Shown here piece after piece: positions 1-50,056 of a DNA stretch of 50,056 nt (position 1 is the first letter of the stretch; every line of letters starts with the position of its first letter). The stretch is from Ignavibacteriae bacterium HGW-Ignavibacteriae-2 (GTDB lineage: Bacteria; Bacteroidota; Ignavibacteria; Ignavibacteriales; Melioribacteraceae). The stretch is from the NCBI GenBank assembly GCA_002839805.1, contig PGYT01000017.1:1-50056 (forward strand), given 5' to 3'. A program made the position numbers and the translations under genes. Under the pieces are notes generated by a model. That model ran no database searches. It had not been told where the DNA came from and worked only from the letters and a program-made list of their open reading frames with translations.

Positions 1-2
1 CC

Positions 3-3000
3 GCGACATTTACCGCAACTATCAGTGGTGGCGGAACGGCTGAATTATCAGGCGGCGGTCCGATCACAGTTACTTTGTCATGGACGGGAACTGCTACCTC
101 CACTCTGGATTATACCGGTTTTGGCAATATTTCAATTGCGGATGGTGCTCCAAGCGGTTCAATAACTGTAACCTCAGTAAACGATGGTTTGTTAGAACCT
201 GATGAAACTATAATAGCAACTATAACAGCTTTAACAACAGGAGCCGGAACTATCGGCGTGCCATCTTTCGCTACAACTACTATTACTGAAGATAAAATTA
301 TTGTTATGAGCGTAAATAATGCGAATACACCTGAAAATGGTTCAACGGCAATATTTACAGCAAGCATCTCCGGAGGCGGAACTGCTACTTCAGATGTAAC
401 TGTTACAGTAACTTGGACCGGCACAGCTACTGACCCAGCGGACTATACAGGTAGCGGAAATATTACTATCTCAACTGGTAATCCAAGCGGAAGCGTTACA
501 ATAACTGCGGTTGACGATCAACTTTTAGAAGGCAATGAAACTGTGATTGCCACAATATCTGGTGTTTCTGCCGGATCAATAGGTGCGCCAGCTTCCGCTA
601 CAACTACAATAACCGACGAGGTTATCTCACTTTCAGCGGTTGGTTCTCCTGCAGCAGAAAATGCGGGTGTTGCTACATTTGTCGCTACGAATACTCTAAC
701 AGCCAACGCGGACATAACTGTTAATTTAACTTGGGGTGGTACGGCCACACTAACAACAGATTACACGCGTAGTGCTGCAACTATTACTATATCAAACGGA
801 AATACAAGTGGGAGTGTTACAGTAACCGGTGTATCTGATCTTGTTCTCGATCCTAATGAAACCGTTACAGCTGTAATTACTTCGGTTACAAAAGGCGCAA
901 TCGCGGCTGTACCTCCTACACAAACAATTACCATAGCCGATGATGAAACACTAACCGATTTTATTGTCGCTCCAGTAAATGGATTAACGGGAGTGTCTGT
1001 TGAACCTACTATTACTTGGACAGACCTGGCAGGCGACGGACTTGGCTACGACGTATATTTATCGAGTTCGGGTAGCAGTCAGACAAATTTTGAATCTAAT
1101 ATATTCGCCGATACTGATACAGATCCTTTGCCAATTCCGGCGATAGCTGCAAATACAACATCGTTTTCGTGGGCGGAAGTACACAACGCTATTCCTTTAA
1201 GCAACAGCACTTTATATTATTTGCAGGTAATTGCACATCAGGATGCGCATGTAAATCATTATTCTTTTATAAATCATTTTACAACTGTACCGAATGTTAC
1301 TGTTACTCAAACATCTCCAAATAACGCCGGCACAGTTTATACATTATCACCAACATTATACTGGTATACAGGCACTACAACCGGTTCAATGAAGTATAAG
1401 GTTCAGATAATACGGGATGAACTTCTTGCGGTTCCGGGTTCTGCTCCAACTGAAGTTGAGTGGACAACCGCAACTTCACATATAGTTACATCTTTGAACA
1501 AACAGGTTTCTGTTTTAGCAGGGAAAACATACTGGTGGAGAGTAATTGTTTTAAATAGTAGTAGTGAAGTTATAAGTTATTCGGCCAATTGGAGTTTTAC
1601 AGTAATCGGTGGAATTAATATATCCGTTTACCAGACTTGGCCGACAGGCAATCAAACTGTTTACACAAACGCTCCTTCAGTATATTGGTACACTGATCAG
1701 TACCCGCTGGGAGTTACATATAAAGTATGGTACAATATTCTTGGAGATAACGAAGCAGTTCCGGACGGACATATAGACGTAGATGATGGCGCTGCGGCAT
1801 TTGTTTCTGCCGGTGCTAATTTAAATGCTCAGTTACCGACTTTATTGCCGGGTACAAGATACTACTGGTCGGTTGAAGCTATTTATAATGGCGAGTCAAC
1901 ATTTTCAGGAATTGAATCATTTACAACAAATGGTACCGGTACTTTGGCAGTTCCAATTCCATCATATCCTACCGGTGGAGTTACAGTATATACTACTTCT
2001 CCAACAATCTACTGGTATACGGGAACTGATATAAGCGGTTTATATTTTGATATTGATATTGCGACAGCATCCGGCGGGCAGGATGGAACAGCTGACTTTT
2101 CAACTGCGACTACGGGATTATTGCTGAAACAAATTTCAGGCTTAACTCCCGGTCAGACATATTATTATAAAATTAGATCCAAAAATGTTGTTGGTGTTCC
2201 CGGTGTCGGAGAATCCTCTGCCTGGTCAACCGAAGCTTCATTTGTAGTTTCCGGAAGCGTTGCCAATGGATATCCTGTTATTACATGGCCAACCGGCAAC
2301 CCAACATTGTATACTACGCAACCTTCATTGTACTGGTATCTCGAAGGACAATCGTTAGGATTAACAGGCTATAAGATAAAATACAGTACCACTGATCAAG
2401 CTGCTGGTGCGGGTTGGGCGGCATTTGCACCCGGCGCTCCGGACGCAACAGATGGTGAAATTACAATAGGAAGTGTAAGTACATTAAGTTATGATTTTCT
2501 GATAGATCTTACTTATGGTGAGACATATTATTGGGCAATCGCATCTACCGGCACAGGCGGCGAATCCGTTTACGCTACTGCCTCGTTTACAATTTATGGA
2601 CCTAGCTCGGCAATTGCTCCAACATTATCTTTCCCGAGTGATGGTTCCTTGGATTTACAGACTTCAGTATCGTTAAGCTGGTTTATTAACGGTTCAACAA
2701 CTGGATTTATATCCTATACATTAGTTTACAGTAAATCCGATGTTTTTGCCGGTGGATCACCAACGACAGAAACAGTAACCGGCATTACAAACAATACTTA
2801 TTCATTAACAGGATTGACGCCGGGAGCTACCTATTATTGGAAAGTTACCGCTATTTATACTCAGGGGTCAGCTACATCTTCTACATGGTCATTTTCTATA
2901 AATCCTGGTTCTTCCGCTGTACAACCGATTGTAGGCGGTCCGAATAATGTTACTGTTCTTACATCTTCACCTACGTTATCGTGGCTGCTTTTGTCTCAGT

Positions 3001-3515
3001 CTAAATCAGCTTTAACTTATCAGCTTGAATTGGCTGATAATATGGAATTTACTAGTCCAAAGGTTTACGAAGGACTAACAACACCATATCAAAGTTTAAG
3101 CGGTCTTAAAGCCGGCGGTGAGTATTATTGGAGAGTAAAATCGGCAAACGCTACGGGTGACTATTCATATTATTCAAATACGGGTAAGTTTATTGTGGCA
3201 GACGGAGTTACAAGTGTTGAGGAAAATATTATTCCAACGGTATTTGCTATGGATCAAAATTATCCGAATCCGTTTAATCCTACAACAACAATACAATATT
3301 CTATACCTGAAGCGGGTTTTGTTTCCCTAAAGATATTTAACATTCTTGGTCAAGAAGTAACAACTCTGCTTAACAGAGAGATGAATCCAGGGATTTATAA
3401 TATTACATGGTATGGTGTAGACGATGCAGGCGCTAATGTTGCCACCGGGACATACATATACAGATTAGTTTCAGGGAGCAATGTAGTTAGCAAGAAAATG
3501 ATTCTGCTTAAATAG
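3..3515 (+). CDS. Giant secreted/surface protein with Calx-beta-like and FN3-like repeats and a type IX sorting domain (5' end outside window)
   Basis: The frame is open to the left edge, so this is the C-terminal part of a larger protein. The TTG at 75 is not a convincing start, because residues encoded before it already align with the next repeat. Visible modules: about three Calx-beta-like repeats (sharing WTGTAT..DYT..G and PSGSVT..V.D..L..NET), the first cut by the edge. Then about seven fibronectin III-like modules of 90-100 residues, four with the hallmark T.(A/S/Q)P(S/T).YWY. The last ~85 residues are a type IX secretion C-terminal domain (NYPNPFNPTTTI, then KIFNILGQEV, ending KKMILLK). 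By family, such proteins cross the outer membrane through the type IX machinery and are released or anchored at the surface. Adhesive or matrix function is inferred; no catalytic domain is visible. Confidence 0.9.
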   Translation, partial: ATFTATISGGGTAELSGGGPITVTLSWTGTATSTLDYTGFGNISIADGAPSGSITVTSVNDGLLEPDETIIATITALTTGAGTIGVPSFATTTITEDKIIVMSVNNANTPENGSTAIFTASISGGGTATSDVTVTVTWTGTATDPADYTGSGNITISTGNPSGSVTITAVDDQLLEGNETVIATISGVSAGSIGAPASATTTITDEVISLSAVGSPAAENAGVATFVATNTLTANADITVNLTWGGTATLTTDYTRSAATITISNGNTSGSVTVTGVSDLVLDPNETVTAVITSVTKGAIAAVPPTQTITIADDETLTDFIVAPVNGLTGVSVEPTITWTDLAGDGLGYDVYLSSSGSSQTNFESNIFADTDTDPLPIPAIAANTTSFSWAEVHNAIPLSNSTLYYLQVIAHQDAHVNHYSFINHFTTVPNVTVTQTSPNNAGTVYTLSPTLYWYTGTTTGSMKYKVQIIRDELLAVPGSAPTEVEWTTATSHIVTSLNKQVSVLAGKTYWWRVIVLNSSSEVISYSANWSFTVIGGINISVYQTWPTGNQTVYTNAPSVYWYTDQYPLGVTYKVWYNILGDNEAVPDGHIDVDDGAAAFVSAGANLNAQLPTLLPGTRYYWSVEAIYNGESTFSGIESFTTNGTGTLAVPIPSYPTGGVTVYTTSPTIYWYTGTDISGLYFDIDIATASGGQDGTADFSTATTGLLLKQISGLTPGQTYYYKIRSKNVVGVPGVGESSAWSTEASFVVSGSVANGYPVITWPTGNPTLYTTQPSLYWYLEGQSLGLTGYKIKYSTTDQAAGAGWAAFAPGAPDATDGEITIGSVSTLSYDFLIDLTYGETYYWAIASTGTGGESVYATASFTIYGPSSAIAPTLSFPSDGSLDLQTSVSLSWFINGSTTGFISYTLVYSKSDVFAGGSPTTETVTGITNNTYSLTGLTPGATYYWKVTAIYTQGSATSSTWSFSINPGSSAVQPIVGGPNNVTVLTSSPTLSWLLLSQSKSALTYQLELADNMEFTSPKVYEGLTTPYQSLSGLKAGGEYYWRVKSANATGDYSYYSNTGKFIVADGVTSVEENIIPTVFAMDQNYPNPFNPTTTIQYSIPEAGFVSLKIFNILGQEVTTLLNREMNPGIYNITWYGVDDAGANVATGTYIYRLVSGSNVVSKKMILLK

Positions 3516-3537
3516 AGAATCGCTTTGATTTTTAATT

Positions 3538-3558
3538 GTGCGGGTTATAAACCCGCAC
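3538..3558 (+). terminator. Hairpin terminator after the surface protein
   Basis: A perfect 9-bp stem (GTGCGGGTT / AACCCGCAC) with a 3-nt loop lies 23 bases after the stop codon. The T tract downstream is weak, so termination efficiency is uncertain. Confidence 0.6.
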
Positions 3559-3603
3559 AGTAATTAACCAAAAATTTAATATTGCTATATGGGGAGCGGT
3601 ACA

Positions 3604-3693
3604 ATGAAAAAACTTTTTTATTCTATATATATTTTAATGTTCTTTGGAGTGATTGCATTAGCGCTTATAGCTTGCCAAACATATTATTTCTAA
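3604..3693 (+). CDS. Tiny lipoprotein-like peptide (29 aa)
   Basis: An ATG is preceded by a good ribosome-binding site (GGGGAG at 3591-3596, 7-base spacing). It encodes 29 residues: a KK start, a hydrophobic stretch and a lipobox-like LIAC, leaving a mature hexapeptide CQTYYF. It is flanked by hairpin terminators on both sides, so it looks like its own small transcription unit. By composition it resembles entericidin-like or other micro-lipoproteins, but I recognise no family. The RBS, lipobox and bracketing hairpins argue for a real gene; its function is unknown. Confidence 0.5.
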   Translation: MKKLFYSIYILMFFGVIALALIACQTYYF

Positions 3694-3714
3694 CGAATAT
3701 TAATTAATTTTACA

Positions 3715-3743
3715 AGCCCTGCTTTTAAGCAGGGCTTTAATAA
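3715..3743 (+). terminator. Rho-independent-type terminator after the tiny lipoprotein
   Basis: A near-continuous stem (AGCCCTGCTT pairing with AAGCAGGGCT, tiny TT loop) is followed by TTTAATAAT. It starts 21 bases after the stop codon of the 29-aa reading frame. Confidence 0.65.
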
Positions 3744-4083
3744 TCAGCCTTATTGCCCACCGATACTTATATCACTAAGTCAATCTGTTATTTTACGATT
3801 AGTACTATAAAAAACACGTTGTTTTACATTTTATTATGCAGAATACTATTAAAAAAATATAAAGTGAGTATAATGTAAATTAATTTATCTACGGAGAGGT
3901 TCCACTATATAATAATCTAAATTGGAGCTTGGTTAATGTTACCACAATTTGAGTTCATCGGTATGATTTTCATTATTAGTTGTGTAATTCAAATAATAAA
4001 ATCATTATTAGCTTAATAATCTTTATTTTTTTAAATGCTTTTAATAACTTTGAAACCTAATTCTAAAACAAATCTAAATTATT
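3744..4083. other. Long AT-rich intergenic region upstream of the NlpC/P60 gene
   Basis: No gene above about 30 codons is visible. The only candidate inside is the 26-codon hydrophobic reading frame at 3936-4016, listed separately. I see no convincing riboswitch or RNA fold by eye. A promoter for the downstream murein genes is expected here, but I could not pick one confidently. Confidence 0.5.
3936..4016 (+). CDS. Possible 26-aa hydrophobic micropeptide
   Basis: An ATG is preceded by GGAG at 3924-3927 with 8-base spacing. The 26 residues are mostly hydrophobic, with a central run (GMIFIISCVIQII) long enough for one membrane span, so a small membrane peptide is possible. It ends 67 bases before the NlpC/P60 gene and might act as a leader. 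There is no homology I recognise, and AT-rich spacers produce such frames by chance, so this is a weak call. Confidence 0.3.
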   Translation: MLPQFEFIGMIFIISCVIQIIKSLLA

Positions 4084-5277
4084 ATGAAATTAAAATTGAT
4101 CTACATCTTATTATTTTTTTCGTTCTATTTATTTGCACAGGAAAAGACAAATATGGATATTTTGCAGAACAAGATTTTGGAAATAAAGAATCAGTTCGCG
4201 CCTGATAAACGCGTGGCTGTATTCGAGATTGAAATAACGGTTGAAAATGATTTAATCTCTTTAACGGGAAAAACAAATTTGCCTGAGGCGAAAAACAAAT
4301 TAATGGAAATAAGCAAAGAAATTACACCTGAAATAGAGGATAAAATAATAACTTTGCCCTCAAAAGATTTAGGTGAAAAAATCTATGGAATAGTAAATCT
4401 ATCGGTTGCCAATATAAGGTCAAAACCGAATCACCCTGAAGAACTTGCTACACAAGCATTATTGGGGACTCCAGTTAAGGTTTTGGAAAATCATGACGGA
4501 TTTTACAGAGTTCAAACTCCCGATGGTTATATAGCCTGGGTCGATGAGGATGGAATCGAACAAGTTAACCACACAGAATTAATGAGTTGGCTGAATTCGA
4601 AAAAAATTATTTATCTGGCAGATTTCGGATTTTTATACAAATCAACCGCCAACACTAAAGAAAGGGTAAGCGACCTGGTGCTTGGAGATATTCTTAAATT
4701 CGTTGGCGATGAAGGTGAGTTTTATAAAGTGGAATTCCCCGATGCCCGGCAGGGTTATGTTGAAAAATCATTTGCGAGTGATTTTGACGGTTGGTTTAAA
4801 TCCATAAATGCTGATGGGGAAAAAATTACTAGTACAGCAGAAACCTTTATGGGTATTCCTTATCTGTGGGGAGGTACTTCCGCCAAAGCTATGGATTGCA
4901 GCGGGTTTACTAAAACGGTTTATTTTATAAACGGAATTATACTGCCGCGTGACGCTTCTCAGCAGGTTCATTCCGGTGAACTGGTTAATACAGAGAATGG
5001 TTTTAATGACCTCCAACCGGGTGATTTGTTATTTTTCGGAAGAAAAGCTTCTGAAGGTAAACCGGAAAAAGTGACTCACGTAGCTATTTATAAAGGTAAT
5101 TTGGAATATATTCACGCTTCCGGTCGCATTAAAATAAATAGTTTTGACCAATCAAAAGATAACTACAGCAAATACAGGCATTCCAGTTTTATTCGCGCGA
5201 AAAGAATACTTACATCATTAAATAAAAACGGAATTAGTTCAATAAGCGATAATAAATTTTATACTGGAGATTTTTAA
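4084..5277 (+). CDS. Secreted SH3b-NlpC/P60 cysteine endopeptidase (murein peptide hydrolase)
   Basis: The 397-aa protein starts with a Sec signal peptide (hydrophobic to about residue 18, FAQ cleavage region). Two bacterial SH3 segments follow (about 100-160 and 175-235), then an NlpC/P60 domain (about 245-375). Catalytic candidates are Cys272 in MDCSGF, His332 in VTHVAIY and polar His344 in YIHASG, all present. The layout matches YkfC-type gamma-D-glutamyl-L-diamino acid endopeptidases, which trim murein peptides to release L-Ala-D-Glu. The stop overlaps the start of the epimerase gene by one base (TAATG), so the two are translationally coupled, as in ykfB/ykfC neighbourhoods. This supports a role in peptidoglycan peptide breakdown in the periplasm. 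Confidence 0.9.
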   Translation: MKLKLIYILLFFSFYLFAQEKTNMDILQNKILEIKNQFAPDKRVAVFEIEITVENDLISLTGKTNLPEAKNKLMEISKEITPEIEDKIITLPSKDLGEKIYGIVNLSVANIRSKPNHPEELATQALLGTPVKVLENHDGFYRVQTPDGYIAWVDEDGIEQVNHTELMSWLNSKKIIYLADFGFLYKSTANTKERVSDLVLGDILKFVGDEGEFYKVEFPDARQGYVEKSFASDFDGWFKSINADGEKITSTAETFMGIPYLWGGTSAKAMDCSGFTKTVYFINGIILPRDASQQVHSGELVNTENGFNDLQPGDLLFFGRKASEGKPEKVTHVAIYKGNLEYIHASGRIKINSFDQSKDNYSKYRHSSFIRAKRILTSLNKNGISSISDNKFYTGDF

Positions 5278-6410
5278 TGAAGCTTGATAGAAGAAATTTT
5301 ATTAAATCGTCGGCGATTTTAGGCAGCTCGGCTTTGTTACTGCCAAATACTAAAATATTTGCTAACACCAATATTATAACTAACTCGGCTAAAAAAATGA
5401 ATCTGAAATTTAAACCCTACACATTGGAGTTAAAACACGTTTTTACTATCGCTACAAGTTCAAGATCAACTACACCTGTAATGTTAACGGAAATTGAGTA
5501 TGATGGTGTAATTGGATATGGTGAAGCTTCCATGCCCCCTTATTTGGGCGAATCTCAAGAAACCGCCTCAAAATTTTTGACAAAGGTTAATCTGGAACAA
5601 TTTAACGATCCTTTTCAACTGGAAAATATACTTGAATATGTGGACTCTATCGATGTAAACAACTCGGCAGCAAAAGCTTCAATAGATATAGCTTTACACG
5701 ATCTGGTCGGAAAGTTATTGGGCGAGCCGTGGTATAAAATTTGGGGTTACGATAAATCTAAAACACCTAACACCTCTTTTACAATCGGCATAGATACGCC
5801 AGAAGTAATTAAACAAAAAGTTAAAGAGGCCGAAATTTACAAGGTTATAAAAGTTAAATTGGGAAGAGAAAACGATAAAGAGATGATTGAAACAATCAGA
5901 TCCGTTACAGATAAACCGATAGTCGCAGATATTAATCAGGGTTGGAAAGAAAAGGAAAAAGCGCTTGAGATGATTTATTGGCTTCAGGATAAAGGGGTGC
6001 AGTTTGTAGAACAACCTATGCCTAAAGAAAATATCGACGATATGGCCTGGCTTACAGAAAAAAGTCCACTGCCTACAATTGCTGACGAGTTTTTACAGAG
6101 GTTACCCGACGTTGTGCGCGCGCACGGAGTTTATTCCGGTATTAATATTAAACTGATGAAATGTACCGGTCTTCGAGAAGCTCAAAAAATGTTAATACTC
6201 GCAAAAGCCCTTGGAATGAAGGTTATGCTTGGATGTATGACTGAAACATCATGTGCTATTTCAGCCGCATCTCAATTGGCTCCAGAATCGGATTGGGCTG
6301 ATCTGGATGGCAATCTGTTAATCAGTAATGATCCTTATGAAGGGACTCTTATTGAGAACGGTAAAATAAGATTGATGGATTATCCTGGAATTGGACTGAA
6401 GAGTTTGTAA
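5277..6410 (+). CDS. L-Ala-D/L-Glu dipeptide epimerase, enolase superfamily, Tat signal
   Basis: A 377-aa enolase-superfamily protein. The N terminus DRRNFIKSSA followed by a hydrophobic stretch is a twin-arginine signal, so the enzyme is probably exported. Active-site features of dipeptide epimerases are visible in order: a KVK acid/base motif (IKVKLG), then metal ligands in VADINQG, VEQPMP and IADEF, then the opposite-face lysine region INIKLMKC and DLDGN near the end. The family epimerises L-Ala-D-Glu to L-Ala-L-Glu during murein peptide recycling. Coupling by a one-base overlap to the NlpC/P60 endopeptidase fits that pathway. The Escherichia coli and Bacillus enzymes are cytoplasmic, so the Tat signal is notable. 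Exact dipeptide specificity cannot be read from sequence alone. Confidence 0.88.
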   Translation: MKLDRRNFIKSSAILGSSALLLPNTKIFANTNIITNSAKKMNLKFKPYTLELKHVFTIATSSRSTTPVMLTEIEYDGVIGYGEASMPPYLGESQETASKFLTKVNLEQFNDPFQLENILEYVDSIDVNNSAAKASIDIALHDLVGKLLGEPWYKIWGYDKSKTPNTSFTIGIDTPEVIKQKVKEAEIYKVIKVKLGRENDKEMIETIRSVTDKPIVADINQGWKEKEKALEMIYWLQDKGVQFVEQPMPKENIDDMAWLTEKSPLPTIADEFLQRLPDVVRAHGVYSGINIKLMKCTGLREAQKMLILAKALGMKVMLGCMTETSCAISAASQLAPESDWADLDGNLLISNDPYEGTLIENGKIRLMDYPGIGLKSL

Positions 6411-6480
6411 TTTATATAGAAAGGAATTGATGCGAAATCAAGGAATTTATTTTAATATTGTTCATGTTATAATTATGTGG

Positions 6481-6504
6481 CACTAATATTATAAAATATT
6501 AGTG
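6481..6504. promoter_or_regulatory. Perfect inverted repeat abutting the ribosome-binding site of the hydroxylase gene
   Basis: Ten-base arms CACTAATATT and AATATTAGTG are separated by ATAA and end directly at the GAGGTGG ribosome-binding region, 10 bases before the ATG. It could be an operator or an RNA hairpin affecting translation initiation. No regulator is identified. Confidence 0.45.
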
Positions 6505-6514
6505 AGGTGGCTAA

Positions 6515-7159
6515 ATGTCAAAATTATACGTTTCGAATAAGGATGAGACCGTGCGAATGTTTAAAAGTGATTTTTTGGAAAAATTATCACGTGTTCATTG
6601 GTCTGTACCTTTGTACATATATGTCCCGGTTATTATAATTTGTCTTTATAACGCCGGATTTAATTATTCTCTTAGTTTTACAACAATATTTCTATATTTC
6701 TTTTACGGTATAATTGTTTGGACATTTACAGAATATATATTACACAGGTTCATTTTCCATTACAACGCTAAAAGTAAAATCGGAAACAGGATACATTTTA
6801 TTTTTCACGGTGTTCATCACGATTATCCAAGGGATTCCAAAAGACTTGTAATGCCGGCTTCAGTAAGTATTCCATTGGCCTCTCTGTTTTATTTTCTGTT
6901 CTATAATATATTGGGCTTTAATTTACTGATGCCTTTTTTTGCGGGATTTATATCGGGTTATTTGTTTTACGATATGACCCATTATGCGATACACCATTTT
7001 AATATGAAAAATAAATTTTGGCTGGCGATTAAAAATCATCATATGTTGCATCATTATAAACACGATGACAAAGGATTCGGAGTTAGCCAGCCAGCGTGGG
7101 ATTATGTTTTTAAAACCACATTCCCTGAAAAGAGTATAGATCTTAAGGAAAGTGATTAA
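6515..7159 (+). CDS. Fatty acid hydroxylase superfamily membrane protein (fatty acid 2-hydroxylase-like)
   Basis: A 214-aa integral membrane protein with about four membrane spans and the histidine clusters of the sterol desaturase/fatty acid hydroxylase superfamily: HRFIFHY, HFIFHGVHHDYPRD, HYAIHHF and NHHMLHHYKHDDKGFGVS. These histidines hold a di-iron centre. The spacing and the GVHHDYPRD motif are closest to the FAH1/Scs7-type fatty acid 2-hydroxylases that act on sphingolipid or lipid-A acyl chains, but the substrate is inferred. The gene has a good RBS (GAGGTGG), stands alone, and is preceded by a perfect inverted repeat. No sphingolipid synthesis gene is visible nearby. Confidence 0.85.
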   Translation: MSKLYVSNKDETVRMFKSDFLEKLSRVHWSVPLYIYVPVIIICLYNAGFNYSLSFTTIFLYFFYGIIVWTFTEYILHRFIFHYNAKSKIGNRIHFIFHGVHHDYPRDSKRLVMPASVSIPLASLFYFLFYNILGFNLLMPFFAGFISGYLFYDMTHYAIHHFNMKNKFWLAIKNHHMLHHYKHDDKGFGVSQPAWDYVFKTTFPEKSIDLKESD

Positions 7160-7279
7160 ATATTTTTTCCACTCGGGTATTGTTCCATTATATATTCCCA
7201 AAAGGGTATACCAGTTTATCTCTTATTGTGGTAAAAAAATAAAATCAAATTATCGTGAAGTATCTGGAAAATAGACAAT

Positions 7280-9037
7280 ATGTATAATTTTAGAAATATT
7301 TTCTTCCACCAGGAAGAATTTTATAAAATTACCCCTGTAAACCAAAAAGTTGACAGCTGGTTTGGTAGATTAAATTCATGGGCCAAAAAAAAACAATTTC
7401 AATATAAATTTGTTTTGATAATGACATTATTTTTGGGCTGTACTACAAATATCGATTCGCGCGCTGACATTTACATCAGAATTAATCAGGTTGGTTTTGA
7501 ACCCTCAGCAATTAAAAGTGCGGTTGTTCTCAGCGATTCGGATCTCTCTAATAACTACTACGAAATTATTGATAACAAAACATTTAAAGTTATAATCAAG
7601 GGTAAAATTGAGCGAAGTACTGGGAAATATGCCGCTTTCCCATATTCTTACAGAATTAATTTTAATTCTCTAACCGAAAAGGGAACTTATAAAATTAAGA
7701 TTAATGGGGTGTATTCATATTCATTTAAAGTAGAGAAAAATGTTTATAGCGGCATTCCCGCCAAATTGTTAACCTTTTTTACAGTGCAGAGATGCGGTTA
7801 TACAAATCCGTTTATGCATGAAATTTGTCATAAGGCCGATGCAACTTCTTTGATTGAGAATGGGATTACAATTAATAAATCAGTTGATGTTACCGGCGGA
7901 TGGCATGACGCTGGGGATTATGTTAAATTTATAAATACTACTGCTTATGCGACCTATTCTTTATTATTCGCCTATGAGTTAAATAAATCCAAATTTCAAT
8001 TTGACAACAATAACAACCAAATTCCTGATTTATTAGAAGAAGCAAAAATTGGTCTTGACTGGCTGCTAAGGTGTAATTTTGAAAAATTCAAATTAATAAC
8101 TCAGGTGCAGGATTTAAGGGATCATTCATTTGGATGGCGTTTACCGGAAAAAGACACTTTGGAGTTCGACAGACCAGCTTTCGTGGGAATGGGGAAAAAT
8201 ATTATTGGAATTTATGCCGCCACCATGTCGCTCGCTTCTCGTATTTGGCGCGAAAGATTTCAATTTGACGAATATGCCGATAAATGTTTGAATTCGGCGG
8301 AAAATTTATACTCAATTCATTCTTCTGTTCCCGATATTGATAATAGTACGATGGGAATATATCAAGATAAATCTTTCTTAGGCAAATTATCCTTAGGGGC
8401 GGTTGAATTGTATTTAACAACAAATCGCGCAGAATACTTAAAGGATGCAAAAAAATATGCTGATGAGGCAGGTCCGGAATACTGGTGGAGTTATGGTGAA
8501 ATATCCGATTTTGCGTTTTATCGGCTTTCACAATATGATATAAAATATGCCGAATTTATCGAAAAATCACTTTTGCATTTTCAAAATCAGATGAATTTAA
8601 AAGTATTTAACGAAGCTGTCGATTTCTTTTGGGGATCGAATAATACCTTGTTAGGTGTAGCTCTAAAAAATATTTTGTATAAAAAAATTACTAAAAGAAA
8701 TACTTTTGACGATTTAGCCGAGTCGCAAATAGATTATGTGCTTGGTAAAAACCCATGGGGTATCAGTTTTATAACTGATACAGGAACAAAATCAGCAAAA
8801 AATCTTCACCACCAAATCTCACATATTTTGGGCAAAAAATTACCGGGCGGATTTGCAGCGGGTCCTGTAAAAAAAGAAATAGTCAAAAACTATAATATTC
8901 AATATGACTCTATTGACAGATACGAATCATTTCAGTCCGACTCTGCGTATTATCGAGACGACAGAATGGATTATATTACGAATGAACCGACTATTATAGC
9001 AAATGCAACGGGCATTATAGTTTTTTCGGGATTTTAA
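7280..9037 (+). CDS. Glycoside hydrolase family 9 endoglucanase-like lipoprotein or secreted enzyme
   Basis: The 585-aa protein has a hydrophobic segment ending LFLGC (about residues 47-55), a plausible lipoprotein or signal site. An Ig-like CelD_N domain follows (IRINQVGFEPSAIKSAVV, about 65-155), then a GH9 (alpha/alpha)6 catalytic domain. GGWHDAGDYVKF carries the catalytic aspartates. YRDDRMDYITNEPTIIANA fits the second GH9 signature, with the acid Glu in TNEPT. In the first signature the usual HHR reads HHQ, which may change the substrate subsite. The family cleaves beta-1,4-glucans (cellulose, cello-oligosaccharides). The ~45 residues before the hydrophobic segment are unusually long, and I see no better start or strong RBS. 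Solitary gene. Confidence 0.88.
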   Translation: MYNFRNIFFHQEEFYKITPVNQKVDSWFGRLNSWAKKKQFQYKFVLIMTLFLGCTTNIDSRADIYIRINQVGFEPSAIKSAVVLSDSDLSNNYYEIIDNKTFKVIIKGKIERSTGKYAAFPYSYRINFNSLTEKGTYKIKINGVYSYSFKVEKNVYSGIPAKLLTFFTVQRCGYTNPFMHEICHKADATSLIENGITINKSVDVTGGWHDAGDYVKFINTTAYATYSLLFAYELNKSKFQFDNNNNQIPDLLEEAKIGLDWLLRCNFEKFKLITQVQDLRDHSFGWRLPEKDTLEFDRPAFVGMGKNIIGIYAATMSLASRIWRERFQFDEYADKCLNSAENLYSIHSSVPDIDNSTMGIYQDKSFLGKLSLGAVELYLTTNRAEYLKDAKKYADEAGPEYWWSYGEISDFAFYRLSQYDIKYAEFIEKSLLHFQNQMNLKVFNEAVDFFWGSNNTLLGVALKNILYKKITKRNTFDDLAESQIDYVLGKNPWGISFITDTGTKSAKNLHHQISHILGKKLPGGFAAGPVKKEIVKNYNIQYDSIDRYESFQSDSAYYRDDRMDYITNEPTIIANATGIIVFSGF

Positions 9038-9137
9038 TATTAAGAGTTTTTATTGAATCGAAGTGAACATTAGTCTCAATTTGAGTCAATGTTAATTTTG
9101 TGTGTGCATCTTATGTAACTATTCTTGACTTTTTAAC

Positions 9138-9151
9138 GGCACATTATTTGT
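9138..9151 (+). promoter_or_regulatory. Possible sigma-54-like (-24/-12) promoter of the KaiC-like gene
   Basis: GGCAC (9138-9142), five bases, then TTGT (9148-9151) resembles GGCAC-N5-TTGC with the final C changed to T. A start site about 24 bases from GG would leave a short leader containing AAGGGG before the ATG at 9183. A similar element with nearly the same distance to its ATG lies at 15144. The invariant GC is imperfect in both, so this is tentative. Confidence 0.28.
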
Positions 9152-9182
9152 TGCTATATGACCATGAGTAAGGGGTATTAAA

Positions 9183-10469
9183 ATGACTAAAGGTGTTAAT
9201 TTGATTTCGTCAGGTTTTTCGTTGATCGATAAAAGATGGGGCGGAATTTATAGAGGTGGAAGTTATTTGTTGATTGGACCTCGCAAATCAGGGAGAACAT
9301 TATTAGCCCTGCAGTTTGCTCTCGAATCGGCGAAAGCTTCGGAAGTATGTTTATATTTTACAAATATGCGTCCGAAGGATCTAATGATACAGGCGGCGTC
9401 TTTAAATTTTGATATACAATCTTATATGAATCAAAATCTGCTTATAGTTGTGCGTATCGCACCGCCAAATGAAATTTATGAAGTGCCCAATCCCGATGAT
9501 TTTTTAATAGAATATTTAAATGATATTATAACTGTAGTTAACGAATACAGACCGAGTAGAATTATTTTTGACGAACTTACTCCTTATATAGGTTTTTCAA
9601 ACTTGCATTTGTTACGTGATGCTTATCTTCATACATTGGAAACAATAGAAGATAAAAATATTACAAGTTTATTTGTTGTCGGTGAACCGGCCACTCAAAA
9701 AGCTCAGCAAATAGTCGATATATTAACCGAATCAGTTACCGCGAACATTTTCCTAAAAAAGAACACAGAGAAATTCGGAGGTCAGTTTTACGGTGGGTCT
9801 GTGGTAATTAGTCCTAATGTAGGACATACAGAAGGTCAGTTTTCCGCCGATTATATAATTGAACCATACAAAGGTGTGGCAGTAGAATATCCTCCCTTAA
9901 AAAATATGGATCAGACCATGGGTGTTAATACAGGTAGTAATTCATCTTCTGGTTCCATTGAATCCCACAAACAGATTATAATGCCTAAAATAGGCTTTAA
10001 ACGTGCGGATGAAGAAATATCTTTTTCAAATATATATTCCTACGATGATTTTCAACTGATATTAAACAATCAGATTGCGTTATTTAAATCGACCGGACAA
10101 ACATTTAATCTTATTTCTTTCAGATTAGATCCTACAGCTGCTGTTAAAGGTCTCTTAACTTTAAGCCAACTAAAAAACGCTGTCAGCAGGTCTATTGCCA
10201 AAAGGGATAAAGTTTGCGAATACGAAAATAGAATAATTGTACTAATAGTCAGAAGCAGCCCTAAAAACAGTGCTGATTTAATAGCGAACATGAAAAGTTT
10301 TCTGCCGAGCGTCGACCCCAGCTATTTGAAAGCGATTGCAGAATATATTTTAATTTATGACCTTGAAGTGAACGAAAATTTCGCTAATTCTAATGCTATG
10401 CTCGAAATTTTAGTCTCCGAACAAGGCGCCAGAGCCCATATTTCACTGAGTGATATTAACTGGGCATGA
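9183..10469 (+). CDS. KaiC/RecA-like ATPase-fold protein fused to a degenerate GGDEF-like domain
   Basis: Residues about 1-235 have a KaiC/RecA fold: a P-loop at 32-39 reads GPRKSGRT, with Arg38 where the essential Walker A lysine is expected, and Walker B is IIFDE (130-131). After a Ser/Gly/Asn linker (about 245-265), residues 285-400 follow the hydrophobic pattern of a diguanylate cyclase domain (F.LISFRLD..., then CEYENRIIVLIV at the GGDEF hairpin). The catalytic signature is replaced by EYENR and no RxxD inhibitory site is present. Cytoplasmic, with no signal or TM. The stop overlaps the TPR-barrel gene by four bases (ATGA), so the two are co-translated. A regulatory, perhaps nucleotide-sensing, role in polysaccharide export is inferred. 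PelD is a precedent for a dead GGDEF domain in such a locus. Confidence 0.75.
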   Translation: MTKGVNLISSGFSLIDKRWGGIYRGGSYLLIGPRKSGRTLLALQFALESAKASEVCLYFTNMRPKDLMIQAASLNFDIQSYMNQNLLIVVRIAPPNEIYEVPNPDDFLIEYLNDIITVVNEYRPSRIIFDELTPYIGFSNLHLLRDAYLHTLETIEDKNITSLFVVGEPATQKAQQIVDILTESVTANIFLKKNTEKFGGQFYGGSVVISPNVGHTEGQFSADYIIEPYKGVAVEYPPLKNMDQTMGVNTGSNSSSGSIESHKQIIMPKIGFKRADEEISFSNIYSYDDFQLILNNQIALFKSTGQTFNLISFRLDPTAAVKGLLTLSQLKNAVSRSIAKRDKVCEYENRIIVLIVRSSPKNSADLIANMKSFLPSVDPSYLKAIAEYILIYDLEVNENFANSNAMLEILVSEQGARAHISLSDINWA

Positions 10470-13400
10470 AAAAGATTCTATTCATATTGTTATTTATTTC
10501 CATAAATTATTCTTTAATAGGACAAGGCGTACAGGAAGGTTTAAAACGTCAGGCTTTAATCCATATGAATAATAAGAAATATGGCGAAGCAATAGACCTA
10601 TTGAACAAATATATTTCAAAAAACGCTCAAGTTGCCGAAGGTTATAACTTAAGAGCATTATGTTTTCAGAAACGGGCAGTTTATGAAAACGCTCATTTTG
10701 ATTTCAGAAGGGCGCGAAGACTGGAACCATCAAATCCGGAATTTATTAAAAACGAACAGAAACTTCGCGAAGAGTGGAATCCAATACTTTACGATAAAAT
10801 TGAAGGAAATAAACGGAATATTGCCGTTGAGCCGGACAACGCGTTTTATTACCTGGAAATTGGCAAGGCATACAGATGGCTCGAAGAATGGTCAACCGCA
10901 GAATATTGGTATGATGAATATTTGGCCCGAGATGATAACGCATCTCCGGATGAAGTTATAAGGTACACCTTAATACTTCAGGAAACCGGTAATCTTACAA
11001 AAGGGGAAAGAATATTAAAGAAATATGTTGAAAGATATCCCGAAGATTGGAGACTATGGAGTCGATACGGTTATTTTACTCTATGGCTGGGTAAATATAA
11101 AATATCGGAAAAAGCATTTAGTCAGGCGTTATTCTTTAAGCCGTTTTTTAAAGAGGCCTCCGATGGATTAGACCAGGCAAGAAAACAAGGTTACATAATA
11201 GTACAGCACGAAGGGGATTATAATTATTCGCAGAACGAACCTCGCGAATATCCAATCGATAGATATTTTCGCAAAATAAACCGAAATCCATCCGATTCCG
11301 AAACTAGATTTTTGCTTATTGGTGAACTTATTCCAGCCGAAAGATATGAAGAAGCTTATCAACAATTAAAATACTTGAAAAAGGATTTTGAAGGGACTGA
11401 AAAGTTCGATGCGTATTATTCTCAGGTTACACAAATTAGAGAAGAAACCTACGGCAAGAAAATCGAAGAAAATTTATTATTATTAAAAAATGATCCAACA
11501 AATAAAGATGCTCTGATTAAAATTGCTGGCAATTATGTTGGTTTGGAAAAATATGATGAAGCCGACGAATTATTATCCGAATATCTGGAACTGGTACCAA
11601 ATGATACCCAGGTTATGCTGCTTAGAGCAAAGTATTTATCCTGGATAAAGGAATTTACCAAAGCTTCGGAAATTTTGGCTAATTTAGTTGAAATTGAACC
11701 GGAAAATAGAGAAGCTGTCGATATGCTTGCTGACTTTTACGCCGCCGATTACGATTTTGATGCCTCTCTGGAAGTGCTCAAAAAATATCTGGCCAATTTT
11801 GATGAATCGAAAGAACTTGATGTAAGGTTCAAGTTAGCTCGTTATCTCGCATGGAATTATGACTGGGATGACGCTCGTGATGAAATTGAAATATTACTTA
11901 AATATGAACCGGACAATCTTGATTATCAATTGCTTTTTGCTCAGGTTACCGTTTGGACAGTAGATGATACCGAATTCCCTCGCGCAGAGGAGTATCTTAA
12001 TAATGTTTTAGCTTCCGATGAAAAAAATATTTTTGCTTTGCTCGGTATGTCCACAATTCGTTCCTGGCAAAGAAATCTGGAGGATTCAAAAAAATATATA
12101 GATCTCGCTAAAAAATACCATCCCGGAAATCCCGATATTGAAACGACTGAGAATTTCTATAATGCACAAATTATGGTAGCTGAGGATATTAAAAATCTTA
12201 AATTAAGGGAAGAAGCCGCTGAATTAGCCCAGAATGATGACTGTGCCGGAGCGTTGAATAAACTTCACGAATACTTTGCTCAGGTTGAAAATCCCGATTA
12301 TTACGCTTACATGGAATATGCAAATACCTACATGTGCGCCGGGGACTATAATTCAGCTATAGCAATTTATGACACACTGCTTAGTAAATCTCAGAATTTT
12401 GACGTGGCTATGCAGAGAGCAAAAGCATACCTTTATGTTCAGGATACACTAAAAGCCCGTCAGGCATTTAAAAATCTTGTAGAGGAGCAACCCGATAATT
12501 ATTATGCCCGCATGTTTTTAGGCGACACTTATCTTATGACGCAGGATTACGGGCGCGCAGAATCTATTTACGAGGATTTGTTGTCAGAAGCAATTGACAC
12601 GGAAGAAAAAGAATATTTGAATCAACGTTTGATCTCAATTCCTCCCTACGGATTTAATAAAGTTTTTTCCGGAGTTGTTACGGCTGTAATTCCTTATGCT
12701 GTAAGTATTATTCCAACAGGAGCTTATTATAACGATAACCAAAATTTGCAATACTACAATTATGGTGGCAGATTCGAAATGGGGTTTGCAAGGTATTTCA
12801 GAGCCGGAATCAGTTACTTGACAACTCGGCTGCAATCAAGCGATAATTTGGTATTTTTAAAGAGCCAGTATTTTACAAGTTTGATGGGAAATCTCTATGT
12901 ATCTCTGTCTGAAAAAATTGTTTTCGGCGGGGGTTTGGGTAGGATGAACATAGAATATGAAAAAAATAAAAATGTTGGTATGTTGATGGCCAGGTATGAA
13001 GATAAAGATCATCTTGGTGTAACTTTAATGTACGAAGATGATGATGTTAGAAGATCACTCCCGTCGCCTAGAATGTTGGGAGTTAGCCTGGATTCGTATT
13101 CGTATTTAATAAACGCATATTACATTTATAATAACAATGTAAAATTTGAGTATTTTTACAGATATATTGGGTTATCGGATAATAACGAGGGCAATGATTT
13201 CAGAATAAGGCTGGGGAAATTATTCAAATATAATGTTATGGTTGGTTATGAATATTCTTTCTCCGACTACAAATACAATCTGACATCTTATTATTCACCT
13301 AATAAGTTCGATACCCATTCGATTTGGGCAGATTGGAAATTTAATTACAATTTAAAGTGGGATGTATCCATTGGTGGTAAAATAGGCTATGCGCCAACAG

Positions 13401-13558
13401 TTGATTATGTTCTAAGTGAACTTTATTCTGAAGCCAAATACGAAATTATAGAGAATCTTTTTGCAAACGGTAGAATAGGTGTTGGTAATTCATTTCGGTT
13501 CGATTCAAGTTATAGATTTATATCGGCCTTCCTTTCTGTTTACTGGAGTTTCTTCTAA
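10466..13558 (+). CDS. TPR repeat protein with C-terminal outer-membrane beta-barrel (YaiO-like), putative polysaccharide exporter
   Basis: The 1030-aa protein has a Sec signal peptide (hydrophobic to about residue 18). Next come about 700 residues of TPR-type helical repeats (recurring A...G....A...Y...L...P patterns), and from about residue 730 an aromatic, alternating sequence ending in YWSFF, typical of an outer-membrane barrel with a terminal Phe. The barrel (about 300 residues) resembles the YaiO family. TPR-plus-barrel proteins such as PgaA, BcsC, PelB and AlgK/AlgE form the periplasmic scaffold and outer-membrane pore in synthase-dependent exopolysaccharide secretion. The four-base overlap with the KaiC-like gene and the GT2 synthase 1.6 kb downstream support the same job here. 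The exported polymer is unknown. Confidence 0.82.
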   Translation: MKKILFILLFISINYSLIGQGVQEGLKRQALIHMNNKKYGEAIDLLNKYISKNAQVAEGYNLRALCFQKRAVYENAHFDFRRARRLEPSNPEFIKNEQKLREEWNPILYDKIEGNKRNIAVEPDNAFYYLEIGKAYRWLEEWSTAEYWYDEYLARDDNASPDEVIRYTLILQETGNLTKGERILKKYVERYPEDWRLWSRYGYFTLWLGKYKISEKAFSQALFFKPFFKEASDGLDQARKQGYIIVQHEGDYNYSQNEPREYPIDRYFRKINRNPSDSETRFLLIGELIPAERYEEAYQQLKYLKKDFEGTEKFDAYYSQVTQIREETYGKKIEENLLLLKNDPTNKDALIKIAGNYVGLEKYDEADELLSEYLELVPNDTQVMLLRAKYLSWIKEFTKASEILANLVEIEPENREAVDMLADFYAADYDFDASLEVLKKYLANFDESKELDVRFKLARYLAWNYDWDDARDEIEILLKYEPDNLDYQLLFAQVTVWTVDDTEFPRAEEYLNNVLASDEKNIFALLGMSTIRSWQRNLEDSKKYIDLAKKYHPGNPDIETTENFYNAQIMVAEDIKNLKLREEAAELAQNDDCAGALNKLHEYFAQVENPDYYAYMEYANTYMCAGDYNSAIAIYDTLLSKSQNFDVAMQRAKAYLYVQDTLKARQAFKNLVEEQPDNYYARMFLGDTYLMTQDYGRAESIYEDLLSEAIDTEEKEYLNQRLISIPPYGFNKVFSGVVTAVIPYAVSIIPTGAYYNDNQNLQYYNYGGRFEMGFARYFRAGISYLTTRLQSSDNLVFLKSQYFTSLMGNLYVSLSEKIVFGGGLGRMNIEYEKNKNVGMLMARYEDKDHLGVTLMYEDDDVRRSLPSPRMLGVSLDSYSYLINAYYIYNNNVKFEYFYRYIGLSDNNEGNDFRIRLGKLFKYNVMVGYEYSFSDYKYNLTSYYSPNKFDTHSIWADWKFNYNLKWDVSIGGKIGYAPTVDYVLSELYSEAKYEIIENLFANGRIGVGNSFRFDSSYRFISAFLSVYWSFF

Positions 13559-13644
13559 ATTTATTTTACATCCATGTTGATAATTTCCAATAAGTAAACT
13601 ATCATATTTAACGCGTTTTTTTAGATTATTCGGAGAATTTTATT

Positions 13645-14907
13645 ATGAAGAAAAAGACTATAAGTCTGAAATCAATTCAAACAATCCTTTTTATTCTTAT
13701 AACTTTAAGTGTAAAAATATCAGCTATAGATTTTAATATAAAAGAATCAGATAATATTTTGAATAACAAAACCGAGTACAATACTCTTGCAATGTATTCC
13801 CAGTTGGGAAAAAACGTAGCATTAAAAGGCAATGTTAGTCAAATGAGTTACTTTTTTGAATCGTTAAAAACCACCAAATCAAAGCAAGTAAGGATTGCTC
13901 ATTTCGGCGATTCAATTATTTGGGGGGATATGATAACTTCGCAAATAAGAGAAACTTTGCAATCCAAGTACGGGGGACAGGGGATAGGATTTTTATCAGC
14001 TGCAAATGATGACGTTATGGTTAGAAGTACGCTTTTACACCGTTTTTCGGATGATTGGGATTGGGTTTCTGTATTCACAAAAAATTCCCAGCACTATCCT
14101 TTGAGTATCAATGGAATTACTTCTGTACCATCGGCAAATAGTTGGGTTTCGTATGAAGCTACAAATACACACAGCTCAGGTAAAAATTTTAAGGAAATCA
14201 CAATTATTTATGGAAATACTAATAATAACTCCAAAGTAAATATTACTGCGGGATCAGAAAACGCTTCAATGTCTTTAAGCCCGGGAAGTGATAAGGTTAA
14301 TATTCAAAAATATAAATTGAATAGCGAACAAAGTTCTGTTAAGTTGAAGTTTGATAATTGTGCCGGAAGTTATATCTATGGCATTTCACTTGAAAATGGA
14401 AACGGTGTTTATGTTGATAATTTTCCTATGAGAGGCAACAGCGGAATTTCTTTGAAGGATATTGATGATAATGTATTAAGAAAAATATCGACAGAGATGG
14501 ATTATAAACTATTAATCCTTAATTTCGGCATTAATGTAGTTGAAGCAGGAAAAACCGATTTTACAGGCTATGAAAAAAGAATGATCAGAGTAATTAATGA
14601 TCTTAAAAAAAGTTTCCCGGAAACAAGTATTATTATTGTTGGCGCGGGCGATAAGGCCGTAAAAAAAGGCTCCAAATTGGTATCCGATAAAATTGTGCCC
14701 AGGGTTGTTGCAGTTCAGGAAAAAATTGCAAACCAAACTGGCGTCGCATTCTGGAATATGTACGAAGCAATGGGATCTGAAGGTTCTATGAATAATTGGG
14801 TGGATGAAGGTTTGGCGGCCAGAGATTATATCCATTTTAGTGTTGAGGGTGGTAAAATAATTGCTGATTATCTATTAAATGCGATTATGAAGGAGAATAA
14901 GAATTAA
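13645..14907 (+). CDS. Secreted SGNH/GDSL-family hydrolase, putative polysaccharide O-acyl esterase or transferase
   Basis: The 420-aa protein has an N-terminal signal peptide or anchor (about 8-27). SGNH blocks are all visible: HFGDSI with Ser90, the Gly of NFPMRGNSG, GIN in LLILNFGINVV, and Asp394/His397 in DYIHFSVEGG near the end. These form the catalytic set of SGNH esterases. In alginate and cellulose loci, related proteins (AlgJ, AlgX, WssE types) add or remove acetyl groups on the polymer in the periplasm. Lying between the export barrel and the synthase, this one probably modifies the polysaccharide; acetylation versus deacetylation cannot be told apart. It has its own 86-base upstream gap and a GGAGAA RBS. 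Confidence 0.8.
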   Translation: MKKKTISLKSIQTILFILITLSVKISAIDFNIKESDNILNNKTEYNTLAMYSQLGKNVALKGNVSQMSYFFESLKTTKSKQVRIAHFGDSIIWGDMITSQIRETLQSKYGGQGIGFLSAANDDVMVRSTLLHRFSDDWDWVSVFTKNSQHYPLSINGITSVPSANSWVSYEATNTHSSGKNFKEITIIYGNTNNNSKVNITAGSENASMSLSPGSDKVNIQKYKLNSEQSSVKLKFDNCAGSYIYGISLENGNGVYVDNFPMRGNSGISLKDIDDNVLRKISTEMDYKLLILNFGINVVEAGKTDFTGYEKRMIRVINDLKKSFPETSIIIVGAGDKAVKKGSKLVSDKIVPRVVAVQEKIANQTGVAFWNMYEAMGSEGSMNNWVDEGLAARDYIHFSVEGGKIIADYLLNAIMKENKN

Positions 14908-15054
14908 ATTTGATATAAATAATAATTTAATTTATTATTCGTTGTATGTTAACGATTTATCTGAATAAATTTTCAAAATACTTTAATTTGTTTTGGTAAC
15001 TTATTCTATTGCAAGAAGTTATAAAAATAGTTATTTTTAATCAAAATTTGTATT

Positions 15055-15157
15055 GATTTGAGTCAGTTCATATTCTTTGTACATATATAGAACAATAATT
15101 TTCAATTAAACTTGATTTATACTTAATTTTCTCAACTTTTTGTGGCACTATTGTTGG
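15055..15157 (+). promoter_or_regulatory. Candidate promoter region of the GT2 operon (sigma-54-like element with upstream ATTTGAGTCA motif)
   Basis: TGGCAC (15143-15148), five bases, then TTGG (15154-15157) resembles a -24/-12 element, with GG 46 bases before the ATG. Upstream, ATTTGAGTCA near 15056-15065 recurs upstream of the KaiC-like gene (about 9078-9087). The rest of the 282-base gap 14908-15189 is AT-rich with no other signal I can support. Both calls are tentative. Confidence 0.28.
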
Positions 15158-15189
15158 CTTATATTTATCAATAAAAATATGAATTTAAA

Positions 15190-16608
15190 ATGACTGACGA
15201 TAAACAAATAAGAAAATATTCAATTGAATTAGACAATAGAGAATTACGCCCACCATCGAGAAATGAACGGTTTGAAAAATTGAGAATGATCTGGGTTTCG
15301 GGCGTACTCTCGGTAATTCTAATTGTTATAATTCTTATCACATTACCCCAAACCGTTTTATCATGGAACGGATTGTTCGTTTACGCCTCTATCGTAAGTC
15401 TGGTGATTTTCCTTTTCGTATTATTATTCAGGTATTTTTCAATTCTTGTTTTAGCTTATCTCTATATAACAAAATATACAGTTGAAAATAAAGGTGGATA
15501 TTATCCTTTTATCTCTATTATAGTTCCGGCGTATAACGAAGGTATTACATTGCACGATTCCATTAATTCTTTGCTGGAACTCGATTACCCTAACTACGAA
15601 ATTATAATTGTTAACGACGGATCTACAGATAATACTGCTCAAATTGCAGAATCTATTGTGGGCAATAGAACTGGTAAAATTTCAAATGTAAAAATCTCAC
15701 TGATAAATAAACCTAACGGTGGTAAGGCAAAAGCTTTAAATGCGGGTATTCAATATAGCGAAGCTGACTTTGTGCTTTGTATGGACGGGGATTGCCAATT
15801 AACTCCAGGCACGCTTAAAAACGGCATAAGACATTTTATAGATCCTTCTGTTGGAGCTGTTGCTGGAAACGTTAAAATTGAAAACCGCAGAAAATTTTTA
15901 ACCGACTTACAGGCTTTGGAATATGTAGAGGGTCTTAATCTGCCTCGCAGCGCCCAGGGACAATTGCAGCAGGTGAATATAATTCCAGGACCGATTGGAA
16001 TATTCAGAAAAGTAGCTTTAAGAGATGCGGGTTTCTACTCAAGTGATACTTTTGCCGAAGATGCTGATATAACACTTAAAATATTAGCCAGCGGCTGGAA
16101 AATAAGTTATGAACCTACCTCTATTGCTTTAACTGAAGCGCCAACCAAGTTGCATCAGCTGCTTAAACAAAGATACAGATGGACGAGAGGCATTTTACAG
16201 GCAATTAGAAAACATAAACAGCATATTTTTAATCCAACTATAAATTTTTCAAATACTCTTGTTTTGTGGTCCATGTTTTATGAAGCCCTATTGTGGCCGG
16301 CGATGAATATATTCGCTAATCTGTTTTTTATTGTTGTAGCGTTGGTTTATGGAATGTCGGGATTGATATTTTTCTGGTGGCTTGGCATAGCCTTGTTGGA
16401 TTTTATGGCGGCTATTTATTGTATAGCAGTTGAAAAGGAAGAGTTTAGGTTAGTTCCTTACGCTATAATTTACAGGGTTGTTTTCGTTTTATTGATAGAT
16501 ATAACAAAAGCGATGGCAACTGTTGAAGAATTTATTGGGATTAAGATGGAATGGGGAAAATTAGAGCGACAAGGTTTTAGTGGAAATTCCTCATCAACAA
16601 ATGTTTAA
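15190..16608 (+). CDS. PgaC-like processive family 2 glycosyltransferase (polysaccharide synthase)
   Basis: 472 aa. About two N-terminal membrane spans (about 33-58 and 62-95) precede a GT2 domain: Asp143 in IVNDGSTD, DGD at 199-201 (CMDGDCQ), the catalytic-base region AED (TFAEDADITL, 289-291) and QRYRW at 327-331. About three C-terminal spans follow (about 357-440). D, DxD, ED, QxxRW is the signature of processive synthases that polymerise and push the chain across the inner membrane. NKPNGGKAKALNAGI and the terminal VEEFIG..MEWGKLER closely resemble poly-N-acetylglucosamine synthase (PgaC/IcaA). There is no PilZ domain. It heads a five-gene operon (15190-24313). The polymer could be a beta-linked hexosaminan, but that is inference. 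Confidence 0.9.
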   Translation: MTDDKQIRKYSIELDNRELRPPSRNERFEKLRMIWVSGVLSVILIVIILITLPQTVLSWNGLFVYASIVSLVIFLFVLLFRYFSILVLAYLYITKYTVENKGGYYPFISIIVPAYNEGITLHDSINSLLELDYPNYEIIIVNDGSTDNTAQIAESIVGNRTGKISNVKISLINKPNGGKAKALNAGIQYSEADFVLCMDGDCQLTPGTLKNGIRHFIDPSVGAVAGNVKIENRRKFLTDLQALEYVEGLNLPRSAQGQLQQVNIIPGPIGIFRKVALRDAGFYSSDTFAEDADITLKILASGWKISYEPTSIALTEAPTKLHQLLKQRYRWTRGILQAIRKHKQHIFNPTINFSNTLVLWSMFYEALLWPAMNIFANLFFIVVALVYGMSGLIFFWWLGIALLDFMAAIYCIAVEKEEFRLVPYAIIYRVVFVLLIDITKAMATVEEFIGIKMEWGKLERQGFSGNSSSTNV

Positions 16609-16629
16609 AAATATAACTTGGAGTGAGAT

Positions 16630-17121
16630 ATGGAATTAATTCCTATACTATCTCTTATAATTTTAGTAGCAACTATTTCAACTTTTATACTGGCAGTAGG
16701 AGCTTATATTCTCTATAAAGTAAGAGAAAATAAATCTAGGCAAGCAGTGGCACAACCGTCTACAGTTCAGGCAGAACTTATTTCTCCAATGCCTATTATG
16801 ACGGAACAAACAATAAGCAGAACTAGAAGTTATACTGCAGATCGGTATCCAACAAGAGAGTCTTACCAAGAACCGATATACGCTCCTGCTCAAGATGGTG
16901 TTCCGCAAATGCGTCCAACTTTTGTTAATCCCCCACAAGCCGATCATGGTGCTCCGGAATCGCAGAGATATCAATATCAGAGAACTGTAGAAAGACCAAT
17001 GGAATATGACAGGCAGACTGCGGCAAGAAAGTTTACTCGTTACACTACTGCCGAACATAACCAGGAAGCCAAAAGAACAAAATCTAAACAAGACGAGAAG
17101 GATAGCCTTAGATGGCGTTAA
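16630..17121 (+). CDS. Small one-TM protein with long polar, disordered tail; possible synthase partner
   Basis: 163 aa. One strong membrane helix (about 3-30), then about 130 residues rich in Gln, Arg, Pro, Tyr and Thr with no predicted fold and many basic residues. A good RBS (GGAGTGAG) precedes the ATG. It lies 21 bases after the synthase and overlaps the next gene by 10 bases. I recognise no family. By position and size it corresponds to PgaD or IcaD, small membrane partners of the synthase, but those have two membrane spans and no such tail. The arginine-rich tail could bind protein, lipid or nucleotide; this is speculation. Confidence 0.7.
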   Translation: MELIPILSLIILVATISTFILAVGAYILYKVRENKSRQAVAQPSTVQAELISPMPIMTEQTISRTRSYTADRYPTRESYQEPIYAPAQDGVPQMRPTFVNPPQADHGAPESQRYQYQRTVERPMEYDRQTAARKFTRYTTAEHNQEAKRTKSKQDEKDSLRWR

Positions 17122-19043
17122 AAATTCCCGAAAAATCTAACGTTAAGTCCGAATCTTCTAAATCACACAGTGGTTTAAGGGTTAATTATCTGATTATATT
17201 TCTGAGCGGACTCGTTATACTTATCGGAGGAATTCTTGTATTTCTTCTTATAATTAAAAATGTATACGGTAATTATGAGATAGAAGAAATTCTGCCAACA
17301 AGAGAAAATTTACGACAATTGGCTTTCGAGGAAAAAGCAGCAATTTTATACTCCAGGTATACCGAAAATAGACTGCCTGAAGGGGAAACATGGGTGCAGG
17401 ATAACATTAACACCTGGGAATCTTACCTGGGCATATTCAAAATGAAGTATGATGTAATCAGCGATATCGATCTGGAAAAAGGGAAACATTTTAATTATAA
17501 GATATTAATTCTTCCTGGAACATTTTCTTTGAGCGATAGGGAAATAATACAGATTAAAAAATTCCTTGACGATGGAGGCAGCGTTTTTGCCACCGGAGGT
17601 CCTGCAACTTATTCCGACGAAGGCAAATGGCGAGGCTGGGACTTTTTTACCGAGTGTTTTGGTCTAAGGTTTATAAAAGAATTAAAACTTGAAGACCAGT
17701 CGAAAATTCATACCTTAAGGGGTAACCTGCCAATTACTGCGGACATACCAACTGGTTATACATTAAAAATTGCGACTTGGGATAGACCAATTTACGCTGA
17801 AGTTTTGGAACCCAGGACAACTCAAATTAGTTTCTGGTACAATTACAGAAAAGAAAAAGGATTAGTAAGAGAAGAAATCAAAAAAAGCGCGGGCAGCGCT
17901 TATGGATTTTATGGTAAAGGAAGATTCGTTTGGTTTGGTTTCAATTTGAATTCAGTTATTGGCGAGAGGGATGACTTTATTTATTTTGAAAAACTGATAA
18001 AAAATTCAGTCCACTGGCTTACATATAGACCAACATCGTTTATTAAAGATTGGCCCGAGCCCTATGTTGCGGCGGCGATAATTATACCGGTTGTCGGCAA
18101 CGAGATTGGCAATGTATACAATTCAACAAAGTTGTTTAGTAGAATTGGTTACGATCCAACTGTTTTTGTAGATGCCAATCTGTATCTGGATAATCCCGGA
18201 GTATATAAAAATTTGCGTGCTAATAAACAACTGGGATTAATATCGGATATCGGATTTTTAGAATCTGCTAAGGATACAGTGAATAAACTTGACGATAAAA
18301 CTACGCAATTTAGCAATCTGAAAAAATCTAAAGATAGTACTGAGGCTATAAGTGGAGCAAAGGTTCGGGGGTTTATGCCCTATTATGGCTTCTATAACGA
18401 ATTTACACTTCAGGCAATGGCAAAAGCAGGTTATGAATTTTTAATAACCGACTCTTTAATTGGAAGATCTGTTCCGAAAATTGAAATAAGAGAGAATAAG
18501 CCAATAATGATTATTAACAAAACCGCTCGTGATGATTACGATATAATAAGAAAATATGGATTAACTGACAAAAGATTTCAGGAATATACTTACAAAGAGG
18601 ATATTGACAGACTTATTTTTGAAGGTGGTTTATATGTGCTTAAAGTGCATACAGACGGTCAATTATTGTCGAATTACTCCGATGTGATTGATGCTCTTGT
18701 TAAGCACATGCGTAAAAATAATATTTGGCTTACAACTGTCCCTGAACTGCAAACGTGGTGGCGTCAGAAAGGTGGAATTGAAGTCAGATACGAAACACGC
18801 AGTAAAAGACGTGTTACTGTAGAGGTTTCTAATCCACGTGATACAGATATGACCGATTTTGTCGTGCAGGTAAACCTGAATAAAAAAATTAAAGATATTG
18901 AAATATCAGCCGAAATTATAAATACGAAACTGCCGAAATATCGTTTCGACGACTCAACCAATATATTATATCTTTTTATAGATCAGTTAAAATCGGGTGA
19001 GACTCGGATTTATCTTGTTGATTTTAAAAATGTTGCAGTATAG
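17112..19043 (+). CDS. Membrane-anchored protein with GATase-like domain and degenerate NodB-like (polysaccharide deacetylase) fold
   Basis: 643 aa. A cytoplasmic N-terminal tail, one TM helix (about 25-48), then a large periplasmic part. Residues about 95-290 look like a class I GATase/beta-galactosidase-trimerisation-type Rossmann domain (YKILILPGTFSLSDREIIQIKKFLDDGGSVFATGG). Residues about 315-560 follow the NodB barrel: GYDPTVFVD, then MPYYGFYNEFTLQAMAKAGYEFLITDS at the MT3 position, then VLKVHTDGQ. The metal-binding motifs are missing: the TFDDG position reads IIIPVVG (about 323-329) and no HxxxH follows. A small beta domain ends the protein. It is probably a non-catalytic polymer-binding or scaffold partner of the synthase. 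Start chosen by AGAAGGA RBS and the 10-base overlap. Confidence 0.72.
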   Translation: MALKIPEKSNVKSESSKSHSGLRVNYLIIFLSGLVILIGGILVFLLIIKNVYGNYEIEEILPTRENLRQLAFEEKAAILYSRYTENRLPEGETWVQDNINTWESYLGIFKMKYDVISDIDLEKGKHFNYKILILPGTFSLSDREIIQIKKFLDDGGSVFATGGPATYSDEGKWRGWDFFTECFGLRFIKELKLEDQSKIHTLRGNLPITADIPTGYTLKIATWDRPIYAEVLEPRTTQISFWYNYRKEKGLVREEIKKSAGSAYGFYGKGRFVWFGFNLNSVIGERDDFIYFEKLIKNSVHWLTYRPTSFIKDWPEPYVAAAIIIPVVGNEIGNVYNSTKLFSRIGYDPTVFVDANLYLDNPGVYKNLRANKQLGLISDIGFLESAKDTVNKLDDKTTQFSNLKKSKDSTEAISGAKVRGFMPYYGFYNEFTLQAMAKAGYEFLITDSLIGRSVPKIEIRENKPIMIINKTARDDYDIIRKYGLTDKRFQEYTYKEDIDRLIFEGGLYVLKVHTDGQLLSNYSDVIDALVKHMRKNNIWLTTVPELQTWWRQKGGIEVRYETRSKRRVTVEVSNPRDTDMTDFVVQVNLNKKIKDIEISAEIINTKLPKYRFDDSTNILYLFIDQLKSGETRIYLVDFKNVAV

Positions 19044-19075
19044 ATTTAATACTTTTATAGGGGTTGTAAATCGGG

Positions 19076-21016
19076 GTGAAAAAATCGGATAACAAAATAT
19101 TTAATTGCTTTAATTCTAATCTGATTAGAATCTATAAAAATATTATTGCGATTATAGGTGTATTTACTTTAGTATTTTTTTCGGTTAAATGTGTTGAAAC
19201 TAATGTTAATGGACCTGGCGGCGACGGGACCACTGGAACCTATGAAATAACGCTTAATGTATCATATCCTCTTAATGGCGATTCACTTCGAATGGGTAAA
19301 AATAATATTATTTATCAGGCGCTCGAAGCATCCGGAGGAGCGGGATTGGCTGGATTTGATTTATTTGTTGGTCTTCCGGGACAAGTAGCGGTAAACTTAC
19401 AATCATTCCCTGTTGTTACAGATGGCATTAATCCAGAAATTTATATCCACACCGATACCATTGAGACAAAATTAGGCATTAATCCCTCAAACTTTCCATC
19501 GCGTATTAGTTATTGGCTAACTGCGTATAGCAAAAGTTCAGGTGTTGAGGCAAAAGCCATTAAAATACAGGATAGCATATTCGTAGACAGACGACCTGAA
19601 ACACCGGCAAGTTTAATTTTAGTGAGAATTACAAATACTTCGTTTAATCTTTCATGGAGCGATTTATCATCAAATGAAACGAAATATGAGTTATGGAGAA
19701 AAGATGGTAATAATGCAGGGTTTTTAAAAATTAACGAACTTCCGGCTAATTCAATTAGTATAAACGATTTTGTCTCTTCCGCATTCATAACCTATTATTA
19801 TAAATTACGGGCGGTAAATGGATTTGGCTCATCCTCTTTCAGCAACGAAGTTAATTCCAGCGGAATAGCAGGAGGCGGGCAGCCTACAAATTTAAAAGCC
19901 GAAGCTTTGGGGGCCACAAAAGTAAAGTTAACATGGATTGACAATTCAAACGATGAACTCGGATTTATTGTTCAGCGTACAAATCCATTAAATGGGCAAT
20001 GGGAAGAGATTGCTCGATTAACAAGTAACAATACGGAGTATTTTGATAATACTGTAAAGGGTGGAACTGCATATTCGTATCGTGTGGCTTCATATACTAG
20101 TACATCATTCAGTGCTTGGTCCAACACAGCTACAATTACAACTTTTACCCAGGATGTCTCGCCACCTTTAAATTTAACGGCAAAATATTTATCTAGTGAA
20201 GACGCGGTATTGATTCAATGGATAGATAATACTAATCAGGAGACTGGAACTCTAATTGAAAGAAAAGATGGGCTAACGGGTCAATTTAAAGAAATAGGAT
20301 CGCAGAATACAGATTTCACTTCTTATATTGACACAAACATTGTTCCTAATACCACTTATACATATAGAGCCCGCCATTCTACTATGAGCGGTTTCAGAAC
20401 AGATTATTCAGATACTGCTCAGGTTTATGTTCCTCTGCTGCCGCCGAAGGCGCCGTCAGATTTGAGAATAACAGAGTTTGAAACCAATAAAGTTTATGGA
20501 TTGGTTTGGTCTGATAATTCGAATAACGAGGATGGTTTTGAATTATTAAGAACGGAATCAGTAACTAATGTGATGAAAATACTTAAATTTCCCGCAAATG
20601 CAAGAGCACATAACGACACTATTCCGGATCCTTCAAAAACTTATTATTATAAAATCCGCTCATACAAAGGAACTCTTTATTCGGATTATTCGAATCAGGT
20701 TGATACAAAAGGAGGCGGAACAAAACTAAGTGCGCCTACAAATCTATCCGCGGCACAAGCATCCGGTCAAATAGCGGTTAATCTGACTTGGAGCTATAAT
20801 TCTACAAATAATCTGGGTTTTGTAGTGGAACGAAAATCGGTATCTGACCTTGTTTATACCGAAATCGCTCGAGTCTCACCAAATGCCAGAACCTATTTGG
20901 ACAATACAAATTTGCAGGTAGGTAATACTTATGTATACAGGATAAAAGCATATAACAGTACCGAAGAATCAGTTTATTCTAATTTGTCCCAGACAATTAC
21001 TGTAACAGCTCCTTAA
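19076..21016 (+). CDS. Exported protein with five fibronectin type III domains
   Basis: 646 aa from a GTG start with AGGGG 11 bases upstream; no ATG fits near the signal. A hydrophobic segment (about 22-38) ending SVKC is a signal peptide or atypical lipoprotein site (Lys before Cys is unusual). A beta-rich N-terminal domain follows (about 55-165), then five FN3 modules of about 95 residues (about 175, 270, 360, 455 and 550 onwards), each with the conserved W/(S/I)D.S.(N)E core and a Y.YR(V/I) strand. It has no sorting domain and no catalytic site. Located 32 bases after the NodB-like gene and 6 bases before the sensor gene, it is part of the polysaccharide operon. It may bind polymer at the cell surface or in the periplasm. 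Confidence 0.8.
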   Translation: MKKSDNKIFNCFNSNLIRIYKNIIAIIGVFTLVFFSVKCVETNVNGPGGDGTTGTYEITLNVSYPLNGDSLRMGKNNIIYQALEASGGAGLAGFDLFVGLPGQVAVNLQSFPVVTDGINPEIYIHTDTIETKLGINPSNFPSRISYWLTAYSKSSGVEAKAIKIQDSIFVDRRPETPASLILVRITNTSFNLSWSDLSSNETKYELWRKDGNNAGFLKINELPANSISINDFVSSAFITYYYKLRAVNGFGSSSFSNEVNSSGIAGGGQPTNLKAEALGATKVKLTWIDNSNDELGFIVQRTNPLNGQWEEIARLTSNNTEYFDNTVKGGTAYSYRVASYTSTSFSAWSNTATITTFTQDVSPPLNLTAKYLSSEDAVLIQWIDNTNQETGTLIERKDGLTGQFKEIGSQNTDFTSYIDTNIVPNTTYTYRARHSTMSGFRTDYSDTAQVYVPLLPPKAPSDLRITEFETNKVYGLVWSDNSNNEDGFELLRTESVTNVMKILKFPANARAHNDTIPDPSKTYYYKIRSYKGTLYSDYSNQVDTKGGGTKLSAPTNLSAAQASGQIAVNLTWSYNSTNNLGFVVERKSVSDLVYTEIARVSPNARTYLDNTNLQVGNTYVYRIKAYNSTEESVYSNLSQTITVTAP

Positions 21017-21022
21017 TATACT

Positions 21023-24000
21023 ATGAACGAATTTGTTAAAAATATTATCGAGAATTCATTTGATGACGCCGCTTTAGTGGTTGATAAACAAAACCGCGTG
21101 GTAAATTCAAATGATAAAGCATCGGTATTTTTAAAGGAATTCGAGCTTCTTGATTCTGGTGCTAAATCGATTGACATGGACAGAAATAATGAGTTCGTCC
21201 TTCTCCTAAATAGTATAACAAATCTGCATTCATATGAAACTCGTGTAATAACATTAAAATCTGAAAGATCAATTAAAGTTTTTGATGTTGGATTATCTCC
21301 AATTCCTCAAAATGAAAAAAATGAATACCTGCTTTTAATTAAAGAACATAAATCGGGAAAGAGTTTAAAATATAAGTTTTGTATCAACGAAACAGAAATC
21401 GATAAGTATCTGTTGGATGAACAAATAAACTCTATTTTAGAAAAAGTTAAAACATCATATCCATTTACATTTATAGGACGACAAAAATTTCAAAGGGAAA
21501 TTGATAAATTAAATAGAGAATTCTGGATTAAAGAACCTAATGGTAAGGTAGTTTTAGCTAATAAGGAATTTGCGCAAAAAATAAATGTAAAACAAAATCA
21601 GATTCAGGGCAGGAATATTAAGGAATTTTTTAATTCTATAGATGCTGAGGTGATGAATAACAGCGATAATTTCCTGAATAAAACCGCGCGAACTATTATA
21701 ATCCAATTAAAAAATGATAGATATCTTCAATTCCCTCTGGTTGATTTAGATGGAAATATAGCTGCAATAATTTCCTTCTCCGTCGAGTATGAAAATGATG
21801 TTATCTCTGTAGTTGAAAAACCCGCTCCAAAAATTACTGAAAATTATTTCTCTGAATTAAGTTCACCCATTCTTATTTTGAATGAGGAATGCAAAAAACA
21901 AGCGGTTAGTAAATCTTACGAACAGTTGTTTTTTGATCATTTAAATAATCTAATTGATACCGATTCCGGATTACCGAAGATTATTTTACCCGATGTAAAG
22001 AAATTTATAGTGAGCAAAGAAGAGAATGTTTCATATCCAGATTGTTTATTTCAAACCAAAGACAAACAAGAATATCTATTTCAGTTGAGGAAAATATTTA
22101 AGGAAAGTAAACTTGAATATATTTTAGTTGAACCAACTGTAAAAATAACTTCAAACTACAAAACAGAATTGAAGGTTAAAATGTACGATATAATAATGCA
22201 TACAAGCCCAGAGCCAATGTTTATTTACAATATAGAAAACTTAAAATTTCTAGAAGTGAATCACGCTGCGTTAAATTTATATGGTTATACAAAGGATGAA
22301 TTCCTTGAGATGGATTTAACCGATCTTTATGCGCCCGAAGATATTCAGACATTGATTGAAACATCGCCGAGCAAAACGACGTCATCGGATTTTACAGGTC
22401 CTTGGCGCCATAAACATAAAACTGGGAAAAATATTCTTGTAGAAATTAGTAAATCAACATTAGAATACAGTGGAAGGCGTGCTCATTTTAACATTATTAG
22501 AGATGTAACTCAATATTTAGAAGAAAAAAAACAACTTCAGAAGTTTAAAGCCGCTTTTGACAATACAAGCGACTTAATTATTATGACGGATAAAGATGGA
22601 TTTATTACGACCTACAACTCAAATTTTCTTGAAAAATTCGGTTACAGTCAGAATAAACCCGATCAGAAACCATTGTTAAGTTTAATTGTGGACGAAGACC
22701 GCGCGAGGATTAATTCGGAAATATTCCACTCAGGTATTAAAACAAAAATAAGTTTTAATACAAAAGTTAAAGCCGCCGATGGCAGTTTTGTACAAGCCAA
22801 AATTATTGCTGATCCGATAACCGACTTCGACGATAACATAGAGTCGTTTAATTTAACAATTAAGCCAAAGGAAGATATTGCCGATCAGCAGGATGAGAAG
22901 ACCGTTGGAAAAACAATAAGTCGACATTCAATCGATCCCTCTTTTTTGTCCAATCTATTTCACGAAATATTGACTCCCATTAATGTGATAACAGGTTTTG
23001 TGCAGGAACTTTCCGAAAGTATTCAGGCGCCAAACGAAGAACAGAAGGAAGCAATTGGTTTTATTAAAGATAACCAGCAGATGCTTCTACAAATTATGGA
23101 TAACGCTGTTGAGTATTCCAATCTTGAACAACAGAATTTTGAAATAGTACCAGAATCAATTGTGTTTGTGGAAATACTTGAAGAAATTGAAGAAAATGTG
23201 AGCAAATTCGCTAAATCAAAAAATGTGGATTTTTCGTACGGTAAAATATCTTCATCTCTAAAGTTTGTGTCGGATAAACAAAAATTTACAACTTTAATAT
23301 CCTTACTTGTTAAAGTGGCAATAACCGCGAGTAATAAAAAGAAAATATATTTATCGGCCTATCAAACAAAAAATCAAAATTTTATTGTCTCCTTAAAAGA
23401 CGATCGAGCCAGTATTTCGGCGGAAATGGTAAAAAATATTAATGATATTTTTACACTCGATGAAAATGTAATAAAACAAAATTTTGGAATATCGAGATTT
23501 GCTCTTCGATTAACGAGAAGACTTGCAATGCTTCTCCAGAGTGAAAGGGAAGTTATTAAACATGCAAATATTCCAAATGATTATGCATTTGAGTTTCCTA
23601 TTGAATTAATTATTCAAACGAAAATTTCCGATGAAGCTGAAGAACCGGAAAATAATCTCTCGGCTTCAATACCACAAATTATTATTAATGATGATGTACC
23701 GGAATTACCAAAAGTCAGAGAACAGGAAAGTGTTTTAAGTAAAGATATATTTGAGCATTTAAAAGAAACGGCTTTGGATGTCGATATTCAACCTGCTGAA
23801 AAAAATGTGGACGCACCCGACATTATTATTGATAGTCCAAGCACTTCGGCCGAAATAGAAAATGAGCCTGAAATTCAAATTACTTCTGATGAATCTGAAG
23901 AATTATTAGAAGTACCTGCGACAGTTGAAAATAAAATAAGCAAAAATTTCACAGAACTTTCCTGTTTGTATGTAGAGGATCAGGTCGATTCTCAAATACT

Positions 24001-24313
24001 CTTTAAAGTTCAGATGAAGGATTTGAAATTAATTGAATTCGCTACAAGTTTCGAAAAAGCTCTTCCTCTTATCCAATCCCGCAAGTTCGATTTTATTGTT
24101 ATGGATATCAACCTGCAGGGGGAATACAATGGTTTGGACGCGCTAAGGGCTATCCAAAAAATGCCTGAATATTCGAAAATTCCTATAATAGCTGTTACCG
24201 CTTATGTTCTGCCTGGTGATAAAGAGAAGTTTATTAAAGCTGGATTTAGGGATTTTATTAGCAAACCAATACTTCGCGACAAACTAAAGAATGTGATCGG
24301 AAAAATATTTTAA
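21023..24313 (+). CDS. Multi-PAS hybrid histidine kinase-like protein with degenerate ATPase domain and intact receiver
   Basis: 1096 aa, no TM helix, so cytoplasmic. Several PAS-like units: weak ones in the first 370 residues, then clear PAS at about 385-500 (MYDIIMHTSPEPMFIYN) and 505-615 (AAFDNTSDLIIMTDKDG). The dimerisation helix carries His647 in LFHEILTP. The following ATPase region lacks the standard N box (SLLVKVAITAS instead of N..NA..) and the DxGxG box (LKDDRAS), with only a remnant NFGISRFAL at the G2 position. A Glu/Asp-rich linker leads to a receiver domain (about 975-1096) with acidic ED, Asp1028 (VMDINL), Thr in AVTAY and Lys1081: intact. It is probably a phospho-receiver or scaffold rather than an active kinase, and the last gene of the polysaccharide operon. 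Confidence 0.85.
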   Translation: MNEFVKNIIENSFDDAALVVDKQNRVVNSNDKASVFLKEFELLDSGAKSIDMDRNNEFVLLLNSITNLHSYETRVITLKSERSIKVFDVGLSPIPQNEKNEYLLLIKEHKSGKSLKYKFCINETEIDKYLLDEQINSILEKVKTSYPFTFIGRQKFQREIDKLNREFWIKEPNGKVVLANKEFAQKINVKQNQIQGRNIKEFFNSIDAEVMNNSDNFLNKTARTIIIQLKNDRYLQFPLVDLDGNIAAIISFSVEYENDVISVVEKPAPKITENYFSELSSPILILNEECKKQAVSKSYEQLFFDHLNNLIDTDSGLPKIILPDVKKFIVSKEENVSYPDCLFQTKDKQEYLFQLRKIFKESKLEYILVEPTVKITSNYKTELKVKMYDIIMHTSPEPMFIYNIENLKFLEVNHAALNLYGYTKDEFLEMDLTDLYAPEDIQTLIETSPSKTTSSDFTGPWRHKHKTGKNILVEISKSTLEYSGRRAHFNIIRDVTQYLEEKKQLQKFKAAFDNTSDLIIMTDKDGFITTYNSNFLEKFGYSQNKPDQKPLLSLIVDEDRARINSEIFHSGIKTKISFNTKVKAADGSFVQAKIIADPITDFDDNIESFNLTIKPKEDIADQQDEKTVGKTISRHSIDPSFLSNLFHEILTPINVITGFVQELSESIQAPNEEQKEAIGFIKDNQQMLLQIMDNAVEYSNLEQQNFEIVPESIVFVEILEEIEENVSKFAKSKNVDFSYGKISSSLKFVSDKQKFTTLISLLVKVAITASNKKKIYLSAYQTKNQNFIVSLKDDRASISAEMVKNINDIFTLDENVIKQNFGISRFALRLTRRLAMLLQSEREVIKHANIPNDYAFEFPIELIIQTKISDEAEEPENNLSASIPQIIINDDVPELPKVREQESVLSKDIFEHLKETALDVDIQPAEKNVDAPDIIIDSPSTSAEIENEPEIQITSDESEELLEVPATVENKISKNFTELSCLYVEDQVDSQILFKVQMKDLKLIEFATSFEKALPLIQSRKFDFIVMDINLQGEYNGLDALRAIQKMPEYSKIPIIAVTAYVLPGDKEKFIKAGFRDFISKPILRDKLKNVIGKIF

Positions 24314-24375
24314 CCGCAAACTGATCCATACTTACGATTTAGTTCAATTATTCTATTAAGGCACTAAAAATTGTC

Positions 24376-24424
24376 TTGACAATAAAATTATACATTTTTA
24401 TGTTTACCATACAAATGTATGGTA
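24376..24424 (+). promoter_or_regulatory. lexA promoter with overlapping palindromic operator
   Basis: TTGACA (24376-24381), 17 bases, then TATGTT (24399-24404) looks like a sigma-70 promoter. Immediately after it is a perfect inverted repeat, arms TACCATACA and TGTATGGTA separated by AA (24405-24424), covering the expected start site. A palindrome there, upstream of a LexA-type gene, suggests an autoregulatory SOS box of a lineage-specific sequence. The leader to the ATG is about 140 bases. I found no second copy in the window, including upstream of dinB. Confidence 0.6.
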
Positions 24425-24559
24425 TTATATTTCTGTTTAAAATTTCTATAAAAAGAATAAAAATTTCAGATATATCCTACATTATATCAATTCCATAATT
24501 GTGATTATAGACTTACAGGGTTATTCTGATCATGTAACTTACAAACCGAAGGTGTATCT

Positions 24560-25183
24560 ATGGCAAAAGAATTAACAAGTATACAACTGAAAATATTAAA
24601 CTTTATTGTTGAACGAGTGAAAGTGGACAATTTACCCCCCACATTAGCTGATATAGCGAATTTTTTCGGCTATAAAAACAGGGCAACAGTTCAACAACAT
24701 TTATCGGCCATCGAAAAGAAGGGCTACATTAAACGAAATGCCAAACTGTCGCGCGGTATTGAACTTACATTCGAGGATAAATTTTTTGTCCCCAAACCCG
24801 TTTTGGGCGAGGTTGCCGCGGGAAATCCTTTAACAATTTATCCGGATTCAATCGATACTGTGCAGCTTCCTACCATCGCTAAAATGCCGAGGGATTCTTT
24901 TCTGTTAAAAGTAAAAGGGGATAGTTTAAAAGACGCTTATATTTTTACCGGAGATATAATTATTGTGAACCCGAACATTGATCCATCTAACGGGAAATTT
25001 GTGGCCGCTATATTAGATGACGCTGCAGTGGTTAAAAGATTTTTCCGTAAATCAAATACAATAGAGTTACATTCTGAGAATCCTGAATATAATCCGATTG
25101 TGATAGATAAAAATTATCCGAACTTCAAAATAGTAGGGGTTGTGGTTGGCGTGTACAGAAGTATGGATAAAATGGTTGGATAA
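24560..25183 (+). CDS. lexA: LexA-type repressor (S24 autoprotease)
   Basis: 207 aa. N-terminal winged helix-turn-helix (about 1-70; LTSIQLKILNFI, PPTLADIANFFGYKNRATVQQHLSAIEKKGYI) joined to an S24 peptidase domain. The self-cleavage site Ala87-Gly88 (EVAAGNP), Ser122 (VKGDSLKDAYI) and Lys159 (AAVVKRF) are all present, each three residues later than in E. coli LexA. The family represses DNA-damage genes and cleaves itself when RecA filaments form. The DNA-recognition helix differs from E. coli, consistent with a different operator such as the palindrome upstream. The MGMT and DinB genes in the window are plausible but unproven targets. A phage-type S24 repressor is less likely given the standard LexA layout and neighbours. 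Confidence 0.9.
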   Translation: MAKELTSIQLKILNFIVERVKVDNLPPTLADIANFFGYKNRATVQQHLSAIEKKGYIKRNAKLSRGIELTFEDKFFVPKPVLGEVAAGNPLTIYPDSIDTVQLPTIAKMPRDSFLLKVKGDSLKDAYIFTGDIIIVNPNIDPSNGKFVAAILDDAAVVKRFFRKSNTIELHSENPEYNPIVIDKNYPNFKIVGVVVGVYRSMDKMVG

Positions 25184-25244
25184 CAAATATTCTATGATAA
25201 ATGTTTAAAACCGAAGTTATGATCGTAAATTCGAGAAGAAATTT

Positions 25245-25684
25245 ATGACTAAGAAAAAATCATTTAGGGAAAAATTACACGACAAAAAGGATTTTCCGCG
25301 GATTGAAGTTTTATCCGGTAAAGCCGCTGCAAAATGGGGCGACTGTACAATGGTAATTCCAACTCCGCTTGATGTTGATGCAACTATGAAAAAAATATCC
25401 AGAGGAAAAGTAACAATAATCAACGAAATACGAAAACATTAGCGCAAAAACACGGAGCGGATATTGCGTGTCCGATTTGTACTGGAATTTTTGCACGTAT
25501 TGCAGCCGGCGCTGCTGACGAGGAAATGGCGGAAGGTAAAAAAAACATTACTCCATTCTGGAGAACCTTAAAAGGGGAAGGGGAATTAAATCCGAAATAT
25601 CCTGGCGGAATAGAAAAACAAATTGAATTACTTGAAGTAGAAGGGCACACAATAATACCGAAGGGTAAAAAAAATTTATTGTGA
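25245..25684 (+). pseudogene. MGMT-family-like protein interrupted by a one-base frameshift
   Basis: The first frame gives 65 aa and stops at TAG 25440-25442 after NEIRKH. In the -1 frame the sequence continues without a break as TLAQKHGADIACPICTGIF, then FWRTLKGEGELNPKYPGGIE and GKKNLL, ending with TGA at 25682-25684. Together they form one ~146-aa protein resembling small MGMT-like proteins of Bacteroidota (N part WGDCTMVIPTP, later CP..TGIFA). The break is at a run of A (CGA AAA C, 25431-25437), where one extra A would restore the frame. It may be a sequencing indel, a true pseudogene or, less likely, a -1 slippage site. It sits between lexA and the PCHR-type methyltransferase. It has no PCHR cysteine motif, so it is not itself a standard repair enzyme. 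Confidence 0.75.
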
Positions 25685-25728
25685 AAAATTTTAAACAAGT
25701 TTTAAAACAATTATAGAAGTAGGATAAA

Positions 25729-26229
25729 ATGACAGAAACTATTTTCTATAAAGGAATTGTAAAATCTCCTGTTGGAAATCTGGAAATTACTGCTACGGAC
25801 AAAGGGGTGCGTAGAATTGAATTCCTGGATGAGCCTATTACAAGAATTTATGAAATGAACTCTCAAGTTCAAAAATGCAAACAACAATTGCAGGAATACT
25901 TTAAAGGAACTCGTAAACTTTTTACTATAGATCTCGATTTACAAGGAACTGAATTCCAGAAGCTGGTCTGGATGTCGCTGTTAACCATTCCTTATGCTGT
26001 AACTGTTTCTTATAAATTTATAGCTAAAATGGTTGGTGATCCGAACGCGGTGCGGGCTGTTGGAATGGCGAACAATAAAAATAATATACCCATAATAATT
26101 CCATGTCATAGAATAGTTGGCAATAAAGGGAGTTTAACCGGCTACGCAGGCGGTTTATGGAGAAAAGACTGGCTTATTAATCATGAACTCGAATACTCAA
26201 ATTCTGAGAAACAATTGAATCTGTTTTAA
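25729..26229 (+). CDS. ogt: Methylated-DNA--protein-cysteine S-methyltransferase (O6-alkylguanine repair)
   Basis: 166 aa, close to the usual length of Ogt-type proteins. A ribonuclease-like N-terminal domain (about 5-70) is followed by the DNA-binding/active-site domain. The acceptor cysteine is Cys126 in IIIPCHRIVG, followed by GSLTGYAGG as in the family. The protein removes O6-alkyl groups from guanine by irreversible transfer to this cysteine, in the cytoplasm. It follows the frameshifted MGMT-like gene by 44 bases and lexA by about 550, forming a small DNA-repair group. Assigned on the PCHR motif. The symbol could equally be given as adaB-like; there is no Ada regulatory domain. Confidence 0.95.
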   Translation: MTETIFYKGIVKSPVGNLEITATDKGVRRIEFLDEPITRIYEMNSQVQKCKQQLQEYFKGTRKLFTIDLDLQGTEFQKLVWMSLLTIPYAVTVSYKFIAKMVGDPNAVRAVGMANNKNNIPIIIPCHRIVGNKGSLTGYAGGLWRKDWLINHELEYSNSEKQLNLF

Positions 26230-26327
26230 CAGAAAGGATATTCGATGGTAATTTAATGTTAGAATTATGGATACATAATTGTATCCAATGAATCCAGTGT
26301 TTTATGTAAAAATAGGGCGAAAATATT

Positions 26328-26900
26328 ATGTTGGAATTAATCTGTAAAGAACTTACAAATGAATCTTGGAAGGATTTTGAAAAATTGTTCGGAGAACGTG
26401 GTGCCTGCGGCGGGTGTTGGTGTATGAACTGGCGGACAACTAAAAAAAACTTTGATAATGGTAAGGGCGAGGGCAATAGACAAACTATTAAATCATGGGT
26501 AGAACTGAACAGAACAATAGGAATTATAGGCTATATTTCAGACGAACCTGTTGCCTGGTGTTCCGTTGCACCCAGAGAGGATTTTATACGATTGGAAAAT
26601 TCGCGTGTTCTTAAACCTATAGATGACAGACCGGTATGGTCAGTGTCATGTCTGTTTATCAATAAAAATTATCGCAAGCAAGGAATCTCAGTATCAATGC
26701 TCCAGCAAGCTGTTCAATTCGCAAAAAAAAATGGTGCTGAAATTGTGGAAGGATATCCCACAGTACCTTACAACAACAACATTCCAGATGCGTTTGCATG
26801 GACCGGTATTCCATCTGCCTATGAAAGAGCTGGATTTGAAGAGGCGGCAAGGAGATCACAATCCCGACCGATAATGAGGTGCTATATTACAAAAGAATAA
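26328..26900 (+). CDS. GNAT family N-acetyltransferase with ACGGCWC motif
   Basis: 190 aa. A cysteine-rich N-terminal motif GACGGCWCMNWR (about 25-36) leads into a GNAT fold: strand VAWCSVAPREDF, then VWSVSCLFINKNYRKQGIS.SMLQQAV, where the acetyl-CoA loop (R/Q)xxGxx reads RKQGIS, and a C-terminal GIPSAYERAGFEEAARRS. The group is widespread and annotated only as GNAT or YoaP-like; substrates are not known. The Cys cluster could bind metal or be redox-active. The gene stands alone 98 bases after the methyltransferase. The sequence gives no basis for choosing protein, antibiotic or metabolite acetylation. Confidence 0.8.
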   Translation: MLELICKELTNESWKDFEKLFGERGACGGCWCMNWRTTKKNFDNGKGEGNRQTIKSWVELNRTIGIIGYISDEPVAWCSVAPREDFIRLENSRVLKPIDDRPVWSVSCLFINKNYRKQGISVSMLQQAVQFAKKNGAEIVEGYPTVPYNNNIPDAFAWTGIPSAYERAGFEEAARRSQSRPIMRCYITKE

Positions 26901-27223
26901 AATTCACTCACTAAGTAAACTTAATTGTTTACAGAGGTTTTATTCAAACCGTATTCTGTTCAACTATCTAATTGTTTCTCATTTCACGCCCAAAGACAAA
27001 TTAAGCCTGCATAACTTTCATAATATTAATCCAGTAATTCTGTACATCCCCGCTTATATCGATTGTTATTAATTAAAACACCATTGAAACTACAGAACTA
27101 TGATCCTAAAAAATTAAAAAAATATAATATACGTTAAACCAATGTTTAGCTCTTACTGTCTAATCAATAAAATTATGCATAATAAAATAATTTGAAATAA
27201 TTCTAGTTTTAAGGAGAATTTCT
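26901..27223. other. Intergenic region upstream of the Spy-like gene
   Basis: 323 bases, AT-rich, no reading frame of note. It contains a short inverted repeat GTAAAC-TTAATT-GTTTAC (26915-26932), which could be an operator or a weak terminator for the GNAT gene. AAGGAGAAT just before 27224 is the RBS of the next gene. I see no RNA gene. Confidence 0.5.
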
Positions 27224-27598
27224 ATGTTTAAGAAAACATTATTACTCACTGTTATATTTATGTTCAGCATTTCAACTTTTTACGCGCAAGGGAGAGGCGA
27301 GGGTGCAAGAACTCCTGAAGAAAGAACAAAACAATTGACTGAACAACTTAAACTCAATAAAGATCAGGCAAAAAAGGTCCAAGCAATTTTTCAAAAGCAG
27401 CAAGATGAAATGAAGAAAACTTCTAAGAATGGAGAGGGATTTGGTGATCCGGGATCAAGAGATAAAATGAGAGAAAAAAGGGAAGAATCAAATAAAAAAA
27501 TTATGAATATCTTAAACGACAAGCAGAAAGCCGAGTATAAAAAAATACTTGAAGAACAAAGAAAAAGAATGGAAGAACGCAGACAAAACAGGAACTAA
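27224..27598 (+). CDS. Small periplasmic Spy/CpxP-like protein
   Basis: 124 aa. Signal peptide (about 1-20, FYAQ), then a charged, all-helical region with TPEERTKQLTEQLKLNKDQAKKVQAIFQKQQDE, resembling the LTxxQ motif of Spy/CpxP proteins, and a second ILNDKQKAEYKKILEEQRKRMEERR helix. Members are ATP-independent periplasmic chaperones or stress sensors. It has a strong RBS (AAGGAGAA) and sits 22 bases upstream of the MacA-like gene, so it probably belongs to the efflux operon. That placement may mean it senses or buffers envelope stress. Small low-complexity helical proteins can be misassigned, so family membership is moderately sure. Confidence 0.75.
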   Translation: MFKKTLLLTVIFMFSISTFYAQGRGEGARTPEERTKQLTEQLKLNKDQAKKVQAIFQKQQDEMKKTSKNGEGFGDPGSRDKMREKREESNKKIMNILNDKQKAEYKKILEEQRKRMEERRQNRN

Positions 27599-27620
27599 TT
27601 ACTCTATATAAAGGCGTATA

Positions 27621-28916
27621 ATGAAAAAGAAATTTGTTATTTATGGTATTATTATTCTTGCTGTCCTAATGACCGGTTATTTCCTTTTTTTTAGTGATGA
27701 AAATAAAACACAAAAATTTTCATTCACCGAAATTAGTAAGGGTGATTTGAATGTTCTTATAAGCAGTACGGGCACACTCGAAGCTACTTCCACTGTAGAA
27801 GTAGGAACTCAGGTCTCAGGTAGGATTGCCAATCTTTTTGTGGATTTTAATGATGAGGTTAAAAAAGGACAACTATTAGCAATTCTTGATACTGTTACTT
27901 TAGCAGCTACTGTAAGGGATCAACAAGCCAACCTCGATAGAGCTAAGGCTCAATACACCCAATCGGTTGCAATCAACGAAAGAAATATTAAACTTTATGA
28001 GAAAAAATATATTTCTGAACTCGACATTATAGAATCTAAAACGAGTGTTGAATCGGCTTTAGCAACTCTAAAGTCTGCTCAATCATCGCTCGAACGCGCA
28101 AATACAAATCTTAGTTACGCGTTTATTTACGCCCCAATTGCAGGTAAAATTATCAACAGGAGCGTTGAACAGGGTCAAACTGTAGCCGCAAGTCTTTCGG
28201 CTCCGACTCTTTTTACTATTGCCGAAGATCTCTCCGCTATGCGAATTTTAGTAAATGTGGACGAAAGTGATATCGGACAAATTAAGTTAGGTCAAAAGGT
28301 AAAATTTACTGTTCAGGCTTATTCAGGCAAATATTTTGAAGGAGAAGTTACACAATTGAGGCTTAACCCAAATATTGTACAAAATGTAGTTAACTATATT
28401 GTTGTAGTTTCTGCAGATAATAAAGACAGACTACTACTACCGGGCATGACTGCCACCGCAGATTTTTATGTTGATTACCGTGAGAATGTATTACTTATAC
28501 CGAATTTGGCATTAAGGTTTCAGCCAACTGACGAGATGATGGAAGAATACAAGAAGAATATGGAAAAAGAAATGTCCGAATTACCAGACAGTCTAAAAAA
28601 TAAATTCAATGAAAGAGGCGGCGGCGGTCAATTTGGCGGAATGAATAGAGGTACTAATAGTGGGAATAGCAGCGGCAGAAGAAGAAATATGAACAGGGTT
28701 TGGTACATTGATGATAAAGGTAACCTTTCGGCGAGTCCCGTATTCTTAGGTTTAAGCGATGGTAAAAACACTGAAATTGTAAGAGGAAGAAACATAAAAG
28801 AAGGTATGAAAATTATAACAGGTATTGTTGAATCTGAGGCTGCCTCTACGAGTAGTTCCAATCCTCTGAATCCAACCCAGCAATCACCCCAAAACATGAT
28901 GAGAAGAGGATTTTAA
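27621..28916 (+). CDS. MacA-like periplasmic adaptor (HlyD/RND-type) of an ABC efflux pump
   Basis: 431 aa. An N-terminal membrane anchor (about 5-23), a lipoyl half-motif (GTLEATSTVEVGTQVSGRI), an alpha-hairpin (about 90-150), the second lipoyl half (YAPIAGKIINRSVEQGQTV), beta-barrel and membrane-proximal domains (MRILVNVDESDIGQIKLGQKV). A Gly/Ser/Arg-rich insert follows (about 333-355, NERGGGGQFGG..., SGRRRN) inside the last domain, not usual for MacA. The adaptor links the MacB permease to a TolC channel. The start is 22 bases after the Spy-like gene and the stop 14 bases before the ATPase gene. Together they form a tripartite efflux pump. Substrate is unknown (macrolides, peptides or lipoproteins in relatives). 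Confidence 0.9.
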   Translation: MKKKFVIYGIIILAVLMTGYFLFFSDENKTQKFSFTEISKGDLNVLISSTGTLEATSTVEVGTQVSGRIANLFVDFNDEVKKGQLLAILDTVTLAATVRDQQANLDRAKAQYTQSVAINERNIKLYEKKYISELDIIESKTSVESALATLKSAQSSLERANTNLSYAFIYAPIAGKIINRSVEQGQTVAASLSAPTLFTIAEDLSAMRILVNVDESDIGQIKLGQKVKFTVQAYSGKYFEGEVTQLRLNPNIVQNVVNYIVVVSADNKDRLLLPGMTATADFYVDYRENVLLIPNLALRFQPTDEMMEEYKKNMEKEMSELPDSLKNKFNERGGGGQFGGMNRGTNSGNSSGRRRNMNRVWYIDDKGNLSASPVFLGLSDGKNTEIVRGRNIKEGMKIITGIVESEAASTSSSNPLNPTQQSPQNMMRRGF

Positions 28917-28930
28917 CGGGAGAATATACT

Positions 28931-29683
28931 TTGTCCAATACTATAATTAAAACTGAAAATTTAACTAAAACATATAAAGTTGGCGAAATTGAAGTCCCTG
29001 CTTTGAAAGATGTAAATATCGAGATTAAAAAAGGTGAATTTGTTGCGATTATGGGCGCTTCAGGGTCGGGCAAATCAACTTTGATGAATTTATTAGGATG
29101 TCTTGATTTGCCTACTTCAGGCAATTATTTTCTGGACGGGCGTAATACAAGTAATATGTCAAAAAATGAGTACGCCGATATCAGAAATCAAAAAATTGGG
29201 TTTGTATTCCAGGGATTTAATCTTCTGCCTAGGACTACCGCGCTTGAAAATACCGAATTGCCGCTGATGTATGACCGAATGAACAAAAATAATGATCACC
29301 GAAAAAAAGCATTGGAGGCTTTGGAAAGAGTTGGTCTTGCCGATAGAGTTCATCATATCCCAAGTCAATTATCCGGAGGACAGCAACAGAGAGTTGCAAT
29401 TGCCCGTTCGCTGGTAAATGAGCCGGCGATTATTTTAGCAGATGAACCAACTGGAAACCTTGATAGTAAAACTTCAGTTGAAGTCTTTAATATCTTCCAA
29501 AATTTGAACGAGGAAGGCATTACAATAATAATGGTCACCCATGAAAGGGATTTTGCTTCATTCGCTAAAAGAATTATTGAAATGAGAGACGGAAAAGTAA
29601 TAAAAGACTTAGTAATCAATAACAGACTTAACGCGGCAGAAGAAATGAAAAGAATTAATGTTGAATACGAAATTGAAGATTAA
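28931..29683 (+). CDS. ABC transporter ATP-binding protein of MacB/LolD type
   Basis: 250 aa. Walker A GASGSGKST (42-50), Q-loop in FVFQGFNLLPR, signature LSGGQQQR, Walker B IILADEPTGNLD and H-loop VTHE are all intact. Type VII ABC (MacB/LolD/FtsE) similarity is strong, e.g. MNLLGCLDLPTSG and NLLPRTTALENTELPL. The best start is TTG (28931) with GGGAG upstream; the encoded N terminus SNTIIKTENLTKTY fits the family. ATPase and permease are separate proteins here, unlike the fused E. coli MacB. The gene is followed 15 bases later by the permease. It powers export through the MacA/TolC conduit. Confidence 0.95.
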   Translation: MSNTIIKTENLTKTYKVGEIEVPALKDVNIEIKKGEFVAIMGASGSGKSTLMNLLGCLDLPTSGNYFLDGRNTSNMSKNEYADIRNQKIGFVFQGFNLLPRTTALENTELPLMYDRMNKNNDHRKKALEALERVGLADRVHHIPSQLSGGQQQRVAIARSLVNEPAIILADEPTGNLDSKTSVEVFNIFQNLNEEGITIIMVTHERDFASFAKRIIEMRDGKVIKDLVINNRLNAAEEMKRINVEYEIED

Positions 29684-29698
29684 AAGGAATCCAATGTT

Positions 29699-30916
29699 AT
29701 GCAGGCAAAAATAATCTTAAAAGTGGCCGTAAAGAGCATTATGAAATCTCGGATGCGTAGTTTACTTACTGCACTGGGCATTATTATTGGTGTCGCCGCA
29801 GTGGTAGTTATGGTTGCAGTAGGAGATGGAGCGCAATTGCAGGTGGAAAATCAAATTGCTTCTCTAGGTTCCAACTTAATAATTATTACACCCGGTACAT
29901 CAACAACTGGAGGCGTAAGGGGCGGCGCAGGTTCTTTCAATAGATTTACTTTTGATGACGTAGATAAAATTAAAAATGAATGTTTATTAATTAATGGTGT
30001 TTCTCCTTTGGTGAGATCCGGAGGGCAAATAATCGGAGGCATCGGTAACTGGTTCACACAAGTTCAGGGAGTATCTCCGGATTACCTTGAAATACGTGCG
30101 TGGGATTTGCAAAGTGGAGAATTCTTTTCCGATAGAGATGTTATGGCCAGATCTAAAGTATGCGTTCTTGGATCGGAAGTTGTAAAAAATCTTTTCCCAA
30201 ACGACGATCCAATTGGTCAACAAATACGAATACGAAATGTTCCTTTTAAAGTGATAGGAGTGTTAAAAGAAAAAGGACAGACAGCAGTTGGAACAAGTAA
30301 TGATGACGTTATACTCGCCCCATCAAAAACCGTTCTCGACCGTCTTTCGGGAGGAAGATTTATAAGCTCAATTCAGGTGAGCGCTGTTTCTGCCGATAAA
30401 ATCCCAGAGGCCATTGTGGAGCTAAAAAGCATAATGCGGGAATCGCATAAACTTTCCCCGGGAGAAGAAGACGACTTTACGATAAGAGACCAGGCCGATC
30501 TTTCCGAGGCCGCAACTGAAACATCCAGAATATTAACAATACTTCTGGCCTCCGTTGCGGGTGTTTCATTGATTGTAGGAGGCATAGGAATTATGAATAT
30601 AATGCTTGTTTCCGTAACTGAAAGAACGCGTGAGATTGGAATAAGACTTTCAGTAGGCGCGCGAGCATCTGATATTTTAATTCAATTCCTGACTGAAGCA
30701 ATAGTATTAAGTTTGTCGGGCGGAGCAATAGGCGTACTCCTTTCGTTTTTTATCGCTTATCTGCTGAATAATTATACAAGTCAATCGGCATTTATTAAGC
30801 CGGAAGTAATAATGATAGCTTTCGGATTCGCGGGAGCCATAGGAGTGTTTTTCGGATTCTACCCGGCCAGAAAAGCCGCTGCTCTTAATCCTATAGACGC
30901 TTTACGGTATGAATAA
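29699..30916 (+). CDS. MacB-type ABC transporter permease (FtsX family)
   Basis: 405 aa with four membrane helices: one N-terminal (RSLLTALGIIIGVAAVVVMVAVG) and three C-terminal (about 275-395), enclosing a large periplasmic MacB_PCD domain (about 45-245). The motif LVSVTERTREIGIRLSVGARASDIL and the terminal YPARKAAALNPIDALRYE are family hallmarks. This is the mechanotransmission permease that couples cytoplasmic ATP hydrolysis to movement of substrate from periplasm into MacA/TolC. It follows the ATPase by 15 bases and precedes the TolC-like gene by 130, the order of a complete tripartite pump. No substrate can be inferred. Confidence 0.95.
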   Translation: MQAKIILKVAVKSIMKSRMRSLLTALGIIIGVAAVVVMVAVGDGAQLQVENQIASLGSNLIIITPGTSTTGGVRGGAGSFNRFTFDDVDKIKNECLLINGVSPLVRSGGQIIGGIGNWFTQVQGVSPDYLEIRAWDLQSGEFFSDRDVMARSKVCVLGSEVVKNLFPNDDPIGQQIRIRNVPFKVIGVLKEKGQTAVGTSNDDVILAPSKTVLDRLSGGRFISSIQVSAVSADKIPEAIVELKSIMRESHKLSPGEEDDFTIRDQADLSEAATETSRILTILLASVAGVSLIVGGIGIMNIMLVSVTERTREIGIRLSVGARASDILIQFLTEAIVLSLSGGAIGVLLSFFIAYLLNNYTSQSAFIKPEVIMIAFGFAGAIGVFFGFYPARKAAALNPIDALRYE

Positions 30917-31046
30917 ATTAAGGCTAATATATAATTATAAGTTGGAATAATACTCCTTAATATGTTTTTGTTCCACAGTTTGTAAACACCGGGCAATAAA
31001 ATTTTTAAGAAATAAATACACTTACTATTTAAACAGAGCACTGTAA

Positions 31047-32378
31047 ATGAAAAATCAAATTCTTATTCCCTTAATAGTATTATTTTTTATTGGTGAATTC
31101 TCATACTCACAAAAAATTTTAACATTGAAAGAAGCTATTTCGATCGCATTGAGTCAGAATACAAACCTTATAAAGTCTTTTAATTCTCTTTCACCGCAAG
31201 AAACAAGTATCAAAACTGCATATGGGAATTTTTTGCCCAATTTGAATGTAGGAGGTTCGTGGGGATGGCAGAGAATAAGTGATAACGGCGGCAAGCAGTT
31301 GAATTATTTCGGTGAGGAACAATCTATCCCTCAATCGCAAGTGGATAGCAGAAACTGGTCTTTATCGGCTAACGGAAATGTAACTTTATTCGATGGACTT
31401 TCTAATTATGCTAACCTGAAACAGAAAAAAAATAATTACGAATCAGCGAAACTTGATTTTGAAAAGTTGAAACAGGATATAATTTATCAGACGGCTAATT
31501 TGTATTTCTCTGTGATAAGTTACGATAAACTTTTAAAATACCAGGAAGAAAATTATAGCTACAATTTAAGTTTGCTTGATAAAACCCGTGAAATGAACGA
31601 ATTAAAAATGGTTACAATCTCAGATGTATATTCTCAGGAAGTTCAAACAGCAAATTCAGAATCAGCTTTGTTACAGTCCCAGAATAATTTTGAAAAAGCT
31701 AAAATATCTCTGTTGAATTATCTTTCGCTGGATATTAACATGGATTATGCTTTTAATTCACCTGAAGATTTAAATAGTGATAAAGATTATTCTGAAGAGA
31801 CGTTCGAAAAATTATTGGGTATAGCTCTTGCAAACAGAAAAGATTTTCAGAGTCAACAATTGGTGGTTGAAAGTTCCAATGAACAATTAACAATTGCTCG
31901 TTCAGATTATCTGCCAAACCTTAGCGGTAGTTTTCGTTTCTCAACAAATTCTATTATACCTGACGCGCTGTTTGAACGTAGAACATATGGATTAGGATTA
32001 TCCTTAAATTTCCCAATATTTTCACGCTGGTCAACCGATTATTCAGTTGAAATGGCGCAGGTACAAATAAAAAATTCTAACGAAGATCTTAATAATCTTA
32101 TAAGATCTATTAAAAGTGATGTTAAAAATGTGATGCTCGATCTTCTAACAGCCAAAAAACAAGTAGAGGTAACCGGAAAGGCTATTCAGTCAGCACAGGA
32201 AAACTGGCGGATTAAAAAAGAAAGTTATGAAATTGGCAGAGTTACTTATATTGATCTTCAACAGTCCTACAGGGATCTTCTTCAAGCACAGAATAACAGT
32301 GTACAGTCCTTATATAATTATTACACCACAAATTATCAATTGATGAATAAACTTGGCATTTTGGAAATGCAAAAATAG
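31047..32378 (+). CDS. TolC family outer-membrane efflux protein
   Basis: 443 aa. Signal peptide (about 1-20), then two TolC/OEP repeats with long coiled-coil helices: LKEAISIALSQNTNLIKSFNSLSPQETSIKTAYGNFLPNL, VTLFDGLSNYANLKQKK, and in the second repeat LAIAL-type LGIALANRKDFQSQQL, DYLPNLSGSF, LNFPIFS and YRDLLQAQNN. The length fits the family. It forms a trimeric outer-membrane channel and is the last part of the Spy-MacA-MacB-TolC group. The 130-base gap before it may hold an extra promoter. Solo TolC genes can serve several pumps, so exclusivity to this one is inferred from position. Confidence 0.93.
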   Translation: MKNQILIPLIVLFFIGEFSYSQKILTLKEAISIALSQNTNLIKSFNSLSPQETSIKTAYGNFLPNLNVGGSWGWQRISDNGGKQLNYFGEEQSIPQSQVDSRNWSLSANGNVTLFDGLSNYANLKQKKNNYESAKLDFEKLKQDIIYQTANLYFSVISYDKLLKYQEENYSYNLSLLDKTREMNELKMVTISDVYSQEVQTANSESALLQSQNNFEKAKISLLNYLSLDINMDYAFNSPEDLNSDKDYSEETFEKLLGIALANRKDFQSQQLVVESSNEQLTIARSDYLPNLSGSFRFSTNSIIPDALFERRTYGLGLSLNFPIFSRWSTDYSVEMAQVQIKNSNEDLNNLIRSIKSDVKNVMLDLLTAKKQVEVTGKAIQSAQENWRIKKESYEIGRVTYIDLQQSYRDLLQAQNNSVQSLYNYYTTNYQLMNKLGILEMQK

Positions 32379-32543
32379 AATTCTAAAAGCCGTATGAAAA
32401 TCCAAATATCACTTAGTGTAAAATGTTTACTGTTATTCAAAATAGTCAGTACATATTGAAAAATCCGATAAAAATGTTTTGGCGTAAATGTTCAATTCTT
32501 TGTTATCTTTCAACACTATAGTAAAATTATTTGGTAACCTAAA

Positions 32544-33845
32544 ATGTTCAAAATAATTGCCGTTATAATTATCTCGTCTTTAATATCATGCGCTGGCGAT
32601 AAAAATCAAGACAATATGCAGAAAATAGCAGAAGAATATGTTAAACTAGTTTTGAAGACCGGACAGTATGATGCTGCGGTTGTTGACGCTTATTATGGTC
32701 CCGAGGACTGGAAACCAGCCGAACTTAATGGAGCAGAAAAAAATAATTTCCCGAAAGAAAAATTAATTGATGAGACAGATAATTTACTTCTTCGAATAAA
32801 TTTATTGGATGAATCAATTCTCTCAGATATTGAGAAAAAACGTAAAAATTTTCTTGCTAAACAATTGACGGCGATTAAAACAAAAATTGAAATCATTGGC
32901 GGTAAAAAGTATTCATTCGACCAGGAATCTAAATTACTTTATGATGCGGTTGCACCACATTATGAACAGGATCATTTTAAGGGAATACTCTCCCAGTTGG
33001 ATAAACTACTTCCGGGCGAAGGTGCAATAACTAAAAGATACGACGGTTATAGAAAACAGTTTATTATCCCCGAATATCTTCTTGATACTGTTTTTCAAAC
33101 TGCTATAAATGAAGGCAGGAATAGAACTTTAAAGCATATCAATCTGCCGGCAAACGAAAGTTTTAGAGTAGAGTATGTAAAAAATAAACCTTGGGGTGCG
33201 TATAATTGGTATAAAGGTAATAATTTTAGTGTTATTCAGGTAAATACTGATTTACCGGTGTACATAGAGAGGGCGGTTGATCTAGCCTGCCACGAAGGTT
33301 ACCCGGGTCATCATGTTTATAATTTATTGCTCGAACAAAATCTTTTACGCAAAAATAACTGGGTAGAGTTCTACGTTTATCCGCTGTTCAGTCCAACTTC
33401 ACTAATCGCCGAAGGCACGGCAAATTATGGGATTGAAGTTGCCTTTCCGGGGGATGATAGGATAAAGTTCGAAAAAGAAGTTCTATTTCCACTTGCAGGA
33501 CTTGATCCTAATAAAGCTGATAATTATTACAAAATACTGGAATTGGTTGAACAACTGAATTATGCCAGGAACGAAGCTTCCCGCAAATATTATGACGGAC
33601 AATTTTCAAAAGAACAATTAAAAGAATGGTTGGTTAAATATTGTTTGAATTCACCTGAAAGAGCCGATAAATCGATTGATTTTATTAATACTTACGGAAG
33701 TTACATAATAAATTATAATTATGGAGAGGAGCTCTGCAGAAACTACATTGAAAATGCGGGAGGAACAAAACAGAATCCTGATAAAAGATGGGAGTTGTTT
33801 ATAGAACTAATTTCGAAACCATATACTGCTTCAGAAATTCAGTAA
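32544..33845 (+). CDS. DUF885-like lipoprotein, putative metallopeptidase
   Basis: 433 aa. A lipobox (SSLISCAG, Cys about 16) indicates a lipoprotein. Mostly helical, with a HEGYPGHH motif (about residues 250-257) and a downstream glutamate in SPTSLIAEGTANYG, the arrangement of zinc gluzincins. HExxPGHH is typical of the DUF885 family, which includes few characterised members. It is shorter than most DUF885 proteins (about 550-600 aa). Proteolytic activity is inferred. The gene is monocistronic, 165 bases after the TolC gene, with no strong RBS. Substrate unknown. Confidence 0.75.
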   Translation: MFKIIAVIIISSLISCAGDKNQDNMQKIAEEYVKLVLKTGQYDAAVVDAYYGPEDWKPAELNGAEKNNFPKEKLIDETDNLLLRINLLDESILSDIEKKRKNFLAKQLTAIKTKIEIIGGKKYSFDQESKLLYDAVAPHYEQDHFKGILSQLDKLLPGEGAITKRYDGYRKQFIIPEYLLDTVFQTAINEGRNRTLKHINLPANESFRVEYVKNKPWGAYNWYKGNNFSVIQVNTDLPVYIERAVDLACHEGYPGHHVYNLLLEQNLLRKNNWVEFYVYPLFSPTSLIAEGTANYGIEVAFPGDDRIKFEKEVLFPLAGLDPNKADNYYKILELVEQLNYARNEASRKYYDGQFSKEQLKEWLVKYCLNSPERADKSIDFINTYGSYIINYNYGEELCRNYIENAGGTKQNPDKRWELFIELISKPYTASEIQ

Positions 33846-33921
33846 TTGTTTTTTTATAAAATTTAATAAACATTCTATAATTGATTATTAATAATATTTA
33901 TTCATTATTCATCTTACATTA

Positions 33922-34341
33922 ATGTGGCTACAAAAAGAAATAACGCTTAAGTCAAAACCTCGCGGATTTCATATTATTACAGATGAAATACTTGATGTAT
34001 TGCCGGAAATCGGAGAGATAAAAACGGGATTGTTAAATTTATTTATACAGCATACATCGGCCTCACTTACAATTAATGAGAATGTATCGGCCGATGTTCG
34101 CAGAGATATGGAATCTTATTTTAATAAAATAATTCCTGATAACTCCCCTTATTTTGAACATACTTATGAAGGTGCCGATGATATGCCGGCCCATATAAAA
34201 TCATCTATACTTGGCCCTTCACTCACAATTCCAATAACAAATGGAATCTTAAATTTAGGAACGTGGCAGGGAATTTATCTGAATGAGCACAGAAATTACG
34301 GCGGGCCACGCAGAATTATAATAACTATTAATGGCGAATAA
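33922..34341 (+). CDS. YjbQ family protein (UPF0047, secondary thiamine-phosphate synthase-like)
   Basis: 139 aa, the usual length. Conserved features: [16 protein letters not shown], then D(V)[31 protein letters not shown] and [12 protein letters not shown]. The His/Asp/Glu residues line a presumed metal or active site. E. coli YjbQ has weak thiamine-phosphate synthase activity in vitro, but the physiological role is unclear. Soluble, cytoplasmic; no thiamine genes nearby. The gene lies 76 bases after the DUF885 gene and 55 before the WYL regulator. Confidence 0.92.
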
Positions 34342-34396
34342 TTTTCCACACTACGCTTCGAATTAAGAATCCAACAAATTCCCAGAAGGTAAAATC

Positions 34397-35374
34397 ATGC
34401 GTATAGACCGTATGCTGGCTATTACTGTATTGCTTCTTCATAAACAACGAGTAAGCGCGCGCGAACTCGCAAACAAATTCGAAGTATCCATCCGTACAGT
34501 TTACAGGGATTTTGAAGCCATTAGCGCAGCGGGAATACCTGTAGTTTCTTATCCGGGGATAAACGGTGGATTCGGCATTATAGATAATTATAAAATTGAC
34601 CGCCGTTTACTTACGTTACAAGATATGGTTTCTATACTAAGCGCGCTGAAAGGAATTAATGCTGCCTTCGATGATGATAAAGTTGGTAATGCTATAGATA
34701 AAATATCTTCACTAATCCCACATGATAAGACAAAACAAATAGAACAACAGCTTGAACAAATCATTATCGATTTAATGCCCTGGGGATTCAAGGATAAACA
34801 CAAAGAATCTCTTAAAATTATTCAATCCGCGATATCAAATCAAAAATTAATAAAATTTATTTATGAAAACACACGGTTCGAAATTCTAGAAAGAACTGTT
34901 GAACCTATGACTCTTATTTTTAAAGGATTTACATGGTATTTATTCGCATACTGTCATGCCCGTAATGATTATCGTTTATTTCGTATTTCACGTATTAAAA
35001 ATATTACGCTATTGACCGAAAAATTTTTGAGGAGACAAATCTCCTATAATGATTATTCAAATGGAAGTGATGACATGAGTAGTTGGGTTTCAGTTACACT
35101 GAAATTTTCCGCCGCCGTTAGAATGAGAGTAGAAGAATATTTTGAAAATGAATTAATTGATACCTTGGATAATGGTGATCTAATTGTGAAAGTGTCTCTT
35201 CCGCAAGACGATTGGATATATTCCTCAATACTTAGTTTCGGCGAATATGTGGAAGTACTGGAGCCTGAAAAATTAAGGTTAATTATAGCGGATAAAGCTA
35301 AAAAAATTTGGTCACTTTATAAACATGACAATAGGCTGTCACAAGATGGTATTAAGTTAGCATTGCGCATTTAA
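34397..35374 (+). CDS. YafY-type transcriptional regulator (HTH_11 + WYL domain)
   Basis: 325 aa. N-terminal winged helix (about 1-60; RIDRMLAITVLLLHKQRVSARELANKFEVSIRTVYRDFEAI, DeoR/HTH_11-like), then a WYL domain (about 135-230; RTVEPMTLIFKGFTWYLFAYCHARNDYRLFRISRI, where WYL reads WYLFAY) and a C-terminal WCX segment. WYL proteins bind nucleic acid or small ligands and regulate diverse stress and defence genes. A GGTAAAATC leader lies before the ATG. The downstream 78-aa zinc-ribbon gene begins 20 bases after the stop, so the two probably form one transcription unit ended by the hairpin at 35667. The regulon is unknown. Confidence 0.92.
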   Translation: MRIDRMLAITVLLLHKQRVSARELANKFEVSIRTVYRDFEAISAAGIPVVSYPGINGGFGIIDNYKIDRRLLTLQDMVSILSALKGINAAFDDDKVGNAIDKISSLIPHDKTKQIEQQLEQIIIDLMPWGFKDKHKESLKIIQSAISNQKLIKFIYENTRFEILERTVEPMTLIFKGFTWYLFAYCHARNDYRLFRISRIKNITLLTEKFLRRQISYNDYSNGSDDMSSWVSVTLKFSAAVRMRVEEYFENELIDTLDNGDLIVKVSLPQDDWIYSSILSFGEYVEVLEPEKLRLIIADKAKKIWSLYKHDNRLSQDGIKLALRI

Positions 35375-35394
35375 TCATAATAGGAGAAAAAGAA

Positions 35395-35631
35395 ATGAGT
35401 AAATTTTGTCACTCTTGCGGTATTCCTTTGGATGGGCAAATTGCTAAAGAGGCTGTCGAGGATTTTTGTAATTATTGTGTTAACGAAAAAAACGAGCTGA
35501 AACCCCGCTCAGAAATTCAGATGGGAGTTGCCGAATGGCTTAAAACAATCAATCCTTCGAATACTGATGGTGATTTTATAAAGAGAGCCGACTATTATTT
35601 GAAATCTATGCCCGCCTGGGCCGAAGAATAA
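35395..35631 (+). CDS. Small zinc-ribbon protein
   Basis: 78 aa. Four cysteines in CHSCGIPLD and FCNYCVNE form a putative zinc ribbon in the first 30 residues, followed by a helical segment (AEWLKTINPSN, DFIKRADYYLKSMPAW). Such proteins are annotated as putative zinc-ribbon domain proteins without known role. RBS AGGAGAAA precedes the ATG. Position directly after the WYL regulator suggests a shared promoter and perhaps a shared function, e.g. an accessory factor, but nothing in the sequence fixes it. Confidence 0.82.
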   Translation: MSKFCHSCGIPLDGQIAKEAVEDFCNYCVNEKNELKPRSEIQMGVAEWLKTINPSNTDGDFIKRADYYLKSMPAWAEE

Positions 35632-35666
35632 TAACCTTTGTAACGTAATTGCAAACAGTTTAGTAC

Positions 35667-35701
35667 TGCGGGAAGAAAAAGTTTAACTAATTCTTCCCGC
35701 A
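35667..35701 (+). terminator. Hairpin terminator after the WYL/zinc-ribbon pair
   Basis: A perfect 11-bp stem, TGCGGGAAGAA pairing with TTCTTCCCGCA, with a 13-base loop. The following ATCTTTC is a poor T tract, but the stem is strong and lies 35 bases after the stop. Confidence 0.65.
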
Positions 35702-35764
35702 ATCTTTCAATTCAACTAATTATATTAACTCACGTAAAAATTATTTCCAATTAAATTCTAAATT

Positions 35765-36649
35765 ATGAATACTCCTAAAATATTTGTAGGCAGCGCCGGT
35801 TGGTCGTATAAGGATTGGATGCCAAATTTTTATCCACGCGCCCAATCTAAAAATTTCAGCTGGCTTCATTTTTATTCTAATTATTTTAAAGTTGTTGAGG
35901 TAAACTCTTCTTACTACACATATATTTCACCAAATATGGTTAATAATTGGCTCCAACAAATTGAGCAAGAACAAGAATTCCTTTTTACTGTTAAGCTGCA
36001 TAAGGATTTTACACACAAAAGGTATTATGGTAAAAATGAAATTTCAGCCGTAAAAACTAATCTCGATATACTTAAAGAGGCGGAAAGATTTGGCGGCTTA
36101 CTAATACAATTCCCCTATTCTTTTCAATATACAAGCTCAAATGTAGAGTATTTACAAAAAATCGTACATGAATTTGAAGGTTACAATCAGTTTGTAGAAG
36201 TGCGTCATAAATCGTGGCAGCATAAAAATGCTAAAACCGTTACAATGTGTACAATTGATCAGCCCCAAATTGGAGAATCCTATTCTTTCAATCCTATTAT
36301 AGGTAACCAGACAGCGTATGTCCGTTTCCATGGGCGTAATGTAGAAGCCTGGAAAGATTCATTAAACAATTTTAGTAAAGATCTGAATTATGAAACAAGA
36401 AGCGCGCGTTACGAATATTTATATTCGCCGGGCGAATTGATTGAGATAGATCAGAAAATAAAAGAAATATTTGATAAGGTAAAAAAAATATTTGTAATAA
36501 TGAATAATCATCCTCATGGGGATGCTATCGCTAACGCTTTTGAATTGCTCTACCTTTTGAAGGAAAGGACTAAAATAAAAATACCTCCCACAATTTTAAC
36601 CGCTTATCCTCGGTTAAAAACAATGGCAGAGGTGGAAAAATTAATTTAA
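35765..36649 (+). CDS. DUF72 family TIM-barrel protein (YecE-like)
   Basis: 294 aa. Family motifs: VGSAGWSYKDWMPNFYP at the N terminus, then YFKVVEVNSSYY, FTVKLHKDFTH, GGLLIQFPYSF, FVEVRHKSW, YVRFHGRN and the C-terminal FVIMNNHPHGDAIANAFELLYLL (the conserved N.H..G.A..NA). DUF72/YecE proteins adopt a TIM barrel with a conserved acidic pocket. Their biochemical function is not established; some studies link them to RNA or metal metabolism. Monocistronic, cytoplasmic. Nothing is unusual relative to the family. Confidence 0.9.
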   Translation: MNTPKIFVGSAGWSYKDWMPNFYPRAQSKNFSWLHFYSNYFKVVEVNSSYYTYISPNMVNNWLQQIEQEQEFLFTVKLHKDFTHKRYYGKNEISAVKTNLDILKEAERFGGLLIQFPYSFQYTSSNVEYLQKIVHEFEGYNQFVEVRHKSWQHKNAKTVTMCTIDQPQIGESYSFNPIIGNQTAYVRFHGRNVEAWKDSLNNFSKDLNYETRSARYEYLYSPGELIEIDQKIKEIFDKVKKIFVIMNNHPHGDAIANAFELLYLLKERTKIKIPPTILTAYPRLKTMAEVEKLI

Positions 36650-36659
36650 ATACTTTTTG

Positions 36660-36688
36660 TTGATTTTTCCGTTAGAATCTTTTATAAT
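36660..36688 (+). promoter_or_regulatory. Sigma-70-type promoter of the SpoVG-like gene
   Basis: TTGATT (36660-36665), 17 bases, then a consensus TATAAT (36683-36688). The implied leader to the ATG at 36806 is about 110 bases and contains AAGGGGGAC as RBS. Confidence 0.55.
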
Positions 36689-36805
36689 GAACTTATCATA
36701 ATTCTCACATCCTCTTCTATTAAATTTTTCTATTCAATCTGATATTCCCGGGTATTAACCCAACCTCAAATAAATATAATTTATAACTTAAGGGGGACGA
36801 ATATC

Positions 36806-37051
36806 ATGAAAATCGTAAGAATGAATCCTTACAAAGGAAGCTCAAAAACCTCAGCTTTCTTCGATCTTGAAACTTCTGAAGGAATAGTTGTTAAAGGTTT
36901 TACATTGGTTGAAGGTCCAAACGGACTTTTTGTAAGCGCTCCAAGCGAGAAGGGCAAAGACGATAAATATTTCGATAAAGTGATATTGCCTGCTGAATTA
37001 AAAAAAGAATTGAATGATCTGGCAATAAAAAGTTATCAGGAAGCTAACTGA
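36806..37051 (+). CDS. SpoVG-like small protein
   Basis: 81 aa, close to the SpoVG family length. Features: MKIVRMNPYKGSSKTSAFFDLETSEGIVVKGFTLVEGPNGLFVSAPSEKGKDDKYFDKVILP follows the SpoVG pattern (I....I..G..GLF...PS.......Y.D...P). Members in Firmicutes bind DNA and RNA and act as broad regulators. The fold is a small beta-rich domain with a C-terminal helix. A strong RBS (AAGGGGGAC) and a near-consensus promoter suggest high expression. Its targets in this organism are unknown. Confidence 0.82.
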   Translation: MKIVRMNPYKGSSKTSAFFDLETSEGIVVKGFTLVEGPNGLFVSAPSEKGKDDKYFDKVILPAELKKELNDLAIKSYQEAN

Positions 37052-37066
37052 AATTTGTAATTCTCC

Positions 37067-37301
37067 CACTTCGACTCTGCTCAGTGTGCAACGAATTTTG
37101 GATACATCTGTAAGTTTGGCGCGGTACTCCGATCTGTACTAAACTATTTCAATACTATGTCCGGTTGGATTTGATACTTCGCTAAACCGGTGGTCTTAAC
37201 TAAATTTCCTATAGATGAAATATTTTGGAATTATGTCATCTATTAATAGGTACATGGACTTCAAATAAATATGGTAGCATCCTGAGCGGAGACGAAGAGC
37301 G
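37067..37301. repeat. Related inverted pair of REP-like sequences in the gap before dinB
   Basis: CTTCGACTCTGCTCAG (37069-37084) and, inverted, CTGAGCGGAGACGAAG (37282-37297; reverse complement CTTCGTCTCCGCTCAG) agree at 14 of 16 positions and enclose about 200 bases of noncoding DNA. The first copy is bounded by CACT...AGTG. CTTCGACTYYGCTCAG-like units recur in many Bacteroidota-type genomes, from memory. The block may be a small mobile or REP-type element. No gene lies in 37052-37339. Confidence 0.5.
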
Positions 37302-37339
37302 CGGTTTTATTAAACTTATTATACTATTTCAAAAAAATT

Positions 37340-38488
37340 ATGCGAACAATATTTCATTTGGATCTGGATGCGTTTTTCGTATCCGTAGAAAGAGTTATTA
37401 ATCCTGCACTTAACGGTAAGCCTGTAATTATTGGAGCTAACCCGGAATATGGAAGAGGGGTAGTGGCCGCGTGTTCCTATGAAGCGCGCGAGTATGGACT
37501 GCACTCTGCTATGCCGATCAAGCAGGCTTTTAGATTATGTCCAAATGGAATTTATTTGCACGGACACCATAAAGAATACAGCCGCTTTTCTAAAGCAGTA
37601 AAACATATACTTGAAAAATATGCCCCTGCTATTGAACAGGCATCTATTGACGAATTTTATATGGACTTTACAGGTTGCGCACACATTTACGGTTCATTAT
37701 TCATCTTTGCGCAGAAATTACAGAATGAAATATGGCAACAACTTTCTCTTCCATGTTCAATAGGGATTGCGCGTAATAAAACAATTGCGAAAATCGCTTC
37801 CGATTTTATGAAACCAAGGGGAATAACTTATGTGCTGCCGGAGATGGAGAAAGCATTCCTGGCACCTATGCCAGCGGAATCTATGCCTGGTATAGGAAAA
37901 GAAACAATAAAATCTTTGCATGACAAAGGATTTTATACCTTGGGCGATATTGCAGCTACCGCGGAAGATTATTTTGCCGCTGCATATGGAAAGCACGGAC
38001 TAGAAATGTGGCGTAAGTCGAATGGAGAAGGGAGTCAATATTTGAACACTTATGGCGATCAAAAAAGTATGTCGCATGAAAAAACTTTTGGTCAGGATGT
38101 TTTGGAGATTGAAAAAATGGAAACAACATTATTCACTTTAACAGCAAAAGTTTGTCAGCAATTGCGCGAAAATAATTGGCAAGCCGGCAAAGTTAGTCTG
38201 AAACTGAGATACTCCGACTTTGTGACATTGACAAGGGACAAATCCATAAAACCTACTGATGATGATAAAATTGTATATGATACTATTCTCGATCTATTCA
38301 GAAAAAATTATACGAGAAGAGTTGCAGTGAGATTACTGGGTGTGAAGGCTTCAAAATTCAATATATATTGTGAACAAGAACAACTTTTTGACGAAGAAGG
38401 GAACATCCGCAAAAGAATGTTACGTGCCATTACAGATATTAGAGATAGATTCGGTTTTGAATCAATTAAATTTGCGAGACAACAATAA
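37340..38488 (+). CDS. dinB: DNA polymerase IV (Y-family)
   Basis: 382 aa, normal for DinB. Catalytic carboxylates: HLDLDAFF at residues 6-13 and ASIDEFYMD for the second acidic pair. Palm/finger features GVVAACSYEAREYGLHSAMP and SIGIARNKTIAKIASDFMKP, then the helix-hairpin-helix thumb (PGIGKETIKSLHDKGF) and a little-finger domain. It performs error-prone bypass of damaged template bases. No terminal beta-clamp motif is obvious. In many bacteria dinB is under LexA control, but I see no copy of the lexA palindrome in its 288-base upstream gap, so SOS control is not supported by this window. Confidence 0.97.
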   Translation: MRTIFHLDLDAFFVSVERVINPALNGKPVIIGANPEYGRGVVAACSYEAREYGLHSAMPIKQAFRLCPNGIYLHGHHKEYSRFSKAVKHILEKYAPAIEQASIDEFYMDFTGCAHIYGSLFIFAQKLQNEIWQQLSLPCSIGIARNKTIAKIASDFMKPRGITYVLPEMEKAFLAPMPAESMPGIGKETIKSLHDKGFYTLGDIAATAEDYFAAAYGKHGLEMWRKSNGEGSQYLNTYGDQKSMSHEKTFGQDVLEIEKMETTLFTLTAKVCQQLRENNWQAGKVSLKLRYSDFVTLTRDKSIKPTDDDKIVYDTILDLFRKNYTRRVAVRLLGVKASKFNIYCEQEQLFDEEGNIRKRMLRAITDIRDRFGFESIKFARQQ

Positions 38489-38573
38489 AATAATTATTGA
38501 AATGAAACATTTTAAATAATTTTTATATTTATTTGTAACAGTAATTTATCGGGGAAACTGTTGCAAGCCGCAT

Positions 38574-40754
38574 ATGAAAACTAGAAAATATCTTCTAATA
38601 TCGATAATTCCGGTATTGTTTGGAATTATATTGTTTTACTGGTTTTATTTTCGGGTGGAAGAAAAAGCATTCAATTTAGTAATTGATGTAAAACGTTCAG
38701 CTCTAGAGCAAATATCCAATTCTGTAATTACGCAATTCAAATTGATCAAATTCGATTTAACGAACTTATCCAATAGGAATTCAATTATAAAATTGAATTC
38801 TGAGGGCAAAAAAGAAATTGATGATTATTACTTAACGCATTCTTCTATTTTTGTCACAATTTCAAGAGTAGATAAAGACGGTTATATAACATACAGTGCT
38901 CCTAACATCGAATCCGTTGGTCATTTCGTAGGAAATCAAACACATAATAAAATTGCGGCGGAACAAAAAATTCCAGTTATAAGTGACGTATTTGATGCTG
39001 TACAAGGCTTTAAAGCGATTGCATATGCCTATCCCATATTTAAAGACGGCCGCTTCGACGGTACCATATCTGCTTTAATTCCAATTACAAAACTCGGGGA
39101 ATTATTACTTAAATCCACCGATCTGAAATCGTTCGGGCATTCCTTTTTTGTGACTGAAAATGGAATTGAAATTTACTGTACTTTGGACCCTACTCATATT
39201 GGTAAAGAAATTTATCGTTCAAATGAGGGTTTGGACAAGTATAAGTCAATTACTAAAAGAATGATGAATAAAGAAATCGGTACTGCGAGATATATGGGAT
39301 TTTCGAAAAGGGATGATTCCAAAAGAACGATAAAATGGATAACATTCAGACCCATCGTTCTGGAAAACACTTTTTGGTCGGTTGGCTTAGTGACAACGGA
39401 AAAGGAATTTTTAGGTGAAATAAGGGAATTCAGGACTAGTTTTCTTATTATTATTTTAATTTCCTTTATAATTTTTATCGGGCTAATTGTAGTCTATTTA
39501 TACGCGTCACGAAAAGCTGAAAATGCTCTATTAAGAAGGGATCAAAAGTATAGAGTTGTAACTGAACAATCTGGACAAATTGTATACGAATATGATTTAC
39601 AGACTCAAAAGATTGAGTGGAGCGGTGCAGTAAATGAGATGCTAGGTTTTGCTTATGAAGAATTTAGAGAATTCGACGTAAAAAAATGGATGGGCTTGCT
39701 GCATCCTGATGATTTACAAGAATTTAAGATAAATACAGCAAAAATATTTTCTGAAAAAAATAACTATACTCATTCTTATAGAATTCGGAAACCGAATAAT
39801 GAATACATATATGTGGAAGATTCTGGATTGTTTGTTAGGGTGGCAAAAACACATAAACTAAAATGTATGGGTACGTTAAAAAATATAACACAAAGGAAAA
39901 ATGCAGAATCTGAACTCCTGAACTACAAAGACCATTTGGAAGCTACAGTAATTTCTCGTACAAAAGAACTGGAGTCATTAAATGAACGCCTAAAAGATGA
40001 CATAAAAAAAAGAGAAAAAACTGAACAGGAATTATTATTAGCCATAGAAAAAGCTGAAACCTCCGATAAATTAAAATCGGAATTTTTAGCTCAAGTGTCT
40101 CATGAAATTAGATCGCCCATTAATTCGATTTTAAGTTTTTCTAATTTGATAAAAAGCGAGCTGTCCGATAAAGTTGACGACGAATTAAAAGAAGGGTTTA
40201 ACATAATTTCCACATCAGGTACACGAATAACGAGAACAATCGATTTGATTCTGAACATGTCCGAGATTCAAACAAATAGTTACACTCCTCAATTTACCCA
40301 ATTTGATTTAATAGGAGATGTCCTTTCACCAATTGTTCGTGATTTTAAGATACAGGCGGGAATAAAATCGTTGTCAATTGAATTGATAGATAAAATAACT
40401 GGGAGTGGGAGTTTAATAAATCGCGATCGATATTCGGTCGGACAGATTTTTATTAATCTTATAGATAATGCTATTAAGTATACATATGATGGCGGGATAA
40501 CAGTTACCGCTAACAAATTAATTGATGATAAGATTAGTATTTCGGTAATTGACTCTGGAATAGGGATTTCTGAAGATTATATGCGTAATTTATTCTCGCC
40601 TTTTTCCCAGGAGGAACAAGGGTATTCTCGTAAGTACGACGGAACCGGATTAGGGCTTGCATTAGTAAAAAAATATTGTGAGATAAATAACTCCGAAATT
40701 GAAGTTATAAGTAAAAAAGGAGAGGGTACAGAAATGAGAATTACTTTTAATTGA
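38574..40754 (+). CDS. Membrane sensor histidine kinase: Cache - PAS - HisKA - HATPase
   Basis: 726 aa. TM1 (about 5-26), a periplasmic Cache-type sensor (about 30-285; YSAPNIESVGHFVGNQTHN, VFDAVQGFKAIAYAYPIF), TM2 (about 288-312), a PAS/PAC unit (about 320-445), a coiled coil (about 445-495), then HisKA with His510 (QVSHEIRSP) and a complete ATPase domain: N box FINLIDNAIKYT, DSGIGI, GTGLGLALVKKY. All kinase motifs are intact, in contrast to the sensor in the polysaccharide operon. It has no receiver and no partner response regulator next door, so it is an orphan kinase. The periplasmic ligand is probably a small organic molecule, as for other Cache domains. Confidence 0.92.
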   Translation: MKTRKYLLISIIPVLFGIILFYWFYFRVEEKAFNLVIDVKRSALEQISNSVITQFKLIKFDLTNLSNRNSIIKLNSEGKKEIDDYYLTHSSIFVTISRVDKDGYITYSAPNIESVGHFVGNQTHNKIAAEQKIPVISDVFDAVQGFKAIAYAYPIFKDGRFDGTISALIPITKLGELLLKSTDLKSFGHSFFVTENGIEIYCTLDPTHIGKEIYRSNEGLDKYKSITKRMMNKEIGTARYMGFSKRDDSKRTIKWITFRPIVLENTFWSVGLVTTEKEFLGEIREFRTSFLIIILISFIIFIGLIVVYLYASRKAENALLRRDQKYRVVTEQSGQIVYEYDLQTQKIEWSGAVNEMLGFAYEEFREFDVKKWMGLLHPDDLQEFKINTAKIFSEKNNYTHSYRIRKPNNEYIYVEDSGLFVRVAKTHKLKCMGTLKNITQRKNAESELLNYKDHLEATVISRTKELESLNERLKDDIKKREKTEQELLLAIEKAETSDKLKSEFLAQVSHEIRSPINSILSFSNLIKSELSDKVDDELKEGFNIISTSGTRITRTIDLILNMSEIQTNSYTPQFTQFDLIGDVLSPIVRDFKIQAGIKSLSIELIDKITGSGSLINRDRYSVGQIFINLIDNAIKYTYDGGITVTANKLIDDKISISVIDSGIGISEDYMRNLFSPFSQEEQGYSRKYDGTGLGLALVKKYCEINNSEIEVISKKGEGTEMRITFN

Positions 40755-41052
40755 TTTTGTAGCTCAGCTCTCTCAGATCAGCAAGATTTGAACTTTTTTA
40801 TTTTAATTAATCCTATAATATTTTGTCTGCTTAAGCATACCATCCGATAATACTTGCAAAAAAAAATCTAAGTTGTATATTTAGTGTACAAAAAAAATAC
40901 TTTTATAATATATCAATGCATATAAAGAAAAACATACAAGTTTTTGGCTCACTAAAAATCAACCGCCTACTTTTAAGACCTTGCCCGGATCACTAACCTT
41001 TACTATCTTCATTTTTTAATTTATCCATTCATTAAAAAATCGAGGGGCCATC
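40755..41052. other. Intergenic region upstream of glmS
   Basis: 298 bases, AT-rich, no reading frame or RNA gene visible. A TATAAT at 40904-40909 could be a -10 element but lacks a good -35. GAGGGGCC just before 41053 is the RBS of glmS. There is no sign of a glmS ribozyme: the expected conserved core is not recognisable and that element is known from Firmicutes. Confidence 0.5.
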
Positions 41053-42885
41053 ATGTGTGGTATTGTGGGTTATATAGGTAACAAAAATTCAGTTCCAATT
41101 TTAATAGAAGGTCTTAAACGTCTTGAATATCGCGGGTATGATTCCGCGGGATTAGGGATTATTGCGGACAATAAATGTACTATTGTCAAACGTAAAGGAA
41201 AAGTATCGGAGCTTGAATTAAGTCTTAAAGAGCATCCAATAAGTGCCCCTTTAGGTATTGCACATACAAGGTGGGCTACCCATGGTGAACCAAATCAAAT
41301 TAATGCTCATCCGCACACAAATTCTTCGGGTAAATTATTTTTGGTTCATAATGGAATAATAGAAAATTATAACGTACTTAAAACTGAACTTCAAAGAAAC
41401 GGTTATGAGTTTTACAGTGAAACCGATACCGAAGTACTCGTAAAACTTATCGATAGCTTTCTTCAAAAAAAATTGGAATTAAGTGAAGCGGTAAGATATG
41501 CGTTAAATGAAGTAAAAGGGACATATGGAATTGCCGTCGGTTATTCTGACGAACCCGATAAAATTGTTGTTGCTAAAAAAGGTTCTCCTTTGGTTTTAGG
41601 AGTTGGTGACGGAGAAAACTTTATTGCTTCCGATGTGAACGCGCTGATAGCTCATACAAGCCGGGTTGTGTATCTGGAGGACGGTGAAATTGCGGTTGTT
41701 TACAAAGACCGGTTCGAAGCAAAAACCATAGAAGATGAACAGATTAAAAAAGAAATTCATGAAGTAACAGTGGCTCTTGAAGAAATAAGCAAAGGTGAAT
41801 TTCCTCATTTTATGCTGAAAGAAATTATGGAGCAACCACATTCAGTTAAAAATTCTTTCAGAGGCCGGTTGTTATTTGAGGAAGGATCATCCAAATTGGG
41901 TGGACTGCAAGGTTACGAAGAAAGAATAGCTCGTTCTAAACGAATTTTGATTTGCGCCTGCGGCACCTCATGGCACGCTGGTTTAGTTGGCGAATATATG
42001 TTAGAACAATATACAGGAATCCCCACCGAGGTTGAATATGCTTCTGAATTTCGTTATAGAAATCCTATTATAACAACAGATGATACATGTATCTTTATAT
42101 CTCAAAGCGGGGAAACTGCGGATACGCTCGCAGCTATGAAAGAAGCAAAAAGAAGAGGTGCGCTGGTATTGGGAGTTTGTAATGTTGTGGGGAGTTCAAT
42201 AGCAAGGGAGAGCGAAGCGGGAGTTTATATACACGCCGGCCCTGAAATTGGTGTTGCATCCACAAAGGCGTTTACTTCTCAATTAATTGTATTGGCGCTG
42301 ATTACAATTCTTATAGCTCGAAGGAGACATTTGAGTTTAATTGACGGTCAAACAATAATTAGAGAACTGGATTTAATTCCGGGGAAAATTGCTGAAATTT
42401 TGGAAAAAAATGAAGAAATAAAAACGATCGCACAGGATTTTATTAATGCTAAAAATTTTCTATACCTGGGCAGAGGATACAATTTCCCCGTCGCTTTGGA
42501 AGGAGCCTTAAAACTAAAGGAAATTTCTTACATACACGCCGAGGGATATCCCGCGGCCGAAATGAAACACGGACCTATAGCACTAATAGACGAAAATATG
42601 CCGTCTGTTTTTATAACGCCTATGGATTCTGTATATGATAAAGTTATTAGTAACATTGAGGAGGTAAAAGCACGAAAAGGAAAAATAATTGCCATAGCAA
42701 GCAAACATGATGATAAAATAGATAATCTAGTTGATTACTCAATTCGTGTGCCTGAAACAATAAGAATGCTTATGCCAATATTAACTGCAATTCCATTACA
42801 GTTATTGGCTTATCATATTGCTGTAGGCAAAGGATTGAATGTAGATCAGCCACGCAATTTAGCAAAAAGTGTAACAGTGGAATAA
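41053..42885 (+). CDS. glmS: Glutamine--fructose-6-phosphate aminotransferase (isomerizing)
   Basis: 610 aa, full length. N-terminal nucleophile Cys2 (MCGIVGYIG) with GLKRLEYRGYDSAGL and HTRWATHGEP of the class II glutaminase domain (about 1-235), then two SIS domains (about 290-590; ICACGTSWHAG, FISQSGETADTL, KAFTSQ, EGYPAAEMKHGPIALI) ending NLAKSVTVE as usual. It makes glucosamine-6-phosphate from fructose-6-phosphate and glutamine, the first step toward UDP-GlcNAc for peptidoglycan, lipopolysaccharide and possible hexosaminan polymers. The start follows GAGGGGCC. It lies 18 bases before the cDPGS-like gene, so it may be co-transcribed with the carbamoyl-phosphate genes. Confidence 0.98.
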   Translation: MCGIVGYIGNKNSVPILIEGLKRLEYRGYDSAGLGIIADNKCTIVKRKGKVSELELSLKEHPISAPLGIAHTRWATHGEPNQINAHPHTNSSGKLFLVHNGIIENYNVLKTELQRNGYEFYSETDTEVLVKLIDSFLQKKLELSEAVRYALNEVKGTYGIAVGYSDEPDKIVVAKKGSPLVLGVGDGENFIASDVNALIAHTSRVVYLEDGEIAVVYKDRFEAKTIEDEQIKKEIHEVTVALEEISKGEFPHFMLKEIMEQPHSVKNSFRGRLLFEEGSSKLGGLQGYEERIARSKRILICACGTSWHAGLVGEYMLEQYTGIPTEVEYASEFRYRNPIITTDDTCIFISQSGETADTLAAMKEAKRRGALVLGVCNVVGSSIARESEAGVYIHAGPEIGVASTKAFTSQLIVLALITILIARRRHLSLIDGQTIIRELDLIPGKIAEILEKNEEIKTIAQDFINAKNFLYLGRGYNFPVALEGALKLKEISYIHAEGYPAAEMKHGPIALIDENMPSVFITPMDSVYDKVISNIEEVKARKGKIIAIASKHDDKIDNLVDYSIRVPETIRMLMPILTAIPLQLLAYHIAVGKGLNVDQPRNLAKSVTVE

Positions 42886-42903
42886 AACAAAGGAGAATAT
42901 TTA

Positions 42904-44223
42904 ATGTCACGCAAAAATGTATTAATTATGGGCGCAGCCGGGCGCGATTTTCACAACTTTAATGTTTTTTTTAGAGATAATGAAGAATATAATGTAGTTG
43001 CTTTTACAGCAACCCAAATTCCGAATATCGATGGTAGAGTTTACCCGGCTGAACTTGCTGGTAAATTATATCCTGATGGAATTAAAATTTATGAAGAAAT
43101 TGAACTGTTAAATTTAATTAAAGAGTTTAAAGTAAATGAAGTTGTATTCTCTTATTCCGATGTACAATTTAATTATGTAATGACAAAAGCGTCAATCGTT
43201 AATGCCGCAGGTTGTTCTTTCCGTTTATTGGGCGGGGAAGAAACTCAGATAAAAAGCACTAAACCTGTTGTGGCAGTTTTGGCTGTAAGAACCGGATGCG
43301 GTAAATCGCAGACTTCAAGGAAAATTGTTGAAATTTTAACCGAGGCCGGCAAAAAAGTTGTAGCTATTCGTCACCCGATGCCTTACGGCGATTTGGTAAA
43401 ACAAAAGGTACAAAGATTTGCTGCAATAGAAGATTTAAAAAAACATGAATGTACTATTGAAGAAATTGAGGAATACGAACCACATATAGCCCGCGGTGGA
43501 ATTATTTATGCAGGTGTTGATTATGAGGCTATATTGCGAGAAGCTGAAAAAGAGGCCGATGTTATTCTTTGGGATGGCGGAAATAACGATATGTCCTTCT
43601 ACAAAGCTGACGTTACATTTACAGTCGTCGATCCGCATAGACCTGGGCATGAAATGATTTATTATCCCGGCAATACAAGTCTAAGGATGGCAGATGCTGT
43701 TGTTATTAATAAAATAGATTCCGCGGACGCAAAAGATATTTTGACGGTTATTAACAACGCTAAAAGTGTCGTGCCTAATGCTATAATTATTGAAGGCGCA
43801 TCGCCATTAACCGTGGATAATCCTGAATTAATAAGGGGCAAAAGAGTTTTAGTTGTTGAGGACGGCCCGACTTTAACACATGGCGAAATGAAATACGGAG
43901 CCGGAACTGTAGCAGCACAAAAATTAGGCGCTAAAGAAATTGTGGACCCTCGACCATTTACGGTGGATTCTATAACCGAAACTTTCACCAAATATCCAAA
44001 TATTGGAATACTGCTTCCTGCTATGGGTTATGGCGATAAACAAATGAAAGACCTTGAAGATACAATCAACAAAGTTGATTGTGATTCCGTAGTTATTGGT
44101 ACACCTATCGATTTGGGTAGAATACTAAAAATCAATAAACCCTCCACTAGGGTCATGTATGAACTTCAGGAAATTGGAGCTAATACATTAAAGACAGTAC
44201 TTAAACAAAAAGGACTTTTATGA
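42904..44223 (+). CDS. Cyclic 2,3-diphosphoglycerate synthase-like P-loop GTPase/ATPase
   Basis: 439 aa, the length of bacterial proteins annotated as cyclic 2,3-diphosphoglycerate synthase. An N-terminal Rossmann-like part (NVLIMGAAGRDFHNFN), a P-loop GCGKSQT (131-137) with switch-like regions (ILWDGGNNDMSFYK, DPHRPGHE, VVINKID as an NKxD-type base motif), and a C-terminal domain (YGAGTVAAQKLGAKEIVDPRPF; GIDLGRILKINKPSTRV-like end). The archaeal enzyme forms cyclic diphosphoglycerate, a thermo-protectant. In mesophilic bacteria the role is unknown, and here the gene overlaps carbamate kinase by four bases (ATGA) and sits beside ornithine carbamoyltransferase, so another function in carbamoyl or nucleobase metabolism is likely. 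Confidence 0.8.
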   Translation: MSRKNVLIMGAAGRDFHNFNVFFRDNEEYNVVAFTATQIPNIDGRVYPAELAGKLYPDGIKIYEEIELLNLIKEFKVNEVVFSYSDVQFNYVMTKASIVNAAGCSFRLLGGEETQIKSTKPVVAVLAVRTGCGKSQTSRKIVEILTEAGKKVVAIRHPMPYGDLVKQKVQRFAAIEDLKKHECTIEEIEEYEPHIARGGIIYAGVDYEAILREAEKEADVILWDGGNNDMSFYKADVTFTVVDPHRPGHEMIYYPGNTSLRMADAVVINKIDSADAKDILTVINNAKSVVPNAIIIEGASPLTVDNPELIRGKRVLVVEDGPTLTHGEMKYGAGTVAAQKLGAKEIVDPRPFTVDSITETFTKYPNIGILLPAMGYGDKQMKDLEDTINKVDCDSVVIGTPIDLGRILKINKPSTRVMYELQEIGANTLKTVLKQKGLL

Positions 44224-45164
44224 GTAAAAAATTAGCCGTAGTTGCTTTTGGCGGTAATGCGTTATTACGCGGTAACGAAAAAGGAACAATAGAGCAACAA
44301 GAAAAAAACACGTATGATTCGTGTGAAAAGGTGCTGCAGCTAATTAATAATGGTTATAATATTATTATTACTCACGGCAACGGTCCTCAAGTTGGGAATA
44401 TTTTACTTCGTAATGAAGCGGGATTTAACCAATTTAAAATTCCTAAAATGCCATTAGATATATGTGTAGCCGATTCCCAGGGTGGAATCGGTTATATGAT
44501 AGAAAGACAAATGCGCAACGTCCTTAATGATTATAAAATGGAAAAAAATGTTATTACAATGGTTACACAGGTATTGGTTGATATTAATGACCCGGCATTT
44601 GAAAATCCTTTGAAGCCTGTAGGGACTTTTTATTTGAAAGAAGAAGCGGATTTGTTAGCTAAAACCAACAAATGGATTTTTCAGGAGGACTCGCGTAAAA
44701 GGGGATGGAGACGTGTTGTGGCCTCGCCCAAACCACTGGATATTTTTAATAAATCTGTAATAAAACAATTGGCCGAAGAAGGGAATATTGTTATTGCAGT
44801 CGGTGGCGGCGGTGTGCCTGTTTATAGACATCAGAATAATTATTTGGAGGCCATTGAAGCGGTTGTTGATAAAGATTTAGCCTCAGCTGTTCTCGGTAGT
44901 TCAATTAAAGCTGATGCGTTTTTTATTTTGACAGATGTTCCAAAAGCTTACATAAACTTTAATAAAGCAAACCAACAAGCGCTTAATAGAATATCAGTTG
45001 AAGAAGCGGAAAAACACCTTGCAGAAGGTCAGTTTTCTGCGGGTAGTATGGGACCTAAAATTAAAGCAGCAATCGAATTTGTAGTTAATGGTGGAAAAGA
45101 AACAGTTATAACCGAAGCTAGTCAGCTTCAATATGAGGACTGTGGTACTAGAATAACCTTATAA
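44220..45164 (+). CDS. arcC: Carbamate kinase
   Basis: 314 aa, the normal length. Family motifs: VVAFGGNALLRGNEKGTIEQQ, NIIITHGNGPQVGNILLRNE, PLDICVADSQGGIGYMIERQ, RGWRRVVASPKP, VIAVGGGGVPVY, VVDKDLASAVLG and ADAFFILTDVPKAYINF. It converts carbamoyl phosphate and ADP to ATP, carbamate/ammonia and CO2. It is co-translated with the cDPGS-like gene by a four-base overlap and precedes ornithine carbamoyltransferase by 119 bases. Arginine deiminase is absent from the window, so the source of carbamoyl phosphate may be citrulline or ureido products of nucleobase breakdown rather than the full arginine deiminase pathway. Confidence 0.97.
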   Translation: MSKKLAVVAFGGNALLRGNEKGTIEQQEKNTYDSCEKVLQLINNGYNIIITHGNGPQVGNILLRNEAGFNQFKIPKMPLDICVADSQGGIGYMIERQMRNVLNDYKMEKNVITMVTQVLVDINDPAFENPLKPVGTFYLKEEADLLAKTNKWIFQEDSRKRGWRRVVASPKPLDIFNKSVIKQLAEEGNIVIAVGGGGVPVYRHQNNYLEAIEAVVDKDLASAVLGSSIKADAFFILTDVPKAYINFNKANQQALNRISVEEAEKHLAEGQFSAGSMGPKIKAAIEFVVNGGKETVITEASQLQYEDCGTRITL

Positions 45165-45283
45165 ATAATTGTTGAATAGTATAGTTTAATTACGTTTGTA
45201 AGTTATTTTTATACTACTCCGAAAATAATAATTGATAAAATAATTAGATTTCCATATAGGAAAAAATAATTTAGGAGTTTACA

Positions 45284-46285
45284 GTGGCTTTTAATCTGAG
45301 GAATAGAAATTTTTTAAAATTACTTGATTTTACACCCAAAGAAATACGGTTTCTTTTGGATTTAGCAAAGGATTTAAAATCGGCAAAATATGCAGGTATA
45401 GAGCAACAGAAACTTAAAGGTAAAAATGTTGTACTGCTTTTTGCCAAAGATTCTACAAGAACAAGATGTGCATTTGAAGTTGCCGCAATGGATCAAGGAG
45501 CGGGTGTAACTTACATTGGCCCATCTGGCTCTCAAATGGGTAAGAAAGAATCGATGAAAGATACAGCAAGAGTTCTTGGAAGAATGTATGACGGAATTGA
45601 ATACCGTGGTTACGGTCAGGATATTGTGGAAGAACTTGGCGCATATGCAGGCGTTCCAGTTTGGAACGGACTTACTAATGAATTTCATCCAACACAAATT
45701 TTAGCCGATTTCCTGACTATAATGGAAAACACAAATAAACCTTTAAATGAAGTAACTTTGGCTTATTTGGGTGATGCCAGGAATAATATGGGTAATTCTC
45801 TTATGGTTGGTTGCGCAAAAATGGGAATGAAATTTATTGCAGTAGCTCCCAAGAATTTATGGCCTGATGAAGAATTATTGGTGAAATGTAAACAAATTGC
45901 TTCAGAAACTGGCGCAACCATAACATTGACTGAGGACCCTGTAAAAGGAGTAAACGGTGCTGATTTCTTGTACACAGATGTTTGGGTTTCAATGGGCGAG
46001 CCCGATGAAGTATGGGAGCAAAGAATCAAAGTTATGCAGCCCTATCAGATAAATATGGAAATGATTAAAAATACAGGTAATCCTAATGTGAAATTTATGC
46101 ATTGTTTGCCGGCGTTCCATAATCGTGAAACCGCTGTTGGTGAAGAAATTTATAAAAAGTTCGGTTTGGAAGCAATGGAAGTATCAGAGGACGTATTTGA
46201 ATCAGAATATTCTATAGTTTTTGATGAAGCTGAAAATCGTCTACATACTATTAAAGCTATTCTTGTAGCCACATTAGGGGACTAA
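45284..46285 (+). CDS. Ornithine carbamoyltransferase (catabolic-type context)
   Basis: 333 aa. Carbamoyl-phosphate site STRTR (57-61, [13 protein letters not shown]), [12 protein letters not shown], the SMG loop (VSMGEP) and [10 protein letters not shown], all standard for ornithine (rather than aspartate) carbamoyltransferases. The position beside carbamate kinase suggests the catabolic direction (citrulline to ornithine plus carbamoyl phosphate), as for ArcB, but the sequence does not separate ArcB from anabolic ArgF. The start codon is GTG (45284, TTTAGGAG RBS, 8 bases). It is followed by a strong terminator at 46336. No other arginine genes are near. Confidence 0.93.
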
Positions 46286-46335
46286 ATATATTTAATTAGT
46301 AATCTAAGCACAGTAAATAATTTATAATTAGAAAG

Positions 46336-46376
46336 CCCATGAATCAGGTTCTACTATAAAATTCATGGGTTTTTTT
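46336..46376 (+). terminator. Rho-independent terminator after the carbamoyltransferase gene
   Basis: A nine-base stem CCCATGAAT / ATTCATGGG with a 16-base loop is followed by seven T. It closes the glmS-to-carbamoyltransferase transcription unit. The rest of the 272-base gap (46286-46557) shows no other feature I can name. Confidence 0.85.
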
Positions 46377-46557
46377 ATACCTGCCAATCTAATTTTATCA
46401 TTTAACATAAAATTGAAAACTATTTTATGAAATACCTCACAAATGTTAATGATTTCTTAACAGTTAAACGTTTCATTTAAAGTATACCTCTTCTATATTG
46501 AGGCGCAAAAATAATCTTATAAAAAAACTTTATTATCCTAAAAAATCAGAAGGTTAA

Positions 46558-47790
46558 ATGCAGTCAAAATTGCAAGGCAATGATATTATATTAGGCGCAC
46601 AAATGTTATTTGTTGCGTTCGGCGCTTTGGTTTTAGTGCCTCTGTTAACCGGGCTGGATCCATCAATAGCGTTATTTACGGCCGGACTGGGTACATTAAT
46701 TTTTCAATTAATTACAAAAGGTAAAGTACCTGTATTTTTAGCAAGTTCTTTCGCTTTTATCGCGCCAATTCAAATTGGTATTCAACAATTTGGAGTTGCA
46801 GCGACACTTGGCGGATTGGCAAGCGCTTCATTAGTTTACATAGTGCTTTCAGTCCTTGTAAAAATTGAAGGGATAAAGGTGATTGAAAAATACCTTCCAC
46901 CGGTTGTAACAGGTCCAGTAATTATGGTTATTGGATTAAAACTTGCTCCTGTTGCCGTAGGAATGACAAAAAATTTTGACGGGGGAGCAGAAGTTGATTC
47001 AATGGCCGTCATTATTGCTCTTTTCAGTTTAGCAGTAACGGTTTTTGTAGTGATGAAAGGGAAAGGAATTTTTAGTCTTATCCCAATTCTCTGTGGAATT
47101 GTTTCAGGTTACATACTCGCTTTAATTTTAGGGAAAGTCAGTTTTCAGCCGGTTATAGATTCAGAATGGTTTTCGATACCTTGGACTGCAGCACTCGCCA
47201 ACGGCAGTTATCAATTTCCAATATTCGATATTGCCGCAATTTTATTCATACTTCCTGTGGCTATCGCACCGGCAATTGAACATGTAGGAGATATATTGGC
47301 GATTTCTGAGGCATCTAAAGAAGATTATATTAAAAATCCGGGTTTGCACAGAACACTTTTAGGTGATGGAATTGCGACCGGAATTGCATCTTTTCTTGGT
47401 GGCCCCCCAAATACAACATATTCAGAAGTTACCGGAGCTGTTGCTTTAATAAAGAGGTTTGAACCAAAATTGATGACTATAGCGGCCTTTTTTGCAATTG
47501 CTTTAGCCTTTTTGGGTAAACTTGGCGCGGTATTAAAAACTATTCCTTTGCCAGTTATGGGTGGCATAATGGTATTGCTTTTCGGAATGATCGCCGCCAT
47601 CGGAATCGGTTCATTAGTTAACCATAAAGTCAACATGTCAAATTCTCGTAATCTTGTTATAGTAGCTGTAATACTAGTTTTTGGAATAGGTGATATGGCA
47701 TTAGGTTATGGAGATTTTCAATTAGCCGGTATTGGTTTGGCCGGAATTATAGGCGTTTTATTAAATCTGTTGTTACCAAAATCAAAATAA
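46558..47790 (+). CDS. NCS2 uracil/xanthine-type permease (UraA-like)
   Basis: 410 aa with about 14 membrane segments. Family features: VPVFLASSFAFIAPI, PVVTGPVIMVIGLKLAPVAVGM, and the substrate-binding glutamates in APAIEHVGDI (TM8) and GGPPNTTYSEVTGA (TM10). These are the positions of the uracil-coordinating residues in E. coli UraA. It is a proton-coupled inner-membrane nucleobase symporter; uracil is most likely, xanthine or uric acid cannot be excluded. It follows a terminator, so a separate promoter is expected. It is 17 bases upstream of the DUF5020 gene, giving an operon with an outer-membrane channel and a second permease. Confidence 0.9.
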   Translation: MQSKLQGNDIILGAQMLFVAFGALVLVPLLTGLDPSIALFTAGLGTLIFQLITKGKVPVFLASSFAFIAPIQIGIQQFGVAATLGGLASASLVYIVLSVLVKIEGIKVIEKYLPPVVTGPVIMVIGLKLAPVAVGMTKNFDGGAEVDSMAVIIALFSLAVTVFVVMKGKGIFSLIPILCGIVSGYILALILGKVSFQPVIDSEWFSIPWTAALANGSYQFPIFDIAAILFILPVAIAPAIEHVGDILAISEASKEDYIKNPGLHRTLLGDGIATGIASFLGGPPNTTYSEVTGAVALIKRFEPKLMTIAAFFAIALAFLGKLGAVLKTIPLPVMGGIMVLLFGMIAAIGIGSLVNHKVNMSNSRNLVIVAVILVFGIGDMALGYGDFQLAGIGLAGIIGVLLNLLLPKSK

Positions 47791-47806
47791 TCAAAGGAGA
47801 TTTTTA

Positions 47807-48472
47807 ATGAAGAAATTTTTTGTGATTTTACTCTTTATTGTCGCTGATATTAGCGCTCAAAACATTCAATTACACTATGATTTAGGTGAAGGTAGAGATT
47901 ATTTTACAAGTACTATTGAGATGTTCAAACCTGATGAATATGGTGCAACATTCTTTTTTGTGGATTTTGATTATAACAGGCAAGGCAACAATTCACTTTC
48001 ATTGGCTTATTTTGAAATTGCCCGTTATATAAGTATCCCTTGGGTAAAGGGCTTGTCTGCAACAATTCAATACAATGATGGAACAGCTCCATGGGGTCCA
48101 TTAGGACACATCGTTTTAGCCGGAGCAAGCTATCCTATAAACCTTGGATTCGTAACACTTAATACCGATTTATTATATAGAAAAGATTATTTATCAACAG
48201 GATCAGATATGCAGTTGACCACTGTATGGTTTGTCCCTTTGCTTGACGGTAAATTACATTTTACAGGATTCTTAGATTTATGGACCAGAAGCGACGCAAA
48301 TGATGATAAAGAATTTGTTCTTCTAACAGAACCTCAGCTTTGGTATAATATAGATAAACATTTATCCGTCGGTGGCGAAGTAGAAATTAGCAATAAATTC
48401 CTGCCTCCAAATGATAAAGGTGAGTATGAAATTGAAGTAATGCCCACACTTGGTGTTAAATGGAATTTTTAA
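47807..48472 (+). CDS. DUF5020 family outer-membrane protein, Tsx-like nucleoside channel
   Basis: 221 aa. Signal peptide (about 1-17, ISAQ), then an alternating, aromatic-rich beta-barrel sequence ending in LGVKWNF with terminal Phe. The opening QNIQLHYDLGEGRDYFTSTIEMFKPDEYGATFFFVDFDYN is characteristic of DUF5020, which is related to the Tsx nucleoside channel. Placed between two nucleobase permeases (17 and 20 bases away) it probably admits nucleobases or nucleosides through the outer membrane. RBS AAGGAGA is strong. Confidence 0.87.
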   Translation: MKKFFVILLFIVADISAQNIQLHYDLGEGRDYFTSTIEMFKPDEYGATFFFVDFDYNRQGNNSLSLAYFEIARYISIPWVKGLSATIQYNDGTAPWGPLGHIVLAGASYPINLGFVTLNTDLLYRKDYLSTGSDMQLTTVWFVPLLDGKLHFTGFLDLWTRSDANDDKEFVLLTEPQLWYNIDKHLSVGGEVEISNKFLPPNDKGEYEIEVMPTLGVKWNF

Positions 48473-48491
48473 CTAATCGGGATAAATTATT

Positions 48492-49811
48492 ATGAAAGAA
48501 TATTTTAACTTCACCGAAAATAAAACTGACTTTAAAACTGAAGTCGTTGCCGGGATAACAACATTTCTGGCAACAATGTACATTATTGTTGTAAATCCAG
48601 CGATCATAGCGAATACCGGAATGCCATTTGGCGGTGTTCTTACAGCAACGATTTTGGTAAGTGCATTCAGCAGTATTATGATGGGAATTTATGCTAAAAA
48701 TCCTATTGTATTAGCCCCCGGTATGGGACTTAACACATTTTTTACTTATTCAGTTGTTCTTGGAATGGGGGTAAAGTGGGAAGTTGCTCTTGGTGCAGTG
48801 TTTTGGTCTGGTATTATATTTTTGCTTCTTTCTATTTTCAACATACGAACAAAGATTGTTCATGCAATTCCGAAACAAATCAGATTCGCAATTTCTGCCG
48901 GTATAGGTTTATTTATTACTTTTATAGGTTTTGTAAATGCTAAATTTATTGTAGATAATCCTGCCACTCTGGTTTCTATAGGTTCGTTAGACTCTATAAG
49001 CATTACATTCCTGATTGGTTTATTTATTACTTCGATTCTTATTATTAAGAGATTAAAAGGCGCCATAATTTTAGGAATAGCTATCACTACCATTCTATCA
49101 ATCCCTATCGGTAGATTATATGGAAACGCCGCCGAAATCAATTATGGAGTGGCAACTCTTGTAACCTGGAAGGGTTTATTCTCTTACCCCGATTTCAGTG
49201 TCTTTTTAAGTATGAATCTTATAGATTCCTTAACACTGGCGATGTTTCCGGTAGTTTTTGCTTTTCTTTTTACTGATATGTTCGATTCTTTATCAACTTT
49301 TATTGGTGTAGCAGAAGCAGCTGACCTTGTTGATAATGAAGGTGAGCCTAGAAACATTAAAGAATCATTAATTGTAGATGCGGTTTCAACAACTATTTCC
49401 GGTATTTTTGGAACAAGTTCCGGTACAAGTTATATTGAATCGGCCACAGGTGTTGAAGAAGGGGGAAGAACAGGTTTAACTGCAATTGTTGCGGGGTTAT
49501 TGTTCCTGCCATTTATGTTCTTTTCACCTCTATTATCGATAGTTCCTGCAATTGCTACAGCTCCCGCATTAATATTGGTTGGCGTGTTCATGATGAAGCC
49601 TGTCCTTAAAATTAATTGGACACAGTTTGACGACGCAATACCCGCTTTTTTTGGAATGATACTTATTCCGCTTACATATTCAATTACTCAGGGAATAATC
49701 TGGAGTTTTATAAGTTGGACCGTTATAAAACTTGCGTTAGGAAAATACAAAGAAGTAAGCGTTACATTAGTAATTATCGATATATTGGCGATTGCGGCTC
49801 TACTAATTTAA
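48492..49811 (+). CDS. NCS2 adenine/guanine/hypoxanthine permease (AzgA/GhxP-like)
   Basis: 439 aa with about 13 membrane segments, opening MKEYFNFTENKTDFKTEVVAGITTFLATMYIIVVNPAIIA, the signature start of the AzgA/PbuG/GhxP branch (COG2252). Other hallmarks: LAPGMGLNTFFTYSVV, FAFLFTDMFDSLSTFIGVAEAADL and SGTSSGTSYIESATGVEEGGRTGLTAIVAG. It imports purine bases with protons. Last gene of the operon with the UraA-like permease and DUF5020 channel; the tRNA gene follows 71 bases later. No xanthine dehydrogenase or other purine-catabolic enzyme lies in the window, so salvage is as likely as breakdown. Confidence 0.94.
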   Translation: MKEYFNFTENKTDFKTEVVAGITTFLATMYIIVVNPAIIANTGMPFGGVLTATILVSAFSSIMMGIYAKNPIVLAPGMGLNTFFTYSVVLGMGVKWEVALGAVFWSGIIFLLLSIFNIRTKIVHAIPKQIRFAISAGIGLFITFIGFVNAKFIVDNPATLVSIGSLDSISITFLIGLFITSILIIKRLKGAIILGIAITTILSIPIGRLYGNAAEINYGVATLVTWKGLFSYPDFSVFLSMNLIDSLTLAMFPVVFAFLFTDMFDSLSTFIGVAEAADLVDNEGEPRNIKESLIVDAVSTTISGIFGTSSGTSYIESATGVEEGGRTGLTAIVAGLLFLPFMFFSPLLSIVPAIATAPALILVGVFMMKPVLKINWTQFDDAIPAFFGMILIPLTYSITQGIIWSFISWTVIKLALGKYKEVSVTLVIIDILAIAALLI

Positions 49812-49882
49812 AAAAATATCATAAAAAAAGATTTTTATTTTGTTTTTGTTTTCAATTTCTATAAATTTGGAATCGCTTTTAA

Positions 49883-49955
49883 GGGCAGATAGCTCAGTCG
49901 GTAGAGCAATGGACTGAAAATCCATGTGTCGGCGGTTCAATTCCGTCTCTGCCCA
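49883..49955 (+). tRNA. tRNA-Phe (GAA)
   Basis: A full cloverleaf: acceptor stem GGGCAGA / TCTGCCC, D arm GCTC...GAGC, anticodon stem ATGGA / TCCAT with loop CTGAAAA (anticodon GAA, 49916-49918), T arm GGCGG-TTCAATT-CCGTC with one G-T pair. 73 bases with discriminator A; the 3' CCA is not encoded (next bases CTTAA), so it must be added enzymatically. Confidence 0.97.
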
Positions 49956-49964
49956 CTTAACGGC

Positions 49965-49996
49965 AAGCCAGGTTACCGAGCCTGGCTTTTTTATTT
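49965..49996 (+). terminator. Rho-independent terminator after tRNA-Phe
   Basis: Stem AAGCCAGG / CCTGGCTT with an eight-base loop, followed by TTTTATTTT. It lies 9 bases after the tRNA. Confidence 0.85.
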
Positions 49997-50056
49997 TAAA
50001 CTGATTAAGAAATTGACCTGTCAGTTGATAGATTAAGCTTTTTCCGATGTGAGTAG

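Follow-up and report, generated by a model that had tools for sequence, protein, structure and literature searches.

A candidate distinct synthase-dependent exopolysaccharide system in Ignavibacteriales

In Ignavibacteriae bacterium HGW-Ignavibacteriae-2, a run of closely spaced genes places a GT2 synthase beside a candidate exporter, a NodB-like membrane protein and a KaiC-like protein. Does this locus belong to one of the named exopolysaccharide machines, such as Pga, Pel or Bcs, or is it a system of its own? An earlier note on this DNA had proposed the latter. We analysed the whole stretch of 50,056 nt (the window; contig PGYT01000017.1, assembly GCA_002839805.1) and compared the locus with those of related genomes.

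Gene layout and conservation of the cluster

The eight open reading frames described in the earlier note were all confirmed on the + strand, together with their coordinates, overlaps and gaps. The first gene, A (9183..10469), encodes a KaiC-fold NTPase domain (residues ~1-240; PF06745, E 3e-20) and a C-terminal GGDEF-like domain (~285-400). It overlaps by 4 bases with B (10466..13558), whose product is composed of a TPR superhelix (TPR families of Pfam) and, by appearance, a C-terminal outer-membrane barrel. C (13645..14907) is an SGNH/GDSL hydrolase (PF13472, E 5e-8), and D (15190..16608) is an inner-membrane, processive-type GT2 synthase (PF00535, E 6e-34). E (16630..17121) is a small one-TM protein with a conserved N-terminal TM segment and a conserved C-terminal end, and F (17112..19043) is a membrane protein with predicted GATase- and NodB-like folds. 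The last two genes are G (19076..21016), coding for an FN3-repeat protein (PF00041, E 5e-18) with a lipobox-like N-terminus, and H (21023..24313), coding for a PAS/HisKA/receiver hybrid kinase (Pfam). The spacings from D to H are 21, -10, 32 and 6 bases, the negative one being the 10-base overlap of E and F. Three FN3 stretches of G are significant in Pfam, five being a reading by eye; in H, the PAS, HisKA and receiver domains are above the Pfam cut-off and HATPase is under it. The upstream limit of the cluster had to be moved, as a gene for a GH9 endoglucanase-family lipoprotein (7280..9037, + strand) had been overlooked. Its product combines a CelD_N Ig-like domain (PF02927) with a GH9 domain (PF00759, E 2e-76). 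For B, E, G and the GH9 protein, TM segments were assigned by eye, as were signal peptides. The locus has general features of synthase-dependent systems, namely a processive-type GT2, a TPR-barrel exporter (barrel by appearance) and a periplasmic partner in one operon.

The gene for F is present in 54/59 Ignavibacteriales genomes. In these 54 loci, D-E and E-F are adjacent throughout, B-D in 52, A-B in 50, F-G in 48, and GH9-A and G-H in 46 each. By these counts, the gene order is far beyond chance. Among the five order genomes without F, four have no A match and GT2 matches of just 25-28%, an all-or-none pattern. In two genomes with a split cluster (G245 and G135), GH9, A and B remain together, and in one genome (G131), which carries B, D, E, F, G and GH9, A was not found. 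Outside the order, 13 genomes gave a strong F match, and the loci of 12, which come from other families of the phylum, were fetched. Eight of the 12 (six from family f51, two from f39) have A, B, D and F in the same order, with E between D and F. The earlier note had asked whether the gene order recurs in Ignavibacteria or whether related genomes lack conserved linkage; the linkage is conserved across the order, with adjacency of up to 54/54, and is seen in other families too.

Weak F matches occur in 18 further genomes outside the order. In the three such loci inspected (L237-L239), none of the remaining core genes could be recognised, so these three do not represent the system. Scanning genome contigs with the single F sequence gave no match, and the alignment-based scan gave 115 relatives. 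The titles of the best 80 of these 115 name Ignavibacteria, Melioribacter(aceae), Ignavibacteri(aceae/ales), Stygiobacter, Bacteroidetes/Bacteroidota, Chlorobiota, Chlorobiaceae or simply "bacterium". No relative was found in the viral contigs searched with F, and no match in the plasmids searched with a distant F.

The synthase, its polymer and the linked hydrolases

The NDGS, DGD, ED and QRYRW motifs of D are invariant in 21 aligned rows. In the tree, D forms a clade of its own, with support of 89/95, which is under the tree tool's highest level. This clade is apart from PgaC/IcaA, NodC, BcsA/CrdS and the large GT2 fusions; some branches of the tree are long (Kocuria, CrdS, Prevotella), and the joins of NodC with BcsA and its relatives carry a warning. 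Among curated families, D matches PgaC_IcaA best (E 9e-60), at 202.7 bits vs a cut-off of 422.3. The sugar used by D is not readable from ~30% identity or from motifs. A hexosaminan had been suggested on the basis of the GT2 similarity, and this suggestion did not hold up: D scores well below the PgaC cut-off and lies outside the PgaC/IcaA and NodC groups, the NodB domain of F lacks its motif-2 His pair in every aligned row (see below), and the linked hydrolase is of family GH9.

In the GH9 protein, the DAGD and NE motifs are each kept in 45/46 aligned rows, and the N-terminus has a lipobox-like FLGC by eye. We propose that it hydrolyses the polymer which the operon itself makes. Its linkage favours a beta-1,4-glucan, and the polymer in Ignavibacteriales would most likely be a beta-1,4-glucan or a related chain. 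The genes upstream of GH9 are frequently syntenic in the order as well, which means that general synteny may account for some of the linkage of GH9. None of the 12 distant loci has a recognisable GH9, and it was not found in 5/5 f51 genomes tested; since it is not universal, it is no guide to the polymer made by the family as a whole. The SGNH protein C matches PF13472 with 34.1 bits, barely above the cut-off of 32.9, and its gene is near F in 21/55 loci. C is thus an optional accessory, a putative O-acyl esterase or transferase. The earlier note had counted SGNH and NodB enzymes among the core parts, which was not borne out: the SGNH protein is optional, and the NodB-like domain resembles a pseudoenzyme by motif (see below).

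Candidate exporter, periplasmic partner and cytosolic regulator

The GATase and NodB domains of F are below the Pfam cut-offs by sequence, and both folds are seen in the AlphaFold2 model (alignment of 61 sequences; pLDDT 84, pTM 0.83). The model is composed of one TM helix, a GATase-like domain (73-306), a CE4/NodB-fold domain (313-555) and a C-terminal beta-sandwich. Its structure matches are CE4 proteins at Z 25 and GH42/GATase-type proteins at Z ~18-21. CE4 enzymes bind their metal through an Asp and two His. In F, the closely spaced His pair (motif 2) is missing from residues 340-420 in 54/54 rows, an Asp pair near motif 1 is found in 2/54, and the motif-5 His is kept in 53/54. Since the paired metal-binding His residues are missing, the NodB domain is probably non-catalytic, and we propose that F is a periplasmic polymer guide. 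The motif pattern hence looks like that of a pseudoenzyme rather than the enzyme previously envisaged, though, with the motif-5 His kept and an Asp pair in two rows, some activity may remain.

For the TPR part of B, the PrsT, PgaA and BcsC models matched below cut-off, the PgaA model (TIGR03939) with 29.5 bits vs 366.65. For the barrel, a PDB sequence search gave 0 matches, and Pfam over 18 rows gave sub-threshold matches only, one row to OMP_b-brl and one to BCSC_C (E 0.027). Because neither PDB nor Pfam recognises it, the barrel is assigned from sequence appearance and position, and B is a putative exporter. The alignment of E has invariant columns in 23 rows, and the conserved N-terminal TM pattern is MELIPI..GAY..YK.RE. 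E is recognised at <=1e-16 in 10/12 distant loci and weakly in the two f39 loci, and we propose it as a membrane adaptor.

These proteins allow comparison with Pga/Ica and Pel. In a divergent Pga/PNAG system, D would make poly-N-acetylhexosamine and F would be a PgaB-like partner. The compact GT2 with PgaC_IcaA as its best curated match, the NodB-fold partner with its motif-5 His and the putative TPR-barrel exporter are all shared with Pga/Ica, and one deacetylase/GT2 fusion is annotated among the GT2 relatives that are ~31-39% identical to D. We nevertheless consider this unlikely, as D is below the PgaC cut-off and outside the PgaC/IcaA clade, the CE4 metal ligands of the Pga/Ica deacetylase are incomplete in F, the linked hydrolase is GH9 and not a hexosaminidase, and the KaiC protein is an extra component. 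With PelA (9cgy, Foldseek match 26), F has in common a deacetylase fold as well as a beta-rich domain. The Pel synthase PelF is of GT4 type and PelA has hydrolase and deacetylase activity, whereas D is a GT2, the F model contains no glycoside hydrolase domain and F lacks the motif-2 His pair. Instead of a matrix polymer that is released, the operon could build a glycan for another use, such as a sheath, adhesion or a surface polymer linked to motility, but we consider this quite unlikely. Presence in 54/59 order genomes might indicate a housekeeping surface structure, G is a putative FN3 lipoprotein and release itself is a proposal; against this, known exporters of matrix polymers are laid out in the same way, as a TPR-barrel with a periplasmic partner.

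The model of A matches KaiC at Z ~26 in a structure search. Its N-terminal domain has the fold of the KaiC family, from which A differs in having a single KaiC domain, a Walker-A Lys mostly replaced by Arg (45/50 order rows, with Lys kept in five of 50) and the GGDEF-like C-terminal domain. In this domain, PF17853 (GGDEF_2) matched, below the cut-off, in 3/6 distant orthologues scanned, and PF00990 is absent from the families listed for 19 A rows. A combined profile gave E 6e-5 against two GGDEF domains and 0.013 against a larger set. In another profile test, the C-terminal domain gave P 0.023 against two GGDEF domains; against a larger, lineage-biased GGDEF set it gave P 0.27, with column-shuffled controls higher over shorter stretches. 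The profile test is weak, since the known GGDEF-type domain of BcsE was missed against the same two domains (0.75). We keep the label GGDEF-like on the basis of the helix/strand order and the below-cut-off PF17853 matches, and propose A as a cytosolic regulator.

We also inspected control by c-di-GMP, the usual signal of cellulose and PNAG machines. PilZ was found in 0/58 order genomes, with positive controls detected; D has no PilZ domain, and the genome from which the window comes gave none. A single GGDEF-family protein is present in each order genome (58/58), and the GGDEF motif is broken in 30/30 best-scoring proteins inspected. No c-di-GMP synthase or PilZ was thus detected in the order. 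The I-site Arg of A is present in 0/50 Ignavibacteriales rows, so binding of c-di-GMP by A in this order was dropped; RxxD is present in 6/8 distant members. The operon in Ignavibacteriales apparently runs without c-di-GMP.

In PMC7439463, KaiC was the basis for the model of the N-terminal domain of BcsE, in which Walker A is divergent. A resembles BcsE in architecture, and the comparisons did not show homology: hhalign with 9 BcsE sequences was not significant (P 0.16-0.45), combined profiles reached 0.022 at best, and BcsE is absent among the best 50 rows of either structure search of A, all of which are KaiC-type folds. PF10995 (BcsE) matches below the cut-off in 2/19 A rows (best E 0.043) and in the variant of A from genome G207 (E 7e-5, 22.0 of 25 bits), and missed A in the window's own genome. 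A divergent Bcs system of the E. coli type, making true cellulose with a BcsA-like synthase and BcsE/BcsF-like and BcsZ-like partners, would account for the GT2 synthase, the putative TPR-barrel exporter, the endoglucanase-family hydrolase, the small TM protein (BcsF), the below-cut-off PF10995 matches and the KaiC/RecA-like plus degenerate GGDEF-type architecture (as in PMC7439463), yet is very unlikely given that PilZ was found neither in D nor in its genome, no BcsB family member was found in the eight operon proteins or ten flanking ones, GH9 replaces GH8 (BcsZ), D is in another clade distant from BcsA, and A has no significant sequence similarity to BcsE. By the features tested, the cluster is not Pga, Pel or Bcs.

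A proposed mechanism and its meaning

The conserved linkage within and beyond the order, the separate GT2 clade and the mismatch with the tested features of Pga, Pel and Bcs support the earlier proposal of a distinct synthase-dependent exopolysaccharide system, which we consider the probable reading, with a mechanism as follows. From gene order, conservation, domain content and the loss of key residues by motif, we infer how secretion, interactions, topology, polymer and control would fit together. D would polymerise a beta-linked chain and pass it through the inner membrane. E would sit beside D, and its cytosolic tail would hold the regulator A at the synthase; a precedent in PMC7439463 is the recruitment of BcsE by BcsF in cellulose synthesis. 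F, tethered by its TM helix, would guide the periplasmic chain to the exporter B, using its beta-sandwich together with the NodB-fold domain, which is probably non-catalytic. The GH9 lipoprotein would trim or clear mis-exported polymer, as BcsZ does. Control in Ignavibacteriales would not be by c-di-GMP, and probably acts via A and the linked hybrid kinase H.

A further joint reading, which we put forward tentatively, is that of a separate secretion family, spread over two or more classes of the phylum, whose pseudo-ATPase regulator and pseudo-deacetylase guide serve as scaffolds, and which in Ignavibacteriales has moved from c-di-GMP to another control and added a GH9 hydrolase similar to plant KORRIGAN. 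Its odds are slightly lowered by the motif-5 His kept in F.

Among the papers listed in searches of the open-licence PMC literature, none names this gene set. The cluster adds a conserved, apparently unnamed system to the list of synthase-dependent systems comprising cellulose, PNAG, Pel and alginate, in a lineage on whose matrix biology we found little. It provides a natural case for studying the regulation of a machine of this type in the absence of c-di-GMP, and for asking whether BcsE-type regulators and KaiC-GGDEF proteins have a common origin.

Gene content and conservation of the operon

The eight ORFs of the operon lie at the coordinates, and with the overlaps and short gaps, that the earlier note described, and Pfam and NCBIfam upheld its KaiC, TPR, SGNH, GT2, FN3 and PAS/HisKA/receiver labels. 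They encode a KaiC-like protein (A, 9183-10469), a TPR-barrel protein whose barrel is assigned by appearance (B, 10466-13558), an SGNH protein (C, 13645-14907), a GT2 synthase (D, 15190-16608), a small one-TM protein (E, 16630-17121), a GATase/NodB-like protein (F, 17112-19043), an FN3 protein (19076-21016), and a PAS hybrid kinase (21023-24313). The cluster had been taken to start at the KaiC gene, which left out a GH9 endoglucanase-family lipoprotein gene (7280-9037) immediately upstream. Farther upstream is a gene for a large Calx-beta/FN3/FlgD-Ig protein (75-3515), probably a surface protein, and downstream of the operon come lexA and an MGMT gene (24560-26229). Judged by its predicted products, the operon fits the synthase-dependent exopolysaccharide systems in general outline. 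It departs from Pga, Pel, and Bcs in defining features that were tested, in agreement with the claimed distinctness from all three. No description of this system was found among the papers listed by searches of the open-licence PMC literature, and the words Bacteroidetes, Ignavibacteri, and Chlorobi are absent from the main text of a survey of synthase-dependent operons published in 2020 (PMC7112194).

Of the 294 class genomes searched, 55 were found to carry F. All but one of these belong to the order Ignavibacteriales, where 54 of 59 genomes have the gene; the exception is G131 (family f14). Up to 20 kb around F was taken from the 54 other F-bearing genomes, giving 55 loci as one genome gives two; lexA lies within the fetched stretch at 18 of these. 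Adjacency was counted over 54 loci, taken from 53 order genomes plus G131, leaving out the window itself and the fragment L085, whose genome was already counted. Same-strand adjacency holds at all 54 loci for GT2-E and for E-F, at 52 for TPR-barrel-GT2, 50 for KaiC-TPR-barrel, 48 for F-FN3, and 46 each for GH9-KaiC and FN3-kinase, and the SGNH gene occurs at 21 of the 55 loci. GH9-KaiC adjacency is missing at eight loci. Three are close to contig or stretch ends (L063, L066, L068), three show neither of the two genes within what was fetched (L056, L075, L078), L080 is without GH9, and L083 is without KaiC. Elsewhere in these genomes, GH9, KaiC, and TPR-barrel genes stand together on a different contig in G245 (L056) and G135 (L078), further KaiC-type ORFs in G266 (L068) are preceded by a close GH9 about 5.6 kb away, on their upstream side, and the only GH9 found in G125 (L080) is of 33% identity. 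Protein A was not found in the genome of G131 (L083), where the order is B-GT2-E-F-FN3-GH9, with GH9 downstream of the FN3 gene; this operon was perhaps acquired by horizontal transfer. A second match near F was seen in some order genomes (G125, G269, G119, G191, G113). In G266 three KaiC-type ORFs of 420, 249, and 356 aa stand in tandem (L254:1334-4579), and G233 has two full-length TPR-barrel genes in tandem (L255:3078-8957).

F is missing from five order genomes. In four of them (G199, G274, G176, G251) nothing matches A, and the GT2 match that scores best is 25-28% identical. The fifth, G207, retains a reduced operon (L250:7400-14364, contig C30) encoding a KaiC protein, a shortened B, a GT2-like protein, an E-like small protein, and a PAS kinase. 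The shortened B has no TPR by Pfam, the GT2-like protein falls under the Pfam cut-off with the usual motifs absent by eye, and the E-like protein is recognized with an E-value of 3e-4; F itself was not detected in G207. The reduced operon represents either decay or a new use.

Synthase D, small protein E, and partner protein F

The D motifs NDGS, DGD, ED, and QRYRW are invariant in 21 aligned rows. D and its distant copies form a 14-row clade (support 89/95, under the starred level of the tree tool), separate from PgaC/IcaA, NodC, BcsA/curdlan synthase, and large GT2 fusion proteins. Plasmid GT2 relatives (L168, L169, L170, L247, L249) are large (757-1149 aa) and about 31-39% identical; the annotation of one of them is a polysaccharide deacetylase/GT2 fusion. 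In E, the N-terminal TM segment is invariant and the C-terminal end is conserved.

For F, sequence gives weak GATase and NodB assignments, which were upheld by the fold of the model (pLDDT 84). The model contains one TM helix, a GATase-like domain, a CE4 domain, and a beta-sandwich. The GATase-like domain matches GH42-type domains (Z about 18-21), and the CE4 domain is matched with a Z of 25, the CE4 pseudoenzyme BA3943 being matched as well (Z about 18-19). PelA and human NDST1 are also among the Foldseek matches. Motifs 1, 2, and 5 are given their usual CE4 roles. The motif-5 His is present in 53 of 54 class rows and in none of 11 distant F proteins, the Asp pair near motif 1 in two of 54 class rows and two distant proteins, a closely spaced His pair within residues 340-420 in 0 of 54 class rows, and a His within the motif-2 stretch in four distant proteins.

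Proposed regulator A and c-di-GMP signalling

The N-terminal domain of A has a KaiC fold (Z about 26). Arg takes the place of its Walker-A Lys in all eight distant rows and 45 of the 50 order rows; the G207 copy has Lys. By our reading, the catalytic Glu pair of KaiC is replaced in A as well. Helices and strands of the C-terminal domain follow the GGDEF arrangement. PF17853 (GGDEF_2) matches three of six distant A orthologues under the cut-off, and the combined A profile matches two GGDEF domains with an E-value of 6e-5 and a larger, lineage-biased set with 0.013. Arg occupies the I-site position in six of eight distant copies and in 0 of 50 order copies. This architecture resembles that of BcsE, whose N-terminal domain, predicted to be RecA-like and superposed on KaiC, has a divergent Walker A; degenerate receiver and GGDEF domains come after it, and BcsF brings BcsE to the membrane (PMC7439463). 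The G207 KaiC protein matches the BcsE Pfam model with an E-value of 7e-5, under the cut-off. We regard A/E and BcsE/BcsF as a parallel in architecture only; profile comparison of A with BcsE gave no significant match.

A single GGDEF-family match was found per genome in all 58 order genomes searched; the GGDEF motif is broken in all 30 read, the best-scoring 30 of the 58 (about 620-650 aa; L171, L180-L208). PilZ was found in 0 of 58, with controls in E. coli and others positive in both searches. These searches, which covered the GGDEF and PilZ families, therefore revealed neither a c-di-GMP synthase nor a PilZ receptor in the order. From these sequences, c-di-GMP synthesis appears to have been lost at the order level.

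Recurrence beyond the order and the likely polymer

Of 395 genomes of the phylum, the F profile matches 68; 37 of these belong to the order. Among the other 31, 13 matches are strong (E-value 2e-39 or better; eight in f51, three in f39, one each in f52 and f61), and loci were taken from 12, leaving out G327. KaiC, TPR-barrel, GT2, and F genes are collinear in eight of the 12 loci, six from f51 (L229, L231, L232, L236, L240, L257) and two from f39 (L235, L258). E is clear between GT2 and F in all six f51 loci, and is a longer, weakly recognized ORF in the two f39 loci (E-values 1e-4 and 5e-4). The stretch reaches the contig end in L256, L233, and L230; L230 (f61) shows E-F alone, and L234 (f52) has GT2-E-F without a recognized TPR-barrel gene. 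A second F-like gene is present in 10 of the 12 loci, and comes after F in the six f51 loci. At three loci inspected from the 18 genomes with weaker matches, no other core gene was found. GH9 was recognized in none of the 12 loci and in none of five f51 genomes searched; G311 (f39) has a GH9 of 32% identity elsewhere. The system core therefore consists of KaiC, TPR-barrel, GT2, E, and F, with GH9, SGNH, and the kinase looking like lineage additions.

GH9 members are mostly beta-1,4-glucanases, and the motifs DAGD and NE are each kept in 45 of 46 rows. Work on plant GH9 is in keeping with this assignment (PMC3537678). Bacterial cellulose operons regularly contain family-eight cellulases (PMC5070118), and a clearing role is reported for the periplasmic lyase AlgL (PMC8829089). 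The source genome (147 contigs, 99.92% complete) has a second GH9. The genes that precede GH9 are often shared as well, so general synteny could account for part of its linkage. Because GH9 is linked to the operon and is placed differently in G131, a beta-1,4-glucan is the favoured candidate for the polymer in this lineage.
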